Source of the DNA: Desulfobulbaceae bacterium
GTDB taxonomy: Bacteria > Desulfobacterota > Desulfobulbia > Desulfobulbales > Desulfocapsaceae
Assembly (NCBI GenBank): GCA_008933635.1
Contig: WBUQ01000001.1
Location: 62,001-126,000, forward strand
DNA: 64,000 nt
Reading direction: 5' to 3'
Shown here: in pieces, positions 1 through 64,000 of the stretch
Numbering within the stretch: position 1 is the stretch's first letter
Layout of the letters: each line of letters starts with the position of its first letter
Notes under the pieces: model-generated
What the model saw: the letters and a program-made list of their open reading frames with translations, nothing else
What the model was told of the DNA's origin: nothing
Database searches by the model: none
Position numbers and translations under genes: made by a program

Positions 1-918
1 GGTCACAATGAAAATCATATTGGAGAGATCCTAAAAAATCGTGAAAACACGAGGTACTTACCAGGTGTGGCGCTTGCTGGAAATATTCAGCCGACGGCTC
101 ACCTCGATGAGGCCTTGAAGGGTGCGGAACTCGTTTGTGCTGCTATCCCCTCCCATGCTTTTAGAACAGTTTTCGAGAATATACAGCTGCTCCTTGAAGA
201 GGGAGTAACCATCGTCTCTGCTATCAAGGGAATTGAGAACACAACCCTCTTGACCATGACTCAGATCATGGAAGAGGTTCTGTCGGCGTACAACAAGAAA
301 ACCGAATCTAAAATTGCTGTGATATCAGGTCCATCCTTTGCGAAAGAGGTAGCGCTTGGGATGCCGACAGCTGTAACAATAGGTTGTAAAGATATTGAAT
401 GGGCCAGAAGGCTCCAGAAAATATTTGTAACAGATACGTTCCGTGTATATGCGAGTACCGACATCATCGGGCTGGAAATCAGTGCAGCCCTGAAAAACAT
501 CATTGCCATCGCGGCCGGGATTTGTGATGGACTTGGCTACGGTATGAACACCAGGGCGGCCCTCATCACCCGTGGACTTGCAGAAATCACCAGGCTGGGT
601 GTTGTTCTGGGAGCGGAAAAGGAGACATTTTTTGGCCTAAGTGGCCTTGGTGATCTAGTTTTAACCTGTACTGGAGATCTCAGCAGAAATCGATACGTTG
701 GAATACAACTAGGAAAAGGAAAGAAACTCTCAGATATTCTGGATGAAATGCAGATGGTGGCCGAAGGAGTGAAAACGACCAAATCTGTTTATGATCTAAC
801 TCGGCCGTTGAACATAGAGATGCCTATTCTCGAACAGGTTTACGCCATCCTGTACACAAACAAAGAGAGTTCCCTTGCCGTTAAAGATCTGCTGGCCAGG
901 GAACTCAAGATCGAATAA
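1..918 (+). CDS. gpsA: NAD(P)-dependent glycerol-3-phosphate dehydrogenase, 5' end cut by window edge
   Basis: It reduces dihydroxyacetone phosphate to sn-glycerol 3-phosphate for phospholipid synthesis. The frame is open from base 1, so the 305 visible residues lack about 30 N-terminal ones, including the GxGxxG nucleotide loop. Family signatures are clear: SGPSFAKEV and the KNIIAIAAGICDGLGYG helix with the catalytic lysine, followed by the NTRAALITRG and GLSGLGDLVLTCTGDLSRNR substrate-binding segments. The GTG at 67 is an internal codon, not the start. The gene converges on rdgB with 7 bases between the stops. Confidence 0.96.
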   Translation, partial: GHNENHIGEILKNRENTRYLPGVALAGNIQPTAHLDEALKGAELVCAAIPSHAFRTVFENIQLLLEEGVTIVSAIKGIENTTLLTMTQIMEEVLSAYNKKTESKIAVISGPSFAKEVALGMPTAVTIGCKDIEWARRLQKIFVTDTFRVYASTDIIGLEISAALKNIIAIAAGICDGLGYGMNTRAALITRGLAEITRLGVVLGAEKETFFGLSGLGDLVLTCTGDLSRNRYVGIQLGKGKKLSDILDEMQMVAEGVKTTKSVYDLTRPLNIEMPILEQVYAILYTNKESSLAVKDLLARELKIE

Positions 919-925
919 TCAAAAA

Positions 926-1597
926 TCACGATGACCAGTCGTTGTCTTCAAACTGACTGTGATCCGGTTTTGGAGGTTTCACCTCGGCGAGCCTCTGAGC
1001 TACCCATTTCATGACCTTAGGAAACTCGGAAGCGAGTTCTGCAACTGCCTTTGCGCGATGGCTTACCATGTTTTTCTCCTCTGCTGTCATCTCAGCGAAT
1101 GTTTTGCCTAAAGCAGGGAAGAAAAACAGGGGGTCATACCCAAAGCCGCCCTCACCTTGCAAGGTTTCGGTGATAATTCCTTCACATGTAGCCTCATAAG
1201 TCAGGGCAGGACCTGATGGAACGGCAAGAGACAGAACACAGTGAAATGATGCAGTGCGATCTGTGACCCCTTCCATATTTTTCAATAGCTTTAGACAATT
1301 ATCCATATCTGTTGCCTTTTCTCCGGCGTATCGTGCAGAATAGACACCAGGTTGTCCACCGAGTGCATCAACAACAAGACCTGAGTCGTCAGCGATTGCA
1401 GGAACGCCGAGAACCTTCGCATAATGAAGTGCTTTTTTATAGGCGTTGTCGTCAAAAGTTTCTCCATCTTCAACCGGTTCAGGGAGAGGTCCAAAGTCGG
1501 CGACACATTTGAATTCGATATCATATTTGCCGAGTATCTGTTCGAACTCCTCAACTTTCTTTCTGTTATTTGTTGCAAGAACTATCATTGTTGACAT
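926..1597 (-). CDS. rdgB: XTP/dITP diphosphatase (RdgB/HAM1 family)
   Basis: This house-cleaning pyrophosphatase hydrolyses dITP, XTP and ITP to monophosphates and so keeps deaminated purines out of DNA. The N-terminal ATNNRKKVEEF nucleotide-binding loop, the central ADDSGLVVDALGGQPGVYSARYAG active-site block and the GFGYDPLFF motif are all present. The 223 residues exceed the usual ~200 because of a C-terminal extension of about 20 residues. The gene follows queH on the same strand. An alternative ATG at 1588 would give an ATGA overlap with the queH stop, so translational coupling is likely whichever start is used. Confidence 0.95.
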   Translation of the reverse strand: MSTMIVLATNNRKKVEEFEQILGKYDIEFKCVADFGPLPEPVEDGETFDDNAYKKALHYAKVLGVPAIADDSGLVVDALGGQPGVYSARYAGEKATDMDNCLKLLKNMEGVTDRTASFHCVLSLAVPSGPALTYEATCEGIITETLQGEGGFGYDPLFFFPALGKTFAEMTAEEKNMVSHRAKAVAELASEFPKVMKWVAQRLAEVKPPKPDHSQFEDNDWSS

Positions 1598-2145
1598 TGG
1601 TTTTTCTCTTTCCTTGAAAGTTTATCATATCGATCCTGTTCGCTATAGATGCAACCACAATAGGATTGCCGATAGAACCCTTGTGAAATGGATGCTTCTA
1701 TTCCCTCTTTCCACCCCAGGCGAAAGTCGTGGTAAATAAATTTTATACCAGTAAGACCTGCGTAGTCGGCGCACTGTTTACGTATTTCATCGTGCTTTTG
1801 ATATTTACTGTAAAGAAGACTTGTCGAAAAATTTCTAAATCCATTTTCCCTGGCAACTGTCGCGGCCTTGCTTATCCGAAGCTCCTGACACACCTGACAC
1901 CGTGCGTTCTCTCTGAAAACTACAGCTCGCAGAAATTGTGCGAGATGATATCGTTCATCAGCAATGAGAGAGAGATTGTAACTTTTTGCAAAATCTTGTA
2001 CAGATGCCAGTCTTTTTTGGAATTCCCGATACGGGTGAATATTGGGATTATAGAAAAAGAGAGAGACATCAAAACCAAGCTGTTGCAGTAGGGTGGCAGG
2101 AAAAATAGCACAAGGCGCACAGCACACATGAAGCAGAAGATTCAT
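1585..2145 (-). CDS. queH: Epoxyqueuosine reductase QueH
   Basis: QueH catalyses the last step of queuosine synthesis in tRNA, reducing epoxyqueuosine without cobalamin. The 186-residue protein begins with the diagnostic HVCCAPC motif and ends with the SYCGCIYSEQDRY motif. Additional cysteines lie in the CQVCQELR segment. Together these supply the ligands known in the family for an iron-sulfur cluster and a second metal. It overlaps the start of rdgB, and the sigma-54 activator ends 3 bases upstream of its start. The three genes may share a transcript. Confidence 0.93.
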   Translation of the reverse strand: MNLLLHVCCAPCAIFPATLLQQLGFDVSLFFYNPNIHPYREFQKRLASVQDFAKSYNLSLIADERYHLAQFLRAVVFRENARCQVCQELRISKAATVARENGFRNFSTSLLYSKYQKHDEIRKQCADYAGLTGIKFIYHDFRLGWKEGIEASISQGFYRQSYCGCIYSEQDRYDKLSRKEKNQCQQ

Positions 2146-2148
2146 GTT

Positions 2149-3702
2149 TCAGATTCTATAGAGTTTGGGGTCAATTTTGTATTGATGGATTTTATAGTTT
2201 ATAATTCGCAAACTTGTGTTCAAGTATTGAGCAGTTTTTGTCTGGTTGCCGTTGTTTTTTTTCAATCCTTCAATAATGAGTTCTCTTTCAAAATTTTCTA
2301 CGGCTAATGAAAGGGAGAGGGGATGTTCACCTTCTTTTGCATCGGAAATCTGCAAAGAGGGAGGAAGGTGAATAGACTTGATAGTATCTTCGTCGCAAAT
2401 CAAAACTGCTCTTTCCATACAGTTCTGTAGTTCACGAACGTTCCCTGGCCAGTGGTATTGAACGAGCAAGTCAATTGCCGATGTGGAGATCCGTTTTATG
2501 TTTTTATTGTTTTCTTTCGAAAATTTCTCGAGAAAGAATTCCGCCAATAAAAGTATATCTGTTCTTCTTTCCCGAAGCGGCGGCATATAAACTGGAAATA
2601 CATTAAGGCGATAATAGAGATCTTCCCTGAACTTATGATCAGATACTGCTTTTTCAAGATCCCTGTTCGTTGCTGCTACGAGACGGACGTCACAATTTAT
2701 AAGATTTGTTGAGCCGAGGCGCTGGAAATTTCTCTCCTGAACGACGTGGAGAAGTTTCACCTGGACAGAATTGCTGATTTCACCAATCTCGTCCAGAAAG
2801 AGAGTGCCGCCTTCAGCCTGTTCAAATCGACCGATTTTTCTATCGGTGGCACCTGTAAAAGCTCCTTTTTCATGACCAAACAATTCGCTTTCCAATAAGG
2901 TCTCAGGAAGAGCCGAACAATTGACAACAACAAAAGGCTTTTCCTTGCGCTTCCCATTATAGTGGAGTGCCTTAGCTACAAGTGTCTTCCCTGTTCCAGA
3001 TTCACCACGCAACAATACCGTCGCACTAGAATCAACAACCCTGTGGATCATTTCATAGACATCCTGCATCCTGCTTGAATTACCAATAATATCATTGATC
3101 CGGTTTTTTTCTGAAAGTTCCCTTTTCAGTTTGAGATTTTCGGTATAGAGAGTTTCTTTTTCCCGATTAACCTTCTGAATGCGAACCGCGCTTTCGGCAA
3201 TAAGGCCGCTCAGGACTGTGAGAAATTGCAGGTCAATATTTGCCTGTTCTGTGAGACCTCCCTCATAGAAACGGTCTATGCTCAGGGCACCGATAACTGT
3301 TTCACGGTGCTTTATGGGAACACAAAGAAAAGAACGCTGTCGGTCGAGCGCATCCGCTCTCGCTCCGGTTTTGTTTAAAAATAATGGCTCCTTGGCTATC
3401 TGAGGAACAATTATTGGATCTCCCGTGGCCACCACCCGTCCGGTGATCCCTTCGCCAATTGTGTATTTGCCCCGCAGTCTGCTTTCTTCTGATAGTCCAT
3501 GTGCAACTTCTATTTCCAGTTTGCCGGTTATCGGGTTGATGATCGTAACAGTTCCATTCTCCATTGATTTCATAGTAGAGAGGATCTGCATGATCTTTTG
3601 CAGACAATCAGAGAGGTCTGTTGCGGACGCAAGTTCCTTGGTTATTTCGTAGAGTGTTGCGAGGTCTTTCAGTTTTGAGGAAATTTCCAGGTCATCATAC
3701 AT
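2149..3702 (-). CDS. NifA-like sigma-54-dependent transcriptional activator (GAF-AAA+-HTH)
   Basis: This is a bacterial enhancer-binding protein. From the ATG at 3702 it has an N-terminal GAF domain (about residues 10-180), an AAA+ domain with GESGTGKT Walker A, the GAFTGA loop that contacts sigma-54 and the GGTLFLDEI Walker B. A C-terminal Fis-type helix-turn-helix follows (GNQTKTAQYLNTS). The GAF segment FLNKTGARADALDRQRSFLCVPIK resembles NifA. No nif genes are in the window, so the target regulon is unknown. An in-frame TTG at 3744 would add 14 residues. Neither start has a clear ribosome binding site. Confidence 0.85.
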   Translation of the reverse strand: MYDDLEISSKLKDLATLYEITKELASATDLSDCLQKIMQILSTMKSMENGTVTIINPITGKLEIEVAHGLSEESRLRGKYTIGEGITGRVVATGDPIIVPQIAKEPLFLNKTGARADALDRQRSFLCVPIKHRETVIGALSIDRFYEGGLTEQANIDLQFLTVLSGLIAESAVRIQKVNREKETLYTENLKLKRELSEKNRINDIIGNSSRMQDVYEMIHRVVDSSATVLLRGESGTGKTLVAKALHYNGKRKEKPFVVVNCSALPETLLESELFGHEKGAFTGATDRKIGRFEQAEGGTLFLDEIGEISNSVQVKLLHVVQERNFQRLGSTNLINCDVRLVAATNRDLEKAVSDHKFREDLYYRLNVFPVYMPPLRERRTDILLLAEFFLEKFSKENNKNIKRISTSAIDLLVQYHWPGNVRELQNCMERAVLICDEDTIKSIHLPPSLQISDAKEGEHPLSLSLAVENFERELIIEGLKKNNGNQTKTAQYLNTSLRIINYKIHQYKIDPKLYRI

Positions 3703-3827
3703 AGCAAAGAGATTAAAAGGGTTGGTTGTTTTCAGGTTAAACAAAATTTACCAGAAAATTAGAACTATTTCGATAATAGATTACAAAAATGTGAACCCCA
3801 AAAGGGAAACTTTCTGTTTTCATTATA

Positions 3828-3856
3828 TTGACATGTTGTAAACGAGGTGGTACAAG
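3828..3856 (+). promoter_or_regulatory. Sigma-70 promoter of the tRNA-Ser pair
   Basis: A perfect -35 box TTGACA (3828-3833) is separated by 17 bases from TACAAG (3851-3856), a 4/6 match to the -10 consensus. The first tRNA base is 10 bases further on. Confidence 0.75.
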
Positions 3857-3866
3857 AACATGTTCT

Positions 3867-3952
3867 GGAGGGATGGCCGAGTGGTTTAAGGCGGCGGTCT
3901 TGAAAACCGTTGTACGAAAGTACCGTGGGTTCGAATCCTACTCCCTCCGCCA
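3867..3952 (+). tRNA. tRNA-Ser (TGA anticodon)
   Basis: The acceptor stem GGAGGGA pairs with TCCCTCC, and the CCA end is encoded. The anticodon stem-loop has the sequence CGGTCTTGAAAACCG, giving anticodon TGA. A long variable arm and a GGGTTCGAATCCT T-arm mark a class II serine tRNA. Confidence 0.96.
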
Positions 3953-3962
3953 GAAAAATGAT

Positions 3963-4055
3963 GGAGAGATGACCGAGTCGGCCGATGGTGCTCGCCTGCT
4001 AAGCGAGTGTGGGGGTAAAACTCCACCGAGGGTTCGAATCCCTCTCTCTCCGCCA
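3963..4055 (+). tRNA. tRNA-Ser (GCT anticodon)
   Basis: The acceptor stem is GGAGAGA/TCTCTCC with an encoded CCA. The anticodon loop CTGCTAA gives GCT. There is a long variable arm (GTGGGGGTAAAACTCCACC). It lies 10 bases after the first tRNA-Ser and shares its promoter and terminator. Confidence 0.96.
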
Positions 4056-4065
4056 TCTGACAAAG

Positions 4066-4096
4066 AAAGCCCACTGTTTTTCAACAGTGGGCTTTT
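4066..4096 (+). terminator. Intrinsic terminator of the tRNA-Ser pair
   Basis: The stem AAGCCCACTG / CAGTGGGCTT carries an AT-rich loop and is followed by a T run. It lies just past the second tRNA-Ser and before the convergent SH3 gene. Confidence 0.85.
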
Positions 4097-4142
4097 CTGT
4101 TTTTGGCTGGAAGTTCAGATGGTGAATGTCTATGTAGGCAGG

Positions 4143-4598
4143 CTAATCCCCCCAGAGCAGACTTTCTTGTATCCAACCCGATAAGCCAGATGAGTGACGT
4201 ATTTTTCTCCATTCCCCTTTCTTGCCAATTATCGAAAATATCACACCATAGTAAGACTGGCCGACAATCGGGTAATTGGTTCCTGGCCCAGAACGGATAT
4301 TGATTCTTGACTTTGATCCCTTGTTTACACTGACTATAGCATGAGGAGAGGATGACAAAAACTGTTTGGAGACCCAGCCGATCTCATTTTCAAAATCAGT
4401 GACCTGTACCCAATCTCCCTCTGTTTTTAGTGGCTTGACAGGAAATCCCCTTGAATATACGCACTTGATACTGTGGGTTTCACCTGGGCCAGTCCGCAGG
4501 TTTATTCTGTTGGACTTGACGGAGAGGGTCTGCGATAAGGCTTGCAATGGCAACGATATGAAGAGAAAGAAAAACAGAAAAGAAATTGAAAGACGCAT
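4143..4598 (-). CDS. Secreted protein with two bacterial SH3 domains
   Basis: The 151 residues start with a signal peptide (hydrophobic LSISFLFFFLFISLPLQALS). Two SH3b repeats follow, each with the core INLRTGPG or INIRSGPG and ending in GWVSKQFL or GWIQESLL. Such tandem SH3 proteins are exported to the periplasm and usually bind peptidoglycan or partner proteins; no enzymatic domain is seen. The gene lies downstream of parB, 32 bases from its stop, on the same strand and may be co-transcribed with parAB. Confidence 0.85.
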   Translation of the reverse strand: MRLSISFLFFFLFISLPLQALSQTLSVKSNRINLRTGPGETHSIKCVYSRGFPVKPLKTEGDWVQVTDFENEIGWVSKQFLSSSPHAIVSVNKGSKSRINIRSGPGTNYPIVGQSYYGVIFSIIGKKGEWRKIRHSSGLSGWIQESLLWGD

Positions 4599-4630
4599 CA
4601 GAGAAAGAAAAAACGTTGAAGTTGTAGGGA

Positions 4631-5500
4631 TTAATCGTTGACTATGAGGTTAACGAGCCGCTCTAAATCATCTAAGGAATAGTATTCGATTTCAATTTTT
4701 CCACGGCTTCCATTTTGAACAATATTGATACGAGAATGAAGCCTATTGGTAAGTTGGTTGGTTATTGTAGAACAATAACTTGCTGGGATTTCATCTTCTT
4801 TTATTGTAGCTTGTTTTCTCTTTGAAGCGGCAGTGACCGACGCGGCGGTGCGAGCAAGTTGTTCTGTTTGTCTGACCGAGAGATTTTTGTTCACTATGAG
4901 ATCTCTCAGTTCTTTGATCTTAAGCGGGTCGTCTGCAAGTCGAAGCAAGGCACGGCCGTGTCCTTCAGACAATGTGCCGTCAATAATATCTGTTTTGACG
5001 AACTGAGGCAGGTTAAGGAGCCGCAGGAGATTTGTTATTGTGGATCTGTTTTTTCCAACCCGCTGAGCAGTTTCTTCCTGCGTATAGCCAAACTTGTCAA
5101 TCAGCTTATAATAAGCCTCTGCTTCCTCGATCGGGTTGAGATCAGTCCTTTGGACGTTCTCGATAAGTGCCAGTTCCAACAGTGATTGTTCATCGTGTAT
5201 ATCAAGTACAATTACGGGGACCGTTTGAAGGTCTGCAAGTTTTGATGCCCTGAGGCGACGCTCTCCAGCAACCAATTCAAATATGCCAGGCTGTGTGGAA
5301 TTGGTTACTATAAGGGGTTGAATCACCCCTTTTTCACGAATAGACCGGGAGAGTTCTTCAATCTCGGCATCATTGAAATTCGCCCGGGGCTGATGTTTGT
5401 TGGGGACGATCTTGTCAATTTCGCATTGAAAGAATCGCTCCTCTTGTTCTTTCCCAAAAAGTAGGCTGGCCCCTAACCCTAAACCAGTTTGCTTTGCCAC
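4631..5500 (-). CDS. parB: Chromosome partitioning protein ParB
   Basis: ParB is a DNA-binding CTP-dependent clamp that loads at parS and works with ParA in chromosome segregation. The GTG start at 5500 is preferred: it lies 4 bases after the parA stop, has a GGGG-type ribosome binding site and gives 289 residues starting VAKQTGLGLGASLLFGKE. The upstream in-frame stretch overlaps parA and is not conserved-looking. Motifs: NKHQPRANF, GERRLRASKLA (CTP/ParB box), IENVQRTDLNPIEEAEAYY, then a helix-turn-helix (YTQEETAQRVGKNRSTITNLLRLL) and a C-terminal dimerisation segment. Confidence 0.95.
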   Translation of the reverse strand: MAKQTGLGLGASLLFGKEQEERFFQCEIDKIVPNKHQPRANFNDAEIEELSRSIREKGVIQPLIVTNSTQPGIFELVAGERRLRASKLADLQTVPVIVLDIHDEQSLLELALIENVQRTDLNPIEEAEAYYKLIDKFGYTQEETAQRVGKNRSTITNLLRLLNLPQFVKTDIIDGTLSEGHGRALLRLADDPLKIKELRDLIVNKNLSVRQTEQLARTAASVTAASKRKQATIKEDEIPASYCSTITNQLTNRLHSRINIVQNGSRGKIEIEYYSLDDLERLVNLIVND

Positions 5501-5504
5501 TATT

Positions 5505-6284
5505 CTAATTCCCCTGTTGTGCCAGAAATTCGCTGGCGAGAGCAGTGTAGGATTTCGCGCCAGCGGACATACTGTCGTAGTCAAATATTGCCTGCCCATG
5601 GCTGGGGGCCTCACTTAACCGAACATTTCGTGGTATCACTGTCTTAAACAACTGATTGGAAAAATGTCTGGAAATTTCTTCTGCGACTTGATGGGTAAGT
5701 TTGTTTCTTTTATCAAACATGGTTAAAAGTAGACCTTCGATGTACAGATCAGGATTAAACGACTTTTTAACCGAACGGATTGTGGTAACAAGTTGAGCTA
5801 AACCTTCCATTGCAAAGTATTCACACTGCATTGGAATAAGAACAGAATCGGCAGCCGTCAAAGCGTTGACAGTGAGAAGCCCCAGTGAAGGTGGACAATC
5901 GATGAGTATATAATCGTACGCCGAACAAGCATTATCTGAAAGCACAATATCCAGTTGTTTTTCTCTCTTTTCAAGAGAAATCAGTTCAATTTCTGCGGCT
6001 ACCAGGTCGATATTCGTTGGAATGATGTCGAGAAAAGTGTTGGTGGTGTGTCGAATTATTGACCCAACAGGAGCTCCGGCCGTGAGTGCCTGGTAAAAGT
6101 GGTCAGTGTTTTTTGGAACCAATATGCCTAGCCCGCTGGATGCATTTCCCTGGGGATCTGAGTCCACCAGAAGTACCTTGATCTTTTTCAGGGCTAAAGC
6201 AGCTGCGAGATTGATCGCGGTTGTTGTTTTTCCGACACCACCCTTTTGGTTGGCGATTGCAATTATTTTTCGTTTTGTCTTCAT
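5505..6284 (-). CDS. parA: Chromosome partitioning ATPase ParA/Soj
   Basis: ParA is a deviant Walker-type ATPase that forms the DNA-bound gradient moving ParB-parS complexes. The 259 residues carry KGGVGKTTT (deviant Walker A), LLVDSDPQGN (Walker A') and ILIDCPPSLG (Walker B). It is translationally coupled to parB, with 4 bases between stop and start. A parS site lies about 175 bases upstream of its start, the usual chromosomal arrangement. Confidence 0.97.
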   Translation of the reverse strand: MKTKRKIIAIANQKGGVGKTTTAINLAAALALKKIKVLLVDSDPQGNASSGLGILVPKNTDHFYQALTAGAPVGSIIRHTTNTFLDIIPTNIDLVAAEIELISLEKREKQLDIVLSDNACSAYDYILIDCPPSLGLLTVNALTAADSVLIPMQCEYFAMEGLAQLVTTIRSVKKSFNPDLYIEGLLLTMFDKRNKLTHQVAEEISRHFSNQLFKTVIPRNVRLSEAPSHGQAIFDYDSMSAGAKSYTALASEFLAQQGN

Positions 6285-6459
6285 TCTTTATCCCAAAAAA
6301 ATCCGAAGTTGATGTTTTTTTCTTATACCATCTTGAACGTGCAAACAACAGTAAAACTCGAGGTACGGTGATGTTCAAGTTCATCATACATGGTGGGGAA
6401 ATTTCCAAACCGTGGTATGAAGGTTTTGTTTTCTTAAGAACTCAGAGGCGTTTTGAAAA

Positions 6460-6475
6460 AGTTTCACGTGAAACA
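6460..6475. promoter_or_regulatory. parS centromere site
   Basis: The palindrome AGTTTCACGTGAAACA matches the bacterial parS consensus TGTTTCACGTGAAACA at 15 of 16 positions. It lies between divergently transcribed parA and nadB and is very probably bound by the ParB encoded nearby. Confidence 0.9.
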
Positions 6476-6482
6476 TCAATAT

Positions 6483-8135
6483 ATGGTGAAGATGATGGAA
6501 TGTGATTTCCTTGTTATAGGTAGTGGTATTGCAGGTTTATCGTTTGCCCTGAGAGTTGCTAAAATTGGGACTGTTGTTGTTGTCACCAAAAAGGAAGGGT
6601 CAAATACTGCAACTAATCTTGCGCAAGGAGGAATAGCTGCGGTGATGTCGGCAACAGACTCGTTTGATCTCCATGTGCAAGATACGATTAGATCGGGGGC
6701 TGGTTTGTGTGATGAAGGTGTGGTGCGATCGGTGGTGAGCGAGGGGCCTGATGAGGTTCAAGATTTGATAGGCATTGGAGTTGAATTCGTTCGTGAGAAA
6801 AAAAATGATGAATTAAATCTAGGGAGAGAGGGTGGGCATTCCAGAAGAAGGGTGGTTCATGCGCATGATCTCACTGGGAGAGAGATAGAAAGAGCATTGT
6901 TGGAAAAGGTAAGAAAGACGTCTTCGATAGTGCTGTTGGAAAATACGATTGGGATAGATCTGTTAATATCAGGGCAAAAAGGGGATGAACACAAGAGAGT
7001 ATGTGTAGGTGCATATGTTTTTAGGCAAGAAGGTAATGTCGTGGAAACGTTTAGGGCAAAAGTGACAGTGCTCTGTACTGGAGGGGCAGGCAAGGTATAT
7101 CTCTATACAAGCAATCCGGATATCTCGACGGGTGATGGGATAGCGATGGCTTTTCGAGCAGGGGCTGAAGTGGCTAACATGGAATTTGTCCAGTTTCATC
7201 CAACATGTTTGTACCATAAGGATGCAAAGAATTTTTTGATATCTGAAGCTGTTCGAGGTGAGGGGGCAATCCTTGTAGATGAGTATGGTTCTAGATTTAT
7301 GGAAAAGTATGACCCTGATAGAATGGAACTGGCAACACGGGATACGGTCGCCAGGGCAATTGATAATGAAATGAAAAAAACGGGAAGGCATTGTGTGTTC
7401 TTAGATATAACCCACAAAGATGGCGAATTTATAAAAACAAGATTTCCAGGGATATATGCAAAATGTTTGGAGTACGGGATTGATATCACAACAGATCGTA
7501 TTCCGGTTGTACCAGCTGCACACTACCAATGTGGTGGTGTTGTTACAGATGAATGGGGGAATACGTCTCTAGATGGATTGATGGCCTTGGGGGAAACCGC
7601 GTGCACTGGTTTACATGGGGCCAACCGTTTGGCAAGCAATTCGTTACTTGAAGCAGTTGTTTATGCACATCGGGCCGCTCGTTTCTGCGAAAGCAGAATT
7701 GAACAAATACGAGAAAGAAAAGATCCAGGTATGGAACCATGGAAAACTGGTGCGGCAATAGATCTTGATGAAGAGATTTTAATTCATCATAACTGGGATC
7801 AGATACGGAGAATAATGTGGAACTATGTTGGAATAGTTCGCAGGGAAAAACGTCTGTTATTAGCTCGACAACGAATTGATGAAATACGTGAGGAAATTGA
7901 GCAGCATTATCGGGACTACTGCATAACGGCGCATATGGTTGAATTGCGGAATATTGCTCTTGTAGCTTCGCTGATCATAAGAGCATCGCTCGAGAGAAAG
8001 GAGTCGCGCGGATTGCATTATATTCTCGATTATCCATCTCAGATTGAAGGTATTCGTCAATGGCACATTTTTAAACAACCTCAAGGAGGTTCTGGGAAGG
8101 AGTGGGAGATGCGAGTCAAACGAATTGGCGCTTGA
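6483..8135 (+). CDS. nadB: L-aspartate oxidase
   Basis: NadB oxidises L-aspartate to iminoaspartate, the first step of de novo NAD synthesis, using FAD. The FAD-binding motif VIGSGIAGLS lies near the N terminus. AEVANMEFVQFHPTCL and the catalytic-region block HYQCGGVVTDEWGNTSLDGLMALGE are typical of the fumarate reductase/aspartate oxidase family. Start choice is uncertain: ATGs at 6483, 6492 and 6495, and a TTG at 6453 with an AGAGG site that would place parS inside the coding region. No nadA or nadC is in the window. Base composition is visibly AT-richer than downstream genes. Confidence 0.93.
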   Translation: MVKMMECDFLVIGSGIAGLSFALRVAKIGTVVVVTKKEGSNTATNLAQGGIAAVMSATDSFDLHVQDTIRSGAGLCDEGVVRSVVSEGPDEVQDLIGIGVEFVREKKNDELNLGREGGHSRRRVVHAHDLTGREIERALLEKVRKTSSIVLLENTIGIDLLISGQKGDEHKRVCVGAYVFRQEGNVVETFRAKVTVLCTGGAGKVYLYTSNPDISTGDGIAMAFRAGAEVANMEFVQFHPTCLYHKDAKNFLISEAVRGEGAILVDEYGSRFMEKYDPDRMELATRDTVARAIDNEMKKTGRHCVFLDITHKDGEFIKTRFPGIYAKCLEYGIDITTDRIPVVPAAHYQCGGVVTDEWGNTSLDGLMALGETACTGLHGANRLASNSLLEAVVYAHRAARFCESRIEQIRERKDPGMEPWKTGAAIDLDEEILIHHNWDQIRRIMWNYVGIVRREKRLLLARQRIDEIREEIEQHYRDYCITAHMVELRNIALVASLIIRASLERKESRGLHYILDYPSQIEGIRQWHIFKQPQGGSGKEWEMRVKRIGA

Positions 8136-8286
8136 CAAGCGTCTCTATGGATAAAACTGTATACAATGAATGATTCGATGGTGGATATTCAACGGCTGGA
8201 GCGTTCTTTGCCAAATTTGAGGAATCCAGCAAATCAGATGCCTCGAAAAGTCTATTCGAGATTTTCAAAATACTACGGAGGTGTGT

Positions 8287-8730
8287 ATGAAAAAACGTGT
8301 AGGAGTAGCGATTCTTTTGGCCATGTTTTCCTTGTCTTCCTGCGGTGGTCAGCTTACCAAAGGTCAGGCGGGTGCGGGAATAGGAGCGGCTGGTGGAGCG
8401 GTTGTCGGACAAGCCATAGGTCATAGTACAGAGGCAACTTTAATTGGTATGGCTGTAGGAACGTTGCTGGGATACATTGTCGGAAACGAAATGGACAAAT
8501 TTGATAGGCAACAGTTAAACCAGGTATATGAGACTGCTCCTTCGGGGCAACCAAGCTCATGGCGTAATCCTGATAGCGGAAATCAATATGTCGTAACTCC
8601 ACAGCCTGCCGTTCAGACTGCCAAAGGGCATTGCCGAAGGGCTGAAATCCAAGCGGTCATAGACGGTCAGCAGCAGACCACGTATTCAACTGCCTGCAGA
8701 GATGACTATGGGCAGTGGGTTTTACAGTAA
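8287..8730 (+). CDS. Glycine-zipper outer-membrane lipoprotein (17 kDa antigen-like)
   Basis: The 147-residue protein has a lipoprotein signal ending in LSSC. A glycine-zipper helix pair follows (GAGIGAAGGAVVGQAIG and GMAVGTLLGYIVGNEMD). Its C-terminal part, with two cysteines (GHCRRAEIQ and STACRDDYGQW), resembles the Rickettsia 17 kDa antigen family. It is expected in the outer membrane. The ATG at 8287 is chosen because a GGAGG site precedes it by 7 bases; a GTG at 8281 is closer to that site than is usual. Confidence 0.87.
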   Translation: MKKRVGVAILLAMFSLSSCGGQLTKGQAGAGIGAAGGAVVGQAIGHSTEATLIGMAVGTLLGYIVGNEMDKFDRQQLNQVYETAPSGQPSSWRNPDSGNQYVVTPQPAVQTAKGHCRRAEIQAVIDGQQQTTYSTACRDDYGQWVLQ

Positions 8731-8860
8731 TGAGGATTTAAGAAACGATTGGTAGTTGAATCATTGCTCCGGCAGTGATTCTGGTCCCTCCTTTCAGTTG
8801 TAAGTCCTGCTCTTGTGCCGCTGGATTTGAGGGCGAATGGAGGGGGGCGAACAAGGGAAA

Positions 8861-8900
8861 AAAGAAGGCCCGCTGATTTCTGAAAAATCAGCGGGCCTTT
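8861..8900 (-). terminator. Terminator of the tRNA-Lys/tRNA-Glu unit
   Basis: A 15-bp near-perfect stem (AAGGCCCGCTGATTT and its complement) with a 3-5 base loop lies 3 bases beyond the tRNA-Glu CCA. Read on the minus strand it is followed by a T-rich tract; A/T tracts on both sides may let it also stop transcription of the lipoprotein gene. Confidence 0.85.
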
Positions 8901-8903
8901 ATC

Positions 8904-8981
8904 TGGCGTCCCCAACCGGATTTGAACCGGTGTTGCCGGCGTGAAAGGCCGGTGTCCTGGACCTGACTAGACGATGGGGAC
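8904..8981 (-). tRNA. tRNA-Glu (TTC anticodon)
   Basis: On the minus strand the acceptor GTCCCCA pairs with TGGGGAC and CCA is encoded. The anticodon stem-loop CCGGCCTTTCACGCCGG gives anticodon TTC. The D-arm and T-arm (ACCGGTTCAAATCCGGT) fold normally. Confidence 0.95.
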
Positions 8982-8991
8982 TTCTCGTGCT

Positions 8992-9067
8992 TGGTGGGTC
9001 GTGCGCGACTTGAACGCGCGACTCTCTGCTTAAAAGGCAGATACTCTACCGACTGAGTTAACGACCC
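8992..9067 (-). tRNA. tRNA-Lys (TTT anticodon)
   Basis: The acceptor GGGTCGT pairs with ACGACCC and CCA is encoded. The anticodon loop CTTTTAA gives TTT, and the T-arm is GCGCGTTCAAGTCGCGC. It lies 10 bases before tRNA-Glu in the same transcript. Confidence 0.95.
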
Positions 9068-9080
9068 TGCAGGGTTGCAT

Positions 9081-9109
9081 CTTATACAAAGTCACACTCT
9101 TTGTGTCAA
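9081..9109 (-). promoter_or_regulatory. Sigma-70 promoter of the tRNA-Lys/tRNA-Glu unit
   Basis: On the minus strand TTGACA (9109-9104) is followed after 17 bases by TATAAG (9086-9081), ending 13 bases before the tRNA-Lys start. The same TATAAG -10 form is used at the tRNA-Leu gene at 45750. Confidence 0.8.
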
Positions 9110-9338
9110 TAAAAAACTGCGCTTTGCATGTCTTCTACCATCAGAGATTCTAATAGTCAAATGGAATCCGTTCTGCTTTGTCAACGCCCCTTAAGGGAGC
9201 GTAAGTATTTACTGGCATCTTGAGCGCCAACCAAGAATAGGTTGTCGGCTTGATGACTGTATCTTAATATGCATCTTTGGTGATATTGGCGTTTCTTAAA
9301 ATTTCTTTTCTACTCGTCTGCTCAAAAAGATTGGATTT

Positions 9339-9947
9339 ATGGCACTATTAAAGGGATCAGCTAGCTGTGTTCGTTTTCGAGTTGATGGTGAACTTCCGTC
9401 ATCACCTTTGGAGTTTATAGCCCAAAAAGTCTCTTCATACTCTTTCCGGGACATTGATGAGAGTTTTGATGAATTTTCCATAGGCTGGGTCTCTATAGTC
9501 AACATGTTTGATTCTACCTTCAGTTACTCATCTCATCTCTGTGGCGATTTTGTCATCTTGACTCTGCGGATTGACGAGAGGAAAGTTTCATCAGCTGTGC
9601 TCAAAAAGATGACACAGAAGGAGGAGGAGCGAATCAAGAAGGAAAAGCAGATACCAAGAATTGGCAGGGCGATGAAGGTAGAAATACGAGAGAGAATAAA
9701 AGCGGAGCTGATGCGAAAATCTGTTCCAATCCCTGCCGTCTATGATCTGTGCTGGAATCTTTCGGATTCAACATTGCTCTTCTTTTCAACCAACAAAAAA
9801 GCACAGGCTGTATTAGAAGATTATTTCAAAGAGTGTTTTGGCCTCAGGCTGCAACAGCAGATCCCCTACAACACAGCGGAGCAATTGCTCAGTGGTTCAG
9901 AGCTGTCTGAGCAATTGGCGCGCATAACCCCAACACTCTTCATTTAA
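9339..9947 (+). CDS. RdgC-like recombination-associated protein
   Basis: The 202-residue protein is similar in layout to the short RdgC-domain proteins of delta-type proteobacteria. The N-terminal strand-rich segment ends in EFSIGWVSIVN, and a lysine/arginine-rich helix (MTQKEEERIKKEKQIPRIGRAMKVEIRERIKAELMRK as separate blocks) follows, then the PAVYDLCWNLSDSTLLFFSTNKKA segment. RdgC in gamma-proteobacteria forms a DNA-encircling ring that limits RecA. The assignment rests on recognised pattern, not alignment. It probably forms a pair with the next gene, 41 bases downstream. Confidence 0.72.
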   Translation: MALLKGSASCVRFRVDGELPSSPLEFIAQKVSSYSFRDIDESFDEFSIGWVSIVNMFDSTFSYSSHLCGDFVILTLRIDERKVSSAVLKKMTQKEEERIKKEKQIPRIGRAMKVEIRERIKAELMRKSVPIPAVYDLCWNLSDSTLLFFSTNKKAQAVLEDYFKECFGLRLQQQIPYNTAEQLLSGSELSEQLARITPTLFI

Positions 9948-9988
9948 AGAGATCATTAACTGTTTGTTTTCGGAAAGAGAGGTGGGAA

Positions 9989-10543
9989 TTGGATTTCGTT
10001 GACTTGATAGAGGATAAGAAATTTCTTGGGCAAGAGTTTCTGACCTGGCTCTGGTGGAAGAGTGAAGAGCGCGGGGGAAGTGTAGCGATTCCTGGCTATG
10101 GTGATATCAGTCTTGTTTTTGAGAAACACATGCTCCTTGAGTATGGCGAAGGCGAGTCGGCAGAGAAGTTGATCTGCAGTGGTCTGCGCGCAGAATTACA
10201 AGAAGCGCGTACTGGATTGCAAGTTGGAAAAAAGCTCGAACAAGCTCGAGTAAGGATGACCAAAGGTGATAATGAATATAATTTTACCTTTGTCGCCACA
10301 TACATGGAGTTTCGGAATATCAGATTGCCGAAGACTGCAACGACTGAAAGCGATGAAACCGGAAACCGGGAAGATGTTGAGGGAATGATCCTTGAAAGAA
10401 TATATCTCTTTGAGGAACTTCTTCAGACGGTAAATATGCTGTTTCGTTGTTTCCTCAATGTTCGTCTCGATCAAGAATGGACTTCTGAATTGAGTAAGAT
10501 TCGAGGCTGGATCGCGAATATCCCTCAGTATTCCAACATTTAA
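9989..10543 (+). CDS. Conserved hypothetical protein paired with the RdgC-like gene
   Basis: The 184-residue soluble protein has no signal peptide or membrane helix and I do not recognise a named domain. It contains a basic/acidic helical stretch LRAELQEARTGLQVGKKLEQARVRMTK in pieces and a C-terminal helix ending DQEWTSELSKIRGWIANIP. The TTG start at 9989 is chosen for the strong GAGAGGTGGG site just upstream. Its position directly after the RdgC-like gene and before gatB suggests a shared transcript and possibly a DNA-maintenance role; that role is inference only. Confidence 0.7.
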   Translation: MDFVDLIEDKKFLGQEFLTWLWWKSEERGGSVAIPGYGDISLVFEKHMLLEYGEGESAEKLICSGLRAELQEARTGLQVGKKLEQARVRMTKGDNEYNFTFVATYMEFRNIRLPKTATTESDETGNREDVEGMILERIYLFEELLQTVNMLFRCFLNVRLDQEWTSELSKIRGWIANIPQYSNI

Positions 10544-10565
10544 ACTTTAGGTTGAAGTAAATATC

Positions 10566-11996
10566 ATGGAGTTTGAAACAGTCATAGGGCTTGAAATCCA
10601 TGCCCAACTGAAAACGGCGTCGAAAATATTCTGCAGCTGCTCCACGGCTTTCGGCGCACCACCGAATACGAACACTTGTCCTGTCTGCCAGGGCATGCCT
10701 GGCGTTCTGCCTGTGTTGAACAGAAAGGTTGTTGAATTTGCTATCCGCATGGGTCTGGCTACAGGATCTACTATTAACAGGTTTAATCAATTTGCCCGGA
10801 AAAATTATTTTTATCCCGATCTCCCTAAAGGATATCAGACTTCGCAATATGATAAACCGATTATCGAAAATGGGAAAATTGAGATTGAAGTAGATGGAAA
10901 ATGCAAAGAAATCGGGATTACACGTATGCACATGGAGGAGGATGCGGGAAAGCTGGTGCATAACGATTTGGAAGCGGTCTCCTATGTTGATTTAAATCGT
11001 ACTGGTACACCCCTTCTTGAGATTGTTTCCGAACCGGATATGCGATCGCCTCAAGAAGCCGGTGCCTACCTCAGAAAGATTCACTCTATCCTCAGGTATC
11101 TGGATATTTGTGATGGCAACATGCAGGAGGGGAGTTTTCGATGTGATGCCAATATTTCTTTGCGCCCTGTCGGACAACAGGAATTCGGCACCAGGACAGA
11201 ATTGAAGAATATGAATTCCTTTCGCAATGTCCAGGCTGCACTTGAATATGAAATAAGGCGTCAGCGTGACGTGTTGCTTGACGGCGGGAGGGTTATACAG
11301 CAGACGTTACTCTGGAATCCTGATGCTGACAGGACAGAGCCGATGCGTGGCAAGGAGGATGCCCATGACTATCGCTACTTCCCCTGCCCTGATCTCGTGC
11401 CTGTTGAGATTGATGATGAGTGGATTGAGCAGATTCGTCAAACTCTGCCTGAATTGCCAGATGCCAAGAAAAAACGATTTATCGAGAGGTTTTGCTTACC
11501 TAGTTATGACGCTGAGATACTCACCGGAAATAGAGAACTGGCTGATTACTTTGAAGAAGCTGTCAAGTGTGGGGCCGAACCGAAAAAAATCTCCAACTGG
11601 ATGATGACGGAACTGTTGCGTGAGCTGAAGGGGGAGGACATCCGTCAATGCCAGATTTCGCCGGGTCAACTTGGCCAGCTTGTGCTTCTTGTCGAGAAAG
11701 GGACAATAAGCGGAAAAATCGCTAAGACTGTCTTTCAGGCGATGCTTGATACCGGTCAAGACCCCGAACTGATCGTACAGGAGAAAAATCTCCTTCAGGT
11801 TTCGGATGAGGGAGAAATCATGAAGGTAATTGAGGAGATATTGAAAGAGCATCCGAATCAGGTCGATGAACTGCGAGCCGGGAAAGAAAAGCTTATGGGC
11901 TTTTTTGTGGGTCAACTGATGAAAAGGATGAAAGGAAAGGCCAATCCAGCTATGGCTAATGAACTGTTTAAAAAAGCGATCCGGAGTGAACAGTAG
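10566..11996 (+). CDS. gatB: Aspartyl/glutamyl-tRNA amidotransferase subunit B
   Basis: GatB is the kinase/transamidase partner of GatA and GatC that converts mischarged Glu-tRNA(Gln) or Asp-tRNA(Asn) to the amidated form. The 476 residues start [14 protein letters not shown], carry the zinc cysteines [19 protein letters not shown], and include [12 protein letters not shown] and [13 protein letters not shown]. The C-terminal YqeY-like helical tail ends [13 protein letters not shown]. gatA and gatC are not in the window. The stop TAG is 2 bases before the radC start, so the genes are coupled. Confidence 0.97.
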
Positions 11997-11998
11997 GG

Positions 11999-12730
11999 GT
12001 GGAGAAAGAGTGCTGGCAAAAGAAGGGGGAGGGTCACCGAGGGCGGTTACGTGACCGCTTCATTGACCGAGGACTGGAAGGTTTCACCGATGCAGAGGTA
12101 CTAGAACTGCTCCTGACATTTGGTACCCCCCGTTCCGACTGCAAGGAACAAGCGCGGGCGCTTCTTGATTCGTTTGGCTCTCTGTCTGCTGTGCTGGAAG
12201 CTCCGATGAGGCGGCTGCAGGGGGTGAAAGGGGTTGGGCCGAAAAACAGTTTTGCTGTCAGCTTTGTACAATCGGTCGCCCGCCGATATTTGCAGGAGCG
12301 ACTGAAAGGAAAGCGCTATCTGCATTCTGCCAAGGATGTAACCGATTTCCTTCAGCATGCTTTGCGCGGGTTAAAGAAAGAAGTCTTCATGGCTATTTTC
12401 CTCGATGCGTCCCATGCGATAATCGATACCAGGGTGATCGCGGAAGGGACCATCAACGTGAATACTGTGTACCCACGTGAGCTTGTGGTGCAATCTCTTG
12501 AAATGCATGCGGCTGCCTTGATCATAGCTCACAATCACCCTTCTGGGGCGGTGAAGCCGTCTCCTCAGGATATTCATCTCACTCGAACCCTTTTTGTTAT
12601 CTGTTCTTGGCTGCAGATACAATTGCTTGATCACCTGATCATAGGTGATGGGTATTTCAGCTTTTCCGAAAATGGGCTCATGTCCAGTATTCAAAATGAG
12701 AGTTCTTCTCTTCTCTCCTCGATGCGTTGA
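11999..12730 (+). CDS. radC: RadC family JAB-domain protein
   Basis: The 243-residue protein has an N-terminal helix-hairpin-helix region (FGTPRSDCKEQARALLDSFGSLSAVLE ... GVKGVGPKNSFAV in parts) and a C-terminal JAB/MPN metalloprotease-like domain. The full zinc motif HNHPSGAVKPSPQD is present. Family members are annotated as DNA repair proteins although the biochemical function is unsettled. The GTG start at 11999 immediately follows the gatB stop. Confidence 0.93.
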   Translation: MEKECWQKKGEGHRGRLRDRFIDRGLEGFTDAEVLELLLTFGTPRSDCKEQARALLDSFGSLSAVLEAPMRRLQGVKGVGPKNSFAVSFVQSVARRYLQERLKGKRYLHSAKDVTDFLQHALRGLKKEVFMAIFLDASHAIIDTRVIAEGTINVNTVYPRELVVQSLEMHAAALIIAHNHPSGAVKPSPQDIHLTRTLFVICSWLQIQLLDHLIIGDGYFSFSENGLMSSIQNESSSLLSSMR

Positions 12731-12736
12731 ACCGTC

Positions 12737-13864
12737 GTGGCAGGTTTGTACATTCACCTCCCGTTCTGTCTGAGCAAGTGTCCATACTGCTCGTTTGTCT
12801 CCTTTCCTCGTCTGAAACACCTGTGGAAACGCTACGTCGAAGCTGTCACGAAAGATCTGAGGAGGGTGGCTCAAACGACGGAAATCGTGGCCATCGACAC
12901 GCTCTTTTTAGGGGGAGGGACGCCCACAGTTCTGCCTGTTGAGTTGCTGAGTGCCATCCTCGATACCTGCCGGACCTTCTTCAGCCTTGAAAATACAGCT
13001 GAGGTATCTATCGAAGCCAATCCAGGAACGGTGACAAAACATGATCTTCTCAGACTTCGCCGTTCGGGAGTAAACAGAATCTCCTTCGGTATTCAATCTT
13101 TCAACGATAATGAACTGACTCTGCTCGGCCGGCCTTACTGCAGTGATTCAGCAATGGCGGCACTTGTCGCTGCACGGCAGGTGGGGTTTGCCAATATCAG
13201 CATCGACCTGATGTATGGTTTGCCTGGTCAAGATCGCATGGCCTGGGAAAAAAATCTGGAGGAACTCTTCAAAATCCGACCCGATCATCTGTCCTGTTAT
13301 CAGTTAACCATAGAGGATGGTACTCCGTTTGCGAAACGCTTAGCGGACGGCGTGTTTTCTTCAGCCGATGAAGAGGAAATCGAGAAAATGGACAAATTGA
13401 CCATCGAATGGGCATGTGCGATGGGATTGGAACAGTATGAAATATCAAACTTTGCCCGACCGGGATTCGAATGTCGCCATAACGTGAATTATTGGATGAA
13501 TGGCAATTATCTTGCCGCAGGGGCTTCCGCAGTGAGTTGTATCGACGGCAGGAGGCAGAGAAGAGTAAGTCTGCCCTTGCAATACTGCAGGATGCTTGAA
13601 AGGGGCGCAGATCCGGTGATCGACGAGGAGTTTCTGGATGCGCAGGCATCGTTCCGGGAAAGTGTCGTTATGGGATTGCGTATGGTGCGGGGTGTCTGTC
13701 GAAAGGATCTTGTCGCCAGATATGGCGTGGATGTGCAGGCCTACTATGGTCCACTGTTAGTTGACCTGCAGAGGCAGGGGCTTCTGGTTCTTGGCGAGAC
13801 CCACCTCTGGCTGACGGCGCGAGGAAGAAGATTTGCAAACAGGGTGATGGCGGAACTGGTATAA
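12737..13864 (+). CDS. hemW: HemW-like radical SAM protein (heme chaperone)
   Basis: The 375-residue protein starts AGLYIHLPFCLSKCPYCSF, with the radical SAM CxxxCxxC cluster motif. GGGTPTVLP and EANPGTVTK follow, as in the HemN/HemW family. HemW lacks coproporphyrinogen oxidase activity and delivers heme. The phenylalanine after the cluster cysteines and the short length point to HemW rather than HemN. The GTG start is 6 bases after the radC stop, so gatB-radC-hemW form an operon. Confidence 0.9.
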   Translation: MAGLYIHLPFCLSKCPYCSFVSFPRLKHLWKRYVEAVTKDLRRVAQTTEIVAIDTLFLGGGTPTVLPVELLSAILDTCRTFFSLENTAEVSIEANPGTVTKHDLLRLRRSGVNRISFGIQSFNDNELTLLGRPYCSDSAMAALVAARQVGFANISIDLMYGLPGQDRMAWEKNLEELFKIRPDHLSCYQLTIEDGTPFAKRLADGVFSSADEEEIEKMDKLTIEWACAMGLEQYEISNFARPGFECRHNVNYWMNGNYLAAGASAVSCIDGRRQRRVSLPLQYCRMLERGADPVIDEEFLDAQASFRESVVMGLRMVRGVCRKDLVARYGVDVQAYYGPLLVDLQRQGLLVLGETHLWLTARGRRFANRVMAELV

Positions 13865-13889
13865 CTGTTTAATTTGATGTTTAAAATTA

Positions 13890-14354
13890 TTACCACGTGC
13901 TGAATGGAGTTCTGGCGAGATTGGCGTTGCGATAACGTGGATCGTCACTTACCTCTTTGCCGATCCAGGGTGGCATGACGAATGTCTGTCGGGGATCGGC
14001 CAACTCGATCTCCGCGAGGAGAAGGCCCTCGTTGGCTCCCAGAAACTCGTCAATCTCCCAGATAGATCCGGCGAAGTTTACGATATACCTGATTTTTTCC
14101 ACCAATGGATAGGGGCACAGGGTGTCGAGCATTTCCTTCGCGTCATGGTAGGGAATCTGGTACTCGTATTCCGCCCGACTCAGATTCAGCGTTGGCCCCT
14201 TAACCGTCAGAAAACCCTTGCCTTCCACCGTCCGGACCCGGACGGTGGTTCGTCCATCTGAACTGATATAGCCTTGGCAGTATGCTTTTCCTTTACCGAG
14301 GCCGCGCCATCCATCGCCAGCGAGCAGGAATTTACGTTCGATTTCTGTTCCCAT
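13890..14354 (-). CDS. CYTH domain protein (class IV adenylate cyclase/triphosphatase fold)
   Basis: CYTH enzymes form an eight-stranded tunnel that binds triphosphates through acidic and basic residues. The defining N-terminal EIERKFLL (ExExK) is present, as are TVRVRTVEGKGFLTVKGP, EYEYQIPY and the C-terminal block WEIDEFLGANEGLLLAEIEL. At 154 residues it is a single-domain protein, most like bacterial inorganic triphosphatases. It ends 25 bases from the hemW stop (convergent) and lies just downstream of the EI24 membrane protein on the same strand. Confidence 0.9.
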   Translation of the reverse strand: MGTEIERKFLLAGDGWRGLGKGKAYCQGYISSDGRTTVRVRTVEGKGFLTVKGPTLNLSRAEYEYQIPYHDAKEMLDTLCPYPLVEKIRYIVNFAGSIWEIDEFLGANEGLLLAEIELADPRQTFVMPPWIGKEVSDDPRYRNANLARTPFSTW

Positions 14355-14372
14355 GGTCTTCTCATGATTGTT

Positions 14373-15158
14373 TCAAGAGGGGTTGGACTGGCTGTTGACG
14401 AAATTGACAGTGGCATGGATGGTCAGCACCGGAAAAAAGACAGCCAGCAAGAATACATTCAGCACAGGGACCATGCTGAGGAGGGCGGGAACGAATCCAA
14501 GTTTAAAAGCGGTTGTTCTGTTTCCAGATACCCAGGAAATCTTTCGCCCAAGGGACCATCTACGCCGTGACGCTGGATAGTCGATGAACATCAGTGCAGA
14601 ATAATAGGTATAGAGGAGAAAAACGATGATCTGGCCTAGTATCGGAATAAAATTGACGAAAAGAGCAACGAAGGTGACAAGCACACCGTACAGTCCGATT
14701 TTAACTCCCTCCGCCAGATCGATGAGTATGCCATGGATGGAAAAGTTGGCATCCGGATGGAAATTTTCGCCCAAAAACAGTCTTTCGGCAGTTGTACTGA
14801 GCATGGCGTAGCCTGGTGTCGTCAGAGAATAGGCGAGGAGGAAGGAGATATAAAAGGCAAAGATTCGCGAGATAATTATCAGCAGCCATTTGCCGGAGAG
14901 CCACCCGGAATATTTGATCCATCCCCAGATGCTGTCTGTGGTTGGAGAGGTGTTAAAATATCCTGCCGTGAACGAATCGACATAACCGGTGGTCAGAGTA
15001 TAGCCGCCCATGGTGAGGACGATGGTTATAGCGAAAAGTATGACGCTCCATCCAAGCAACCGTTTCCTGTTGAACATCAGCGTGAGCGAATGTGAAAGCG
15101 GGATCCACGTCGTTACAGGATATCGGGGGCTATTGAAAGTTTTTTCGTGTGATACCAT
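14373..15158 (-). CDS. EI24/CysZ-like integral membrane protein
   Basis: The 261-residue protein has four to six hydrophobic segments, including GWSVILFAITIVLTMGGY, SRIFAFYISFLLAYSLT, GVLVTFVALFVNFIPILGQI and LGFVPALLSMVPVLNVFLLAVF. The PGYAMLS segment and the C-terminal arrangement P-VLN-FLLAVFFPVLTIHATV are typical of the EI24 family that includes CysZ sulfate permease. No cys genes are adjacent, so the substrate is unknown. The CYTH gene lies 18 bases downstream. Confidence 0.8.
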   Translation of the reverse strand: MVSHEKTFNSPRYPVTTWIPLSHSLTLMFNRKRLLGWSVILFAITIVLTMGGYTLTTGYVDSFTAGYFNTSPTTDSIWGWIKYSGWLSGKWLLIIISRIFAFYISFLLAYSLTTPGYAMLSTTAERLFLGENFHPDANFSIHGILIDLAEGVKIGLYGVLVTFVALFVNFIPILGQIIVFLLYTYYSALMFIDYPASRRRWSLGRKISWVSGNRTTAFKLGFVPALLSMVPVLNVFLLAVFFPVLTIHATVNFVNSQSNPS

Positions 15159-15301
15159 GCGGTCTTCAGGTTAGAGCCGGTTTGAAAAAGTTGTCAGGAA
15201 AATTTACGAATTAGTCAGCATCCTGCTATACAATAGCGCAATTACACACGGAGTAAAGAGCAGGTGGTGACTTTTAAGTCGACCTGGTTTACACTCTTGC
15301 A

Positions 15302-16669
15302 ATGAAATCGGAAAACAAGAAAAAGACTGCCAATAGGTATAGTTGCCAGCAGTGTGGTTACCAGAGTCTGAAATGGCTTGGGCGTTGTCCCGGTTGCGGC
15401 AGTTGGGAAAGCCTGGTCGAGGAAATTGCTCCCTCGAGGCTGGCTTCAGGGGGCGGTTTATTGCAGGCAATCCCCCTTGCCGATGCTCCAGATGGTGAGC
15501 AGGAGCGGATTTCGACAGGTATGGCCGAATTTGATCGTGTTCTGGGAGGAGGTATTGTTCCTGGCTCGGTCATCCTTATCGGGGGAGAACCAGGTATTGG
15601 CAAGTCAACGCTTATCCTGCATATTCTTGCGTCCATAGCCACAAGCAGCGACAGGAAAGTTCTTTACGTTTCAGGCGAGGAGTCGGCCAGCCAGATCAAA
15701 ATGCGGGCGAAACGCCTGGCAGCGATCCACAAGGATGAATATCTGGCGACCGGAACTGAAGTGGAGGGGATTATGGCGCTGGCCGAAGAGATGCATCCAG
15801 CCCTGCTCGCTGTCGATTCGATCCAGACTATGGCCTGCTCCGACATCACATCTGTTCCCGGCTCGATCGGCCAGGTCCGGGAGTCTGCGTATCGCCTGCT
15901 TGGAATGGCAAAGCAAAAAAATATCCCTGTTGTTCTGATTGGCCATGTGACGAAGGATGGGGCGATTGCCGGACCGAAGGTACTTGAACACATGGTCGAT
16001 ACAGTACTGTCATTCGAGGGTGACAGAAGTCATGCCTATCGTCTGCTGCGAACGGTAAAGAATCGTTTCGGATCAACCAATGAAATCGGGGTCTTCGAGA
16101 TGAAGGAAGAGGGATTGGTGCAGGTTGGTAATCCCTCGGAAATCTTTCTTGCGGAACGGCCCCTCGACGCACCGGGTTCAGTGGTCCTGCCAAGTGTCGA
16201 GGGGACGAGACCGATTCTGGTCGAGGTCCAGGCCCTGGTCAGCCCAACCAATTTGGGAACAGCAAGAAGGACAGCCATCGGAGCTGATCCCCAGCGTCTT
16301 GCCCTGCTCTGCGCGGTCCTTGAGAAAAAAGCCGGGTTGATCATGTATGGCCATGATATTTTTCTAAATATTGCAGGTGGAATCCGCATCGACGAACCGG
16401 CTCTGGATCTTGGTGTGATCTGCGCGCTTGCTTCCAGCCTGCGGGAAAAACCCTTGCCGCCTGCTACGGTGGTTTGCGGTGAAGTCGGACTTGCCGGAGA
16501 AATTCGGGCCGTCGGTCAGATAGAGATTCGATTGCGGGAGGCTGAGCGACTGGGGTTCACCCGTTTCATCATGCCGAAAAGCAATCGGGAACGCTGCATT
16601 TGGAATGGCGCGATCGAGATGGCAGGTGTTTCTCATATTGCTGAATTGATTGAAATGTTAAGCCTTTAA
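15302..16669 (+). CDS. radA: DNA repair protein RadA
   Basis: RadA is a RecA-like ATPase that drives branch migration in recombination. The 455 residues have the N-terminal zinc finger (CQQCGYQSLKWLGRCPGCGSW), GEPGIGKST Walker A, the RadA-specific KNRFGSTNEIGVFEM motif and a C-terminal Lon-like domain ending FTRFIMPKSN. A membrane protein gene follows at close spacing. Confidence 0.97.
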   Translation: MKSENKKKTANRYSCQQCGYQSLKWLGRCPGCGSWESLVEEIAPSRLASGGGLLQAIPLADAPDGEQERISTGMAEFDRVLGGGIVPGSVILIGGEPGIGKSTLILHILASIATSSDRKVLYVSGEESASQIKMRAKRLAAIHKDEYLATGTEVEGIMALAEEMHPALLAVDSIQTMACSDITSVPGSIGQVRESAYRLLGMAKQKNIPVVLIGHVTKDGAIAGPKVLEHMVDTVLSFEGDRSHAYRLLRTVKNRFGSTNEIGVFEMKEEGLVQVGNPSEIFLAERPLDAPGSVVLPSVEGTRPILVEVQALVSPTNLGTARRTAIGADPQRLALLCAVLEKKAGLIMYGHDIFLNIAGGIRIDEPALDLGVICALASSLREKPLPPATVVCGEVGLAGEIRAVGQIEIRLREAERLGFTRFIMPKSNRERCIWNGAIEMAGVSHIAELIEMLSL

Positions 16670-16711
16670 AGGCGATTGTTGCGAGAGGTTATCCTACTTG
16701 AGGAGCCAAAG

Positions 16712-17335
16712 ATGAATTTCATGCAGCATCTTGAAAAAGCCTGGCAGAACACACTTGGGTTCATCGGGCCATTACTGCTGATCACCGTTGTACAGATACT
16801 TGTCACCATTGTCAGTTTCGGAATATTGGCACCTGTGACAATGGCCGGTTATACCCAATCCCTGCTGCTGGCACAACGTGACGGCCGCCCCCCCGAAATT
16901 CGGGATCTTTTTTCGACGATGTCCCTCTTCTTTCCTCTGTTCGGGTTTTTCCTGCTGGTGTCGGTTGCGATCCTGATCGGTTTCATGTTTCTTGTCTTGC
17001 CGGGATTCGTTGTTGCATTCCTCGTCATCTTTGCCACGATGTACATGATGCCGCTGATGACAGACAGGGGAATGACGCTTCTGGAGGCTATCAAAGTGTC
17101 ATGGGAGATGGCGATAAGACCGCCCCTGACTGACCAGCTTGTGGTATCACTTGCCTGCCTGATCATCCTGTCGGTTGGCGGTTCAATTCCTTTTGCCATC
17201 CTTGTCGCACAGCCCTTTGCCATGTTGCTTCTTCTTTCGGTATATGAACAACGATCCGGACGGCAGGTGGGAAAACACAGAGCAGATCAGTTCGTTCCGC
17301 CACCTCTATCCTCAATGCCATCAAAACAAGATTGA
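16712..17335 (+). CDS. Integral membrane protein of unknown function
   Basis: The 207-residue protein has five or so hydrophobic segments: FIGPLLLITVVQILVTIVSF, PLFGFFLLVSVAILIGFMFL, PGFVVAFLVIFATMYMMPLM and LVVSLACLIILSVGGSIPFA. The arrangement recalls DUF975/glycerophosphoryl-type membrane domains but no motif settles it. The ATG at 16712 follows a GAGGAG site by 6 bases and is preferred over the TTG at 16676. It may be co-transcribed with radA. Confidence 0.75.
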   Translation: MNFMQHLEKAWQNTLGFIGPLLLITVVQILVTIVSFGILAPVTMAGYTQSLLLAQRDGRPPEIRDLFSTMSLFFPLFGFFLLVSVAILIGFMFLVLPGFVVAFLVIFATMYMMPLMTDRGMTLLEAIKVSWEMAIRPPLTDQLVVSLACLIILSVGGSIPFAILVAQPFAMLLLLSVYEQRSGRQVGKHRADQFVPPPLSSMPSKQD

Positions 17336-17379
17336 ATACTTTGATAATCTAAAATATTCTTACAAGTTGAGGTGACAAT

Positions 17380-17493
17380 ATGACCGACCATTCGTCTCAT
17401 GGCAATCATGAGAATCATGCCGTCTATATCAACGTTGGAATTGTTTTTGTTGCCGTTCTTGTTGCCATTGTAATCATCGCCATGCTGGGTTGA
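17380..17493 (+). CDS. 37-residue single-pass membrane peptide with His-rich N terminus
   Basis: The ATG at 17380 is preceded by a GAGGTG site. The product MTDHSSHGNHENHAVYINV is followed by a 19-residue hydrophobic helix (GIVFVAVLVAIVIIAMLG). Four histidines in the first 13 residues could bind metal. Its small size resembles accessory subunits of membrane complexes, but no partner is identifiable. It is real-looking by start signal and composition; homology is untested. Confidence 0.6.
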   Translation: MTDHSSHGNHENHAVYINVGIVFVAVLVAIVIIAMLG

Positions 17494-17655
17494 AATCCGT
17501 TCTCGATGCAAATGCCGATATCTCAGTGATTCCGGTATTTGACAAGCCTGCAAACCGAGATATACAATTGTTGCCTATGAGAATGGCTGCACCCTCTTCC
17601 ATCCGAAAATCCTATCCTGCAGAGTTGCCTTCTCCTCAGGGGTGAAATTAACAGC

Positions 17656-18966
17656 ATGATCCCGGTGTCGCGCCCGAAGAACAACATTTTTCGCGTTGAA
17701 AATGGTCCCAAAAAGGAGGTGGTTATCCTCCTCAGCGACATGGTCCAGTATTCGGCGAGGACGTCCATGATGAAACCTGAGGAAATCAGGGATTTCATGC
17801 TGAATTATCACGAGAAGATGCGTGAGATCATGACTACGGATGGGGAGGAACTGGTGGATGTCGAGCCGCTGGCAGGTGATGGCGCCCTTGTAATTTTTGA
17901 CAAACGCCCCGGTGAGGGGCGAACGGAGATATGTACCCGTGCCCTGAATGCGGCGATCAGAATGGCTTATGCCATCAATGACGGCAGAATTCCTGCAACC
18001 AGGATGGGGATCTATCTCGGTGATATCATCCAGGCGAAACTCGGCGACAGAGAGTTGAAATTTGGGTCGAGCTTTGCCGTTGCCAACCGACTTGAAGATC
18101 TGTGCAACTATTTCGGCACCAATTTTCTGATGGATCGGGAAGTCGCCCGCTATCAGGGTGATGAGACGAAATTCCTTCTCAGTATCGGTAAGGTGACACT
18201 GCAGGGGCTGCAGTTTCCCCTGAATGTCTATACCGTATATAAACCAGGAGTGCATGGCTGCCCGGTCGATATCGACGAATCAAGGTTGCTGGAGTTCATC
18301 GGGATCAAGAATATGGCGATGGAACTCTTCTGTGGTAACAGTCCGATGGGAATCCTGCCAGATTTTCCTGCTGTCAGGAAGAAGTTGCTCAAGGCTCAGA
18401 AGCTCTTCGTTGAGTTGACCGGTAAGGAAGATCAGGCGATCGAACGGATTCTCGAATATATCCGCGAGACACCATCTCCGGAGAGTGATTTCCAGCAACA
18501 GGGAATGAAGTTGTCCAGCAGAAAACGTGATTCCCTCGGAATACGGCTGTTCCGTCTGTCACAGCAGTTGCTGAAGGCGATGGACCGGGAGTTTTATCAC
18601 GCGCTGGTTGTCGACACTGACTGGGAAAGGTTTTTCGTCCTCGAATGGAAAAGACAGGGAGATGTGGTTGTCCGGGTCGACGAAGCTCCAGACGGCATTT
18701 ACTACATCGACAGTGGCGAAGCTGAGACCTATGACAAGAGGGGCAGGCTCATCGCCACTCTGGGGGCCGGTGATATATTTGGTGAAATGGCGTATTTCTC
18801 CAAAAAAGGGAAACGCAATGCCACGGTAATTGCCAAGACAGATCTGGTTGTCCGGAAGATTTCCAGTGATGATTTCAAGAGATTGCCGACAATCGAGAAA
18901 ATCTTCCACAGGATTGCCCAGGGGCGGCGCACCAGACAGAGGGCGGCCACCCCCGGGCTGCAGTAG
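17656..18966 (+). CDS. Class III nucleotidyl cyclase domain fused to a cNMP-binding domain
   Basis: Residues about 20-200 form an adenylate/guanylate cyclase catalytic domain. The first metal aspartate is in VVILLSDMVQYS (D28), and the second is in PLAGDGALVIF (D75). The segment GSSFAVANRLEDL corresponds to the usual G-x-x-V-N-x-A-x-R-L, but the transition-state asparagine position is alanine. Residues about 320-425 form a cyclic-nucleotide-binding domain with an intact phosphate cassette (FGEMAYFSKKGKRNATV). The protein could sense its own product, or be a catalytically altered receptor. No transmembrane segment is seen. Confidence 0.85.
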   Translation: MIPVSRPKNNIFRVENGPKKEVVILLSDMVQYSARTSMMKPEEIRDFMLNYHEKMREIMTTDGEELVDVEPLAGDGALVIFDKRPGEGRTEICTRALNAAIRMAYAINDGRIPATRMGIYLGDIIQAKLGDRELKFGSSFAVANRLEDLCNYFGTNFLMDREVARYQGDETKFLLSIGKVTLQGLQFPLNVYTVYKPGVHGCPVDIDESRLLEFIGIKNMAMELFCGNSPMGILPDFPAVRKKLLKAQKLFVELTGKEDQAIERILEYIRETPSPESDFQQQGMKLSSRKRDSLGIRLFRLSQQLLKAMDREFYHALVVDTDWERFFVLEWKRQGDVVVRVDEAPDGIYYIDSGEAETYDKRGRLIATLGAGDIFGEMAYFSKKGKRNATVIAKTDLVVRKISSDDFKRLPTIEKIFHRIAQGRRTRQRAATPGLQ

Positions 18967-18990
18967 CGAATGAGCGATCGTATTTTTCCC

Positions 18991-20454
18991 TTATTCAGCG
19001 ACGAGTACCACATACTGACTGAGGTTCTCGGAGCGGACACGCAGCAGTATTCTTTTCGGATGCGGTGATTTTTTCAGAGCTGCTTCCATTTCCTGCAGGT
19101 TGGTTACAGCCACCTTGTTGACTTCGTCGATCAGGTTCCCGGTCCGCAAGCCAGCCGATTCCGCTGCGCTGCCAGGTTCTACGGCACTGATGACTACGCC
19201 TTTCTGCTTGGCGGAATAGCCGAGTTGCTGTGCCAGTTCCGGTGTCAGTGTCTGCAGGCTCAGGCCGAATTGCTCAAGCCCCCCCTGCCCTGAGGGATTG
19301 ATCCCGGCTTTACCGAATCCCGCAGGCTGCTCGCCAATCGCCAGTTCGATCACCTCTTCTCTGCCGCCGCGGATGATAGCCAGGGTTGCCTTGGTTCCGG
19401 GCGTGATGAGGGCAATCCTGTTGCGGAGGTCGGAGACGTCGATGAGCTCGAGGTCATTGAGGCGGAGAATGACATCTCCCTGCCGCAATCCTCCCTTGGC
19501 TGCCGGGGAGTCCGGCTGAACCTCAGTGACCAGGATCCCGCGGGCTTCCTTCAGATCAAAGGACTTCGCCAGCTCTTCGTTGATATCCTGTATGCCGACG
19601 CCAAGCCATCCGCGAGTGACTTTGCCGTGTTTCTGCAGCTGGTTCTCGATCGCCTTGACCATGTTGATGGGTATGGCGAAACCGATACCCATATAGCCAC
19701 CGGTGCGGGAGAAAAGCGCTGAGTTGATACCAACGACCTCGCCGTGGGTGTTGAGCAGAGGCCCGCCTGAGTTGCCGGGATTGATGGCGGCGTCGGTCTG
19801 GATGAAATTCTCATATTCATTGATACCGACCCGGCTGCGCCCCTTGGCACTGACCACGCCGACGGTCACCGTCTGGTTCAGGCCAAAGGGGTTGCCGATC
19901 GCGATGACCCACTCTCCGACTTCCAGGGCGTCAGAGTCACCAAGGACGAGAGTCGGCAACTGCCCGCTGTCCTGAATCTTGATCAAGGCGACATCGGTCT
20001 GTGGATCACTGCCAACCAGCTTTGCCTTGAATTCGCGCTCATCCGAGAGCCGGACAGTAATTTCATCCGCTCCGTCGACGACGTGATTGTTTGTCAGGAT
20101 GAAGCCATCCCGACTGATGATGAAACCTGAACCCTGGCCCTGCTGGCGTTGACGTCGCGATGGACCCTGGAATTGTGGGCCGAAAAAGTGTTCGAAAAAC
20201 GGGTTGTTGAACATTTCATCAGATCCATCGGGAAAGCCACCCCTGCTTTTCACCGAAGCCTCGACCCTGATATTGACGACTGCCGGTTGGGCGGATTTGA
20301 CAACATTGGCAAAGGCCCTTGAGGATCGTTCCAGCAGGGCTGTATCATCATCGGACTGCGCCAGCACCGGTCGGGACCAGGCAGCGGCGATGATCGATAG
20401 GAAGATGAACAGCGTCAGCAATTTTGAATGGGCTGACAGGCTTGCGTGTGACAT
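18991..20454 (-). CDS. degQ: Periplasmic serine protease Do/DegQ with two PDZ domains
   Basis: This HtrA-family protease degrades misfolded envelope proteins. The ATG at 20454 follows an AAGGAG site and gives 487 residues with a signal peptide (LLTLFIFLSIIAAAWSRPVLAQ). Catalytic residues lie in LTNNHVVDGADE (His), DVALIKIQ (Asp) and NPGNSGGPLLN (Ser). Two PDZ domains follow, the first starting near TRGWLGVGIQDI and the second near QFGLSLQTL. An upstream in-frame ATG at 20520 is unlikely because the signal peptide would be buried. Confidence 0.95.
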   Translation of the reverse strand: MSHASLSAHSKLLTLFIFLSIIAAAWSRPVLAQSDDDTALLERSSRAFANVVKSAQPAVVNIRVEASVKSRGGFPDGSDEMFNNPFFEHFFGPQFQGPSRRQRQQGQGSGFIISRDGFILTNNHVVDGADEITVRLSDEREFKAKLVGSDPQTDVALIKIQDSGQLPTLVLGDSDALEVGEWVIAIGNPFGLNQTVTVGVVSAKGRSRVGINEYENFIQTDAAINPGNSGGPLLNTHGEVVGINSALFSRTGGYMGIGFAIPINMVKAIENQLQKHGKVTRGWLGVGIQDINEELAKSFDLKEARGILVTEVQPDSPAAKGGLRQGDVILRLNDLELIDVSDLRNRIALITPGTKATLAIIRGGREEVIELAIGEQPAGFGKAGINPSGQGGLEQFGLSLQTLTPELAQQLGYSAKQKGVVISAVEPGSAAESAGLRTGNLIDEVNKVAVTNLQEMEAALKKSPHPKRILLRVRSENLSQYVVLVAE

Positions 20455-20662
20455 GATAATCTCCTTGTAATGGAAGAATGGGATGGATGGATTGGGAAAC
20501 ACGGGACCACGTCTCCGCACCGATAATCAGTCATTTGCAAAAAACGATAAATCGGAAAGGCGATGCGTCAAGAAAGATTACGCGATTGTAATCATGCCGG
20601 AAGGGAGCAGGGCTGCAGGGCTGGGGGAGGAGAAAACGCCCTCCCCCCGAGGTTATGAGATT

Positions 20663-22012
20663 TCAGCTCCTGATCATGTCGGCGATCTGGAAGGCGACCT
20701 CCAGACTTTGCTCGGCGTTGAGGCGGGGATCGCAGGTTGTCTGGTAATTCTGGAAGAGCTGGTCGTCGACGATGTTCCTGGCGCCGCCGGTGCATTCGGT
20801 GACATTTTCACCGGTCAGCTCGAAATGCACACCGCCGGGGATTGTACCTTCCGACCAGTGGGTTTCGAAAAAGCAGGTGATTTCTGAAAGAATATCATTG
20901 AAATTTCTGGTTTTATGCCCACTTTCCGTCGTGTAGGTGTTGGCATGCATAGGGTCGCAACTCCAGACAATATGGAAACCTTCCTGCTTCATCCCGCGGA
21001 GCAGAGGTGGCAGTGCCTTCTCGATATTCTTGACACCAAGCCGGGTGATGATTGTCAGACGGCCGGGTTCATTTTCAGGGTTGAGGACCTGGACAAGTCG
21101 TTTTATATCGTCAAGGTCATAGGAGGGGCCGATCTTTACCCCAAGCGGATTGAGGACGCCGCGCAGGAATTCGATATGGGCGCCGTCGACCTGTCTGGTT
21201 CTCTCGCCAATCCACAGCATGTGGGCCGAACAGTCGTACCACCCGTTCGACGTGGAGTCGACCCTGGTCATCGCTTCTTCGTATTCGAGGAGCAGTGCCT
21301 CATGTGAGGTGAAGAGTTCCGTCTGGTTGATCTGCGGGTTGTCTGTTGATATGCCGATGGTTTCCATGAACTTGATGGCCTGTTCGATCTGTTTTGCCAT
21401 CCGTTCGTAGGATCTGCCCATCGGTGACTGGACGACGAATTCCTGATTCCACGCATGCACTCGCTGCAAGGTCGCGAAGCCGCCACGAGTAAAAGCCCGC
21501 AGCAGGTTGAGCGTCGACGCCGCCATATTGTAGCCCTTGAGCATGTACTTGGGGTTAGGTATCCTGGCCTCCTCGATCGGATCGGGTTTGTTGACCATGT
21601 CTCCGCGATAGGACGGAAGTACAACACCGTTGACGTTCTCGGTATCCGACGAACGCGGTTTGGCAAACTGACCGGCTATCCGTCCAACCTTGATCACCGG
21701 CTTGCCGCCGGCGTAGGTGAGGACAACGGCCATCTGCAGCAGAACTTTCAAGGTTTCCCGGATCCGCGGTGCTGTGACCTTGGAAAAATCCTCGGAACAG
21801 TCGCCGCCCTGGAGCAGGAAGGCCTCCCCCTTGACGGCTTTGGCCAGCAATGCCTTGAGGGCTCTGATTTCACCGGCGAAGACCAGTGGAGGCAATTGGG
21901 AGAGATCGGCAAGAACCCTGTCGACCTCTTTCTTGTCTGGCCATTTCGGCTGCTGCAGGGCGGGGAAGTTTTTCCAGCTGGATTTCGTCCATTCTCTTTC
22001 TGTGGGTGTCAT
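20663..22012 (-). CDS. Class II 3-deoxy-D-arabino-heptulosonate 7-phosphate synthase
   Basis: It condenses phosphoenolpyruvate and erythrose 4-phosphate, the first committed step of aromatic amino acid synthesis. The 449-residue length and motifs are those of the plant/actinobacterial-type class II enzyme: the early KPRSSDTENVNGVVLPSYRGD block, WNQEFV, WIGERTRQVDGAHIEFLRG, IVWSCDPMHANTY and the metal-binding glutamate in HFELTGENVTECTGG. No other aro genes are adjacent. The HsdR-N-like gene lies upstream by 54 bases on the same strand. Confidence 0.95.
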   Translation of the reverse strand: MTPTEREWTKSSWKNFPALQQPKWPDKKEVDRVLADLSQLPPLVFAGEIRALKALLAKAVKGEAFLLQGGDCSEDFSKVTAPRIRETLKVLLQMAVVLTYAGGKPVIKVGRIAGQFAKPRSSDTENVNGVVLPSYRGDMVNKPDPIEEARIPNPKYMLKGYNMAASTLNLLRAFTRGGFATLQRVHAWNQEFVVQSPMGRSYERMAKQIEQAIKFMETIGISTDNPQINQTELFTSHEALLLEYEEAMTRVDSTSNGWYDCSAHMLWIGERTRQVDGAHIEFLRGVLNPLGVKIGPSYDLDDIKRLVQVLNPENEPGRLTIITRLGVKNIEKALPPLLRGMKQEGFHIVWSCDPMHANTYTTESGHKTRNFNDILSEITCFFETHWSEGTIPGGVHFELTGENVTECTGGARNIVDDQLFQNYQTTCDPRLNAEQSLEVAFQIADMIRS

Positions 22013-22066
22013 ACCGCATCCCTTTAGGGTTGGCTTTGATGGAATTGCAACAGGCGGTTTGCGTTG

Positions 22067-22609
22067 TCAGATGCAGCAGCGTTCAACATCGAAGGCGTTG
22101 AGAATCCGCATCTCCTGTTCCCGTTTCCTGCCATCCGGCGGCGGGATGACGGGCATTTCGGCCATCCATTGCAGCACCGTCTGACGAACAGGAATTGACT
22201 GTAACCCATATCCTAAAATCTTGCCAGTTGAAGTGTCCAGCAATTCGGCCTCCCGGCCGTTGGTAACAACGGCCAGAGGGATCACATAGGACGGATTGAG
22301 AACCCGGGCCGCCGCTATCGCCGCCCGCTCCCGGCTGACCAAAGAGCCCGGGCCGTAGCGCAGGATCATCACCTGTCGATTTTCAAGACTGACCGTGAGC
22401 TCGATGACCGAGCGGACGAAACACCGGGCAAAAAAGGTATCGATCATCAGGCGCGGCTGCAGCTCTTCGCGGCGGAAATGTTTTTCCTCGATCATCATCC
22501 TGCTGAGATCCTGGCGGATACGTTCGTCGTCGGTGTCGGTAAGCTCCTCGCCGGTGAGGTAATCCGTCAGTTTGCCGTAAATGAGGTGATGGGATTTGTG
22601 GGTGTTCAT
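22067..22609 (-). CDS. Protein with type I restriction enzyme R N-terminal-like fold
   Basis: The 180-residue protein resembles the stand-alone HSDR_N family found in many delta-type proteobacteria. The segment DDERIRQDLSRMMIEEKHFRREELQPR leads to the nuclease-like core. The strands SVIELTVSLENRQVMILRYGPGSLVSRERAAIAAARVL (in parts) and YVIPLAVVTNGREAELLDTSTGKILG are typical of this fold. The usual PD-(D/E)xK catalytic aspartate is not obvious. No HsdS or HsdM is nearby, so it is not itself evidence of a restriction system. Confidence 0.72.
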   Translation of the reverse strand: MNTHKSHHLIYGKLTDYLTGEELTDTDDERIRQDLSRMMIEEKHFRREELQPRLMIDTFFARCFVRSVIELTVSLENRQVMILRYGPGSLVSRERAAIAAARVLNPSYVIPLAVVTNGREAELLDTSTGKILGYGLQSIPVRQTVLQWMAEMPVIPPPDGRKREQEMRILNAFDVERCCI

Positions 22610-22810
22610 CGTATCGATTCTGCAGTGGCTTTCTGGCCCGTGCGGTCAGGGCGGATGGAACATTCTTAAGCTCAATAGTAATTATCCTCCCTGCATTTGT
22701 CATAGGAAATCCGCTGCGGCTCTTGTGCAACGGCAAGAGAGCGTGTAGTCTCGGTCAAAACGTCACGATGTCGGGGAGTAACGAGGGAGAGGGAAAGGAG
22801 AAATGGCAAA

Positions 22811-23710
22811 ATGGAACAACAGAGCCGATTGAAGATATCGATACGAACCGATCCAGCGCTCGTTGAACCGATCAGCGATTTTCTGCTCGGTTTGACCGAA
22901 GCGGCAGTGGAGATCGATGTTGACGATCATGATGATCGTCAGACTCTGCATCTCTACCTGGCCCAGCCTGACATAGACGAGATGGCGCGTGAGAGGATGA
23001 TTGACCAGATCAGCTCATACCTTTACGAACTGGCAGATATTTTTCAGGTTGAAACACCAGTCATGGCTGTTTCCGCCTATGCCGAGGAAGACTGGGGCAG
23101 CAACTGGAAGAAACATTTCACACCTTTTGCCATCGTCCCGGGACTGGTGATCGCTCCCACCTGGGAAAACTATCAGGCTGCCCTGGGTGAACTGGTGATC
23201 GAGATGGACCCCGGCATGGCCTTTGGCACCGGCCATCATGCGACCACCAGCATGAGCCTGTCGCTGGTCCGGGAGGTTGTGGAGGGTGGCGGCGGCAGGC
23301 GGGTACTCGATGTCGGCACCGGCACCGGTATTCTCGGGATGGCGGCTGTTCTGTTCGGTGCGACGGAGGTACTGGCAATAGACAATGACCCCCTGGCGGT
23401 TGCGGCGGCACAGGAAAATGTCGGTCGCAACGGCCTTGCCGGAGCGATGCAGGTTTCCGGGATGGCGCTGGAGGATGTGGAGGGGGATTTTTCCCTGATT
23501 GTCGCTAATATCATCCACGATACCTTGCTGCAGCTGGCGGGAAACCTCGTTCAGCTGCTTGCTGCAGGAGGCTCGCTGGTGCTGTCCGGGATTCTGCGGG
23601 GAGATCAGACAACCAGTATCATCCGCTGCTTCGAGGCGATGGGATGTGAGTTGGGCAGGGAAGAGGACCAGGCGGAATGGTCAGCTCTGCTGCTGCGGAA
23701 GCGATGCTGA
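22811..23710 (+). CDS. prmA: Ribosomal protein L11 methyltransferase
   Basis: PrmA methylates lysines and the N terminus of ribosomal protein L11 using S-adenosylmethionine. The 299 residues contain the linker motif EMDPGMAFGTGHHATTSM, the SAM loop LDVGTGTGILGMAAV and the active-site block IVANIIHDTLLQL. The start ATG follows a GGAG site. The N-terminal substrate-recognition domain is present, so the protein is full length. Confidence 0.94.
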   Translation: MEQQSRLKISIRTDPALVEPISDFLLGLTEAAVEIDVDDHDDRQTLHLYLAQPDIDEMARERMIDQISSYLYELADIFQVETPVMAVSAYAEEDWGSNWKKHFTPFAIVPGLVIAPTWENYQAALGELVIEMDPGMAFGTGHHATTSMSLSLVREVVEGGGGRRVLDVGTGTGILGMAAVLFGATEVLAIDNDPLAVAAAQENVGRNGLAGAMQVSGMALEDVEGDFSLIVANIIHDTLLQLAGNLVQLLAAGGSLVLSGILRGDQTTSIIRCFEAMGCELGREEDQAEWSALLLRKRC

Positions 23711-23715
23711 AGGCA

Positions 23716-24081
23716 TCAGGATAAGGGTTTCAACGGCGTCAGCTGGTAGTCGCTTTCGAAAATAACGGCGATCCCGGTTCGTTCCTGACGGATGACGATC
23801 CCGGTGGCGTTGACCCAGACCTTGTTGTCGGCAAGCCTTTTCAGGCTTTCGATGGAAAGGATGAACCTCAGTTTTTTCAGATCGTCATAGGTGACAAGAA
23901 ATTCCATCCCCACCCGGCTGGCAATCGGGAAGTGATGGCTGGTTTCGAGGAAAGCCCCTCCGGCACTGATATTGGCGGTGACGGTCTCTATCATTGGGGC
24001 AGAATACTGCCTGCCGGGGGCGGAGATCTTTGCCTGGATATTGAGGGAGAAACGTTCCTGTTTTCTTCGTTCGATAGACAT
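23716..24081 (-). CDS. PilZ domain protein
   Basis: The 121-residue single-domain protein carries the RxxxR part of the c-di-GMP site (ERRKQERFSL) and the second half as NISAGGAFL, matching (D/N)xSxxG. Such proteins are c-di-GMP effectors for motility or surface attachment; the output partner is unknown. It ends 5 bases from the prmA stop and is convergent with it. Confidence 0.85.
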   Translation of the reverse strand: MSIERRKQERFSLNIQAKISAPGRQYSAPMIETVTANISAGGAFLETSHHFPIASRVGMEFLVTYDDLKKLRFILSIESLKRLADNKVWVNATGIVIRQERTGIAVIFESDYQLTPLKPLS

Positions 24082-24263
24082 GCGGCGTTCTTGTGTTCAG
24101 GGGAGTACGCGATGGTGCTGATTAAAATGGCATTCTGTAATCTAATAGATATGGCAAAGTCGGACTCCTTGTCAATCTGTTAACGAGCGTTGCCGATGAA
24201 TAGGTTGCCTGCAGGCAAGACCAAGGCAGGTATGCAGACACATGGAGAAGACGGGCAAGCATA

Positions 24264-25004
24264 ATGCGTCGATTTATTTTTGATTCCACACAGCGGGATG
24301 GCGACATGGTCTTGCTTCCGGCAGAAGAATCCTACCATATCAGCAGGGTCCTGCGCCTTCAGCCGGGAACTGAAATTGAGCTGATGGACGGCCATGGCGG
24401 GGTGTACACTGCCGTCATCGTCGAAGCGGGGCGAAAGGTGATTGCCAGAATGATCTGCCTGAAGGAGGAAGGAAGCGACGGGCTCGTGCAGTTCTGGGTT
24501 GGACAAGGTCTTCTCAAGGGAAAGAAAATGGACGGTATCGTTCAGCAGTGCACCGAACTCGGGGTGAACCGGTTGATTCCTTTTTTCAGCAGCCGCTGCC
24601 AGGGCAGCCTGCGCGAGTTGCGGGAACGGCAGAAAGCCGAGCGATGGGACCGTATTGTGATCTCCGCCTGCAAGCAGTGCAAACGGCGCGATCTCATGGT
24701 CATTGAAGAGATGGTTGAGTTTTCGACAATGCTGTCACAGTTTGAGAATGCACCCGGCTTGCTCAGATTGCTGTTCTGGGAAGAGGAAAAGGATTTCCGC
24801 CTCCGGCCGGAAATGGTCGGCGAGGGGAAGTTCGACAAGATCCTGATACTGCTCGGACCCGAAGGGGGATTTTCCAGGGATGAAGTATCTTTGGCCCGTG
24901 AAGGTGGCTGGCAGACGGTCAGTCTCGGTCGGCGGATACTGCGTGCTGAAACCGCGACCCTTGCAGCTGTTTCCCTCGTGCAGTATCTTGCCGGTAACAT
25001 GTAG
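24264..25004 (+). CDS. rsmE: 16S rRNA (uracil(1498)-N(3))-methyltransferase
   Basis: This SPOUT methyltransferase modifies U1498 of 16S rRNA. The 246 residues have an N-terminal PUA-like domain (DMVLLPAEESYHISRVLRL). The SPOUT knot motifs are LLGPEGGFSRDEV and SLGRRILRAETATLAA. KLQQCTELGV-type residues appear as GIVQQCTELGVNRLIPF. It is full length. Confidence 0.94.
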   Translation: MRRFIFDSTQRDGDMVLLPAEESYHISRVLRLQPGTEIELMDGHGGVYTAVIVEAGRKVIARMICLKEEGSDGLVQFWVGQGLLKGKKMDGIVQQCTELGVNRLIPFFSSRCQGSLRELRERQKAERWDRIVISACKQCKRRDLMVIEEMVEFSTMLSQFENAPGLLRLLFWEEEKDFRLRPEMVGEGKFDKILILLGPEGGFSRDEVSLAREGGWQTVSLGRRILRAETATLAAVSLVQYLAGNM

Positions 25005-25028
25005 AAATTTCTCCGCTCAAGGTTTTTG

Positions 25029-26271
25029 TCAATCCTTGATTTCTTCTGATCCCGATTTCCTGGCGGTTGATTGCTGCTGGTCGATCGGTTCCTGTGCTGC
25101 CAGTGGAATCCAGCCGCTGCGTCCAGTCTCATCGACGATATGGATGAACCCCCGGTACTGTTTGCCGAATCGAACGGGACGGCCCGCCTGGATAGAGCCG
25201 GAAGTGGTTGGCAGTCGCAAAAGGCGAAAGATGCAGTTTCTGCTCGCCGGCGATGATGACGGCTGAGTTGCCGGATCTGGAGCAGACAGCAGAATCGGTG
25301 ATGCCGACCACCAGCAGGACCAGGGAAGCCGAACAGAAAAAGAAAAGCATTTTTGATCGCGACGGCGTGATGGTGATGGCGGTCAGGTTGAGGGTCAGGA
25401 CAATCAGCGATCCAAGGTCAATACCTGACCATATGATGGCGCCATAGGCGGTTATTTGATAAGTGAGGTATGAGGCTCATCTTTTGCAAAAAGCCCGTGG
25501 GCTCTGCGGACTTGTTCCAGGTTGCCTCAAACATCGGGGGTGCCGGGGCTGAGCCGCAGGGCGTCGTGTCTTCCGCCACGAGATTCCGGCGATGATGGTT
25601 CGGACGTGGTGCGGTTACCGGCACTGTCGGCAGGTTGTCTGACAGGGTCATTTGGCTTCTGCGGCTGGTCCGGATTGCCGGACTGGTCCTAGTTTTTCGT
25701 TTTCGGGGAATCCCCTCTTTTCTTCTCCTGCTGGAACAGTTCCCGCAGCTTTTCGGCGACCAGGTCACGGTTATGACGAATCTGGAGGAGTCTTTCAGCC
25801 GCAGCGCGGCTTCATAGGATGCAGCGGCCTGCTGCCATTGCTCGATCATCTTCCGGGGATCAGCTTGCAGGGTTTCGCTGCCTATCCAGTAGAATGCCGT
25901 ACCGCGGTCATGGCAGGAACGGCGCTGGAGTTAGAGATCATCCGTCATCAGGGATCTGCGGCGATGGCTTCGTCGAAGAGGTTGTTCCTGCAGACGATAG
26001 CCCCGTTGTTGAAATTGAGTATCGGATCATCGGGAGACTTGTCCAGTTCCCGCCGGCAGAATTCAGCGGCCTTGCGGGATTCGCCAGCGTCATAACATCT
26101 CTCACCCTCACTTGCTGCCGATTTCCTTGAAGAACAGCAAAGGATGAGACAAGGCAGCAGAGATTCCGCATGCAATAGCACCAGCATCCTTTTTGCAAGG
26201 TTATGGCTGTTTCGCCGGGTGTAGGTAATCGAGGGTGAAGCAGATAACCACCTAATATAACCTGTTTTCAT
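25029..26271 (-). pseudogene. Decayed TPR-SH3 gene of the BatE type
   Basis: Several short minus-strand frames line up as one broken protein. From the 5' side: TPR segment EGERCYDAGESRKAAEFCRR and DKSPDDPILNFNNGAIV; then, in another frame, YWIGSETLQADPRKMIEQWQQ and AAASYEAALRLKDS; then, shifted again, LFQQEKKRGDSPKTKN. Near 25420-25280 there is a membrane segment (MLFFFCSASLVLLVVGI). The SH3-like tail GSIQAGRPVRFGKQYRG and GRSGWIPLA is in yet another frame. This order (TPR, membrane helix, SH3) is that of BatE. At least three frameshifts separate the parts. No other bat genes are in the window. Confidence 0.75.
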
Positions 26272-26449
26272 TGCCGGACTCTTTCATGACTATTACATCG
26301 TTGTAATGATGGCCGTTACGGCTGTCGGGCGAGTGGCGATGTCACGCCGCTTGCGGGGCAAAGTCAAAGTATGGTACGAGTTGCGGGAACAGGTCCCCTG
26401 CCTCCGGCAGGATGCCATGAAAGAGCCAGCAGGAGAAGATGGAGGAGCC

Positions 26450-26986
26450 ATGCCGGATACGGGAATAGAGAGAATCCTCATTACCGAGGAAGAAATAGCG
26501 CGGACAGTTGCGCGGCTGGGGGATGCGATCACCACCTGCTACGCCGGGATCGATCGGGAACTGGTGGTCATTGGCCTGCTGCGGGGCTCCTTTGTCTTCA
26601 TGGCCGACCTGATCCGTGTCATCCGTCTGCCGCTGGTGGTCGATTTTCTCTCGGTTTCAACCTATGGCGACGGCACTGTCAGCAGCGGCGAACTGCGGAT
26701 GACGAAGGATCTGGAGCAGTCGATTGAGGACCGAGATGTCCTGCTGGTGGAAGATATCGTCGACACCGGCCACACCTTCAGCAAAGTGCTCGGGCTGATG
26801 CAGGCTCGCCGGCCGCGGTCGCTGAAGGTCTGCACCTTTCTCGATAAACCGTCGCGGCGGACCTGCGAGGTGGCCATCGATTTCTGCGGCATCACCATTC
26901 CCAACGAGTTCGTCTGCGGTTACGGACTCGATTTTGCTCAGCGATACCGAAACCTTCCCTATGTCGGGGTGTTGAAAACCGATTGA
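26450..26986 (+). CDS. hpt: Hypoxanthine phosphoribosyltransferase
   Basis: It salvages hypoxanthine (and often guanine) by transferring phosphoribose from PRPP. The ATG at 26450 follows GGAGGAG by 3-4 bases and gives 178 residues, the normal family length. Upstream ATGs would add up to 48 unrelated residues. The PRPP-binding motif LLVEDIVDTGHTFS, the substrate loop SVSTYGDGTVSSGELR and the C-terminal GYGLDFAQRYRNLPYVGVL are all intact. Confidence 0.94.
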   Translation: MPDTGIERILITEEEIARTVARLGDAITTCYAGIDRELVVIGLLRGSFVFMADLIRVIRLPLVVDFLSVSTYGDGTVSSGELRMTKDLEQSIEDRDVLLVEDIVDTGHTFSKVLGLMQARRPRSLKVCTFLDKPSRRTCEVAIDFCGITIPNEFVCGYGLDFAQRYRNLPYVGVLKTD

Positions 26987-27000
26987 GTTTCAACCTCTGA

Positions 27001-28263
27001 TCATTCAAGGACTCTGATCAGGGCGAGACTCAGCCAGGGCAGGTAGGTGATGACCATGAGGGTCAGGAGGAGCAGGGCGAGGAACGGCAGGGTTGCCCGG
27101 TAGAGCTCGATCACGGGCCGTTCGAAGCGGTAGGAGGCCATGAAGAGGTTGAGCCCGACCGGCGGGGTGCAGTAGCCGATCTGCAGGTTGGTGAGGAAGA
27201 TGATGCCGAGATGCACCGGATCGACACCGTAGCCGGTGGCAATGGGCAGGATCAGCGGCACGACGAGGATCAGCGCCGAGAAGATGTCCAGCATGGCCCC
27301 CACCACCAGCAGAAAGAGATTGAGCAGCAGCAGGAAGGTGTATTTGCTGTCGATGTATTCACGAATGATGGCGAAGAGGCGCATTGGCACTTCCTGGTCG
27401 ACCAGGAAATTGGTCGAGGCCATCGAGGCGGCAAGGATGATCAGAATACCGCCGAACAGCATCATCGATTTGCTCATGATTTCCGCGAGCTTGTTCAGAC
27501 GAATCTCTCGGTGGATGAAGACCTCGACGATCAGGACATAGAGGGCCGTCACAGCCGCCGCCTCACCAGCAACGAAGAACCCGCCGTAGATACCGCCCAG
27601 GATGATTACCGGCAACGGCAGCTCCCAGGCAGCAAGCCGCAGGGCCTTGCCGGCTTCTTCCAGCGAAAACCGTTCCCTGGCCGTGGGGACAGGGCTTTTC
27701 CCTATCGTGTACGCCGTCAGCAGCAGAAGCATCAGCAGACCGGGCAGGATGCCGGCGACAAACAGATGGTCGATCCGCGCCTCTGCGATCACTCCGTAGA
27801 GGATCAGCGGCAGGCTAGGCGGGAAGAGCAGGCCGAGGCTGCCGGAGGAGGTGATCAGGCCCATCGAAAACTTGTCCGTGTAGCCGTCTTTCAAAAGGGC
27901 CGGCAGCAGCAGGCCGCCAAGCGCGAAGATGGTTACCCCGGATGCCCCCGTAAAGGCGGTGAACAGGGCACAGACCGCCAGCGACACCACCGCCAGGCCA
28001 CCGGGCAGCCAGCCGAGAAAAACCTGCGAGAGCCGGAGAATCCGTTCGGGAGCCCGGCTTTCCGAGAGCAGGGTGCCGGCGAAAATAAACAGCGGCAGCG
28101 AGACGAGCATCGGGGTATCGGCCAGTCGTGACATTTCAATGATGACCACGGACAGATCGATACCGACGGAATGGAATGACAGCAGAGCCAGGGCTGCGAT
28201 GATGACGAACAGCGGCGTGCCGATCAGAGCGAATACGAAGGTCAGTGCTTTGAGGCCGCTCAT
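27001..28263 (-). CDS. dctM: TRAP transporter large permease (DctM)
   Basis: The 420-residue protein has about 12 membrane helices and is the translocating subunit of a sodium-driven TRAP transporter. Family features include LPLFIFAGTLLSESRAPERILR, GASGVTIFALGGLLLPALLKDGY, GSLGLLFPPSLPLILYG and the conserved MLDIFSALILVVPLILPIA segment. Its start overlaps the dctQ stop by 4 bases. The operon order is tatT-dctP-dctQ-dctM. Confidence 0.94.
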   Translation of the reverse strand: MSGLKALTFVFALIGTPLFVIIAALALLSFHSVGIDLSVVIIEMSRLADTPMLVSLPLFIFAGTLLSESRAPERILRLSQVFLGWLPGGLAVVSLAVCALFTAFTGASGVTIFALGGLLLPALLKDGYTDKFSMGLITSSGSLGLLFPPSLPLILYGVIAEARIDHLFVAGILPGLLMLLLLTAYTIGKSPVPTARERFSLEEAGKALRLAAWELPLPVIILGGIYGGFFVAGEAAAVTALYVLIVEVFIHREIRLNKLAEIMSKSMMLFGGILIILAASMASTNFLVDQEVPMRLFAIIREYIDSKYTFLLLLNLFLLVVGAMLDIFSALILVVPLILPIATGYGVDPVHLGIIFLTNLQIGYCTPPVGLNLFMASYRFERPVIELYRATLPFLALLLLTLMVITYLPWLSLALIRVLE

Positions 28264-28784
28264 CGCTGCTCCTCCGGCTGCCGACGGAAGACGTTCCTGC
28301 TTTCCCGAACGAAGGCGATGCCGGAACGGATGGTGATAAGGGCGAAAGACAGGGGAAAGATGAGGTTCCAGGTCCAGGATGGCAGGGAGAACAGGCCCGG
28401 GCTGCCATACGTGACCTCGTTGGCGAGGAAGAGAGAGGCGGCGTAGGCCAGGGCGGCCACCGTCAGGGTTGAAAACAGGTGGGTCAGCGCCAGGATCAAG
28501 GGGTGAAACTTTGCGGGCACCAGGTAGGCGACCAGGTCGAGAGCGATATGCTTACCCCTGGCGGTGGCCATCGATGCGCCGAGCAGACCGCTCCACAACA
28601 CCAGCTGCTGGATCAGGGGGTCGGCCCAGAGCAGGCCGCTGGAAAAGAAGCTGCGCAGGGCGATCTGCAGGCAGGAGAGGCCGATCATTGCCAGCAGCAG
28701 CAGGCAGAGAATGATTTGCTCAAGGCTGGCAAGTAGGCGGAGCACTCTTCCGGCCCTGGCGGCCGGTACGGTCGTTGTCGCCAT
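28260..28784 (-). CDS. dctQ: TRAP transporter small permease (DctQ)
   Basis: The 174-residue protein has four membrane helices, with LASLEQIILCLLLLAMIGLSCLQI at the N terminus. The DctQ signature GASMATARGKHIALDLVAYLVP follows. It pairs with DctM in the inner membrane. It overlaps dctM by 4 bases and follows dctP by 6 bases. Confidence 0.92.
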   Translation of the reverse strand: MATTTVPAARAGRVLRLLASLEQIILCLLLLAMIGLSCLQIALRSFFSSGLLWADPLIQQLVLWSGLLGASMATARGKHIALDLVAYLVPAKFHPLILALTHLFSTLTVAALAYAASLFLANEVTYGSPGLFSLPSWTWNLIFPLSFALITIRSGIAFVRESRNVFRRQPEEQR

Positions 28785-28790
28785 CGATGC

Positions 28791-29801
28791 TCATTGGCCG
28801 GAGCGGAACTGCTGCAGCAGCCTGGTTGCTTCCTGATAAATTTCAGGGGAAAATGAGGAACCGACCACGTCCCTGGCGGTCTTTTCCCGGTATCCCTGCA
28901 GTTGTTCGGCGACATCTGCCGGGGAGTGGGTGAACTGAACGCCGTTCCTGGCGAGAACCTCTCTTGATTCATCGTTGCTCTTACGGGTTTCGGTGATCAG
29001 CGGCGGGAAATATTTATCGGCGGTCGCCTGGATGGTGGCGGCGTGTCCCGGCGGCAACCTGGCCAGGGCTTTCTTGTCAAGCAGCAGGGCACCGTATGCG
29101 TAGCCGAAGGGCAGGTCGTTGACATATTTTGCCTTGGTGAACCACTGCAGGACGATCGAACCGTAAAGAGAATTAAAGACGGTATTGATCAAGCCTGTCT
29201 GCAGCGACGACAGGACATCGGGGATCGACAACTGGATCGGGGTGATGCCGAGGTGGGCCAGATAGGCAGCGGAAACCGGATCACCGGCAGGGGTCCAGCA
29301 GGTAGCCTGCTGCAGGTCTTTGACGGAGACGATCGGCATCGTCGACATGGTATAGATGAAACCGACCTCGGTCATAGCGATCAGCTCCATACCCTGTTCG
29401 GCAAACTGCTGCCTGAACAGCGGCAGCAGTCCTTCGGAGACCGCATCAACTTCCTGGTAGGAGGTGAAGAGGAAAGGTAGGGCCATGATCCTGAAATCCG
29501 GCACGACCTGGGCGATGCCGGTCATCGTGAATCCCCCGCCCTGCAACTGGCCAATCCGCATCTTGCGGTACATCGCCTGATCATCACCCATGATGCCGCC
29601 GGTATAGACCCGGAAGCCGACCTCTCCACTCGTTTTCTCTTCCACTTCCCTGGCAAACTGTTGAAACCGCAGAACCCAGACCGATCCCTCCGGCGCCAGG
29701 CTGCCGATCTTGAACAGGTGCTTCGGTTTGGCCTGGGCCATGCCGGTGAGTGTTGTCAGGATGAAAAGACCTGCGAGGAGAGCGGGGAAGAAAGAGCGCA
29801 T
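28791..29801 (-). CDS. dctP: TRAP transporter substrate-binding protein (DctP)
   Basis: The 336-residue periplasmic protein has a signal peptide (FPALLAGLFILTTLTGMAQA). DctP-family segments follow: KIGSLAPEGSVWVLRFQQF, VGFRVYTGGIMGDDQAMYRKMRIGQLQGG, and the ligand-contact region around ALPFLFTSYQEVDAV. The substrate cannot be read from the sequence; it is the TatT-associated type of receptor. Confidence 0.92.
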   Translation of the reverse strand: MRSFFPALLAGLFILTTLTGMAQAKPKHLFKIGSLAPEGSVWVLRFQQFAREVEEKTSGEVGFRVYTGGIMGDDQAMYRKMRIGQLQGGGFTMTGIAQVVPDFRIMALPFLFTSYQEVDAVSEGLLPLFRQQFAEQGMELIAMTEVGFIYTMSTMPIVSVKDLQQATCWTPAGDPVSAAYLAHLGITPIQLSIPDVLSSLQTGLINTVFNSLYGSIVLQWFTKAKYVNDLPFGYAYGALLLDKKALARLPPGHAATIQATADKYFPPLITETRKSNDESREVLARNGVQFTHSPADVAEQLQGYREKTARDVVGSSFSPEIYQEATRLLQQFRSGQ

Positions 29802-29836
29802 AACATCACCTGTGAATATGACAATACTACCTGTAT

Positions 29837-30703
29837 TTATTCGGCAAAATAGCCGTCGGCGAGCAGCCTCGCGGCCTTTCTCCTGGCGATCTGGTTGGCA
29901 AGGGCGTAGTCCGGCGCCTTCGTGATATCGAAGTTCATCACCTCATTCAGCAGCCGGTCATGCAATTCCCTGTCGAAGGTCAGCCTGGCCAGGGTTTCGG
30001 CATAGCTGGCCTGCACCAGTAAAAATTGATGGCGGGACAGCTCGAGAGCCTTCTCAAAATGGCGTCGTCCTGCCTCCGGATCCCCGCCCAGCATTGCCGG
30101 TTTGGTGGCTTGGAGAACGCCGAAGAAGAGATGGATCGAACCGGCCTGGAACCTCTCGTCAAGAACGAGTAGCCGGGCCATGATCTTCTCGACCAGAACC
30201 AGGTCGGCCATCGCCTCAGGCGAGCCCTGCTGCAGCTGGATCCAGGCCAGCCATGCCATGGTGCCCCAAAACAGCGCCGGCACATCGCGCCTGGTGAGGC
30301 CGGCAAGTTCGGCGTCGAGATATTCCCGCTGATCTGGGGCGATGCCGGGCAGGATGGCGGCGATCAGAGTGGTGCCGTGCATGCGTGCCTTGTCGGCGAT
30401 GGCCAGCACCCTGTCCCGGGCGGCGCCGCATTCGCTCAGGGTGGCGGCATAGGAACCGTAGGACTGGGCTCCGATACGCAACAGGGCCCTGTTCTGTGGT
30501 GACGAAGCTATCATGCTGTCGATCATCAGCAGGTAGGCCGGGGCCCCCTCGCATACCAGGTCGAGGTCGGTCTGTTTCTGCAGGTTGTCCACCGTTGGCT
30601 GGACGATGGTGCCGGTGAGCAACCTGGTGCACGATGTCAGGCTGAGAACGAGGACGAAAAGGATGATTGCCAGGATCGAACAACTCTTTTCAACAGATGC
30701 CAT
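29837..30703 (-). CDS. TRAP transporter TatT-like lipoprotein (T component)
   Basis: The 288-residue protein has a lipoprotein signal with lipobox LTSC (SILAIILFVLVLSLTSC). A helical-repeat region follows with GAPAYLLMIDSMIASSPQNRALL, GSYAATLSECG and RLLVLDERFQAGSIHLFFGVL. TatT proteins form periplasmic trimers that associate with their TRAP DctP partner. The start ATG at 30703 is preferred over the GTG at 30715; neither has a clear ribosome binding site. It is the first gene of the TRAP operon. Confidence 0.85.
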   Translation of the reverse strand: MASVEKSCSILAIILFVLVLSLTSCTRLLTGTIVQPTVDNLQKQTDLDLVCEGAPAYLLMIDSMIASSPQNRALLRIGAQSYGSYAATLSECGAARDRVLAIADKARMHGTTLIAAILPGIAPDQREYLDAELAGLTRRDVPALFWGTMAWLAWIQLQQGSPEAMADLVLVEKIMARLLVLDERFQAGSIHLFFGVLQATKPAMLGGDPEAGRRHFEKALELSRHQFLLVQASYAETLARLTFDRELHDRLLNEVMNFDITKAPDYALANQIARRKAARLLADGYFAE

Positions 30704-30828
30704 GACGGGTTGCACGCTGATGAGGTTGGTGAAATGAAGGACAACTCAGGAAAAAAGTATAGCGGGCAATCGGCGCCAGAGGAAGGGGAATCCGCAGGAA
30801 AACGGCGCACGGACCAAAAGCTGGTCGC

Positions 30829-32280
30829 CTACCGGCTGTGGCGCCGGTGTTTCACTGGGAGTATTTTCAGTTGTTCCCTATACTTGGCGACTGTGCGGCG
30901 GGCAATCTGGATGTTCTGTTTGGCAAGCATCTCGGCGATAGCGTTGTCGCTCAGCGGTTTCGATCTGTCCTCTTCCTGGATCATCTTGAGGATGGTGTTG
31001 CGGATCGATTCGGAGGCCAAGGCCTCGCCGCCGTCACGGGGAATCGCAGTTGAAAAGAAATACTTCAACTCATAGATTCCCTGGGGGGTATGGACGTACT
31101 TGTTTGAGGTGACCCGGCTGATCGTCGACTCATGCATTTCTATATCCTCGGCAACATCGCGGAGGATCAGGGGCTTGAGGTGGCCCGGGCCGTGCTCGAA
31201 GAATTCGTACTGGAACTTGAGCAGGCTTTCCATGACCTTGTAGATCGTCCGCTGCCGCTGGTGGAGGGAGCGGATGAACCATTCGGCGTTCTTCATCTTG
31301 TCGTGGATATACTGGCGTGATTCCTTCTGCAACCCCTTGTCGTTCAGCAACTCCTGATACCGGGAGGACAGCTTCAGCTGCGGCAGGTCGTCGTCGTTGA
31401 GCCGGATGATATATTCGCCATCGATCTTGCGGACATACACATCCGGGACGATATAGTTGGTGTTTTCCTCGGCATAGGGCAGCCCGGGATAGGGGGTCAG
31501 CTCTCTGGTGATACAGTCGATCGCCCTGGTGATCTCCGATTTCTTGTGGCCGGTGGCCCGCATCAGGGCCTTGTAGTTGCGGGTCTCGAGCAGCGGCAGG
31601 TGGTTCCGGACGATCTCGGCGGCCAGCGAGTCCGCCAGGCCGAGGCGATCAAGCTGCAGCAGCAGCGATTCGGTGACGTCCCGGGCGGCGATTCCGGGTG
31701 GATCGAGATCCTGGATGACCTCGAGGATGTATTCGGCCTCGTCGTGACTGCAGTCGATCTGGGCCATCACCTCTTCCAGATTGACCTCGAGGAAACCGTA
31801 CCGGTTGAGGTTGCCGATGATGAACAGGGCGATATCCCATTCCTTGTCGTCGAGTTCGGCATGAGCCAGCTGCCACTGGAGATACGCTGACAAACCGGGT
31901 TTCTGGGATATGAAGTCGAACTGCGATGGCGCGTCGGCGGCCGGAACTTCGTGGGCGAAAGAGAAATTGCTGTCGAAATTGTTGGCGTAATCCTCCCAGT
32001 TTACCTCACTGAGGTTGTCGGAGATGGCGACCTTCTCGGTAAAGTCGTCCTCCCTGCCCGGTTCGAGATTTTCACTGGTCGATGACAGCCCCTGCCCCAG
32101 ATCAGCAGCCTCGTTGTGCGACAGGTCTTCTTCCAGGGCGGGGTTTTCCTCCAGTTCAGCCTGCAGGGCATTGGACAACTCGAGCCGGTTCAACTGCAGC
32201 AGCCGGATGGCCTGGCGTAACTGCGGCGTCATCACCAGTTTCTGGGCCAGTTTGAGCTGCTGTCGGAGTTCCAGTGCCAT
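30829..32280 (-). CDS. rpoN: RNA polymerase sigma-54 factor
   Basis: The start is ATG at 32280 (MALELRQQLKLAQKLVMTPQ), which gives 483 residues. The N-terminal activator-interacting region is glutamine/leucine rich (LRQAIRLLQLNRLEL). An acidic linker and the core-binding domain follow, then the HTH and the C-terminal RpoN box ARRTVAKYRE that contacts the -24 element. It is the last gene of lptA-lptB-rpoN. It is the partner of the NifA-like activator near 3 kb and of any other enhancer-binding proteins. Confidence 0.97.
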   Translation of the reverse strand: MALELRQQLKLAQKLVMTPQLRQAIRLLQLNRLELSNALQAELEENPALEEDLSHNEAADLGQGLSSTSENLEPGREDDFTEKVAISDNLSEVNWEDYANNFDSNFSFAHEVPAADAPSQFDFISQKPGLSAYLQWQLAHAELDDKEWDIALFIIGNLNRYGFLEVNLEEVMAQIDCSHDEAEYILEVIQDLDPPGIAARDVTESLLLQLDRLGLADSLAAEIVRNHLPLLETRNYKALMRATGHKKSEITRAIDCITRELTPYPGLPYAEENTNYIVPDVYVRKIDGEYIIRLNDDDLPQLKLSSRYQELLNDKGLQKESRQYIHDKMKNAEWFIRSLHQRQRTIYKVMESLLKFQYEFFEHGPGHLKPLILRDVAEDIEMHESTISRVTSNKYVHTPQGIYELKYFFSTAIPRDGGEALASESIRNTILKMIQEEDRSKPLSDNAIAEMLAKQNIQIARRTVAKYREQLKILPVKHRRHSR

Positions 32281-32290
32281 GGTTTTTCTT

Positions 32291-33013
32291 TTACATGCTG
32301 AAGTTTTCGCCGAGGTACATCTTGCGGGCAACCTCGCTCTCGATGATGTCTTCCGCCACCCCGCTGGTCAGGATCTGGCCGGCGTTCATGATATAGGCGA
32401 AATCACAGACCTGGAGCGTTTCCCTGACGTTGTGATCGGAGATCAGGATGCCGAGGCCCTTGTCCTTGAGGCTGTGGATGATCTTCTGCAACTCGATGAC
32501 GGCAAGGGGGTCGATGCCGGCAAAGGGCTCGTCGAGGAGGATGAAGCGCGGCCGTGTGGACAGCGACCGCATGATCTCGACCCGGCGGCGTTCGCCGCCG
32601 GAGAGGGCGTAACCTTTGTTGTTGCGCAGGTATTCGATGCCAAGGTCTGCCATCAGCTCGTTGATCCGGTTATTGATCTCGTTTTTGCTCAGGCCTAGCG
32701 GTTCGAGGATGATCCGGACATTCTCCTCGACGGTCAGTTTCTTGAATACCGAGGGTTCCTGGGCGAGGTAGGAGATCCCTTTCAGGGCACGCTTATGGAT
32801 CGGCAGGTTGGTGATGGTTTCGCCGTCGAGCAGGACATGACCGCTGGTCGGGCGGATGAAGCCGGCGATTGAGTAGAACGAGGTCGTCTTGCCGGCTCCG
32901 TTGGGCCCGAGCAGACCCACCACCACCCCGGTGTTGACTTGCAGGCTGACACCGTCGACCACCGTGCGGCTGCCGTACTGTTTGACGATATTCTTGGTTT
33001 CGAGCAGGGACAT
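32291..33013 (-). CDS. lptB: LPS export ABC transporter ATP-binding protein LptB
   Basis: LptB powers extraction of lipopolysaccharide from the inner membrane. From the ATG at 33013 it is 240 residues: GPNGAGKTTSFYSIAG (Walker A), LSGGERRRVEIMRSL (signature), ILLDEPFAGIDPLAV (Walker B). The longer in-frame ORF upstream overlaps lptA and is not used. It is 10 bases before rpoN, the conserved order in proteobacteria. Confidence 0.96.
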   Translation of the reverse strand: MSLLETKNIVKQYGSRTVVDGVSLQVNTGVVVGLLGPNGAGKTTSFYSIAGFIRPTSGHVLLDGETITNLPIHKRALKGISYLAQEPSVFKKLTVEENVRIILEPLGLSKNEINNRINELMADLGIEYLRNNKGYALSGGERRRVEIMRSLSTRPRFILLDEPFAGIDPLAVIELQKIIHSLKDKGLGILISDHNVRETLQVCDFAYIMNAGQILTSGVAEDIIESEVARKMYLGENFSM

Positions 33014-33030
33014 GAAAATGCCTGTGCCAC

Positions 33031-33591
33031 CTATTTCTGGATAATGGTCATGTTGACCCGGCCAGGCTTCTTGCCACCCTGCTCCGTGTCGCTGACCGTC
33101 GTTTTTGTTCCCTTGGCGCCGCCGACCACCTCGGAGCGACCCTCGTCCATGTAGTAGACGATCTTCTCGCCGCTGACCATGTTCTGTCCTTGATAGGCCT
33201 TGGCGTCGTCGATGAGGATGACCTGGCGTTCCTTCGCCAGGTAGATCATCTTCTTCGAGGTGCCGAGCCATTCCTTCTTCGAAATCTCAACATTGCCGGT
33301 GCAGATGATCTTCTGTACCTGCTGGCTGGTCTTCTGGCCCTTGGCCTTCTGCTTCGGATCGACAGTGGTGTAAAAGACCGTCATCTCGTTGGAGCGGATA
33401 CGCACATCTGCCTGGCGAGCATCCACGTTGCCTGAAAAAAGCACCGAGTTGTTCTTCTCGGTTGAGGACATCTTGTCCGCTTCGATCTGGATAGGGGCGT
33501 CGGCCGCGGTAAGTGGCAGGGGGGCGAAACCGCAGAGCGTGACGGCAACAAGCAGCGAGCGGAAAAGGGTGGAAAGTCGTCGAACCATCAT
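33031..33591 (-). CDS. lptA: Periplasmic LPS transport protein LptA (OstA domain)
   Basis: The 186-residue protein has a signal peptide (LFRSLLVAVTLCGFAPLPLTAAD). The OstA/LptA beta-jellyroll repeats follow: IQIEADKMSSTEKNNSVLFSGNV, VRIRSNEMTVFYT, CTGNVEISKKEWLGTSKKMIY and MVSGEKIVYYMDEGRSEVVGG. It forms the periplasmic bridge for LPS. No lptC is visible in the 250 bases upstream, which hold no clear gene. Confidence 0.93.
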   Translation of the reverse strand: MMVRRLSTLFRSLLVAVTLCGFAPLPLTAADAPIQIEADKMSSTEKNNSVLFSGNVDARQADVRIRSNEMTVFYTTVDPKQKAKGQKTSQQVQKIICTGNVEISKKEWLGTSKKMIYLAKERQVILIDDAKAYQGQNMVSGEKIVYYMDEGRSEVVGGAKGTKTTVSDTEQGGKKPGRVNMTIIQK

Positions 33592-33844
33592 ACAAATCTC
33601 CTCAAATCAGGGAAAGCAAGGGGATTCCCTTTGCAATTACCGAGCCCATCGTAGCTTAAACCCTGCGAAAAGTAAAGAAGCCTGTGTGGATCCTCCGGAA
33701 TCAGTCCTTTACTTCATTCCGGCGAGTCAGTACAATGCGTGCGGAATTGAGGGGTTGACCGCATTCTGACGGATATGCCGCCCTGACCTTGGCGACTCAC
33801 AGGCAACCTATGAAAATACTTTTGGTCATCTGACGGGAAATACA

Positions 33845-34735
33845 ATGCAGGAAAGTATCGAGAAGGCAAAAATCCTGATCGAATCTCTGCCCTACATGCA
33901 GAAATTCAGGAACAAGGTGGTGGTGATCAAGTACGGCGGGCATGCGATGGTCGACGAGCACCTGAAGCGGCAGTTCGCCCTCGATGTCATCCTGCTCAAG
34001 CAGATCGGCATCAATCCGGTGATCGTCCATGGCGGAGGGCCGCAGATCAACCGCTTCCTTGACCGTCTTGACATCAAGCCAAGCTATGTGCAGGGAATGC
34101 GGGTCACCGACGGCGAGACCATGGATGTGGTCGAGATGGTCCTGGTCGGCAAGGTCAACAAAGAGATCGTCGGCCTGATCAACCATTGCGGCGGCAAGGC
34201 CGTCGGTCTTTCCGGGAGGGACGGCGACCTGGTCTGTGCCAGAAAACTGCAGGTAAGCAGCAGGACCAGAACGGAGGAGCACAACGAAACTCCGCCCGAG
34301 CTGATCGATCTCGGCCGGGTCGGACAGGTGACGAAGATCAATCCGGAGGTCCTGGAAAGTCTTTCCCAGGCCGATTTCATCCCGGTGATTGCCCCGGTCG
34401 GCGTCGGAGAGGATGGCCAGGCCTTCAATATCAACGCCGATCTGGTGGCGGGAGCGATCGCCGGCGAACTGGCAGCGGAAAAGTTGATGCTGCTCACCGA
34501 TGTCACCGGGGTGAAGGACAAACAGGGCAGGCTTATCGCCTGGCTGTCCCGGCAGGACATCGAACCGCTGATCGCCGATGGTACGCTGACCGGCGGCATG
34601 ATCCCCAAGGTCCGCTGCTGCGAGACGGCGCTGGCCCGCGGGGTGACCAAGACATACATTATCGACGGCAGGGTCGAGCATGCGATCCTGCTGGAGATGT
34701 TCACCCGGGAAGGGGTAGGCACGGAGATCTACTGA
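33845..34735 (+). CDS. argB: Acetylglutamate kinase
   Basis: ArgB phosphorylates N-acetylglutamate, the second step of the cyclic/linear arginine pathway. The 296 residues include [65 protein letters not shown] and [17 protein letters not shown]. It begins the arginine operon, and its stop overlaps the argD start (TGATG). Confidence 0.97.
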
Positions 34736-35931
34736 TGACAACCAACGAGCAGCTGAAAGCCAGGGCTGACCGGGTTTTTGTGGGCACCTATGCCCGTTAT
34801 CCGGCGGCAATGATCAGAGGCGAGGGGTGCCGGCTGTGGGATGCCGACGGCCGTGAATATCTCGATTTCCTTTCCGGGATTGCCGTCTGCGCCCTCGGTC
34901 ACTGCCACCCGGCGGTGACGGCGGCAATCTGCCGGCAGGCCGGGGAGCTGGTGCACGTTTCGAATCTCTACTACACCGAACCGCAGACACAGCTGGCAGA
35001 ACTTCTGGTTGGCAACTCCTTTGCCGACAAGGTGTTTCTCGCCAACAGCGGCGCCGAGGCCAACGAGGCGGCGATCAAGCTGGCCCGTATCCATGCCGGC
35101 GATGGGCGTTACCAGATCATCTCGCTGGCCGGCTCTTTCCACGGCCGCACCCTGGCGACCGTAGCCGCCACCGGCCAGGCCAAGTTCCACAAGGGATTCG
35201 AACCGCTGCCGGACGGGTTTGTTCATGCCCCGTTCGGCGACCTGGCCGCTCTCGAGGAATTGATCGGTGACCGGACCTGCGCCATCCTCTGCGAACCATT
35301 GCAGGGCGAAGGCGGCGTGCGTCCTCTGGAGACTGCTTATCTCAAGGGAATCAGGGAGCTTTGCGACAGGTTTGGCCTGCTGCTGATCTTTGACGAAGTG
35401 CAGACCGGCATCGGCCGGACCGGGACCCTGTTCGCCCACCAGCAGTTGGGAATCCAGCCCGATATCATGACAGTGGCCAAGGCACTGGGCAACGGCCTGC
35501 CGATCGGGGCGATGATGACGACTGATTCTGTCGCAGCCGCTTTTGTTCCCGGGACCCATGCCTCCACCTTCGGCGGCAATCCGGTAGCGGCGGCTGCAGC
35601 TGTGGCAAGCCTGCAGACCATCCTGGCCGATGGTTTTCTGACGGCAGTGCAGCGGCGAGGGCAGTATTTCCAGCAGCAGCTGCAGAAATTGACGGAGAGT
35701 TATCCCGGTCTTGTTGACGGCGTGAGAGGCATGGGGTTGATCTTGGGGCTGGTCCTGACCGAAAAGGGGGTGGCTTTGGGCAGCGAGATCGTCAGCAAGA
35801 TGTTCGCACGGGGATTTCTCTGCAATTTTGCCGGCAACGCTGCACTGCGTTTTGTCCCGCCGCTGATTGTCAGTGATGGCGAAATAGACCGTTTTGTCAA
35901 CGCCCTGGCCGATCTGCTGGCAAAATACTGA
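34735..35931 (+). CDS. argD: Acetylornithine aminotransferase
   Basis: This PLP-dependent enzyme makes N-acetylornithine. The ATG at 34735 overlaps the argB stop and gives 398 residues. A longer in-frame ORF reaches back through argB and is a shadow. Motifs: EYLDFLSGIAVCALGHCHPAV, ANSGAEANEAAIKLAR, LLIFDEVQTGIGRTG and the PLP lysine in DIMTVAKALGNGLPIG. Confidence 0.97.
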   Translation: MTTNEQLKARADRVFVGTYARYPAAMIRGEGCRLWDADGREYLDFLSGIAVCALGHCHPAVTAAICRQAGELVHVSNLYYTEPQTQLAELLVGNSFADKVFLANSGAEANEAAIKLARIHAGDGRYQIISLAGSFHGRTLATVAATGQAKFHKGFEPLPDGFVHAPFGDLAALEELIGDRTCAILCEPLQGEGGVRPLETAYLKGIRELCDRFGLLLIFDEVQTGIGRTGTLFAHQQLGIQPDIMTVAKALGNGLPIGAMMTTDSVAAAFVPGTHASTFGGNPVAAAAAVASLQTILADGFLTAVQRRGQYFQQQLQKLTESYPGLVDGVRGMGLILGLVLTEKGVALGSEIVSKMFARGFLCNFAGNAALRFVPPLIVSDGEIDRFVNALADLLAKY

Positions 35932-36104
35932 ACCGAAAGCAGGTAGAGGGGATTTCACCTGGGGAATACCGGGAAAAATCTTTGCAAAGGCCCTGCCTAT
36001 AAGGTAAAAATACGCTCTTTCTCCCTTGAAATCAGTGTGAGACGGTGAAGGGGGATGAGTGCCGAGGGCTACGGCCGGCTGGCGTCAACTTTTGGGTGGC
36101 GGTT

Positions 36105-37016
36105 ATGGCAAAGCATCTACTTTCACTGGAAGAATTCTCCAAAGAGGAATTGCATTATCTGGTCGAACGGGCCCTGATGCTCAAGCGGGAGCGGGCGAAA
36201 GGCTCCGTTCACCGGCAGTTGACCGGTCGCACGATCGGCCTGATATTCGAAAAACCCTCGACCAGAACCAGGGTCTCGTTCGAGGCGGCGATGTACGGTC
36301 TCGGCGGGCAGGTCATTTTCCTCTCAGCCCGCGATACCCAGCTCGCCCGTTCGGAACCGCTGAAGGACATGGCTCGTGTCATGTCTCGCTATGTCGATGC
36401 GATGGTAGTCCGGACCTTCGGTCAGGAAGTGGTTGATGAACTGGCTGCCTATAGTTCCGTACCGGTCATAAACGCCTTGACAGATCTTCATCATCCATGT
36501 CAGATTTTAAGTGATATCATGACGATAATGGAGAAGAAAGGAGATCTTGAAAGCCTGAAGGTCGCCTGGATCGGGGATGGCAACAACATGGCCAATTCCT
36601 GGATCCAGGCTGCCGGCAAGTTTGGTTTCGAGCTGATCCTGGCATGCCCGGAAGGGTATGAGCCAGATGCCGGCATCCTTGCCCGCAGCCGGGCTGCGGC
36701 CGTTCGCCCGATCACCCTCATCCGCGACCCCGGGCAGGCAGTAGCTGGGGCCGATGTCATCAATGTCGATGTCTGGGCCTCGATGGGCCAGGAGGAGGAG
36801 CAGGCTGAACGGCTCAATATCTTCAGCAGCTACCAGGTGAACGCCGCCCTCATTGCCAGGGCGCCGGAGGAGAGTATCGTCCTCCATTGTCTCCCCGCCC
36901 ACCGCGGGGAGGAGATCACCGACGAGGTTCTCGAGTCGGCGCAGTGCGTGGCGTTTGACCAGGCGGAGAACAAGATGCATATCCACAAGGCGATCCTCGA
37001 GAAATTCATCGCTTGA
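36105..37016 (+). CDS. argF: Ornithine carbamoyltransferase
   Basis: It makes citrulline from ornithine and carbamoyl phosphate. The ATG at 36105 gives 303 residues starting [15 protein letters not shown]. Carbamoyl-phosphate site [20 protein letters not shown], and ornithine-side motifs [12 protein letters not shown] and [15 protein letters not shown] are intact. An upstream in-frame ATG at 36045 lacks conserved residues. Confidence 0.96.
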
Positions 37017-37074
37017 CGGATTGAACACGAAAATGGGGAGTGCCTGCACTTCCTTCTTGATTGAGGCAAACAGA

Positions 37075-38271
37075 ATGGATGTACAGAAAATTGTCCTCGC
37101 CTATTCCGGCGGGCTGGATACATCAGTCATTCTTAAATGGCTGGCTGAGAAATACACCTGTCCGGTGATCGCCTATTCGGCCGACATCGGCCAGGAGGAG
37201 GATTGGGAGGCCGTTCGGGCCAAGGGACTTGCCACCGGTGCGGACAAGGTGATTGTCTCAGATCTGAAGAAGGTGTTTGTCGAGGAATATATCTTCCCGG
37301 CCTTCCGCTCAAATGCCATCTACGAGGGTTCCTATCTCCTCGGTACCTCACTGGCGCGGCCGCTGATCGCCAAGGAACAGGTGCGGATTGCACTTGCTGA
37401 AGGGGCCGATGCGGTCAGTCATGGCGCCACCGGCAAGGGCAACGATCAGGTCCGCTTCGAGCTGGCCTATATCGGTCTGGCACCGAAACTGAAAATCATC
37501 GCTCCATGGCGGCTGTGGGATCTCAACTCCCGGCAGAAGCTGGTCGAATTCGCACAAAAGCACAATATTCCGATCCCGGTAACGAAGGAAAAACCCTACA
37601 GTTCGGACGAGAATCTGCTGCACATCAGCTTTGAAGGCGGCATCCTCGAAAACCCGTGGAACGAACCGGACCCGGCGATGTTCAAGCTGACGGTTGCCCC
37701 GGAGCAGGCGCCGGACAAACCCACCTATCTCGAGATTGAGTTCAGAAACGGCAACCCGGTAGCCCTTGACGGCCAAAACCTCGAAGCGTTGCCACTCTTC
37801 CAGACTCTGAACCGGCTGGGGGGTGAAAACGGCATCGGTCGGCTGGACCTGGTGGAAAACCGCTTTGTCGGTATGAAGTCGCGTGGTGTCTATGAAACCC
37901 CGGGTGGGACGATCCTGCGGGAGGCACACCGGGCCCTGGAGACCATCACCCTCGACCGAGAAGTCATGAAAATTCGTGATTCGCTTATACCCCGCTACTC
38001 CGAGCTGATCTACAACGGCTTCTGGTTCTCGCCGGAGCGGGAACTGCTGCAGACGACGATGGACGCCAGCCAGAAGACGGTGAACGGCACGGTGCGGCTG
38101 AAACTCTATAAAGGCAACTGCACGGTTGTCGGCCGCAAGTCCGACCAGTCGCTGTACCAGGAGAGCTTTGCCACCTTTGAGGAAGATACCGTCTATGATC
38201 AGGCTGACGCCACCGGGTTCATCCGGCTCAACGGCCTGCGCCTGCGGATCCAGGCTCTGCAGCGGAAGTGA
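37075..38271 (+). CDS. argG: Argininosuccinate synthase
   Basis: It joins citrulline and aspartate using ATP. The ATG at 37075 gives 398 residues beginning [19 protein letters not shown], with the PP-loop [25 protein letters not shown] and the aspartate/citrulline-binding [21 protein letters not shown] block follow. An in-frame ORF that starts inside argF is a shadow. argH starts 4 bases after the stop. Confidence 0.97.
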
Positions 38272-38275
38272 ATCG

Positions 38276-39679
38276 ATGAGCGGACACCAGAAAAAGGGCG
38301 CCGAAAAGTTGTGGGGCGGACGGTTCGCGACGGCAACGGCCGCCTCTGTCGAGGCCTTCACCGCCTCCATTCAATACGATAGCCGGCTCTACAGGTACGA
38401 TATCGCGGGCAGCAAAGCCCACGCGACGATGCTGGCCGACCGGGGCATCCTCAGCGGGGAGGAACTTGACGCCATCCTGCGCGGGTTGAGTGAGATCGAA
38501 CAGGAGATCGATGCCGGCACATTCGAGTTTCGCCGGGACCTGGAAGATATCCACATGAATATCGAGAAGTCCCTGGTCGAGCGAATCGGCCCGGCCGGGG
38601 CGAAGCTTCACAGCGCCCGCAGTCGAAACGACCAGATCGCCCTCGACCTGAAGCTCTACCTGCGCGACCAATGCGATATCATAGACAGTCTGCTCGCCAA
38701 TGTGCAGAAAGCCTTCGTGAATCTGGCCCGGCAGTATCTCGGGGCGGTCATGCCCGGGTATACCCATATGCAGCGGGCTCAGCCTGTTCTGGTCTCCCAT
38801 CATATGCTGGCCTATTTCGAGATGTTCGGCCGCGACCGGAGTCGGCTGGCTGACTGCCGCCGGCGAATGAACCTCTCGCCTCTCGGCTGTGCCGCCATGG
38901 CCGGCAGCGGCCTGCCCATCGACCGCGAGCAGGTGGCGGCTGCACTGGGTTTTGACGGAGTGACCGCCAACTCGATGGATACCGCCGGCGACCGCGATTT
39001 TGCGATCGAATTCGTCAGCTGCTGCACCCTGATGCAGCTTCACCTGTCGCGGCTCTCCGAGGAACTGGTGCTGTGGTCGACCCAGGAATTCTCGTTTGTC
39101 GACATCGACGATGCCTTCTGTACCGGATCATCGATCATGCCGCAAAAGAAAAACCCCGATATCCCTGAACTGATCAGAGGCAAAAGCGGCCGTGTGGTCG
39201 GCAGTCTGATGGCGCTGATCACTCTGGTGAAAGGTTTGCCGCTGACCTATAACCGTGATCTGCAGGAGGATAAGGAACCGGTCTTTGACGCGGTCGATAC
39301 GGTATCCGCCTCCCTGACGATTATGGCCGAGTTGCTGAGGAACCTGCACTTCAGGACGGAAATGATGGCCGAGGCAACCCGATACGGCTGCATGACAGCC
39401 ACCGATCTGGCTGATTATCTTGTGGTAAAAGGTGTTCCTTTTCGCGAAGCGCATGGTATTGTAGGCCGTGCGGTGGCGTACTGCGTGAGCCAAGGCTGCG
39501 AATTGGATGGATTGTCGCTGGAGCAGCTGCGGCAGTTTTCCGCCGAGATCGGCAATGATGTCTTTGCCGTACTTGGTGTCGAAGGTTCCGTGAACAGCCG
39601 CATCTCAACCGGAGGAACCGGCCTGCAGCGGGTGGAAGAGGCGGTCAGGCGTGCTGAACAACAAATGGGGATTGCATGA
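38276..39679 (+). CDS. argH: Argininosuccinate lyase
   Basis: It cleaves argininosuccinate to arginine and fumarate, the last arginine step. The ATG at 38276 gives 467 residues starting SGHQKKGAEKLWGGRF. The catalytic signature GSSIMPQKKNPD and the HSARSRNDQIALDLKLYLRD segment are complete. Its stop overlaps the ATG of the next gene (ATGA), so translation is coupled. Confidence 0.97.
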   Translation: MSGHQKKGAEKLWGGRFATATAASVEAFTASIQYDSRLYRYDIAGSKAHATMLADRGILSGEELDAILRGLSEIEQEIDAGTFEFRRDLEDIHMNIEKSLVERIGPAGAKLHSARSRNDQIALDLKLYLRDQCDIIDSLLANVQKAFVNLARQYLGAVMPGYTHMQRAQPVLVSHHMLAYFEMFGRDRSRLADCRRRMNLSPLGCAAMAGSGLPIDREQVAAALGFDGVTANSMDTAGDRDFAIEFVSCCTLMQLHLSRLSEELVLWSTQEFSFVDIDDAFCTGSSIMPQKKNPDIPELIRGKSGRVVGSLMALITLVKGLPLTYNRDLQEDKEPVFDAVDTVSASLTIMAELLRNLHFRTEMMAEATRYGCMTATDLADYLVVKGVPFREAHGIVGRAVAYCVSQGCELDGLSLEQLRQFSAEIGNDVFAVLGVEGSVNSRISTGGTGLQRVEEAVRRAEQQMGIA

Positions 39680-40740
39680 TGAGCATACTACACAGGGCTG
39701 GTGTTGCTGGGACAAGTCTGTTGATGGGGGCATCCTTGCTGTTTCTCGGGAGCTGCGGATACAAGGATCATCCCGTTCCACCGGATACCGTCGTACCTCA
39801 GGCGATCGAAGACCTGCGCTATCAGACGGATGAGAAAGGTGTGACCCTCGCCTGGTCGTATCCGATGGAGACCATCAGGGGAACGGAGATCGAAGATCTG
39901 TCCTCCTTCGAACTGTACCGGGCGGAAGTGCCGCTCAAGGACTACTGTGCCACCTGCCCGATCCCATTCGCCGACCCGGTCGAGCAGCCGGGAGGCCTGA
40001 CCACCGAAGATGGCAAGGCAAGAACGGCGATGTTCACGATGGCCGGTCTGAAACCGGGTTACAAATACTTTTTCAAGGTTCGTTCCCGAACCAGCTGGTT
40101 TGCCCAGAGTGCCGATTCGAACATCGTTACCTTCATCTGGCAGGAGCCTGCCATGGCTCCGGAAGGTTTGACCGCCACAGTCGGCAACAAGCAGATCACT
40201 CTGAGCTGGCAGCCGGTCACCACGCTTCGTGACGGAAATCCGGTCAGCGGGCCCCTGCAGTATCAGATCATGCGCAGCAGTGCCGGCAAGAAAACGGAGA
40301 AGATCGGGCTTGTCGAGAGGGGGACGACTTTCGTCGACAGGAATGTCGCACTCAAGGAGAAATACACCTACCAAGTGCAGACACAGCTGCTGGTCGGCAA
40401 GGAGGTGGTTGCCGGCGGAATGAGCACGGTGTCAGCCCTGTCGGTCGATAAGACTCCACCGGAGCCGCCGACCGGTGTGACTGCCATCGATACCGATATG
40501 GGCACCAAGGTACTGTGGGAAAAATCCGGGACCGAAGATCTCGGCGGATACAGGGTCTATCGTCGCGCGGCCGATGCGAAAGAAGCGGTGATGGTCGGTG
40601 AGGTGGAACCTGTATACACCTTGTATGTCGATACCGAGAGGGAAAAAGGACAAAGATACTACTATTCGGTCACAGCCTTTGACCAGGGCAGCCCGGCCAA
40701 TGAGAGTCAGCGGTCGGCTGAGGCAACAACCAGGCATTAA
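39676..40740 (+). CDS. Lipoprotein with fibronectin type III-like repeats
   Basis: The 354-residue protein has a lipobox LGSC after a hydrophobic signal (LLMGASLLFLGSC). Three immunoglobulin-like FN3 segments follow, each with an aromatic core: EKGVTLAWSYP, KQITLSWQPV and DMGTKVLWEKSG, and tyrosine turns such as YKYFFKVRSRTSWF. No enzymatic domain is seen. The start is coupled to the argH stop, and it sits between the arg and dap genes. Its function is unknown. Confidence 0.83.
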   Translation: MMSILHRAGVAGTSLLMGASLLFLGSCGYKDHPVPPDTVVPQAIEDLRYQTDEKGVTLAWSYPMETIRGTEIEDLSSFELYRAEVPLKDYCATCPIPFADPVEQPGGLTTEDGKARTAMFTMAGLKPGYKYFFKVRSRTSWFAQSADSNIVTFIWQEPAMAPEGLTATVGNKQITLSWQPVTTLRDGNPVSGPLQYQIMRSSAGKKTEKIGLVERGTTFVDRNVALKEKYTYQVQTQLLVGKEVVAGGMSTVSALSVDKTPPEPPTGVTAIDTDMGTKVLWEKSGTEDLGGYRVYRRAADAKEAVMVGEVEPVYTLYVDTEREKGQRYYYSVTAFDQGSPANESQRSAEATTRH

Positions 40741-40757
40741 CATCGACAACGGACGAT

Positions 40758-40820
40758 CCAGGCACTGTATGCCTGGGTGGGCGGGACCCTCCAAGCCTGA
40801 AGTGACGGGGCTGGAGGGTT
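40758..40820 (+). promoter_or_regulatory. Two adjacent hairpins before dapF
   Basis: A perfect 7-bp stem CCAGGCA/TGCCTGG (40758-40776) is followed by a bulged stem ACCCTCCA...TGGAGGGT (40786-40820). No T run follows, so simple termination is doubtful. They may stabilise or attenuate the transcript between the lipoprotein and dapF. Confidence 0.35.
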
Positions 40821-40870
40821 CTCTTGTCTCTATCCGCGGGGAATGCTCCCGTGTAGTATCCTGAATTCTA

Positions 40871-41707
40871 ATGGAAATATTTCCACTGGCCTTTGCCAAA
40901 ATGAGCGGCGCGGGCAATGACTTTATCATTGTCGATCACCGTCACAGACAACTCGCTCTTGCCGAGCAGCCCGATTTTGCCCGAAAGGTCTGTCGACGAA
41001 AATTTTCTGTCGGTGCCGATGGTCTGATCCTGATCGAGGATTCCAAGACGGCTGACTTCCAGTGGCAGTTCTATAATGCCGATGGTTCCGTCGCCGAGAT
41101 GTGCGGCAATGGCGCGCGTTGCGCCGCCCGCTTTGCGTATGAGAGAGGAATTGCCGGGAAATCGATGCGTTTCCAGACCATCGCTGGGGTCATTGAAGCG
41201 GAGGTGATGGATGATGGCGCAAACGTCAGTCTGCGGATGACCGACCCCGTCGGGTGTCAACTGGATCGTGCAATTGAAGTGGGTGGCAGGCAACTGCAGA
41301 TTTCCGCAATTGATACGGGTGTTCCCCACGCTGTGATTTTTATTGACGAAGGGGACATTCCCGTTAAACAATGGGGAAGGGAGATTCGCTTTCATCCGCA
41401 GTTTCAACCGGCCGGGACCAACGTCAATTTCGTCCGCCTGCTGCCGGATGCCAGCCTGCATGTGCGCACCTATGAGCGGGGAGTGGAGGATGAGACTTTG
41501 GCCTGCGGCACCGGAGCAGTAGCTTCGGCAATCATCGCCGGTCTAAGCCGTAAAGCGAGGTCGCCAGTCCAGGTTGTCACCTCCGGGGGAGAGCGGTTGA
41601 CGGTGATCTTCGATATTCTGGGAGATTCAAGCATTGTCGATGTCTGCCTGCAGGGGCCGGCACGGCTCATCTATGAAGGGCAACTGGTCGCCGAAGCCCT
41701 GCTCTGA
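40871..41707 (+). CDS. dapF: Diaminopimelate epimerase
   Basis: This PLP-independent epimerase interconverts LL- and meso-diaminopimelate for lysine and peptidoglycan. Both catalytic cysteines are present, in AEMCGNGARCAARF and LACGTGAVASA. The N-terminal FAKMSGAGNDFIIVDH block is complete. The 278-residue length is normal. Confidence 0.97.
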   Translation: MEIFPLAFAKMSGAGNDFIIVDHRHRQLALAEQPDFARKVCRRKFSVGADGLILIEDSKTADFQWQFYNADGSVAEMCGNGARCAARFAYERGIAGKSMRFQTIAGVIEAEVMDDGANVSLRMTDPVGCQLDRAIEVGGRQLQISAIDTGVPHAVIFIDEGDIPVKQWGREIRFHPQFQPAGTNVNFVRLLPDASLHVRTYERGVEDETLACGTGAVASAIIAGLSRKARSPVQVVTSGGERLTVIFDILGDSSIVDVCLQGPARLIYEGQLVAEALL

Positions 41708-41746
41708 ACAAGGAGTCTGCGGCGTTTTTGATTGGAGGGAAGAGAT

Positions 41747-42628
41747 ATGATGAAATTCCATGGCGCATATGTAGCGATAGTCACACCGTTTATCAATGGC
41801 CGACTGGACGAGCAAGGACTGGTCGACCTGATCGAGTTCCAGATCGCCCAGGGGACGCATGGTATCGTTCCCTGCGGCACTACCGGTGAATCCGCAACCC
41901 TTGATTTCGCCGAGCACAAACGGGTGATCGAACTGACCGTGCAAACGGTCGCTGGACGCGTTCCGGTCATTGCCGGCACCGGCGCCAACAACACCATCGA
42001 GGCCATAGAACTCACTGAGAGCGCCAGGGAGAGCGGTGCTGATGCCGTACTTTCGGTGACGCCGTACTACAACAAGCCGAATGCCGAAGGGCTCTACCAG
42101 CACTTCAATGCCATTGCCGAGGCGGTCGATATCCCGATGTTCCTCTACAATGTTCCTGGCCGAACCTCCATCAATATGCTGCCCGAGACCGTCGCTCGGC
42201 TCTCTCAGGTCAAAAATATCGTCGGTATCAAGGAAGCCTGCGGCAGCATCGAGCAGATCAGTGATGTTATCCGCCTCTGCCCCAAGGATTTTATTGTCCT
42301 TTCTGGGGACGATTTTACAGCTATGCCGACGGTCCTGATCGGCGGCAAAGGGGTCATCTCGGTCATCTCCAATGTCTATCCTAGGGGCATGGCTGAGATG
42401 ATTGAGGCTGCTCTTGCCGGTGATCTGGAAAAGGCGAACACCCTTCACTACCGGATGTATCCGTTGATGAAGGCCCTGTTCTGCGCCCCGAACCCGGTCC
42501 CGGCGAAGGCGGCGATGGAGATCCTCGGCAAGATCGCGAGCGGCCTTCCGCGGTTGCCGCTTGCGGCGCTTGACGCAAACGGCATCGAGAAGCTGAAATC
42601 TGCCATGTCGGGTCTGGAACTGATCTGA
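41747..42628 (+). CDS. dapA: 4-hydroxy-tetrahydrodipicolinate synthase
   Basis: It condenses pyruvate with aspartate semialdehyde. The ATG at 41747 follows a GGAGGG site by 7 bases; 293 residues result. GTTGESATLDFAEH, the tyrosine motif YNVPGRTSINM and the Schiff-base lysine in VGIKEACGSIEQI are present. The next gene is dapB, 43 bases on. Confidence 0.97.
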   Translation: MMKFHGAYVAIVTPFINGRLDEQGLVDLIEFQIAQGTHGIVPCGTTGESATLDFAEHKRVIELTVQTVAGRVPVIAGTGANNTIEAIELTESARESGADAVLSVTPYYNKPNAEGLYQHFNAIAEAVDIPMFLYNVPGRTSINMLPETVARLSQVKNIVGIKEACGSIEQISDVIRLCPKDFIVLSGDDFTAMPTVLIGGKGVISVISNVYPRGMAEMIEAALAGDLEKANTLHYRMYPLMKALFCAPNPVPAKAAMEILGKIASGLPRLPLAALDANGIEKLKSAMSGLELI

Positions 42629-42671
42629 TCGTGTCGATCCGGGACAATTTATTAGCAGGAGGTACGCCGTC

Positions 42672-43481
42672 ATGATCAAGGTCATTATTGCCGGGGCTGC
42701 CGGCAGGATGGGACAGCGGGTTGCTCATATGGTCAGCGAGCATCCCCGACTCACGTATGCCGCCGCCTTCGAGGCCGCCGGGAACAAATATATCGGTCGT
42801 GATATCGGTGAGTTGCTCACGGGCAATCGAATGGGGGTCGTGATCCAGGATGGTCTCGAGGCAGTGATTGGCCAGGGAGATGTGATCATTGATTTTACCT
42901 TCCACGCGGCGACGATGGAGTTTGCACGGCTGGCGGCGAAGCACGGCAAGGCCATGGTCATCGGGACGACAGGCCTCACCCGGGAGAACCTCGGCGAACT
43001 GAAAGATCTTACCCGCCATTTCCCCTGTGTCCAGTCGCCGAACATGTCGATCTGCGTTAATGTCCTGTTTAAGCTGGCGAAAAAGACGGCGGCAGTACTG
43101 GGTGACGATTACGAGATCGAGATCGTCGAGGCCCACCACAACAGGAAGAAGGACGCACCAAGCGGTACAGCGTTAAAACTCGGGGAGATGGCAGCTGCCG
43201 GAGTAAACCGCAATTTCAAAGATGTCGCGGTATTTGAACGCAACGGCATTATCGGGGAGCGCGATCCCCGCGAGATCGGGATCCAGTCGATCAGAGCGGC
43301 GGACATCGTCGGCGAACACACCATCTTTTTTGCCGGGCCGGGCGAACGGATCGAAATATCGCACAGGGCTCACAGCCGCGATCATTTTGCCAAAGGCGCG
43401 GCAGCTGCGGCAGCCTGGGTGGTTGATCGGGAGAACGGGCTCTACGATATGTTCGATGTCCTCGGACTCCAGGACTTCTAA
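42672..43481 (+). CDS. dapB: 4-hydroxy-tetrahydrodipicolinate reductase
   Basis: It reduces the DapA product with NAD(P)H. The 269 residues have the N-terminal GAAGRMGQRVA nucleotide loop, GTTGLTRENL, SPNMSICVNVLFKL and the catalytic EAHHNRKKDAPSGTALKLGE motif. Start and length are typical. It lies 16 bases before folK. Confidence 0.97.
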   Translation: MIKVIIAGAAGRMGQRVAHMVSEHPRLTYAAAFEAAGNKYIGRDIGELLTGNRMGVVIQDGLEAVIGQGDVIIDFTFHAATMEFARLAAKHGKAMVIGTTGLTRENLGELKDLTRHFPCVQSPNMSICVNVLFKLAKKTAAVLGDDYEIEIVEAHHNRKKDAPSGTALKLGEMAAAGVNRNFKDVAVFERNGIIGERDPREIGIQSIRAADIVGEHTIFFAGPGERIEISHRAHSRDHFAKGAAAAAAWVVDRENGLYDMFDVLGLQDF

Positions 43482-43497
43482 GAGATTGCAAAGCAGA

Positions 43498-44022
43498 ATG
43501 GAGAGGGTGTTTGTCGGCCTTGGCTCAAATCTCGGCGACGGTACAGCGATCCTGGCTGCTGCCTGGCGCAGGATTGGCGAGGAAGCGGATATTGTGACAG
43601 TTGCCCTTTCCCATCCTTACTCCACGGCTCCCGTCGGAATGGACAGCCCGCACAGGTTCACTAACGCCGTCGGAGAATTGCGGACCAGCCTTACCCCCCG
43701 GCAGTTGCTCGATGTGTTGATGAAGATCGAGACGCTGTTCGGCCGGACGCGAAGAGAGGGTGCTCAAGGATATGAGGATCGCACACTCGACCTCGATATG
43801 CTCTACTATGGTGAGCGCACCATGGACGATCCAGACTTTGTCCTTCCTCACCCACGCATCGCGGAAAGATTGTTTGTCCTCAGGCCGCTGGCTGAGATCT
43901 GCCCTGAAATGTGGAGCAGCACCCATCTCAGGACTGTCAGGGAACTGGAAGAGTCGCTTGTCGAACAGATGGTGCAGGGAGGCATTCCACTGCAGGATGT
44001 TGTCCGCCGCAGCTGGACATAA
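43498..44022 (+). CDS. folK: 2-amino-4-hydroxy-6-hydroxymethyldihydropteridine diphosphokinase
   Basis: FolK pyrophosphorylates 6-hydroxymethyl-dihydropterin in folate synthesis. The ATG at 43498 gives 174 residues starting ERVFVGLGSNLGDG. RFTNAVGELRTSLTPRQLL and the ATP/pterin signature EDRTLDLDMLYYGE are intact. A longer in-frame ORF overlapping dapB is a shadow. Confidence 0.95.
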   Translation: MERVFVGLGSNLGDGTAILAAAWRRIGEEADIVTVALSHPYSTAPVGMDSPHRFTNAVGELRTSLTPRQLLDVLMKIETLFGRTRREGAQGYEDRTLDLDMLYYGERTMDDPDFVLPHPRIAERLFVLRPLAEICPEMWSSTHLRTVRELEESLVEQMVQGGIPLQDVVRRSWT

Positions 44023-44117
44023 ACAGGTTTGGACGGGGACTGGGAGCATGATATGAAAAGCTGCGATGATCCTTACATCCTTCCTGCGATTCCGGGCATC
44101 CGGTAAAAGAGGAAACC

Positions 44118-44387
44118 GTGCTACGTTTTGTCATTCTGGCGATTTTGTTTTTTCTTGTCTACCGACTTCTTGTCGGCAGTTTCAAGAGCAGGAATAAGGA
44201 TGAAATAAAGCAGCAGGAACTGGCAGACGGTGATGCCAAGGTAAGTGACATTCTCGTCGAAGATCCGGTCTGTCATACCCTGATACCGCGTCAGCAGGCC
44301 ATCCATCTGCAACACCAGGGTGAAATTGTCTATTTCTGCAGTGAAGAGTGCTGCAATATTTTTGTCAAACAGGGAGAAGAAAAATGA
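44118..44387 (+). CDS. YHS-domain membrane-anchored protein
   Basis: The 89-residue protein starts with a membrane anchor ([16 protein letters not shown]) and ends in a YHS/TRASH metal-binding-like domain ([28 protein letters not shown]) with cysteines C52, C74 and the C78-C79 pair. The GTG start has a GAGGA site. Its stop overlaps the next gene's start. Such small YHS proteins are common beside this aldolase in Desulfobulbales-type genomes; their role is unclear. Confidence 0.83.
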
Positions 44388-45028
44388 AGTTTTTTATTGA
44401 TACCGCAAACATAGATGACATAAGAAAGGGCGTTGAGATGGGCATGGTCGATGGCGTGACGACCAATCCGTCGCTGATCGCCAAGGAGAACAGGCCGTTT
44501 GAGGAGATTATCCAAGACATCTGCCAGGTGGTAGACGGACCAGTCAGTGCTGAAGTGATCAGCCTTGATACCGACGGGATGGTGCAAGAGGCCCGAACGC
44601 TGGCCGCCATGCATGAGAAAATCGTTGTCAAGATCCCGATGACCACGGATGGGATCAAGGCGGTTAAACGACTGACCGCCGAGGGTATCAAGACCAATGT
44701 AACGCTGGTCTTTTCGGTGACCCAGGCCCTGCTCGCCGCCAAGGCCGGCGCGACCTTCGTCAGTCCTTTTGTCGGCCGCCTGGACGACATCGGTGTCAGC
44801 GGAATGGACCTGATCCAGGATATCATGACCGTCTACAGCAACTACGGTTATCAGAGCGAAGTGATCGTCGCCAGTATCCGCAGTCCGCAGCATGTTCTCG
44901 ATGCAGCCCTTATCGGAGCAGATATCGCTACCATTCCGTTCAAGGTCATCGAGCAACTGGCAAGGCACCCCCTCACCGACAGTGGCATCGCCCAGTTCCT
45001 GGCAGATTGGGACAAGAGGAAGAAATAA
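44384..45028 (+). CDS. Transaldolase/fructose-6-phosphate aldolase family protein
   Basis: The ATG at 44384, overlapping the YHS gene stop, gives 214 residues, the length of the short FSA/TalC type. Signatures: [29 protein letters not shown], the Schiff-base lysine in [14 protein letters not shown], and [16 protein letters not shown]. Whether it acts as transaldolase or fructose-6-phosphate aldolase cannot be decided from these motifs. Confidence 0.93.
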
Positions 45029-45061
45029 CGACGAATATTGCCTATGGCGAGGTTACCCGTG

Positions 45062-45679
45062 ATGACACGACATTTCTGGACAACCATCCTGGCGACAGGT
45101 CTGATGGTGTGTTTTCTTCCCGCCTTGGAAGGGTGGGCCAGCATGTTTGTCTGCAACGATGGCCGAGGAGGAATGCAGTTCACCAATGCGCCTACAGGGC
45201 AGGACTGCCGGCCCTTCACGCCTGAGGCAAGATATATCAGAAGTCCGCGTTCCGGTTTCACTTTTTCCGGCAAGAAACTCTCCCCGTCATCGTATGACAG
45301 GTATATCGTCCGCATCGGGAATATGTACAATGTCGATCCTCACCTGATCAAGGCGGTTATCAGGACCGAATCGGCGTTCAACCATCGGGCGGTATCGCGG
45401 AAGGGGGCTCAGGGACTGATGCAGTTGATGCCCGGCACAGCCGAGGATCTCCAGGTCGACAACCCCTTCAACCCAAGTGAGAATATCGATGGCGGCGTAC
45501 GATATCTGCGCAGCCTGCTCGATACCTTTGATGGCAATCTCGTGCTGTCTCTTGCCGCGTACAATGCCGGGCCAGGCCTGGTCAAAAGAACCGGCGGAGT
45601 TCCGCAGATACCAGAAACACTTGATTATGTAAGAAAAGTCCTGGCTAACTACCGATTGTACAAATCCCGGGGGGGATGA
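45062..45679 (+). CDS. Lytic transglycosylase (SLT domain)
   Basis: The 205 residues (ATG at 45062) have a signal peptide (FWTTILATGLMVCFLPALEGWA), a short DUF4124-like N-terminal part, and a C-terminal SLT domain. Its catalytic glutamate is in IRTESAFNHRAVSRKGAQGLMQLMP, and the closing motifs are GGVRYLRSLLD and AAYNAGPGLV. It cleaves peptidoglycan in the periplasm. It is the last chromosomal gene before the tRNA-Leu integration site. Confidence 0.92.
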   Translation: MTRHFWTTILATGLMVCFLPALEGWASMFVCNDGRGGMQFTNAPTGQDCRPFTPEARYIRSPRSGFTFSGKKLSPSSYDRYIVRIGNMYNVDPHLIKAVIRTESAFNHRAVSRKGAQGLMQLMPGTAEDLQVDNPFNPSENIDGGVRYLRSLLDTFDGNLVLSLAAYNAGPGLVKRTGGVPQIPETLDYVRKVLANYRLYKSRGG

Positions 45680-45710
45680 TTGCCGGGCGAGAGGCTGCCT
45701 GCCTTTCCTC

Positions 45711-45740
45711 TTGACTGGAAGGGAAGAGGTACGGTATAAG
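45711..45740 (+). promoter_or_regulatory. Promoter of the left tRNA-Leu copy
   Basis: TTGACT (45711-45716), 18 bases, then TATAAG (45735-45740). The right tRNA-Leu copy shares the -10 box but has TCTGAT at the -35 position, so only the left copy keeps a full promoter. Confidence 0.75.
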
Positions 45741-45749
45741 TTTGCCCGA

Positions 45750-45836
45750 GCCGGAGTGGTGAAACTGGTAGACGCACTGGACTCAAAATCCAGCGGGGGC
45801 AACCCCGTGTCGGTTCGACCCCGACCTCCGGCACCA
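45750..45836 (+). tRNA. tRNA-Leu (CAA anticodon), left copy
   Basis: The acceptor GCCGGAG pairs with CTCCGGC, CCA is encoded, and the anticodon loop CTCAAAA gives CAA. A long variable arm is present (class II). The copy at 58417 differs at one position in the T-loop (C here, T there). Confidence 0.96.
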
Positions 45837-45845
45837 GGATTAAGC

Positions 45846-45882
45846 AAGCGGGATCTCAATGTAATTTGGGGTCCCGCTTTTT
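45846..45882 (+). terminator. Terminator of left tRNA-Leu
   Basis: Stem AAGCGGGA with TCCCGCTT and a T run follow the tRNA by 10 bases. It is duplicated after the right copy. Confidence 0.8.
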
Positions 45883-45921
45883 GCTTTTGCCTCATATTCT
45901 GCTGTGGGTGAGTTAACGATA

Positions 45922-45935
45922 GGCTCACAGTAGGC
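45922..45935. repeat. Candidate integrase arm-type site, left end
   Basis: GGCTCACAGTAGGC is identical to the motif repeated in tandem just upstream of the integrase at the right end (58273-58302). Confidence 0.5.
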
Positions 45936-45962
45936 TGCATTGTGAGCATTCATCCAACAGAT

Positions 45963-46250
45963 TCATGATGCAGTATTCAGCGTGTTATCACCTCCCTTTG
46001 TAATTGCTTCTTGAACTCGATTTGATGTCTTGTCGCCTATTTCCTTGACCAGTGCAAGGGAAAATTTGACGCAAATCTTTGAGACCCCATACGGTCCCTC
46101 TTCCTCGCGGACTTCCCCCCGGCCACCGCCCCTGCGGATCGAATCGTGTGGTCCAGCATGATTCCTTGCTGACCTGCCTTGATCCTCAGTTATTTTTTCC
46201 TGCTGTTGGCACCTCAAGGCCACTCTCGGAAACCAGAACGCCCATAACAT
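45963..46250 (-). CDS. Doubtful hypothetical ORF at left end of element
   Basis: The 95-codon frame has a low-complexity arginine/glycine-rich middle and no recognised motif. The last 40 residues (ICVKFSLALVKEIGDKTSN) are more protein-like. It may be a relic of a gene whose 5' part was lost; there is no good ribosome binding site. Confidence 0.2.
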   Translation of the reverse strand: MLWAFWFPRVALRCQQQEKITEDQGRSARNHAGPHDSIRRGGGRGEVREEEGPYGVSKICVKFSLALVKEIGDKTSNRVQEAITKGGDNTLNTAS

Positions 46251-46264
46251 CAGTACTCCCGATC

Positions 46265-46861
46265 CTAGAGGCAGAGTTTGAGGTATGCGTCCTTGATCTC
46301 GTCAGGTTGGATGCACAGGTAGTCCAGTGTCTGCCTCTGGGTTGAATGGTTGAACATCATCATGAGTTCAGGGATGGAGGTATTCAACTGGGTTCTCTGA
46401 TGATAGCCGAAGGTCTTCCTCAGCGTGTGACTTCCGTAGTTGCCTTGGAGGTTTATCTCTGCGCACCATGACTTGACCAAGCGATTGACTGAAGGCACCG
46501 TCAGCACACCACGCTGTCCCTTGAATAGATAGTCGCCTTCTTCATAGTGCGTCGCGTGAGTGAGCTTCTGGATAGCTTCAATCGCAGATTGATTGAGGGA
46601 GATCCTTCTGCTCTTTCCAGTCTTTTTTTCTTTAAGGATCAGTTCACCGCCAACTGACAGTCCTGCAACCTGATCATACTTGATGCTCAACAGATCACCT
46701 GCCCTGAGGTTCGTATTGATCCCCAGGGTGAAGAGGCAGTAGTCCCTAGGTTTGTCTCTCAGTAACTTCTTGATCGCCTGGATGTCCTTGAGGGTTCTAA
46801 TCGGATCGACCTTGATCTGAGCACCTATGGCCGGTCGGTTGGTGTTCTCGCCTTTCTTCAA
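46265..46861 (-). CDS. Short tyrosine recombinase (catalytic domain only)
   Basis: The 198-residue protein holds the catalytic domain without an N-terminal core-binding domain. Tyrosine recombinase residues are R53 (NLRAGDLL), a lysine in KEKKTGKSRRI, H145 and R148 (SHTLRKTFGYH), H172 (MFNHST) and the nucleophile Y181 (TLDYLCI). Short recombinases of this form occur on phages and plasmids. GTTAA-type repeats lie just upstream (46877-47029). Whether it acts on the element or is a leftover is unknown. Confidence 0.83.
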   Translation of the reverse strand: MKKGENTNRPAIGAQIKVDPIRTLKDIQAIKKLLRDKPRDYCLFTLGINTNLRAGDLLSIKYDQVAGLSVGGELILKEKKTGKSRRISLNQSAIEAIQKLTHATHYEEGDYLFKGQRGVLTVPSVNRLVKSWCAEINLQGNYGSHTLRKTFGYHQRTQLNTSIPELMMMFNHSTQRQTLDYLCIQPDEIKDAYLKLCL

Positions 46862-46876
46862 TGTGTCCTCCCTGGA

Positions 46877-47029
46877 ACTCGTTAAGTTATATCGCCATAT
46901 ACATTTTTACTTAACATCAAGTCAAGGGGAGATTTTGCCAGCAAGAGTGCAATTTGACCTATCGCTTTGATATACGGTCGAATACCAGGAAATCACACTT
47001 GTTAACTTTTCCTCATTTGTTAACGAGTT
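46877..47029. repeat. Cluster of GTTAA(C/G) repeats upstream of the short recombinase
   Basis: ACTCGTTAAG at 46877 and its inverted form GTTAACGAGT at 47020 bracket ACTTAAC (46909) and GTTAAC (47002). The arrangement suggests protein-binding sites. The rest of the 630 bases between 46862 and 47493 holds only the 31-codon ORF listed below. Confidence 0.4.
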
Positions 47030-47073
47030 TGGCGTACCTCCATTGAGGCCTCTGTACTCGTTCAGGAGATATT

Positions 47074-47169
47074 ATGGGGAGGGGCGTGTTTGCGGGACTA
47101 ACTCTGCATCGGATCAGACGAGCAAATCACTTCTTATCGATGCGAATGGAAGTAATCTTTGCGAAATAA
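47074..47169 (+). CDS. Possible 31-residue basic peptide
   Basis: The ATG at 47074 follows an AGGAG site by 7 bases and encodes a basic peptide (GVFAGLTLHRIRRANHFL). It lies in an otherwise gene-free stretch. The start signal is good but composition alone does not prove it is translated. Confidence 0.25.
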   Translation: MGRGVFAGLTLHRIRRANHFLSMRMEVIFAK

Positions 47170-47493
47170 ATGAATTGAAATATCAGGGAAATACAATACA
47201 AGCCACCTCCCAGTAGGGAAGGCTGACCAAATGGGCATCAGACCCCACAGCTCCATCGACCATTAAAGAACCCAAACACCTCTCGGGGGACATTCAAGGA
47301 AACCCTTGCACCTTGTCTAATGCTGGCCAGCTACCAGTGTCCACCTCCAACCCGAGAGGCTTTTACCAACGCAAGGACCATTACAATTCCAACACAAGCA
47401 CCATAGGAGATCCTTTCGCCACATTGAGTGGTCTGGGGGAAGGTGCGTAATCAACGCCGGGAGTACCGGCAATCAACTGAGCAAGGAACCAGA

Positions 47494-48840
47494 ATGAAGA
47501 AACCGAAGATTCAAGTCATTGATGCAGTAATGGGGACAGGGAAAAGCACCTGGATCATTAAGAATATGATCAAGAACCACAGCGAGAAGTACGTAGTGGT
47601 TCTGCCTCTGTTGTCAGAGGTGGAGCGATACCGGATCGCCCTGAAAGATCACAGGGCTGTCTATGCACCTGACCCTGAGGAGATCGATTCACCGACCATC
47701 CAGACAAAACTGGATGCATTCAAGGAGAGACTCAAAAACGGTGCAGAGGTAATTGTAACGACACACGCCCTGTTCAGTCTCTGGGATCAGGAGTGCTTCG
47801 ACCATATCAAGGACCATGGGTATATCTGCATTCTGGATGAAACTGTGGACCTTGTGCAGGAGACACACATAAAAAACGATGACTATCAGATGCTCCTCAA
47901 CTCGGGATACATCGAGGAGGAGAGTTACCAAGGCAACGAGAACCTGAAGTCAATCCACAGCACTCCGAAGACTTCCATGTATGACGGTGAATTCTCAGGG
48001 TTCATCAAACATGCACTCCTTAACAACCTGATCAGAATGGATGGGAACATCTGCATCAGGACAATCAAGCCGGAAAACATCATCGCCTTCAGGCACTGCT
48101 ACGTGTTGACTTACATGTACCCAGGGTCACAGATGGATTGCTGGTTCAAACTTTATGGGGTTGAGGTCAACCACAAGACACTGGTCCGGGATGCCCTTAT
48201 GGGAGATCTCCATTTGGCAGACCACCCTGGGTTCTACTCTGGCGCACAGTTCGCGGACCTGATCACTTTGGAGAGATCACAGAAAATGCTGGAGGTTGGC
48301 GCAAGAACACGGAAGAAGACCATCCCTCTGTCAAATAATGATTTCGGTTCGATGGATCACCGGCGATGGGAACAACTTGCAAATAACCTCGTAAATTTTG
48401 CCCGCCATAAGACTCTGAAGTTCATCAATGATGCCATTGGGGACGATGTCAGCCACCCAGGGTATTATTTGCTGTGGACTGTAAAGAACCAGTTCAGGTC
48501 GAAGTTTGAGGAAAAGCTGAGGTATAGACAAGTCCCTGGTTTCGATGGACCGGAGAGGGAGATCTTCCTTCCACATAATAGCAGGGCTACAAACGACTAC
48601 GCGCACAAGGCGTGTCTGGCTTACATGACAACTCCTATGCTCCGGGTGCCGATTGCCAAGTTCTTCAAATCCTGCGGTCTCGATTTCAACGACGAATTGT
48701 TCATGCTCTCGACCCTCCTGCAGTGGGTTTGGCGGTCACGCATCAGGAACCTTCAGGAGATCCTCCTATACATTCCTTCGGAACCGTTGCGATGTCTGTT
48801 CAGTCAGTGGATGAAAGGAGAGGTGGTTGTTAGGGTTTGA
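47494..48840 (+). CDS. Phage-type P-loop NTPase, helicase-like
   Basis: From the ATG at 47494 (AAGGAA site) the 448-residue protein has a Walker A motif at residues 12-20 (VMGTGKSTW) and a Walker B-type YICILDET. HALFSLWDQ lies in the position of motif Ia/Ib in superfamily 2 proteins. The C-terminal block LLQWVWRSRIRNLQEILLYIPS resembles phage-encoded helicase-like proteins. It probably serves replication or DNA processing of the element; the family is recognised only by pattern. Confidence 0.65.
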   Translation: MKKPKIQVIDAVMGTGKSTWIIKNMIKNHSEKYVVVLPLLSEVERYRIALKDHRAVYAPDPEEIDSPTIQTKLDAFKERLKNGAEVIVTTHALFSLWDQECFDHIKDHGYICILDETVDLVQETHIKNDDYQMLLNSGYIEEESYQGNENLKSIHSTPKTSMYDGEFSGFIKHALLNNLIRMDGNICIRTIKPENIIAFRHCYVLTYMYPGSQMDCWFKLYGVEVNHKTLVRDALMGDLHLADHPGFYSGAQFADLITLERSQKMLEVGARTRKKTIPLSNNDFGSMDHRRWEQLANNLVNFARHKTLKFINDAIGDDVSHPGYYLLWTVKNQFRSKFEEKLRYRQVPGFDGPEREIFLPHNSRATNDYAHKACLAYMTTPMLRVPIAKFFKSCGLDFNDELFMLSTLLQWVWRSRIRNLQEILLYIPSEPLRCLFSQWMKGEVVVRV

Positions 48841-49586
48841 AAATCTTGCCATTTTTCTCCGGCAAACTCTGATTTTTCACTATTAATATCATGCTCTTAA
48901 GTCGCTCATCCTTAAAAGGGAATCTTCATCAAGGTTGATCCAGAGACCACCACGATGGAGCAGAAGGCTGTTGCTGGTAAAGCATCATCGATAATCAGAG
49001 GAATACGGTAATACCTCCTATGTGTCCATCATGGGGTCACCCCCTTACCTGTAGTGGACATATGGGGAGGCATTTCGCTGCATTCCCCTCAAAGCCATTA
49101 GCATCGGAGATCCTCGGGAGACCACCCAGGCGAATAGAGTTCACCAGAGCAGTCCTTGAGAATTATCATGGTATCTGCTGGGATACCAACGGTATGTCTC
49201 TCCAGTTTCCGCTGGGCAGACACCCAGATTTATTGATTTGATATTGAGGCAATTGAAAGCGATAGGGGGGTCAATATTCAACGCTGATTGACACATCAAG
49301 ATATAGGGAATCAAAGAGTCTGGTGGATTCTTGATGGCACTTATATCAGTGGATCTCTCCCTCCTCACACTTCGTTCCTGCGGAACTCGGTTCGCTCGGG
49401 TCACTGCGTGAGGAGCATTCATGTCTTGAGATTCTGGCACTGTATCTCCACATTTTCCAATAACCAGAACGATAGGACTCACTCGATCAGTTTGTCTCGG
49501 GTCAAAGGCAGTTCATTTACCTGATACCCACTTGATACCCATAAAGCGTGCAAACGCTCTGCATACAAGCAAGGAGCAACACCTAC
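48841..49586. other. Gene-poor stretch of the element
   Basis: About 750 bases with no convincing coding frame. Short frames at 49020-49241 and 49288-49524 lack start signals and protein-like composition. The one clear structure is the hairpin at 49361-49415. Confidence 0.5.
49361..49415. repeat. Long imperfect palindrome inside the element
   Basis: A perfect 8-bp outer stem CTCCTCAC/GTGAGGAG encloses smaller GC-rich arms (CGTTCCTGCGGAACTCGG, GGTTCGCTCGGGTCACTGCG). The form is like REP-type or structured phage intergenic palindromes. Confidence 0.5.
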
Positions 49587-50186
49587 ATGGAGTCTACAGA
49601 CAGAAGGAAAGGTCAACTGGCTATGTCCAAAAGACGTTTCCGCTTCAAGAATATGGTGAGAGACAGGATTGCCAAAGGGAACAGCTACTGTCTCCCCATG
49701 GACATTTTGGTTGAAACGTTCATGGAACAGCCAGAATCGACAAGAGTACAGGGAATCGCATTCCTTAAAGGTTTCGAAGTAGCGGCGAATATCGATGATA
49801 CCCAAATTTCTGATGCAGATACCCAAAAAGCAGATGAAGTGGATGCCCAGTTCTCCCGGTCTGATGCCCAGAAATCATTCATCCCCCTGGGGACATCACG
49901 GGACGAACTCACAGGGATGCTCATAGACTTCTTCAAGGCCAGAGCGATACCGTCAGCTACCGTCAGAGGGACCATGCTTGAGGTCGCCCAGCGATATTCC
50001 CCCATGGAAGCAGGTGATTTTCCCATGTTCATTTGTAATGTCATCAATGAGATCCCCCCGGACACCCAATGCTTGGCAAATGCACTGCTGGGAGGTCTGC
50101 GAAAGGCAGAATACGGGGACACAGCAATTTGCAACATCCTTGATTCCATAGCTGACGGTATCCGCAGCCCTGATAAAACAGGTTGA
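49587..50186 (+). CDS. Hypothetical element protein
   Basis: The 199-residue protein (ATG at 49587, AAGGAG site 10 bases upstream) has a basic N terminus (MSKRRFRFKNMVRDRIAKG), an acidic aspartate/alanine-rich middle (DDTQISDADTQKADEVDAQF) and a helical C terminus. I do not recognise a family. The basic start could bind nucleic acid. It lies alone between the gene-poor stretch and the small-gene cluster. Confidence 0.55.
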   Translation: MESTDRRKGQLAMSKRRFRFKNMVRDRIAKGNSYCLPMDILVETFMEQPESTRVQGIAFLKGFEVAANIDDTQISDADTQKADEVDAQFSRSDAQKSFIPLGTSRDELTGMLIDFFKARAIPSATVRGTMLEVAQRYSPMEAGDFPMFICNVINEIPPDTQCLANALLGGLRKAEYGDTAICNILDSIADGIRSPDKTG

Positions 50187-50483
50187 TACCCAGTTACCAC
50201 TCGTAGTGATTTAACGGAAATCCAACCAAGGATCCTTCTCTTCCACCAAGCAGGGGGAGAATGGTCCCTGGTCGGATGCCAAGTCCCACTTCCGCATTCC
50301 AAGCATTCTGCAGTTCCTCCTCTCCACAGGTATCCACTTGCCATCTGTAGTTTTCGCTACTCGATAAAGTCCTCCCCAGGCAAACCCATAACTGACTAGA
50401 CCCAACTCCTCTGCTGCCCTGAAGATGAAGATCAACTTATCTGGTTCTTCGCCCAGGATCTGAGCATCTGCATCGGGTACGCC

Positions 50484-50750
50484 TTGAACTACTACGGCAA
50501 CTTCGCAGACAGGATCCCGGCACACATGCAGGGCCTCGTCCACATCAACCACGGCAAACGGGCCTATCGGGTCTACTCCCTGGAGGGTGCCCTCACCTTC
50601 CTGTCGCACGTCAAGGACAACACCGAGGACTTCAAGATGTGGCTGCTGACGCACGTCTATCCGGCAACCGTGATGAGACTGTCTGATAGACTCGCCATGG
50701 CCCAGTATCTGCTCGACCTTGCAATCCAGATCGAAGGAGAAGAGGCATGA
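50484..50750 (+). CDS. Hypothetical phage protein, probably missing its 5' end
   Basis: The reading frame is open from just after a TAG at 50397 and is protein-like from about 50430 (WFFAQDLSICIGYALNYYGNF), yet no good start codon lies upstream of the TTG at 50484. It continues HMQGLVHINHGKRAYRVYSLEGALTFL and overlaps the next start by 4 bases. The sequence immediately upstream carries a coding-like frame on the opposite strand, so a rearrangement may have removed its beginning. Confidence 0.5.
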   Translation: MNYYGNFADRIPAHMQGLVHINHGKRAYRVYSLEGALTFLSHVKDNTEDFKMWLLTHVYPATVMRLSDRLAMAQYLLDLAIQIEGEEA

Positions 50751-51022
50751 CATTCACAACAGCACAGCTGAGAGCAATCGAACAGGCAATCGGTAGGGAT
50801 GCCCAGGTCACAGTGGTGGTCGGTGGCGGTTCATTCGATTACATGCGGTTCGACTGTGGGCCTGCCTACCTTGAGGTCTCTGCAATGCATGGGGGACAGA
50901 GGGTTAAATCAAGAGTCTCTGTCTCTCCCTATAGTCACATACCAGTATCCCACTTAGCTGAGAAACTGGTGATGGATATTAACTGCCACATCATGCGCGA
51001 AGAATTCCGGAGGGCATTCTGA
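50747..51022 (+). CDS. Hypothetical element protein
   Basis: The 91-residue protein starts at an ATGA overlap with the preceding gene and ends 1 base before the next gene. It has a glycine-rich strand (VTVVVGGGSFDYMRFDCG) and a helical C terminus (LAEKLVMDINCHIMREEF). The tight spacing supports expression as part of a small phage operon. No family is recognised. Confidence 0.6.
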   Translation: MTFTTAQLRAIEQAIGRDAQVTVVVGGGSFDYMRFDCGPAYLEVSAMHGGQRVKSRVSVSPYSHIPVSHLAEKLVMDINCHIMREEFRRAF

Positions 51023-51023
51023 A

Positions 51024-51230
51024 ATGAAGATCAAAGCGAAACTGGAGTTCATGCCCCGCAGGGAAGATGGATGCTGCAAATACTGTGCGTTCTACGGTGT
51101 TCCCGGTGGACCGTGCATGAAACCATCGACAGCCGAGAGTTGTTCCGGTGGATTCTTTGTGATCACCGAGGCGAAACTGAGGAAGAACAAGAAACCGATA
51201 AAACCCAAACGCAGTCTGGAGGATTTCTGA
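51024..51230 (+). CDS. Small cysteine-rich hypothetical protein
   Basis: The 68 residues contain four or five cysteines (GCCKYCAFYG, PGGPCMKPS, AESCSGGFF), arranged as a possible small zinc-binding fold. A basic tail follows (KLRKNKKPIKPKRS). It lies in the compact gene run 50484-51563. Confidence 0.58.
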   Translation: MKIKAKLEFMPRREDGCCKYCAFYGVPGGPCMKPSTAESCSGGFFVITEAKLRKNKKPIKPKRSLEDF

Positions 51231-51231
51231 G

Positions 51232-51405
51232 ATGAACAAGAAGGAGATAGGCATCCTGGGGTTCCTCACCTGTCTGCTTGTGGCTGCTTGGGTGGGGTTC
51301 GTGTACTCCTGCTCTGCCGCGATTGACTCAGCAGGAGGAGTCCATGGGATTGCCGTGAGCGTGGGCAAGGAAGTCAAGGCCATCAAGAAGGAGATCAACG
51401 AATGA
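51232..51405 (+). CDS. 57-residue single-pass membrane protein
   Basis: The ATG at 51232 lies 1 base past the previous stop. The N-terminal hydrophobic segment (IGILGFLTCLLVAAWVGFVY) is followed by a cysteine that could be a lipid anchor and a lysine-rich C terminus (GKEVKAIKKEINE). Its stop overlaps the antirepressor start. The function is unknown. Confidence 0.55.
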   Translation: MNKKEIGILGFLTCLLVAAWVGFVYSCSAAIDSAGGVHGIAVSVGKEVKAIKKEINE

Positions 51406-51980
51406 ACGACCTGACCGTAATACAGGAAACCATGAGCAGCAAACAGATCATGACACTGCTCAACGAGGGCAAGCCCAAGGAAGAACACTTCCGGCACGAC
51501 AACATCAAGGTCTCAATGGAAAGGCTGCAAGATCGAGGAGTTATATCGTTTACTGCAATGTAGGAACCGACTCCCGGTGGCGGAAAACCCTTGACTACCT
51601 ACCACGTCAACGAACGGGACTCCTACATCACGGTCGCCCAGTTGTCTCCGGAGTTCACGGCACGACTGGTGGACCACTGGAGGGAACTGCGGGGTGAGAA
51701 CGTGGAACTGAAGGCACTGGTGGCAGCACAGGGCAAGAAGATCGACATGCTCTGCGACAAGATCCTGATGATCGCCACGCCACCGGCATCCTCTGACACG
51801 GTTGCAGCTGAACGCTCATCGTCAAAACGGAAGCATGTCTACTGCTATGATGTCATCGAGGTCAAGGCCCTGCATAACCGAGGACTGTCCGAGATGCAAA
51901 TGGCAGCAGAGACTGGGTTCAGTCCACTCACAATCCGCCGCATCGTCCGTGGCGAACGTGACCACCTACTCGTACCATAA
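51402..51980 (+). pseudogene. Rha-type phage antirepressor interrupted by an in-frame amber codon
   Basis: The frame runs unbroken from ATG 51402 to 51980 except for a TAG at 51561. The first part (ETMSSKQIMTLLNEGKPKEE, FRHDNIKVSMERL) is the Rha/antirepressor DNA-binding start. The part after the TAG continues in the same frame with EPTPGGGKPLTTYHVNERDS and YITVAQLSPEFTARLVDHW, the matching second half. A CAG-to-TAG change explains this best. The downstream part could still be translated alone from the TTG at 51591, and ends with a helix-turn-helix-like tail (EMQMAAETGFSPLTIRRIV). Confidence 0.8.
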
Positions 51981-52008
51981 ACAATACAATTCTAAGGAGA
52001 TACAACTC

Positions 52009-52245
52009 ATGATCAAATTCGCAGTCGCCACCTATGGCACCCTCTTCCTCTTCGTCGGGATCTGCATGTTCATTGTCGGTTCCTTCACATGGCCCTACAT
52101 CATTGGTGCCTGGGCACTGTACTTTGGTAAGGCCGTGTTCATCTCATGGTGGAAAGGTGGACTCATTGGCTTGGTGCCAGGGCTGGGGCCGATAGGCATC
52201 CCGGTAGCCATAATCACTTGGATATGCATGATGCTACTCATCTAA
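52009..52245 (+). CDS. Small two-to-three-helix membrane protein
   Basis: The 78-residue protein (ATG at 52009, AAGGAGA site) is nearly all hydrophobic: ATYGTLFLFVGICMFIVGSF, WALYFGKAVFISWW and GLGPIGIPVAIITWICMMLLI. It resembles small phage membrane proteins. The next gene's ribosome binding site begins right after its stop. Confidence 0.62.
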   Translation: MIKFAVATYGTLFLFVGICMFIVGSFTWPYIIGAWALYFGKAVFISWWKGGLIGLVPGLGPIGIPVAIITWICMMLLI

Positions 52246-52257
52246 AGGAGACACCCC

Positions 52258-52776
52258 ATTCTAATCTTTGACCTCGAAACCAACGGACTGTTGGAGGAGG
52301 TCAGCAAGATCCACTGCCTAGTAATCTACGATACCAAATCTGATACACTCCACATCTTCGACAAGGCACATCGGCCAATAGCTGATGGGATCCGGATGCT
52401 TGAGAAAGCTCTCAAGATCGCCGGTCATAACATCATCGGGTACGACCTCCCGGTAATCCGTAAGCTCTTCCCAGAGTTCTCCTTCACGGGGGAAGCAGTA
52501 GACACCCTCGTCATCTCCAGGGTGGCATTCACAGACATCAAAGCAGGCGACTATGGCAGGTTCCAGCGGGGGCAACTCCCTGGGAAATGCATTGGTTCCT
52601 ATGCGCTTGAGGCTTGGGGATACCGACTTGGGGAACTGAAGGGGGACTATGGGAAGACCACGGACTGGAAGGAATGGAATCCGGACATGACCAAGTACTG
52701 TGTCCAAGATGTGCGAGTGACAGAGAAACTCTATAACAGACTGAAGAAAGAATGTACTCTCGTTTCAAGTCCTTGA
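52258..52776 (+). pseudogene. T7-like DNA polymerase, 3'-5' exonuclease part only, truncated by the CRISPR array
   Basis: The first 165 codons match the exonuclease domain of T7-type DNA polymerase: IFDLETNGLLEEVSKIHCLV, GHNIIGYDLP, DTLVISRVAF, GQLPGKCIGSYALEAWGYRL and VQDVRVTEKLYNRL. An AAGGAG site lies about 7 bases before an ATT codon at 52258, in the position of the usual start. The only standard start is an internal TTG at 52291. The last seven codons (CTLVSSP) and the stop are read from the terminal CRISPR repeat. The whole polymerase domain is absent. Confidence 0.82.
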
Positions 52777-52995
52777 TGAGACAAATAACCCACCCCCACG
52801 ACCTCGGCAGGTCGGTGTGCCAACGCACTCTCGTTTCAAGTCCTTGATGAGACGCAAGTAACGCTCGGAGTATGCGAGGAAGCAGGCGTGCCAACGCACT
52901 CTCGTTTCAAGTCCTTGATGAGACAGGAAGGGGAAAATACCGGAGTGGAAGGAGTCGTGTGCCAACGCACTCTCGTTTCAAGTCCTTGATGAGAC
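52756..52995 (-). CRISPR. Type V-B CRISPR array, three spacers
   Basis: Three full 37-base repeats (52817-52853, 52888-52924, 52959-52995) and one terminal repeat with only 27 conserved bases (52756-52782) flank three 34-base spacers (52783-52816, 52854-52887, 52925-52958). Read on the minus strand, the repeat begins GTCTCATCAAGGACTTGAAA and ends GCGTTGGCAC, the TGGCAC end typical of type V-B. The degenerate repeat is therefore the leader-distal one. It lies at the junction with the polymerase fragment. cas12b is upstream on the same strand. Confidence 0.95.
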
Positions 52996-53163
52996 TGTAA
53001 CCGCGTACAAGGCCAGTTTCAGTGCCCTGCAAGGAGTGAATTCGCGAACCTCCCTAATGTTGCCTAAGTCTCAATACCAAAGATGAGAAATGATCGAACT
53101 TTCATCCTGATTTAGAGGCGTTGAACAGTTTGCGAACCTCCTAGAGTTTTTCTGTTTAATCCC

Positions 53164-53270
53164 GTCTCGCGCAAGAACTTGAAAGAGTATGTGTTTTGAT
53201 CGGTGATGGAGGTTTATATTGCCCCCATCGAGGCACATCGACCAACTATGCTTGCCCCTATAGAGCAATT
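53164..53270 (-). ncRNA. Candidate tracrRNA of the Cas12b system
   Basis: On the minus strand the 5' part reads ATTGCTCTATAGGGGCAAG, close to the start of known type V-B tracrRNAs. GTGCC at 53232-53236 is complementary to the GGCAC repeat end. ATTGC (53265-53269) can pair with GCAAT (53218-53222). The 3' part (53164-53200) is complementary to the repeat over most of its first 33 bases. Ends are approximate; no clear T-rich terminator is seen after 53164. Confidence 0.75.
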
Positions 53271-53284
53271 ACAAAAACAGTATC

Positions 53285-53306
53285 CTAGCAACCAAAGGAG
53301 CGCAAG
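53285..53306 (-). promoter_or_regulatory. Possible tracrRNA promoter
   Basis: On the minus strand TTGCGC lies 17 bases before TACTGT, about 7 bases ahead of the inferred tracrRNA start. Both boxes are weak matches, and the site overlaps the cas12b stop region. Confidence 0.25.
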
Positions 53307-53308
53307 TG

Positions 53309-56300
53309 TTATTGCTTTATTGCTGATTTGATCTTAGCCCTGGTCATCCCCCAGAAGGTTTTCATTGGAAACCACAGATCACTGGGCAAGGTTATTCCTG
53401 AAGGATCTCGGAAAAAGGTTGTGTATTCATTGCTGAGTTCGAGCGCTTCCTCTTCAAGAAGGGCAATATCCAACAAATCCTCATTGACCTCTTCCTTTTG
53501 GGCGACTGACGATCTACTGATGGACTCCCATTTTGATGCTGTAATACGCTCCCATCGGCAAGACCCTGATTCATGACCTGTTGGGATCAAATATCCGCAA
53601 CCACTCATGGCGCCTTGCAACCTTTTTCCAATGGATCGAGGGACCCAAATCTCATCTCCTTTCAATGTAATCTTCCGTGCAGGAATGCGGATCGCTTCTC
53701 CATGTCTCAACCAGAACCGGCGTTGCAGATTCTGAGCTGCGTTAATGTCAGCATGTATTCTTGAAATACCACCGTTTCCATCACAAGAAACAAAGATTTC
53801 ACCGCCACCCCTAGGGATAAGATCACCGGCCTTGCAGATTCCGAAATCAATGTCTGGATTCTCCTTTTGGAGGGATTCAATTAGAAACTGGTTTGACAGA
53901 TCTTCTTTTCTCAGGGCATGACAACGAATGCCTGGCGTTGCAAGTCTTGCATGATATCGACTTGAGAAGGCGGCAGAGGTATCGCATACATGAATCCCAT
54001 ACAGTTCCCCCTGCATTGCGACTTCAAGAGGGATCGATCTATGCGACCACTTCATAAGTTGACTGTTCTCTCTTCTTGGCCTATCAGTCTGCATGAGGTA
54101 GCGACTGAGATCCTCAAAGAGAATCACTTGACAGGGAGCATATGATTTCTTCCAATTCCCTTGATTGTCTCTCAAGAATCCTCTGGCAGATTGGACGAGG
54201 AGGTCAGCACCCGTTTTCAGACGATCTCTTTTAACACTGTCCAAATGTTGCAATAGACGGGTTGCGAAGACACCCCTCTTGACCCGATCAGCCCGCCTGA
54301 TTTCTCCGCTAAATCTACCTAAGTGACTCCATGAATGCAGAAAGCGTCTTGTATCCTCAAGATGTTGAATAGCCCACATCGTTTTACCAGCATACTTAAG
54401 ATTCGAATTGAGACGGTTCGCTCGTCTCCATTCCCGTACTTTTCTCCCAAATGCATTCCTTAGTGCCTTTAGAGACTCCTTGATCTTCCCCTCCCAAAGA
54501 GGCTGAGAAACAGATGTGGAGGTGACAAGGCCTTTGTATATAGTTCTTTCAAATTCAAAGATGTCCTGATCTTGGCAAAGTAGTTCTAAAATATCTTTTC
54601 GATCTTCTGGGTCTATCCCTGCAAGAGCATATATTTTTCGGTATCTCCCAAGGACTCTCCGCATTGCTCTTAATTCTGCATCCTTTGTCTTTTGCAGTTG
54701 CCTTCCCTTATTGCCGACATCTTCATCAGGGAGGTTGAGCATGAAGGAGCGTTCATGATTGGCCCATAGATTGAGTCCTTCAATTTCAAATGACATCCCT
54801 GAGGTTGGTTTATGTTCAGAAAGTTCAAAAACTGAACAAGCGCCGAAGGATCTGATGCCGAGATCGACTGAAAGGACTCTCAGGCCAGATACCACCGATA
54901 ATTTGTGTTTGCTATTGCCAGATGCAGAAGAGAAGTGTGAAATAGCCTGTGGTCTCTTTGGAGTCCATCCGTCAGGGAGAATACGCTCTATATCCAATGA
55001 GAGCTTGAGAAATACAGGTCCAATATCCCCATGCTCAACTGATTCAAAGCGTCTGTTCTTGAGATATGGCCAGTCCATGAGGAGATCAGCAGCGCCAACT
55101 TTGCTCCTGTATTCTTCATCAAGAACAGATTGATGAGTGATAGTAACTTCAGACTTTGTCTTTGAAATCTGAGCAACCTTGAATTGATCTGATGGAGCAA
55201 GGGGAAATTCAAATGTTTGATCGATGAGTTTGCCTGATTCGGATTTGCACAATAGCGGAAGCTGAACATGAAGTCCTTCCACAGGAGAGTGGGTGATTAC
55301 ATAATTCTTAAAATTACTTCCCCCCTCAGCCTCCCACTGTATTGACCTCGGATGCTCGATTGGATCAGGCAGAGTCATATACGCCGTTTCCCTGGAACGC
55401 TCAAGGAGACCTCTCATTGCATTCATTTTGGCGAATATGCTAAGTGCATCTTCATCAGCGTCCCAAACTGCATGGTTTTCTGGTTTTGCTAGCCATAGGA
55501 AGAGATGGGGATCTCCAAACCGTCCTCCTTTCTTTGTTTGCTCCTTGCTCGCTATGGATTTCAGGGAATCGTATGTCCTTGTGGTGTTTTTCAGCCACTT
55601 ATCACGAAGATCCTCCCAGCCTCTGATCTGTCTTCTGGTAATCCGAAATGGGCGCTGCATTGGAAGGCTTCTATTTTGGCCGAGTTCTTTCTCTTGCCGC
55701 TCTTTCTGATACTTTTCAAGAGTTTCAAAGCAAATAATGAGTGAAGGTGTTGTGTGTTTTTCACTGAAGCTTTCAACCCTACGTTTTCTTTCAAAGTGAT
55801 CTTCTGCTGATTTAATGCACCAACTTTCCCAGGAGAGCATGTGTCCTACTGCAAGGCGAAAAGCAAGGCGATCCCAGCGGCTCAAAGATCCATCAGACCC
55901 TTCAAGTTTGTCTGCAAAGTAGGCAGGGAAGAGAGGCAAGACGCCCATTTCCATCAATTGACATATCACCTTTGGGGCACCCTCAATTTCTTTGATCTTC
56001 TTGTCTATATCCTCAGAGAACGATTGGGGCCAAGATGGGTCACCGGTGAGGAAAAGTTTTTTCCATTTAGGGGGTGCGCCGGTTTCAGAAAGTCGTTTAA
56101 TACCTGCAGATGTTGCGGACCATTTTTTGGCATTTTCAACGGCTTGGGGATCTCCTGCTTTTAATTGTCCAACCCAATCAGGTATTGTGCCAAGCTTTTC
56201 AAATATTGAAAGGTAGCCGATACTAATTGGGTCAGTTAAAGGGCTTAGAAAGCCATTTGCTTGTTGGGCATTGCCGTCCTCCTTGACTGATGAGGGTACA

Positions 56301-56605
56301 ATGAATTCGTAAAATTTCCTGACAAGTGAATTCAATTCAGCATCAGTACCAAGAGGCTCAGGGAGACCGTTCTCTAACTGTGCTCTTCTGATTCTGGATA
56401 GCCGTTCCTGTTGAATGCTTTCTTTAGAGACAACGTCCTTGTCTGAAATGTGGTATCCAAGCCCTCTCATTATCAGGAGTTGTTCCTCATAGTAACGTAC
56501 AGCATCATTAACAGCTGCATGAGTGGTCCATATGCTTTGCCTAGATTTTTCACCTTGGGTGTTGCGGGAGATAACTATCTTGAGATTGATTGACCGGACA
56601 GGCAT
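53309..56605 (-). CDS. cas12b: CRISPR-associated effector nuclease Cas12b (C2c1)
   Basis: This RNA-guided nuclease cleaves DNA with a single RuvC active site. At 1098 residues it is near the family's usual length. RuvC residues are D581 (LRVLSVDLGIRSFG), E831 (CQVILFEDLSRYL) and D953 (RIHADINAAQNLQRRFW). Type V-B features include the N-terminal VNDAVRYYEEQLLIMR, the REWRRANR bridge-like region, ENSQLMKWSHRSI and the Nuc-lobe AAFSSRYHARLATPGIRC. It is read toward the tracrRNA and array. The start has a GAGGAT site. No adaptation genes are near. Spacing to the tracrRNA is about 40 bases. Confidence 0.95.
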   Translation of the reverse strand: MPVRSINLKIVISRNTQGEKSRQSIWTTHAAVNDAVRYYEEQLLIMRGLGYHISDKDVVSKESIQQERLSRIRRAQLENGLPEPLGTDAELNSLVRKFYEFIVPSSVKEDGNAQQANGFLSPLTDPISIGYLSIFEKLGTIPDWVGQLKAGDPQAVENAKKWSATSAGIKRLSETGAPPKWKKLFLTGDPSWPQSFSEDIDKKIKEIEGAPKVICQLMEMGVLPLFPAYFADKLEGSDGSLSRWDRLAFRLAVGHMLSWESWCIKSAEDHFERKRRVESFSEKHTTPSLIICFETLEKYQKERQEKELGQNRSLPMQRPFRITRRQIRGWEDLRDKWLKNTTRTYDSLKSIASKEQTKKGGRFGDPHLFLWLAKPENHAVWDADEDALSIFAKMNAMRGLLERSRETAYMTLPDPIEHPRSIQWEAEGGSNFKNYVITHSPVEGLHVQLPLLCKSESGKLIDQTFEFPLAPSDQFKVAQISKTKSEVTITHQSVLDEEYRSKVGAADLLMDWPYLKNRRFESVEHGDIGPVFLKLSLDIERILPDGWTPKRPQAISHFSSASGNSKHKLSVVSGLRVLSVDLGIRSFGACSVFELSEHKPTSGMSFEIEGLNLWANHERSFMLNLPDEDVGNKGRQLQKTKDAELRAMRRVLGRYRKIYALAGIDPEDRKDILELLCQDQDIFEFERTIYKGLVTSTSVSQPLWEGKIKESLKALRNAFGRKVREWRRANRLNSNLKYAGKTMWAIQHLEDTRRFLHSWSHLGRFSGEIRRADRVKRGVFATRLLQHLDSVKRDRLKTGADLLVQSARGFLRDNQGNWKKSYAPCQVILFEDLSRYLMQTDRPRRENSQLMKWSHRSIPLEVAMQGELYGIHVCDTSAAFSSRYHARLATPGIRCHALRKEDLSNQFLIESLQKENPDIDFGICKAGDLIPRGGGEIFVSCDGNGGISRIHADINAAQNLQRRFWLRHGEAIRIPARKITLKGDEIWVPRSIGKRLQGAMSGCGYLIPTGHESGSCRWERITASKWESISRSSVAQKEEVNEDLLDIALLEEEALELSNEYTTFFRDPSGITLPSDLWFPMKTFWGMTRAKIKSAIKQ

Positions 56606-56680
56606 AGTAGATCCTCGGCTGAAGTGATTCAGAGCGGTTCTTTGGCCTAGAGATTTATAATAATCCTATGATAATGTGGG
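56606..56680 (-). promoter_or_regulatory. Candidate cas12b promoter region
   Basis: On the minus strand a TATTATAAA segment near 56655-56665 lies about 50 bases before the start codon, with a weak TTAAAC -35 match some 18 bases upstream. GAGGAT precedes the ATG by 6 bases. Confidence 0.3.
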
Positions 56681-56823
56681 GTTTAAGCCTAACACGGCAC
56701 TATTCATATTTGTATCATTATTTGCCACTGTCGAAAAGTATCCTTCCGATTTTCATCATGACGATGATCTGGATAAGCAAGGATTTGATGTAGGGCCACA
56801 TTCAAGTCAATCCTGTCGCCAGT

Positions 56824-57015
56824 TTGGTATTTTCTCTAATGGGATACATCGATCAGGGCGTTACCGAGCTTGACCAAGAGAAACTCCCCAGCCTTCTGGA
56901 ATTGAAGTACCACTCGGTCAACGATGCAGTGACGCAACTGGGGAGTGTCACGGAGATCAGGGATGTTTTCGTCAACTTCCAGGGATATCTCTATCAGCCG
57001 CTTGATCGTCAGTAG
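56824..57015 (+). pseudogene. Remnant of the 3' end of a type I restriction hsdR gene
   Basis: The frame encodes DQGVTELDQEKLPSLLELKY, then HSVNDAVTQLGSVTEIRDVF and VNFQGYLYQ. This matches the extreme C terminus of EcoEI-type HsdR proteins (LPxLLxLKY ... LGxxxxIRxxFxxFQxYLY). The remaining ~900 residues of HsdR are absent, and no hsdM or hsdS is present. It is a relic. The other sequence between 56681 and 57132 shows no gene. Confidence 0.6.
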
Positions 57016-57132
57016 CTCAACAGATAGACTTTGATTCTCCAGCTTTGAGACCCATCCTGGGGCAGCAAGCTTACTCTGCCTCAGAACAGGGAGAGCAAGA
57101 GCATTGAGTCCAAGCCCTCCCCTGTGGTAGTC

Positions 57133-58272
57133 TCAGTAATCCACTTCCTGAAGAGCCCTTTTCATTGCCACAAGGTTATCGCGGGAATGCCACTGGATGT
57201 ACTGTGCTGTGATATCGTTGCTCTTGTGATTCAACAGCCGTTTCACCATGAGGTAATCGACACCGACCTCAGAGGCTCTTGTAGCAAATGTCCTGCGTAA
57301 GTCATGGCATTTGAAGGTGACCCCCAGGGCTTTCGACAGACGCTTCAGTGTGGGTCTTTCGTCGCTGATATTGCTGTCATCTTTTTGGGGTGAAGGGAAG
57401 ACATACACAGTATCGTTGCTGGCTTTCTTCAGGATCTCCTGAATGGGGTCTGTAACTGGCAAGTAATGTGGTCTGTGGTTTTTGACATCCCGGATGACAA
57501 TGCAGGACACCTCATTCACCGTCTCGATGTCCTCCCATTTCAGCCGCAATGCTTCGTTCTTCCTGAGACCAGTGTATAGCATCAGGTGAACCGCGAGGGT
57601 CATTGGATGGGTTTCTTTCCAGGTGATCTGCAGGAGCTTCCTTGCCTGATCTGCGGTGAGGTAGTGCTCACGTTTAACGATGCTCCGGTCAATGCGCTTC
57701 TGCTTCAGGACGTTTACCGGGTTGTTCTCAATGATTTGATCGGCACAGGCATAGTTCATCAGGGCAGACAATATCCTCATGACTTTGGTCGCCTGTGAGT
57801 ATGTGGGTTTTCCTCCGTTGACACCCTTGTCCCTGATCTGGCAGAACCGCTTTTCAACCATCTCCCTCGTGATGGAGACCACAGGTTTATCCAGCCAGTC
57901 CTGCAAGTAGAACTGAATGACCTGTGTGTGGTTCTTCAGGGTGCTCGGTTTGAGGGTTACCTTCGAGGTGTAGGTCGTGAACAGCTTCCCGAGTGAGTAC
58001 TGCCGCCTGATGGATTCCTGAAGCTGACCTGTCTGGACGAGATTCAGGAACTGAATTGCTTCTTTCTCTGCTTCAGGAATCGAGAGCGCAGGGAATGTTC
58101 CCAGTGTTTTCCTATAGTTGGTCCCTTTGTATTTGGTCTCAGCAAAGAACTTGATGACTCCTGATGTATTCACCTTGACCCCAAAACCTCGGAGTGTAGT
58201 AGCCCGGATGAAATAAGGTGTTTCTAATGGTTCTAGTCTTTTCAGTACGTTAAGAGTAATATTTCGTCTCAT
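57133..58272 (-). CDS. int: Tyrosine-type site-specific integrase
   Basis: The 379-residue protein has an N-terminal arm-binding domain (TTLRGFGVKVNTSGVIKFF), a SAM-like core-binding domain (about residues 95-185) and a catalytic domain with R237 (YTGLRKNEAL), H323 and R326 (CHDLRRTFATR), H349 (LLNHK) and nucleophile Y358 (ITAQYIQ). It is full length and lies 144 bases from the right tRNA-Leu copy, as expected for the enzyme that integrated the element. Tandem CACAGTAG motifs overlap its start. Confidence 0.94.
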   Translation of the reverse strand: MRRNITLNVLKRLEPLETPYFIRATTLRGFGVKVNTSGVIKFFAETKYKGTNYRKTLGTFPALSIPEAEKEAIQFLNLVQTGQLQESIRRQYSLGKLFTTYTSKVTLKPSTLKNHTQVIQFYLQDWLDKPVVSITREMVEKRFCQIRDKGVNGGKPTYSQATKVMRILSALMNYACADQIIENNPVNVLKQKRIDRSIVKREHYLTADQARKLLQITWKETHPMTLAVHLMLYTGLRKNEALRLKWEDIETVNEVSCIVIRDVKNHRPHYLPVTDPIQEILKKASNDTVYVFPSPQKDDSNISDERPTLKRLSKALGVTFKCHDLRRTFATRASEVGVDYLMVKRLLNHKSNDITAQYIQWHSRDNLVAMKRALQEVDY

Positions 58273-58302
58273 TACAGTAGGCTCACAGTAGGCCCACAGT
58301 AG
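58273..58302. repeat. Candidate integrase arm-type sites, right end
   Basis: Three tandem copies of a roughly 11-base unit (TTACAGTAGG, CTCACAGTAGG, CCCACAGTAG) lie immediately upstream of the integrase start. One copy also occurs near the left end at 45922. Confidence 0.55.
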
Positions 58303-58390
58303 CTTTTTGAGGCAAAATTGTGCTTATTCTGGCAGTCTGGCCATACCGGAGAAACCTCGTGTTTTATACTCTAACTATCTGATTTCAAAC

Positions 58391-58548
58391 AAGAGGTACG
58401 GTATAAGATTGGCCGAGCCGGAGTGGTGAAACTGGTAGACGCACTGGACTCAAAATCCAGCGGGGGCAACCCCGTGTCGGTTCGACTCCGACCTCCGGCA
58501 CCAGAATGAAGTAAGCGGGATCTCAATGTAAATTGGGATCCCGCTTTT
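58391..58548 (+). repeat. Right att-side direct repeat (tRNA-Leu with flanks)
   Basis: This is the partner of the repeat at 45724-45882. It includes the -10 box, the tRNA and the terminator but not the -35 box. Confidence 0.85.
58417..58503 (+). tRNA. tRNA-Leu (CAA anticodon), right copy
   Basis: Same length and fold as the left copy with one T-loop difference. CCA is encoded. Its upstream sequence comes from the element and lacks a -35 match, so expression is uncertain. Confidence 0.93.
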
Positions 58549-58556
58549 GTTTTTTC
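58513..58556 (+). terminator. Terminator of right tRNA-Leu
   Basis: Perfect stem AAGCGGGATC/GATCCCGCTT followed by a T-rich tract. Confidence 0.85.
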
Positions 58557-58629
58557 CGCTCCTTGTAGGGAATGTCTATGACCTGGGAGCAGTTCAAATA
58601 TGTCTGTCTGTATTTCCGGTGATCATCAA

Positions 58630-59526
58630 TCAGAATATGTGGGTGAAGATGAGGGCTGCCAGGTCTCCCTCGGAGCGATCTTCCGCGCCAAATTCCGTGA
58701 CATATCTTAACGTCACATTGGTTTTCAGGGAGGCGATGAAGTAATTGATCTCCGGGCCGGCTGCGTATACACGGTCGCGGGAATCGGTTGCCCCTTTGCC
58801 GGAATCATCGGAAACCTGCCACTGGCAATAACCGGCAGCCCCGATCTCCCAGAACTGCGCCAGTTTCTTGCCGACGCCCCATTCGAAATGGAAATCGTCG
58901 CCGTTGGTCATATCCGTGTCATCGTTCTCTCCGTGAAATTCATAACGGGCCAGGATGGAAGCGGACCATGTTTTAGCCAGGTCAAGATAGTAGGTTCCAC
59001 CTGCTGTAATCATCCCCGTCCAGTAATTCAAACCAGGTGAAGCGGGCTCTGTTTCGTCGTATTCGCCTACAGGCAGGTAAACACCAGCTGCAAATGATGC
59101 ATCATACCGATCGCCGTGCCATGACAGGCCGAAAGGTTCAACGGCGATGTCACCCAGGCCGAATTTGTCGTCATCGAAGAGGGTTGCATTTCCCATTCCG
59201 AGGCTGACATCGGTATTGACAAGGGGGACGATGACATCGGCGAAATAGTCTGCTCCTAGGAGCTTGTATTCCGAGACCCAGATGAGTCGCGGCACCACGG
59301 CAAACACGTCGAGATCGAAGTCTCCGAGGCTGTCCCCGTTCGAATCCTTCAGATCGCCTGCACTGTAATACACATTGTACAACCGGAAGTATAACCCCGG
59401 CGGAGGCAGTGATGCCGCCCTGATTCCCTCTACGCCGTTGGTGTAATGGTTGCCGAAACCGGCCCAGGAAGCTGTGGTGCACAGAGACAAGAGGGCGAAT
59501 ACACTTGCGGCGCATAATCCTTTCAT
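58630..59526 (-). CDS. SphA-like outer-membrane transporter
   Basis: The 298-residue protein has a signal peptide (GLCAASVFALLSLCTTASWA). Alternating beta-strand pattern ends in the terminal phenylalanine (LAALIFTHIF), the outer-membrane signature. The start GFGNHYTNGVEGIRAASLPPPG and the LLGADYFADVIVPLV and YDASFAAGVYLPVGEYD segments fit the meta-pathway phenol/SphA porin family. The substrate is unknown. The 650 bases between it and ppk1 (59527-60184) show no supported gene. Confidence 0.82.
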   Translation of the reverse strand: MKGLCAASVFALLSLCTTASWAGFGNHYTNGVEGIRAASLPPPGLYFRLYNVYYSAGDLKDSNGDSLGDFDLDVFAVVPRLIWVSEYKLLGADYFADVIVPLVNTDVSLGMGNATLFDDDKFGLGDIAVEPFGLSWHGDRYDASFAAGVYLPVGEYDETEPASPGLNYWTGMITAGGTYYLDLAKTWSASILARYEFHGENDDTDMTNGDDFHFEWGVGKKLAQFWEIGAAGYCQWQVSDDSGKGATDSRDRVYAAGPEINYFIASLKTNVTLRYVTEFGAEDRSEGDLAALIFTHIF

Positions 59527-60184
59527 TGATCATCTCCTGTTTGAATTGAATGGGCCTGATCGGCGGACCAGTATGGGGAAACGGCAATCTGTCAGATCGA
59601 GGCAATCCCTCTCCGCAACGGATAATGAATCACCATCTTCCATTGAGGTGCAGCAGCAATCTGATCGCAATGTCAATGCAACTTCTACCGCATTTCGAAT
59701 TCACTGCCAACAGAGAGACGGACAATTGCATCAAATATGCATTTTCGTCAATTGGCAGGATGATTCTCAATATCAGCCACTGGAATCTGTCTGGCAGTTC
59801 ACATGCGATATACAATGGGAGAGGTGGCTGGTGTACGGGCACAGTGAGCTCGTCACGGGCTGTTTGCAGAGGGGAGACCGCTGACGACGGAACGACTGAC
59901 GGGACTTCTCCACGGAGCACCAATCCGGAAAAGGGCTCCTTGGTCGTATCAGCCAGCAGAGGCGCGAATAGTCGGCAGGGACAACGCAGGAGAGAATTCG
60001 GCAGGCAACGAAATAGACCAAAGGCCTGCTCATGATACTGACCCAGTGACCCCGGCTGCTTCCTGAGCATCTTTCACCTGGAGGGGAGCGGCAGAGAGAA
60101 GGTTCCTTGGCTTGAATTCCGTCAGCTCTTTGATATACCATTTAATCAGTCTGAAAGGAGGTTGAAGGGTAACCATGTGAATCA

Positions 60185-62326
60185 ATGATGCGGCTGTCCC
60201 CGCGATCATCCACTCAGGGCCAAAAAATGGAATCGGTACAATTACGGGATGTCTCTTCCCATGACGCCTATATCAACAGAGAGCTGAGTTGGCTCTCGTT
60301 CGCCCGCAGAGTTCTCGAGATAGCGGAAGACGAAAGCCAGCCGCTGCTTGAGCGGATCAAGTTCGCCGGCATCATGGGGATGATCTTTGATGAGTTCGTC
60401 ATGAAAAGGCTCGGCGGACTGCATGAAAAGTTGAAGAAGCAGCCGGGTGTCGTGGGATACGACGGACTCAGACCTTGCGAAGAACTTGAGCTTTGTCGCG
60501 ATGAGCTGCAGCGGCAGATGGAGATCCTCAGCAACCTCTTCGAGGATGTCCTGCGCCCGGCCCTGACCCGGGAGAAAATATTCCTGCCGCCCTACAGCGA
60601 ACTTGCCGGCGGGGACAAACTGTTCGTCGAGAAATATTTCGAGGATTCGGTTCTGCCGATTCTTACCCCGCTGGCCGTCGACGCCGCCCATCCTTTCCCG
60701 TTCATCAGCAATCTCAGCCTCAACCTCGCCGTCGTCATCACCAAGGCAGATGGCCGTCATCGCTTCGTCCGGCTGAAGGTACCGGCCAATCGCAGGAGAT
60801 GGGTGGCTCTGCCGGATAATCGTGGCTATGTTCGGCTGGAGGAGATTATTGCCAATAACCTGCACCTTCTATTTCCCCGCGCCACGGCCATCACCACGTT
60901 CTGCTTCCGAGTCACCCGCGGTGCCAAGGACAATCCCTGGGATCGTGCCCGACTGGATGACCAGATCGGAGAGGAACTTGTGCCCGGCAGCATTATCGGC
61001 ATGGTGACGGCTGAACTGAATTACCGCAAGTTTGCCGGGATTGTCAGTCTGGAGGTGGATGAGTCGTTTCCTGACGAATTGCTGGCCTGGCTTGTCGAAC
61101 AACTCGGCATCGAGATTGCTCAGGTGATGAAAATCCGTGGGATGCTCGGCTATGGCGATCTTCTCGAACTCAAGGTAGAGGGGCGTAATGACCTTCGCGA
61201 TCCTCCCCATATTCCGGTTCCCCATTACCGTTTGAAGAAGATTCACCCACTCGACAGCGATAGCTTCTTCGATGAAATAAAGAAAAATGACATTCTTATC
61301 CACCTGCCGTATCATGATTTCGATTCCTCGGTGCTGAGGCTCCTTCAGCATGCGGCTATCGACCCCAAGGTTCTGGCGATCAAGTTGACAATCTATCGCA
61401 CGTCCACCCAGTCGCCGATCGTCAAGGCGTTGATGGAGGCCTCAGCTCGCGGCAAGCAGGTTGCCGTTCTGGTCGAGATCACCGCCAGGTTCGATGAAGA
61501 ACCTAATATAGCCTGGGGCAAAAAGCTGGAACAAGGGGGGGCGCACGTCGTGTATGGCGTGGAACGACTGAAAACCCACGTCAAACTGGCAATGGTGGTC
61601 CGTGAAGAAAGCGACGGCATTCGGCGTTATGTTCACATCGGCACGGGCAATTACCATACCGGAACAGCCCGCCTCTATGGCGACCTGGGTATTCTCAGCT
61701 GCAACCGGCAACTCGGCGAAGACGTCAGCAGATTGTTCAACGAACTGACAGGGGCTATTGCCGCCCAGGAATACAATCTTCTTTTTGTCGCTCCCCATAA
61801 CATGCGGGAACGTTTCACCGCACTTATCCGCCAGGAGGCGGAAAACGCCAAGGCCGGAAAACCGGCTGGCCTCAGGGCCAAATTAAACCAGTTGCAGGAT
61901 CGTGACATCATCCGGGAACTCTACCTGGCGAGCCAGGCCGGGGTACCCATCTCCCTGAATGTGCGCGGGCTTTGCAGCCTGCGGGCAGGGGTTCCGGGAC
62001 TCTCGGGGACCATCCGGGTCTTCAGTATTCTCGGCCGTTTTCTTGAGCACAGCCGGATTTATCGTTTTGAAAATGGCGGCGACCCTCTCTTTTTCATAGG
62101 TTCGGCGGACTGGATGAAACGCAATCTTGACCGGCGGATGGAAACCATTGTTCCCGTCTTCAACCCCGAGATCAAGGCCGAACTGGAGAAAATCCTCTCC
62201 GTTTACGAACGGGACAACACCTTTTCCTGGGAAATGCAGCCAGATGGCCGGTATGTGCGCAGGGCGCCGGAGGCCGGCGAGGAGCCTCTGGCAGCCCAGA
62301 AATATTTTGCTTCATTTACCCGCTGA
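60185..62326 (+). CDS. ppk1: Polyphosphate kinase 1
   Basis: It polymerises ATP gamma-phosphate into polyphosphate. The 713 residues cover the four PPK1 domains: YINRELSWLSFARRVLEIAED at the N terminus, the head domain, and two phospholipase D-like catalytic domains. The phosphorylated histidine is in RYVHIGTGNYHTGTARLYGDLG, and a second histidine segment is SRIYRFENGGDPLFFIGSADWMKRNLDRR in parts. ATG at 60185 is used; an alternative ATG at 60227 would remove 14 residues without losing conserved ones. Confidence 0.96.
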   Translation: MMRLSPRSSTQGQKMESVQLRDVSSHDAYINRELSWLSFARRVLEIAEDESQPLLERIKFAGIMGMIFDEFVMKRLGGLHEKLKKQPGVVGYDGLRPCEELELCRDELQRQMEILSNLFEDVLRPALTREKIFLPPYSELAGGDKLFVEKYFEDSVLPILTPLAVDAAHPFPFISNLSLNLAVVITKADGRHRFVRLKVPANRRRWVALPDNRGYVRLEEIIANNLHLLFPRATAITTFCFRVTRGAKDNPWDRARLDDQIGEELVPGSIIGMVTAELNYRKFAGIVSLEVDESFPDELLAWLVEQLGIEIAQVMKIRGMLGYGDLLELKVEGRNDLRDPPHIPVPHYRLKKIHPLDSDSFFDEIKKNDILIHLPYHDFDSSVLRLLQHAAIDPKVLAIKLTIYRTSTQSPIVKALMEASARGKQVAVLVEITARFDEEPNIAWGKKLEQGGAHVVYGVERLKTHVKLAMVVREESDGIRRYVHIGTGNYHTGTARLYGDLGILSCNRQLGEDVSRLFNELTGAIAAQEYNLLFVAPHNMRERFTALIRQEAENAKAGKPAGLRAKLNQLQDRDIIRELYLASQAGVPISLNVRGLCSLRAGVPGLSGTIRVFSILGRFLEHSRIYRFENGGDPLFFIGSADWMKRNLDRRMETIVPVFNPEIKAELEKILSVYERDNTFSWEMQPDGRYVRRAPEAGEEPLAAQKYFASFTR

Positions 62327-62417
62327 GATTTGGAAATCCTGCATCTTGGTGTCAGGAGAACCTGATCCTGTCGGGAGGAACGTGCTGCGGGAAGGCACTA
62401 TAAAATGCCGGGGAACT

Positions 62418-62972
62418 CTACCAGAGCATGGTCAACAGGTAGAGCACGGGGAAAACAAATCCGGCACCGGTAAGGATAAGTCCGCGCCAGCGGGAAGCTC
62501 CCCGGATCATCAGCAGCCCGGTCAAAGCGAGGATCAGCAGCGCAATCGCATAGATGTCGGCCAGCCATGTCCAGAGACCCTTGGCTTTGTTCAGATGCAG
62601 ATAGTTTACTTCGAAAAGCAGCGGCCGACGTTTGACCCTCTCCTGCTGCACCTGTCCGGTATCCAGGTTTACATCGAGGGTATTGCCTTCAACAAAAATT
62701 CTGATCGTCCGTGGTGAAAGCATTGCGACATTCTTCAACTTTGCCGTCTCTCCCAACGCCAGCAGAACCTGATCCACATAGGCCGCGTCCGGCTGCCGAT
62801 CCCTTTGCAGAGGCGGGACCTCAGCCGTTGATTTCTCTATGGTATAGCTGGGGTTGAAGCCGTGTGAGGTGTGGTTGACCACCACCCCGCTGATGGCGTA
62901 GATGATGGTCAGACCGATACAGAGGTAACCGATATCCCGGTGCAGGAGGTGGTTGAGCTTTCGCCAATGCAT
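62418..62972 (-). CDS. PepSY-domain membrane protein
   Basis: The 184-residue protein has an N-terminal membrane helix (DIGYLCIGLTIIYAISGVVVNH) with the PepSY-TM HRDxG motif (LLHRDIGYL). A periplasmic PepSY-like stretch follows, then two C-terminal helices (IYAIALLILALTGLLMI and GLILTGAGFVFPVLYLLTML). Such proteins are found with redox or metal-uptake systems. The DUF4920-like gene lies 7 bases upstream on the same strand. Confidence 0.85.
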   Translation of the reverse strand: MHWRKLNHLLHRDIGYLCIGLTIIYAISGVVVNHTSHGFNPSYTIEKSTAEVPPLQRDRQPDAAYVDQVLLALGETAKLKNVAMLSPRTIRIFVEGNTLDVNLDTGQVQQERVKRRPLLFEVNYLHLNKAKGLWTWLADIYAIALLILALTGLLMIRGASRWRGLILTGAGFVFPVLYLLTMLW

Positions 62973-62979
62973 ATCGGAG

Positions 62980-63441
62980 CTACCGGATCACCGCGCCGAG
63001 TCCGCGGATGCGGAGGAAGTTCACCGGTCCGGTGATGGTGGCAGGGTCGAATGTGCCACCGGATTCCATGGCCTGATGTCTGGCCAGTTCCACCGCCTCT
63101 TCCCGAGAGAGCTTCAATTCCTCGGCGATGCCTTCCACCAGGGCAGTTCTCCCTTTGGCCTCCAGCGGAAAGACGATCTCTCCGTCCACAACTTTGACCT
63201 GAATTTTCTCGAACGGGATGTCGCTCGAGATATCCATCCAGCATCCCCGCGCTGCGCAGACGTTGATGACCATGCCTTCAATAAGTACCCGTTTACCGAC
63301 GTATTTGCCGGCATTCTTGTTGATATCTGAAACCTTGGTCACTTCTGTAAGCGTCAAGGGTTCTCCCAGCCTGATTTCCCCGGCAAGCACGAAACCGGGA
63401 AGGGGGAGAAGAAGCAATATCGCGAGCAGTAATCTTTTCAT
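62980..63441 (-). CDS. DUF4920-like exported protein
   Basis: The 153-residue protein (ATG at 63441, GAGGT site) has a signal peptide (LLLAILLLLPLPGFVLA). The core KYVGKRVLIEGMVINVCAARGCWMDI has the paired-cysteine GCWM motif of the DUF4920 family, and FPLEAKGRTALVEGIAEEL follows. Metal or heme binding has been suggested by the cysteines only. It forms a two-gene unit with the PepSY protein. Confidence 0.8.
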   Translation of the reverse strand: MKRLLLAILLLLPLPGFVLAGEIRLGEPLTLTEVTKVSDINKNAGKYVGKRVLIEGMVINVCAARGCWMDISSDIPFEKIQVKVVDGEIVFPLEAKGRTALVEGIAEELKLSREEAVELARHQAMESGGTFDPATITGPVNFLRIRGLGAVIR

Positions 63442-63729
63442 GATGTCTGACCTCATATGGTTGAATGACTTTCAGATCCGACCTGGGAATCGTTTTGAGA
63501 ATGTTATTCATTCCCTTCAGATCTGCAAGCCTGTTTTCCGCAATCGAAAATTTTCACCAGTTATATCGTGAGGACGGTTAGAAATACTCTTGATGATAGT
63601 TTTATTTATTGAAAAACTATCGAAAAACTTACATTGCAAACAGGGCCAACGGACATATCGTTAAGGCAAGGAAAGCAATCCACGAAAAGATTGCGCCAGA
63701 CATCACCAACTACAACGAAGAGGTGCATC

Positions 63730-63900
63730 ATGAGAGGCGATTACGGATCCCTGGTATGGGTCAATGATAAGGACGGGCATGAGTATGTATGTATCGCAGA
63801 AGGCAATGTCGGTGACAAGCAGGACTTTGATGCTCTTTCAGAGAGTGAAAGGGCCACCTGTGCAGACACCAACCATTTCATCCCCACCGATCGCTGGTAG
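63730..63900 (+). CDS. Small hypothetical protein
   Basis: The 56-residue acidic protein (ATG at 63730, GAGGTG site) reads RGDYGSLVWVNDKDGHEYVC and ends TCADTNHFIPTDRW, with two cysteines. The upstream in-frame extension to 63634 is rich in threonine and lysine and is probably untranslated. I do not recognise a family. Confidence 0.6.
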   Translation: MRGDYGSLVWVNDKDGHEYVCIAEGNVGDKQDFDALSESERATCADTNHFIPTDRW

Positions 63901-64000
63901 GCTCCCTTGAGAGGCGCTGGCAGCAGAGAAAAGTGCCGCCGGCGCCTGGAATGGCTTTCATCTCATCGAGTATTGTTAATCCTGCCAGTGGCGCAAGAAT

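What the first reader, a model, noticed from the sequence alone, without database searches (positions are those of the whole stretch)
45750..58503. Stand-alone type V-B CRISPR-Cas12b module on a tRNA-Leu-integrated, phage-derived element
Seen: Cas12b with intact RuvC D581/E831/D953, a tracrRNA candidate and a three-spacer array lie inside a 12,667-base element flanked by duplicated tRNA-Leu genes, with integrase at one end. No cas1, cas2 or cas4 occurs in the window. Known: type V-B loci usually carry a cas4-cas1 fusion and cas2. Inference: the system moves with the element and may be used against competing phages or elements, as seen for other mobile CRISPR systems.
Basis: partly seen in the sequence, partly recalled or inferred. 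Interest (0 to 1): 0.92.

Follow-up and report, generated by a model that had tools for sequence, protein, structure and literature searches.

The report
Adaptation-free Cas12b carried by integrative element
A 12.7-kb mobile DNA element sitting in a bacterial tRNA-Leu gene carries a minimal CRISPR-Cas12b DNA-cutting system with no spacer-acquisition genes, and its closest relatives are equally stripped-down Cas12b systems in several bacterial phyla.

Summary
Window 45724-58555 is an integrated element bounded by a 165-nt direct repeat (93%) with two intact tRNA-Leu(CAA) genes and an integrase at the right end. It carries cas12b (intact D581/E831/D953), a tracrRNA whose fold recurs with covariation in four relatives, and a 3-spacer array. 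No cas1/cas2/cas4 was found nearby; the only Cas1 found in the genome belongs to a type I-E operon, and no Cas4 was found. Mobility is supported: a same-genus genome shows the site without the element, and two same-family genomes carry 7.6- and 8.5-kb elements with 52-53% identical integrases in the same tRNA-Leu. Of 257 class genomes searched only this one has Cas12b over cut-off. No spacer target was found, so use against rivals is inference. A new variant of type V-B, not a new kind: an inactivated V-B3 on a conjugative plasmid and a Cas12b2-like protein in a jumbo phage are published.

The parts
45724..45888 (+). left end (attL): direct repeat with intact tRNA-Leu(CAA) 45750-45836
   Evidence: ARAGORN; 165-nt direct repeat, 93%
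45917..45939 (+). possible integrase arm-type site (CAGTAGGC motif), left end
   Evidence: motif at 45928 and, by the integrase, at 58275 and 58286; inference; the motif was not found beside the integrases of L201-L203
46265..46861 (-). small tyrosine recombinase, 198 aa
   Evidence: PF00589 1.5e-15; phrog_216 4.5e-44
47428..48840 (+). YonV-like protein (phrog_2467, function unknown)
   Evidence: phrog_2467 5.4e-52; 29% to yonV of phage SPBc2; homologues in elements L201 and L203
49548..51230 (+). small uncharacterised frames of the element (212, 88, 91, 68 aa)
   Evidence: open frames; no family match
51591..51980 (+). antirepressor/HTH-like phage regulator
   Evidence: phrog_63 6.3e-8
52258..52776 (+). 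split T7-type DNA-polymerase 3'-5' exonuclease; its last codons are formed by the degenerate terminal CRISPR repeat; start codon at 52258 (ATT) is my reading
   Evidence: phrog_17 and phrog_403; 79 of 79 closed viral homologues end within 16 aa of the match
52746..52995 (-). CRISPR array: repeats at 52746, 52817, 52888, 52959 (37 nt), spacers 52783-52816, 52854-52887, 52925-52958 (34 nt)
53164..53245 (-). tracrRNA core with anti-repeat (the RNA may begin further upstream, towards cas12b)
   Evidence: duplex energy; position; conserved covarying helices in 5 loci
53309..56605 (-). cas12b, 1098 aa, RuvC residues intact
   Evidence: NF033949 628 bits; PDB homologues 5wti, 5wqe, 5u30
56824..57015 (+). 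possible remnant of the C-terminal end of a type I restriction HsdR
   Evidence: PF08463 E 0.018, 15.6 bits, below the cut-off of 24; weak
57133..58272 (-). tyrosine integrase, 379 aa
   Evidence: PF00589, phrog_1 2.5e-52; 52-59% to integrases in L201, L202, L203
58391..58555 (+). right end (attR): direct repeat with intact tRNA-Leu(CAA) 58417-58503

Best explanation
A type V-B effector module without adaptation genes (cas12b, tracrRNA, 3-spacer array) travels as cargo of a 12.7-kb integrative element. The element's integrase recombines it at tRNA-Leu(CAA), leaving an intact tRNA gene at each end (supported by the repeats, a relative without the element and same-site relatives; excision not shown). 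Cas12b pairs with tracrRNA and crRNA and, having an intact RuvC site, cuts DNA matching one of three guides (inferred from family knowledge and the conserved RNA). It has no genes of its own to add spacers; the host's type I-E Cas1-Cas2 serves repeats of different length and sequence, so the guide set is probably frozen or changed only by recombination or in another host (inference). The likely benefit is removal of rival phages or elements that match the guides (inference, targets unknown).
For: Anatomy. Catalytic residues. tracrRNA: 96.9% of 65 cells paired, 6 cells with two-sided changes, 0 of 500 shuffles reach the covariation score. Cas1 in the own genome found only on contig C51, beside cas3, a CT1978-type cas2 and a long array; no Cas4 found. 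G424 without the element; G397 tRNA-Leu without it. Same-family elements: G414, 93-nt repeats 8,460 nt apart; G426, about 120-nt repeats 7,586 nt apart, integrases 53% and 52%. Element GC 48.5% against 53.0% for the rest of the window, cas12b 45.3%. Tree: clade of 6 with 100/100 support, none with cas4-cas1 or cas2 found beside it.
Against: No target: spacer 1 has no hit in phages; 20-nt seeds of spacers 1 and 2 are absent from viral contigs; spacer 3's seed hits one viral contig over 20 nt only, the other 14 nt mostly mismatched and no TTN before it, about what chance would give; spacer 1 with up to 3 mismatches finds only the array in the own genome; spacers 2 and 3 were not searched there. 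The terminal repeat is degenerate. Some tracrRNA controls are weak: shuffles reach the number of pair types in 293 of 500 and the number of pairs with two-sided changes in 14 of 500, and the region folded alone is no better than shuffles. The right-hand chromosomal genes of the window lie on other contigs in G424 and G397, so only about 49 nt beyond the repeat support the right side of the empty site. The proposed arm-type motif does not recur beside related integrases. Expression and excision are untested.
Confidence: 0.72

Rival explanations
1. A decaying remnant: the module was once part of a full V-B locus, was caught in the element, lost adaptation, and now drifts with a shrunken array and no function.
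For: Only 3 spacers; degenerate terminal repeat; a possible hsdR remnant beside cas12b (below cut-off); an N-terminal Cas12b remnant on M. nodulans plasmid pMNOD02 shows that such decay occurs.
Against: 1098-aa frame intact with all three catalytic residues; three of four repeats 90-100% alike over the 42-nt reference stretch; tracrRNA fold kept; relatives without cas4-cas1 nearby have arrays of up to 26 repeats with distinct spacers.
Confidence: 0.17
2. Host defence that happens to be stored on a genomic island: guides against past phages, with no special role in competition between elements; spacers acquired in trans.
For: The same tRNA-Leu is a hot spot that holds a type I restriction locus in G412 and other integrases in G433 and G414. 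Distinct spacers in relatives imply acquisition at some time. The view that mobile-element CRISPR lacking adaptation may use chromosomal machinery in trans is in print (passage of PMC9071438).
Against: The only Cas1 found in this genome is of type I-E, with 28-29-nt repeats and 61-nt units, unlike the 37-nt V-B repeat and 71-nt unit.
Confidence: 0.4
3. A Cas12b repurposed for RNA-guided integration, like type V-K CRISPR-associated transposons.
For: Mobile setting, no adaptation genes.
Against: RuvC residues intact; no Tn7-type transposase family among the 11 frames tested; integration is explained by the tyrosine integrase and tRNA repeats.
Confidence: 0.02

Closest known systems
Type V-B1 CRISPR-Cas12b (Alicyclobacillus, Bacillus, Brevibacillus, Laceyella, Tuberibacillus loci)
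   Same: Cas12b over nearly full length (28-34% identity in the best segment); array downstream of cas12b; most repeats written out end in GGCAC or AGCAC
   Different: Those loci carry a cas4-cas1 fusion and cas2 right after cas12b; here none was found, and the locus is cargo of an integrative element
V-B3 / Cas12b3 with mini-array on an Actinomyces conjugative plasmid (PMC12669027; passages and figure legend seen)
   Same: A Cas12b variant on a mobile element with a short array
   Different: Cas12b3 is reported as RuvC-inactivated; this one has all three residues
Cas12b2-like protein in a landfill jumbo phage (PMC12607003; passage seen)
   Same: Cas12b-like effector on a mobile element
   Different: In that phage none of the arrays is reported near a cas gene; here array, tracrRNA and cas12b are together
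Stand-alone Cas12b in Geobacter sp. NC_groundwater_76 (L015), 48% identity
   Same: No cas4-cas1/cas2 found beside it; array directly after cas12b; same tracrRNA fold; lies 3' of a tRNA gene (Arg)
   Different: 26 repeats; I saw no integrase among its frames (by eye) and no second tRNA repeat
Type IV and V-M systems on plasmids (PMC11656645, passages) and an ICE-borne Cas9 system in Campylobacter (PMC8743540, search listing only)
   Same: CRISPR modules as mobile-element cargo
   Different: Other effectors; V-M does not cleave its target

Membership tests
Type V-B CRISPR-Cas | Cas12b effector over curated cut-off | tested here: met
   628 bits against 150
Type V-B CRISPR-Cas | RuvC catalytic triad (the roles of the residues are recalled) | tested here: met
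   D581/E831/D953 aligned
Type V-B CRISPR-Cas | tracrRNA with anti-repeat | tested here: met
   duplex -32.3 kcal/mol, covariation; transcription not testable
Type V-B CRISPR-Cas | CRISPR array with 36-37-nt repeats | tested here: met
Type V-B CRISPR-Cas | cas4-cas1 fusion and cas2 in the locus (usual; present in only a subset of type V subtypes) | tested here: not met
   none found near; the only genome Cas1 found is type I-E; no Cas4 found; so 'complete V-B system' is not claimed
Type V-B CRISPR-Cas | RNA-guided cleavage of dsDNA with a 5' T-rich PAM (recalled) | not testable with these tools
   no target found
V-B3 (Cas12b3) | inactivated RuvC | tested here: not met
   definition
tRNA-targeted integrative element | tyrosine integrase at an end, direct repeats including tRNA sequence | tested here: met
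tRNA-targeted integrative element | site without the element in relatives | tested here: met
   G424; right-hand support is short, about 49 nt beyond the repeat
tRNA-targeted integrative element | excision and transfer | not testable with these tools
   needs culture or reads
Phage satellite / prophage | packaging, capsid or satellite hallmark genes | tested here: inconclusive
   no structural family among 11 frames tested; other small frames not scanned
CRISPR-associated transposon (V-K) | Tn7-like transposase genes and inactive RuvC | tested here: not met

The most novel reading that the evidence does not exclude
A lineage of catalytically active Cas12b has given up its own adaptation genes and lives as a three-part cassette (cas12b, tracrRNA, array) that spreads between phyla by tRNA-targeted integrative elements, acting as a portable weapon with preset guides in conflicts between elements.
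Probability: 0.33. Interest if true: 0.72.

Novelty: new variant of a known kind. Interest (0 to 1): 0.6.

Why it matters
Cas12b is known mainly from loci with their own adaptation genes. An active-looking, adaptation-free Cas12b on a defined integrative element, with a relative lacking the element and same-site sister elements, gives a direct way to test what mobile elements gain from a cutting class 2 effector with preset guides. The clade also supplies compact, diverged Cas12b proteins (the window's is 28-34% identical, best segment, to Bacillota ones) with a recognisable tracrRNA. How arrays in genomes where no Cas1 was found (L017, L035 and L048; completeness not told) came by distinct spacers is an open question that these loci make testable.

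Tried and rejected
Truncated DNA polymerase: I first took the 52258-52776 frame for a T7-type polymerase cut off by the array. Rejected: 79 of 79 closed homologues (of 80 loci) end within 16 aa of the match, so it is a split exonuclease gene.

Spacer 1 aimed at the polymerase gene of a related phage: its translation resembles the exonuclease, but the DNA match has 13 of 34 mismatches, reached by 18.5% of shuffles within the element; the best place in 80 viral loci has 12 mismatches against a null mean of 12.2. Not supported.

Spacer targets of relatives: L015 array against phages, 4 records, all at E 0.6; the L019 spacer that meets a phage recT and an unannotated phage is GC-rich repeat-like sequence with 9 and 8 mismatches, rejected; L048 array against phages, none. 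A part of the L048 array against plasmids gave 14 records: spacer 5 shares its first 21 nt with a phage Gp37/Gp68-type gene on a Paraburkholderia plasmid, 10 mismatches overall, and 8 in a Cupriavidus one, without TTN next to it; left open. The window array gave 2 phage records of one phage at E 0.9 and 48 plasmid records, of which the 10 listed stand at E 10 and match mainly the repeat.

Second attachment repeat at L015, L019 and L035: only matches of 11-14 nt were seen (L015: its own terminator stem; L019: 11 and 12 nt; L035: 12 nt beside the tRNA), none at a plausible far end. Relatives of the L015 island without it: only its own genome matched and none of 192 class genomes at the strict limit; this shows nothing. 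YonV relatives in viral contigs: none confirmed. Rfam: only the two tRNAs at E up to 1. Folding of the tracr region alone is no better than shuffles (z -0.42). In one search the anti-repeat search stands above its null in the window and, just, in L015 (best -33.8 against null best -32.6), but not in L017, L019 and L048.

tRNA adjacency: counted by hand and typed into. Stand-alone loci with about 0.4 kb or more upstream: 3 of 7 (L015, L019, L035; not window, L016, L020, L048; L006, without a tRNA, left out as its status is unsure). Canonical with about 0.9 kb or more: 0 of 19 (L007-L009, L034 and L047, also without a tRNA nearby, left out). Fisher p 0.013, post hoc, kinship not corrected.

Papers: PMC6452270, PMC11656645, PMC12669027, PMC12607003 and PMC9071438 by passages only; all others by search listing. 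That this clade is not in print was judged only from the searches over an open-access library; it may be described elsewhere.
Full report
What is there. The element lies at 45724-58555. A 165-nt direct repeat (93%) holds an intact tRNA-Leu(CAA) at each end, spaced 12,667 nt. From left to right it holds a 198-aa tyrosine recombinase, a YonV-like protein of phrog_2467, small unknown frames, an antirepressor/HTH-like gene, a T7-type exonuclease, a CRISPR array, a tracrRNA, cas12b, a possible hsdR remnant and a 379-aa integrase. Its GC content is 48.5% against 53.0% for the rest of the window; cas12b is lower still, 45.3%.

Cas12b and its RNAs. Cas12b is full length, 628 bits in NCBIfam, with solved homologues 5wti, 5wqe and 5u30. 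The residues of D581, E831 and D953 are shared by 39, 38 and 37 of 39 other rows; L039 has E at the third, and the incomplete row L045 has gaps at the second and third. The array is on the minus strand, as cas12b is, with 37-nt repeats and 34-nt spacers. The intergenic stretch holds an anti-repeat (-32.3 kcal/mol; 20 shuffled repeats: mean -21.9, best -26.1). Upstream of it GGUCG...CGAUC encloses GUGCC, which can pair with the GGCAC end of the repeat, and an inner hairpin. The same arrangement occurs in L015, L016, L017 and L019: 63 of 65 cells pair, five pairs have two-sided changes, and 0 of 500 shuffles reach the covariation score. Against this, the number of pair types is reached by 293 and the number of two-sided pairs by 14 of 500 shuffles; the helices were drawn from these same five sequences; and the anti-repeat itself stood above its shuffled null in the window and narrowly in L015, not in L017 or L019.

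No adaptation genes. Cas4-Cas1, Cas2 and I-E Cas1 seeds find only a 14-residue match at E 0.55 in the window and 24 kb of adjoining contig. In the 4.55-Mb genome (96% complete, 240 contigs) Cas1 is found only on contig C51, beside cas3, a CT1978-type cas2 and an array of more than 50 repeats with 61-nt units, that is type I-E. No Cas4 was found. None of the 52 intervals cut from that array matches the window at 9 or fewer mismatches.

Mobility. All 60 family genomes searched have a match to the neighbouring transglycosylase, some only to weak paralogues; I looked at the tRNA-Leu site in seven. In G424 the joined flanks align as one stretch of 241 nt (82%), 101 nt past the tRNA; left flank plus element aligns 45 nt past it, within the repeat, so about 49 nt beyond the repeat carry the point; no element DNA or protein hit lies in the roughly 18 kb that follow. 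G397 has the tRNA-Leu followed by ordinary genes. G433 has another integrase directly after the tRNA and G412 a type I restriction locus. G414 and G426 carry elements with integrases 53% and 52% identical to the window's, flanked by repeats holding part of the tRNA-Leu (93 nt, spaced 8,460; about 120 nt, spaced 7,586). By my reading these repeats share the anticodon region, which I take as the crossover zone. The G414 element also has the YonV-like gene, interrupted by an insertion sequence, and the G426 integrase has a stop. In G446 the contig ends too soon to tell. A more distant genome, G088, has a 59% integrase beside tRNA-SeC and a YonV-like gene. None of the three sister elements showed a Cas12b match (their genomes are also without a hit over cut-off, so far as they were among its 257). 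An integrase at the 1e-60 limit was found in 4 of 116 order genomes, own genome included. The window's right-hand porin gene lies on other contigs in G424 and G397 and was not found in G433 and G412, so a rearrangement has also occurred on that side.

Distribution and relatives. Of 257 class genomes searched one, this one, has Cas12b over the cut-off (G598 has a 75-position match below it). In the 395-genome phylum sample 7 do, own included. A named scan confirmed 99 relatives and kept 80 loci; I took 35 (L015-L049) and left out 45 (L050-L094), whose matches are weak and mostly centred on the RuvC region. With the window and four long forms, and L012 dropped as a copy of L039, the tree has 40 rows. 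The window joins L015 (Geobacter), L018 (Chloroflexi) and L016, L017, L019 (alphaproteobacteria) in a clade with 100/100 support, unresolved inside. No cas4-cas1 or cas2 was found beside any of the six. L039, L048 and L035 form a second such clade (100/100). The tree needs five changes of this state, four of them forced by well-supported branches. Limits: L018 ends inside cas12b, L031 and L020 hold about 0.5 kb downstream and L006 about 1.5 kb, so their status is less sure. Cas1 was found in 27 of 35 of these genomes; the eight without are L016, L017, L018, L020, L031, L035, L039 and L048, all among those without cas4-cas1 at the locus. The arrays read in six of these loci hold only distinct spacers. 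Cas12b was not found in phage records nor in viral contigs.

tRNA adjacency. In L015, L019 and L035 a tRNA gene lies 0.1-0.8 kb upstream of cas12b with its 3' end facing it; in L015 a small gene lies between. This is 3 of 7 stand-alone against 0 of 19 canonical loci with enough upstream DNA (p 0.013), counted by hand, noticed after the fact and not corrected for kinship. No second attachment repeat was seen there. It is a lead, not a result.

How it works. Integration at tRNA-Leu by the element's integrase is well supported. RNA-guided cutting is inferred from intact residues, guide RNAs and knowledge of Cas12b. What it cuts is unknown: searches with the spacers gave nothing convincing. A frozen guide set is inferred from the lack of matching adaptation genes.

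Known or new. A catalytically inactive V-B3 with a mini-array on a conjugative plasmid is published (PMC12669027, passages), as is a Cas12b2-like protein in a jumbo phage (PMC12607003, passage), and effector modules without adaptation genes are a general feature of mobile CRISPR (PMC9071438 and PMC6452270, passages). A V-B locus with adaptation genes, its cas12b annotated as two frames, is on an Alicyclobacillus dauci plasmid. I found no paper on an active, adaptation-free Cas12b in a tRNA-integrated element in the searches. I rate it a new variant of a known kind.

Noticed in passing
L003 (own genome contig C51) 10777-11601: A Bro-N (phage antirepressor-type) gene lies between cas5 and cas1 of the host's type I-E operon (PF02498 4.5e-13; cas5 by reading).
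   Followed up: partly
tRNA-Leu(CAA) beside the transglycosylase; L109, L110, L201, L202: The site is an integration hot spot: a different integrase, a type I restriction locus and two same-family elements occupy it in relatives; in L201 a second integrase gene (4952-6385) lies on the other side of the tRNA.
   Followed up: partly
L207 8001-8393 (Methylobacterium nodulans plasmid pMNOD02): An unannotated N-terminal Cas12b remnant, 45% identical over 137 residues, on a 458-kb plasmid, some 6 kb from transposase genes.
   Followed up: partly
L048 5795-5828 (third spacer of an acidobacterial stand-alone Cas12b array): Resembles the conserved ALDLMEEFRPL-type stretch of cas1 genes in three other loci with 8 of 34 mismatches. 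Weak: by my own estimate about 0.1 such matches are expected by chance; guides aimed at other CRISPR systems would be notable.
   Followed up: partly
L015 9334-9852: A small gene with weak similarity to PD-(D/E)XK nucleases (PDDEXK_5, 1.7e-4, below cut-off) lies between tRNA-Arg and the Geobacter stand-alone cas12b.
   Followed up: no
window 52783-52816: Spacer 3 contains a perfect 6-nt inverted repeat (CGACCT/AGGTCG).
   Followed up: no
window 56824-57015: Possible HsdR C-terminal remnant between cas12b and the integrase, perhaps from an earlier restriction cargo (below cut-off).
   Followed up: partly
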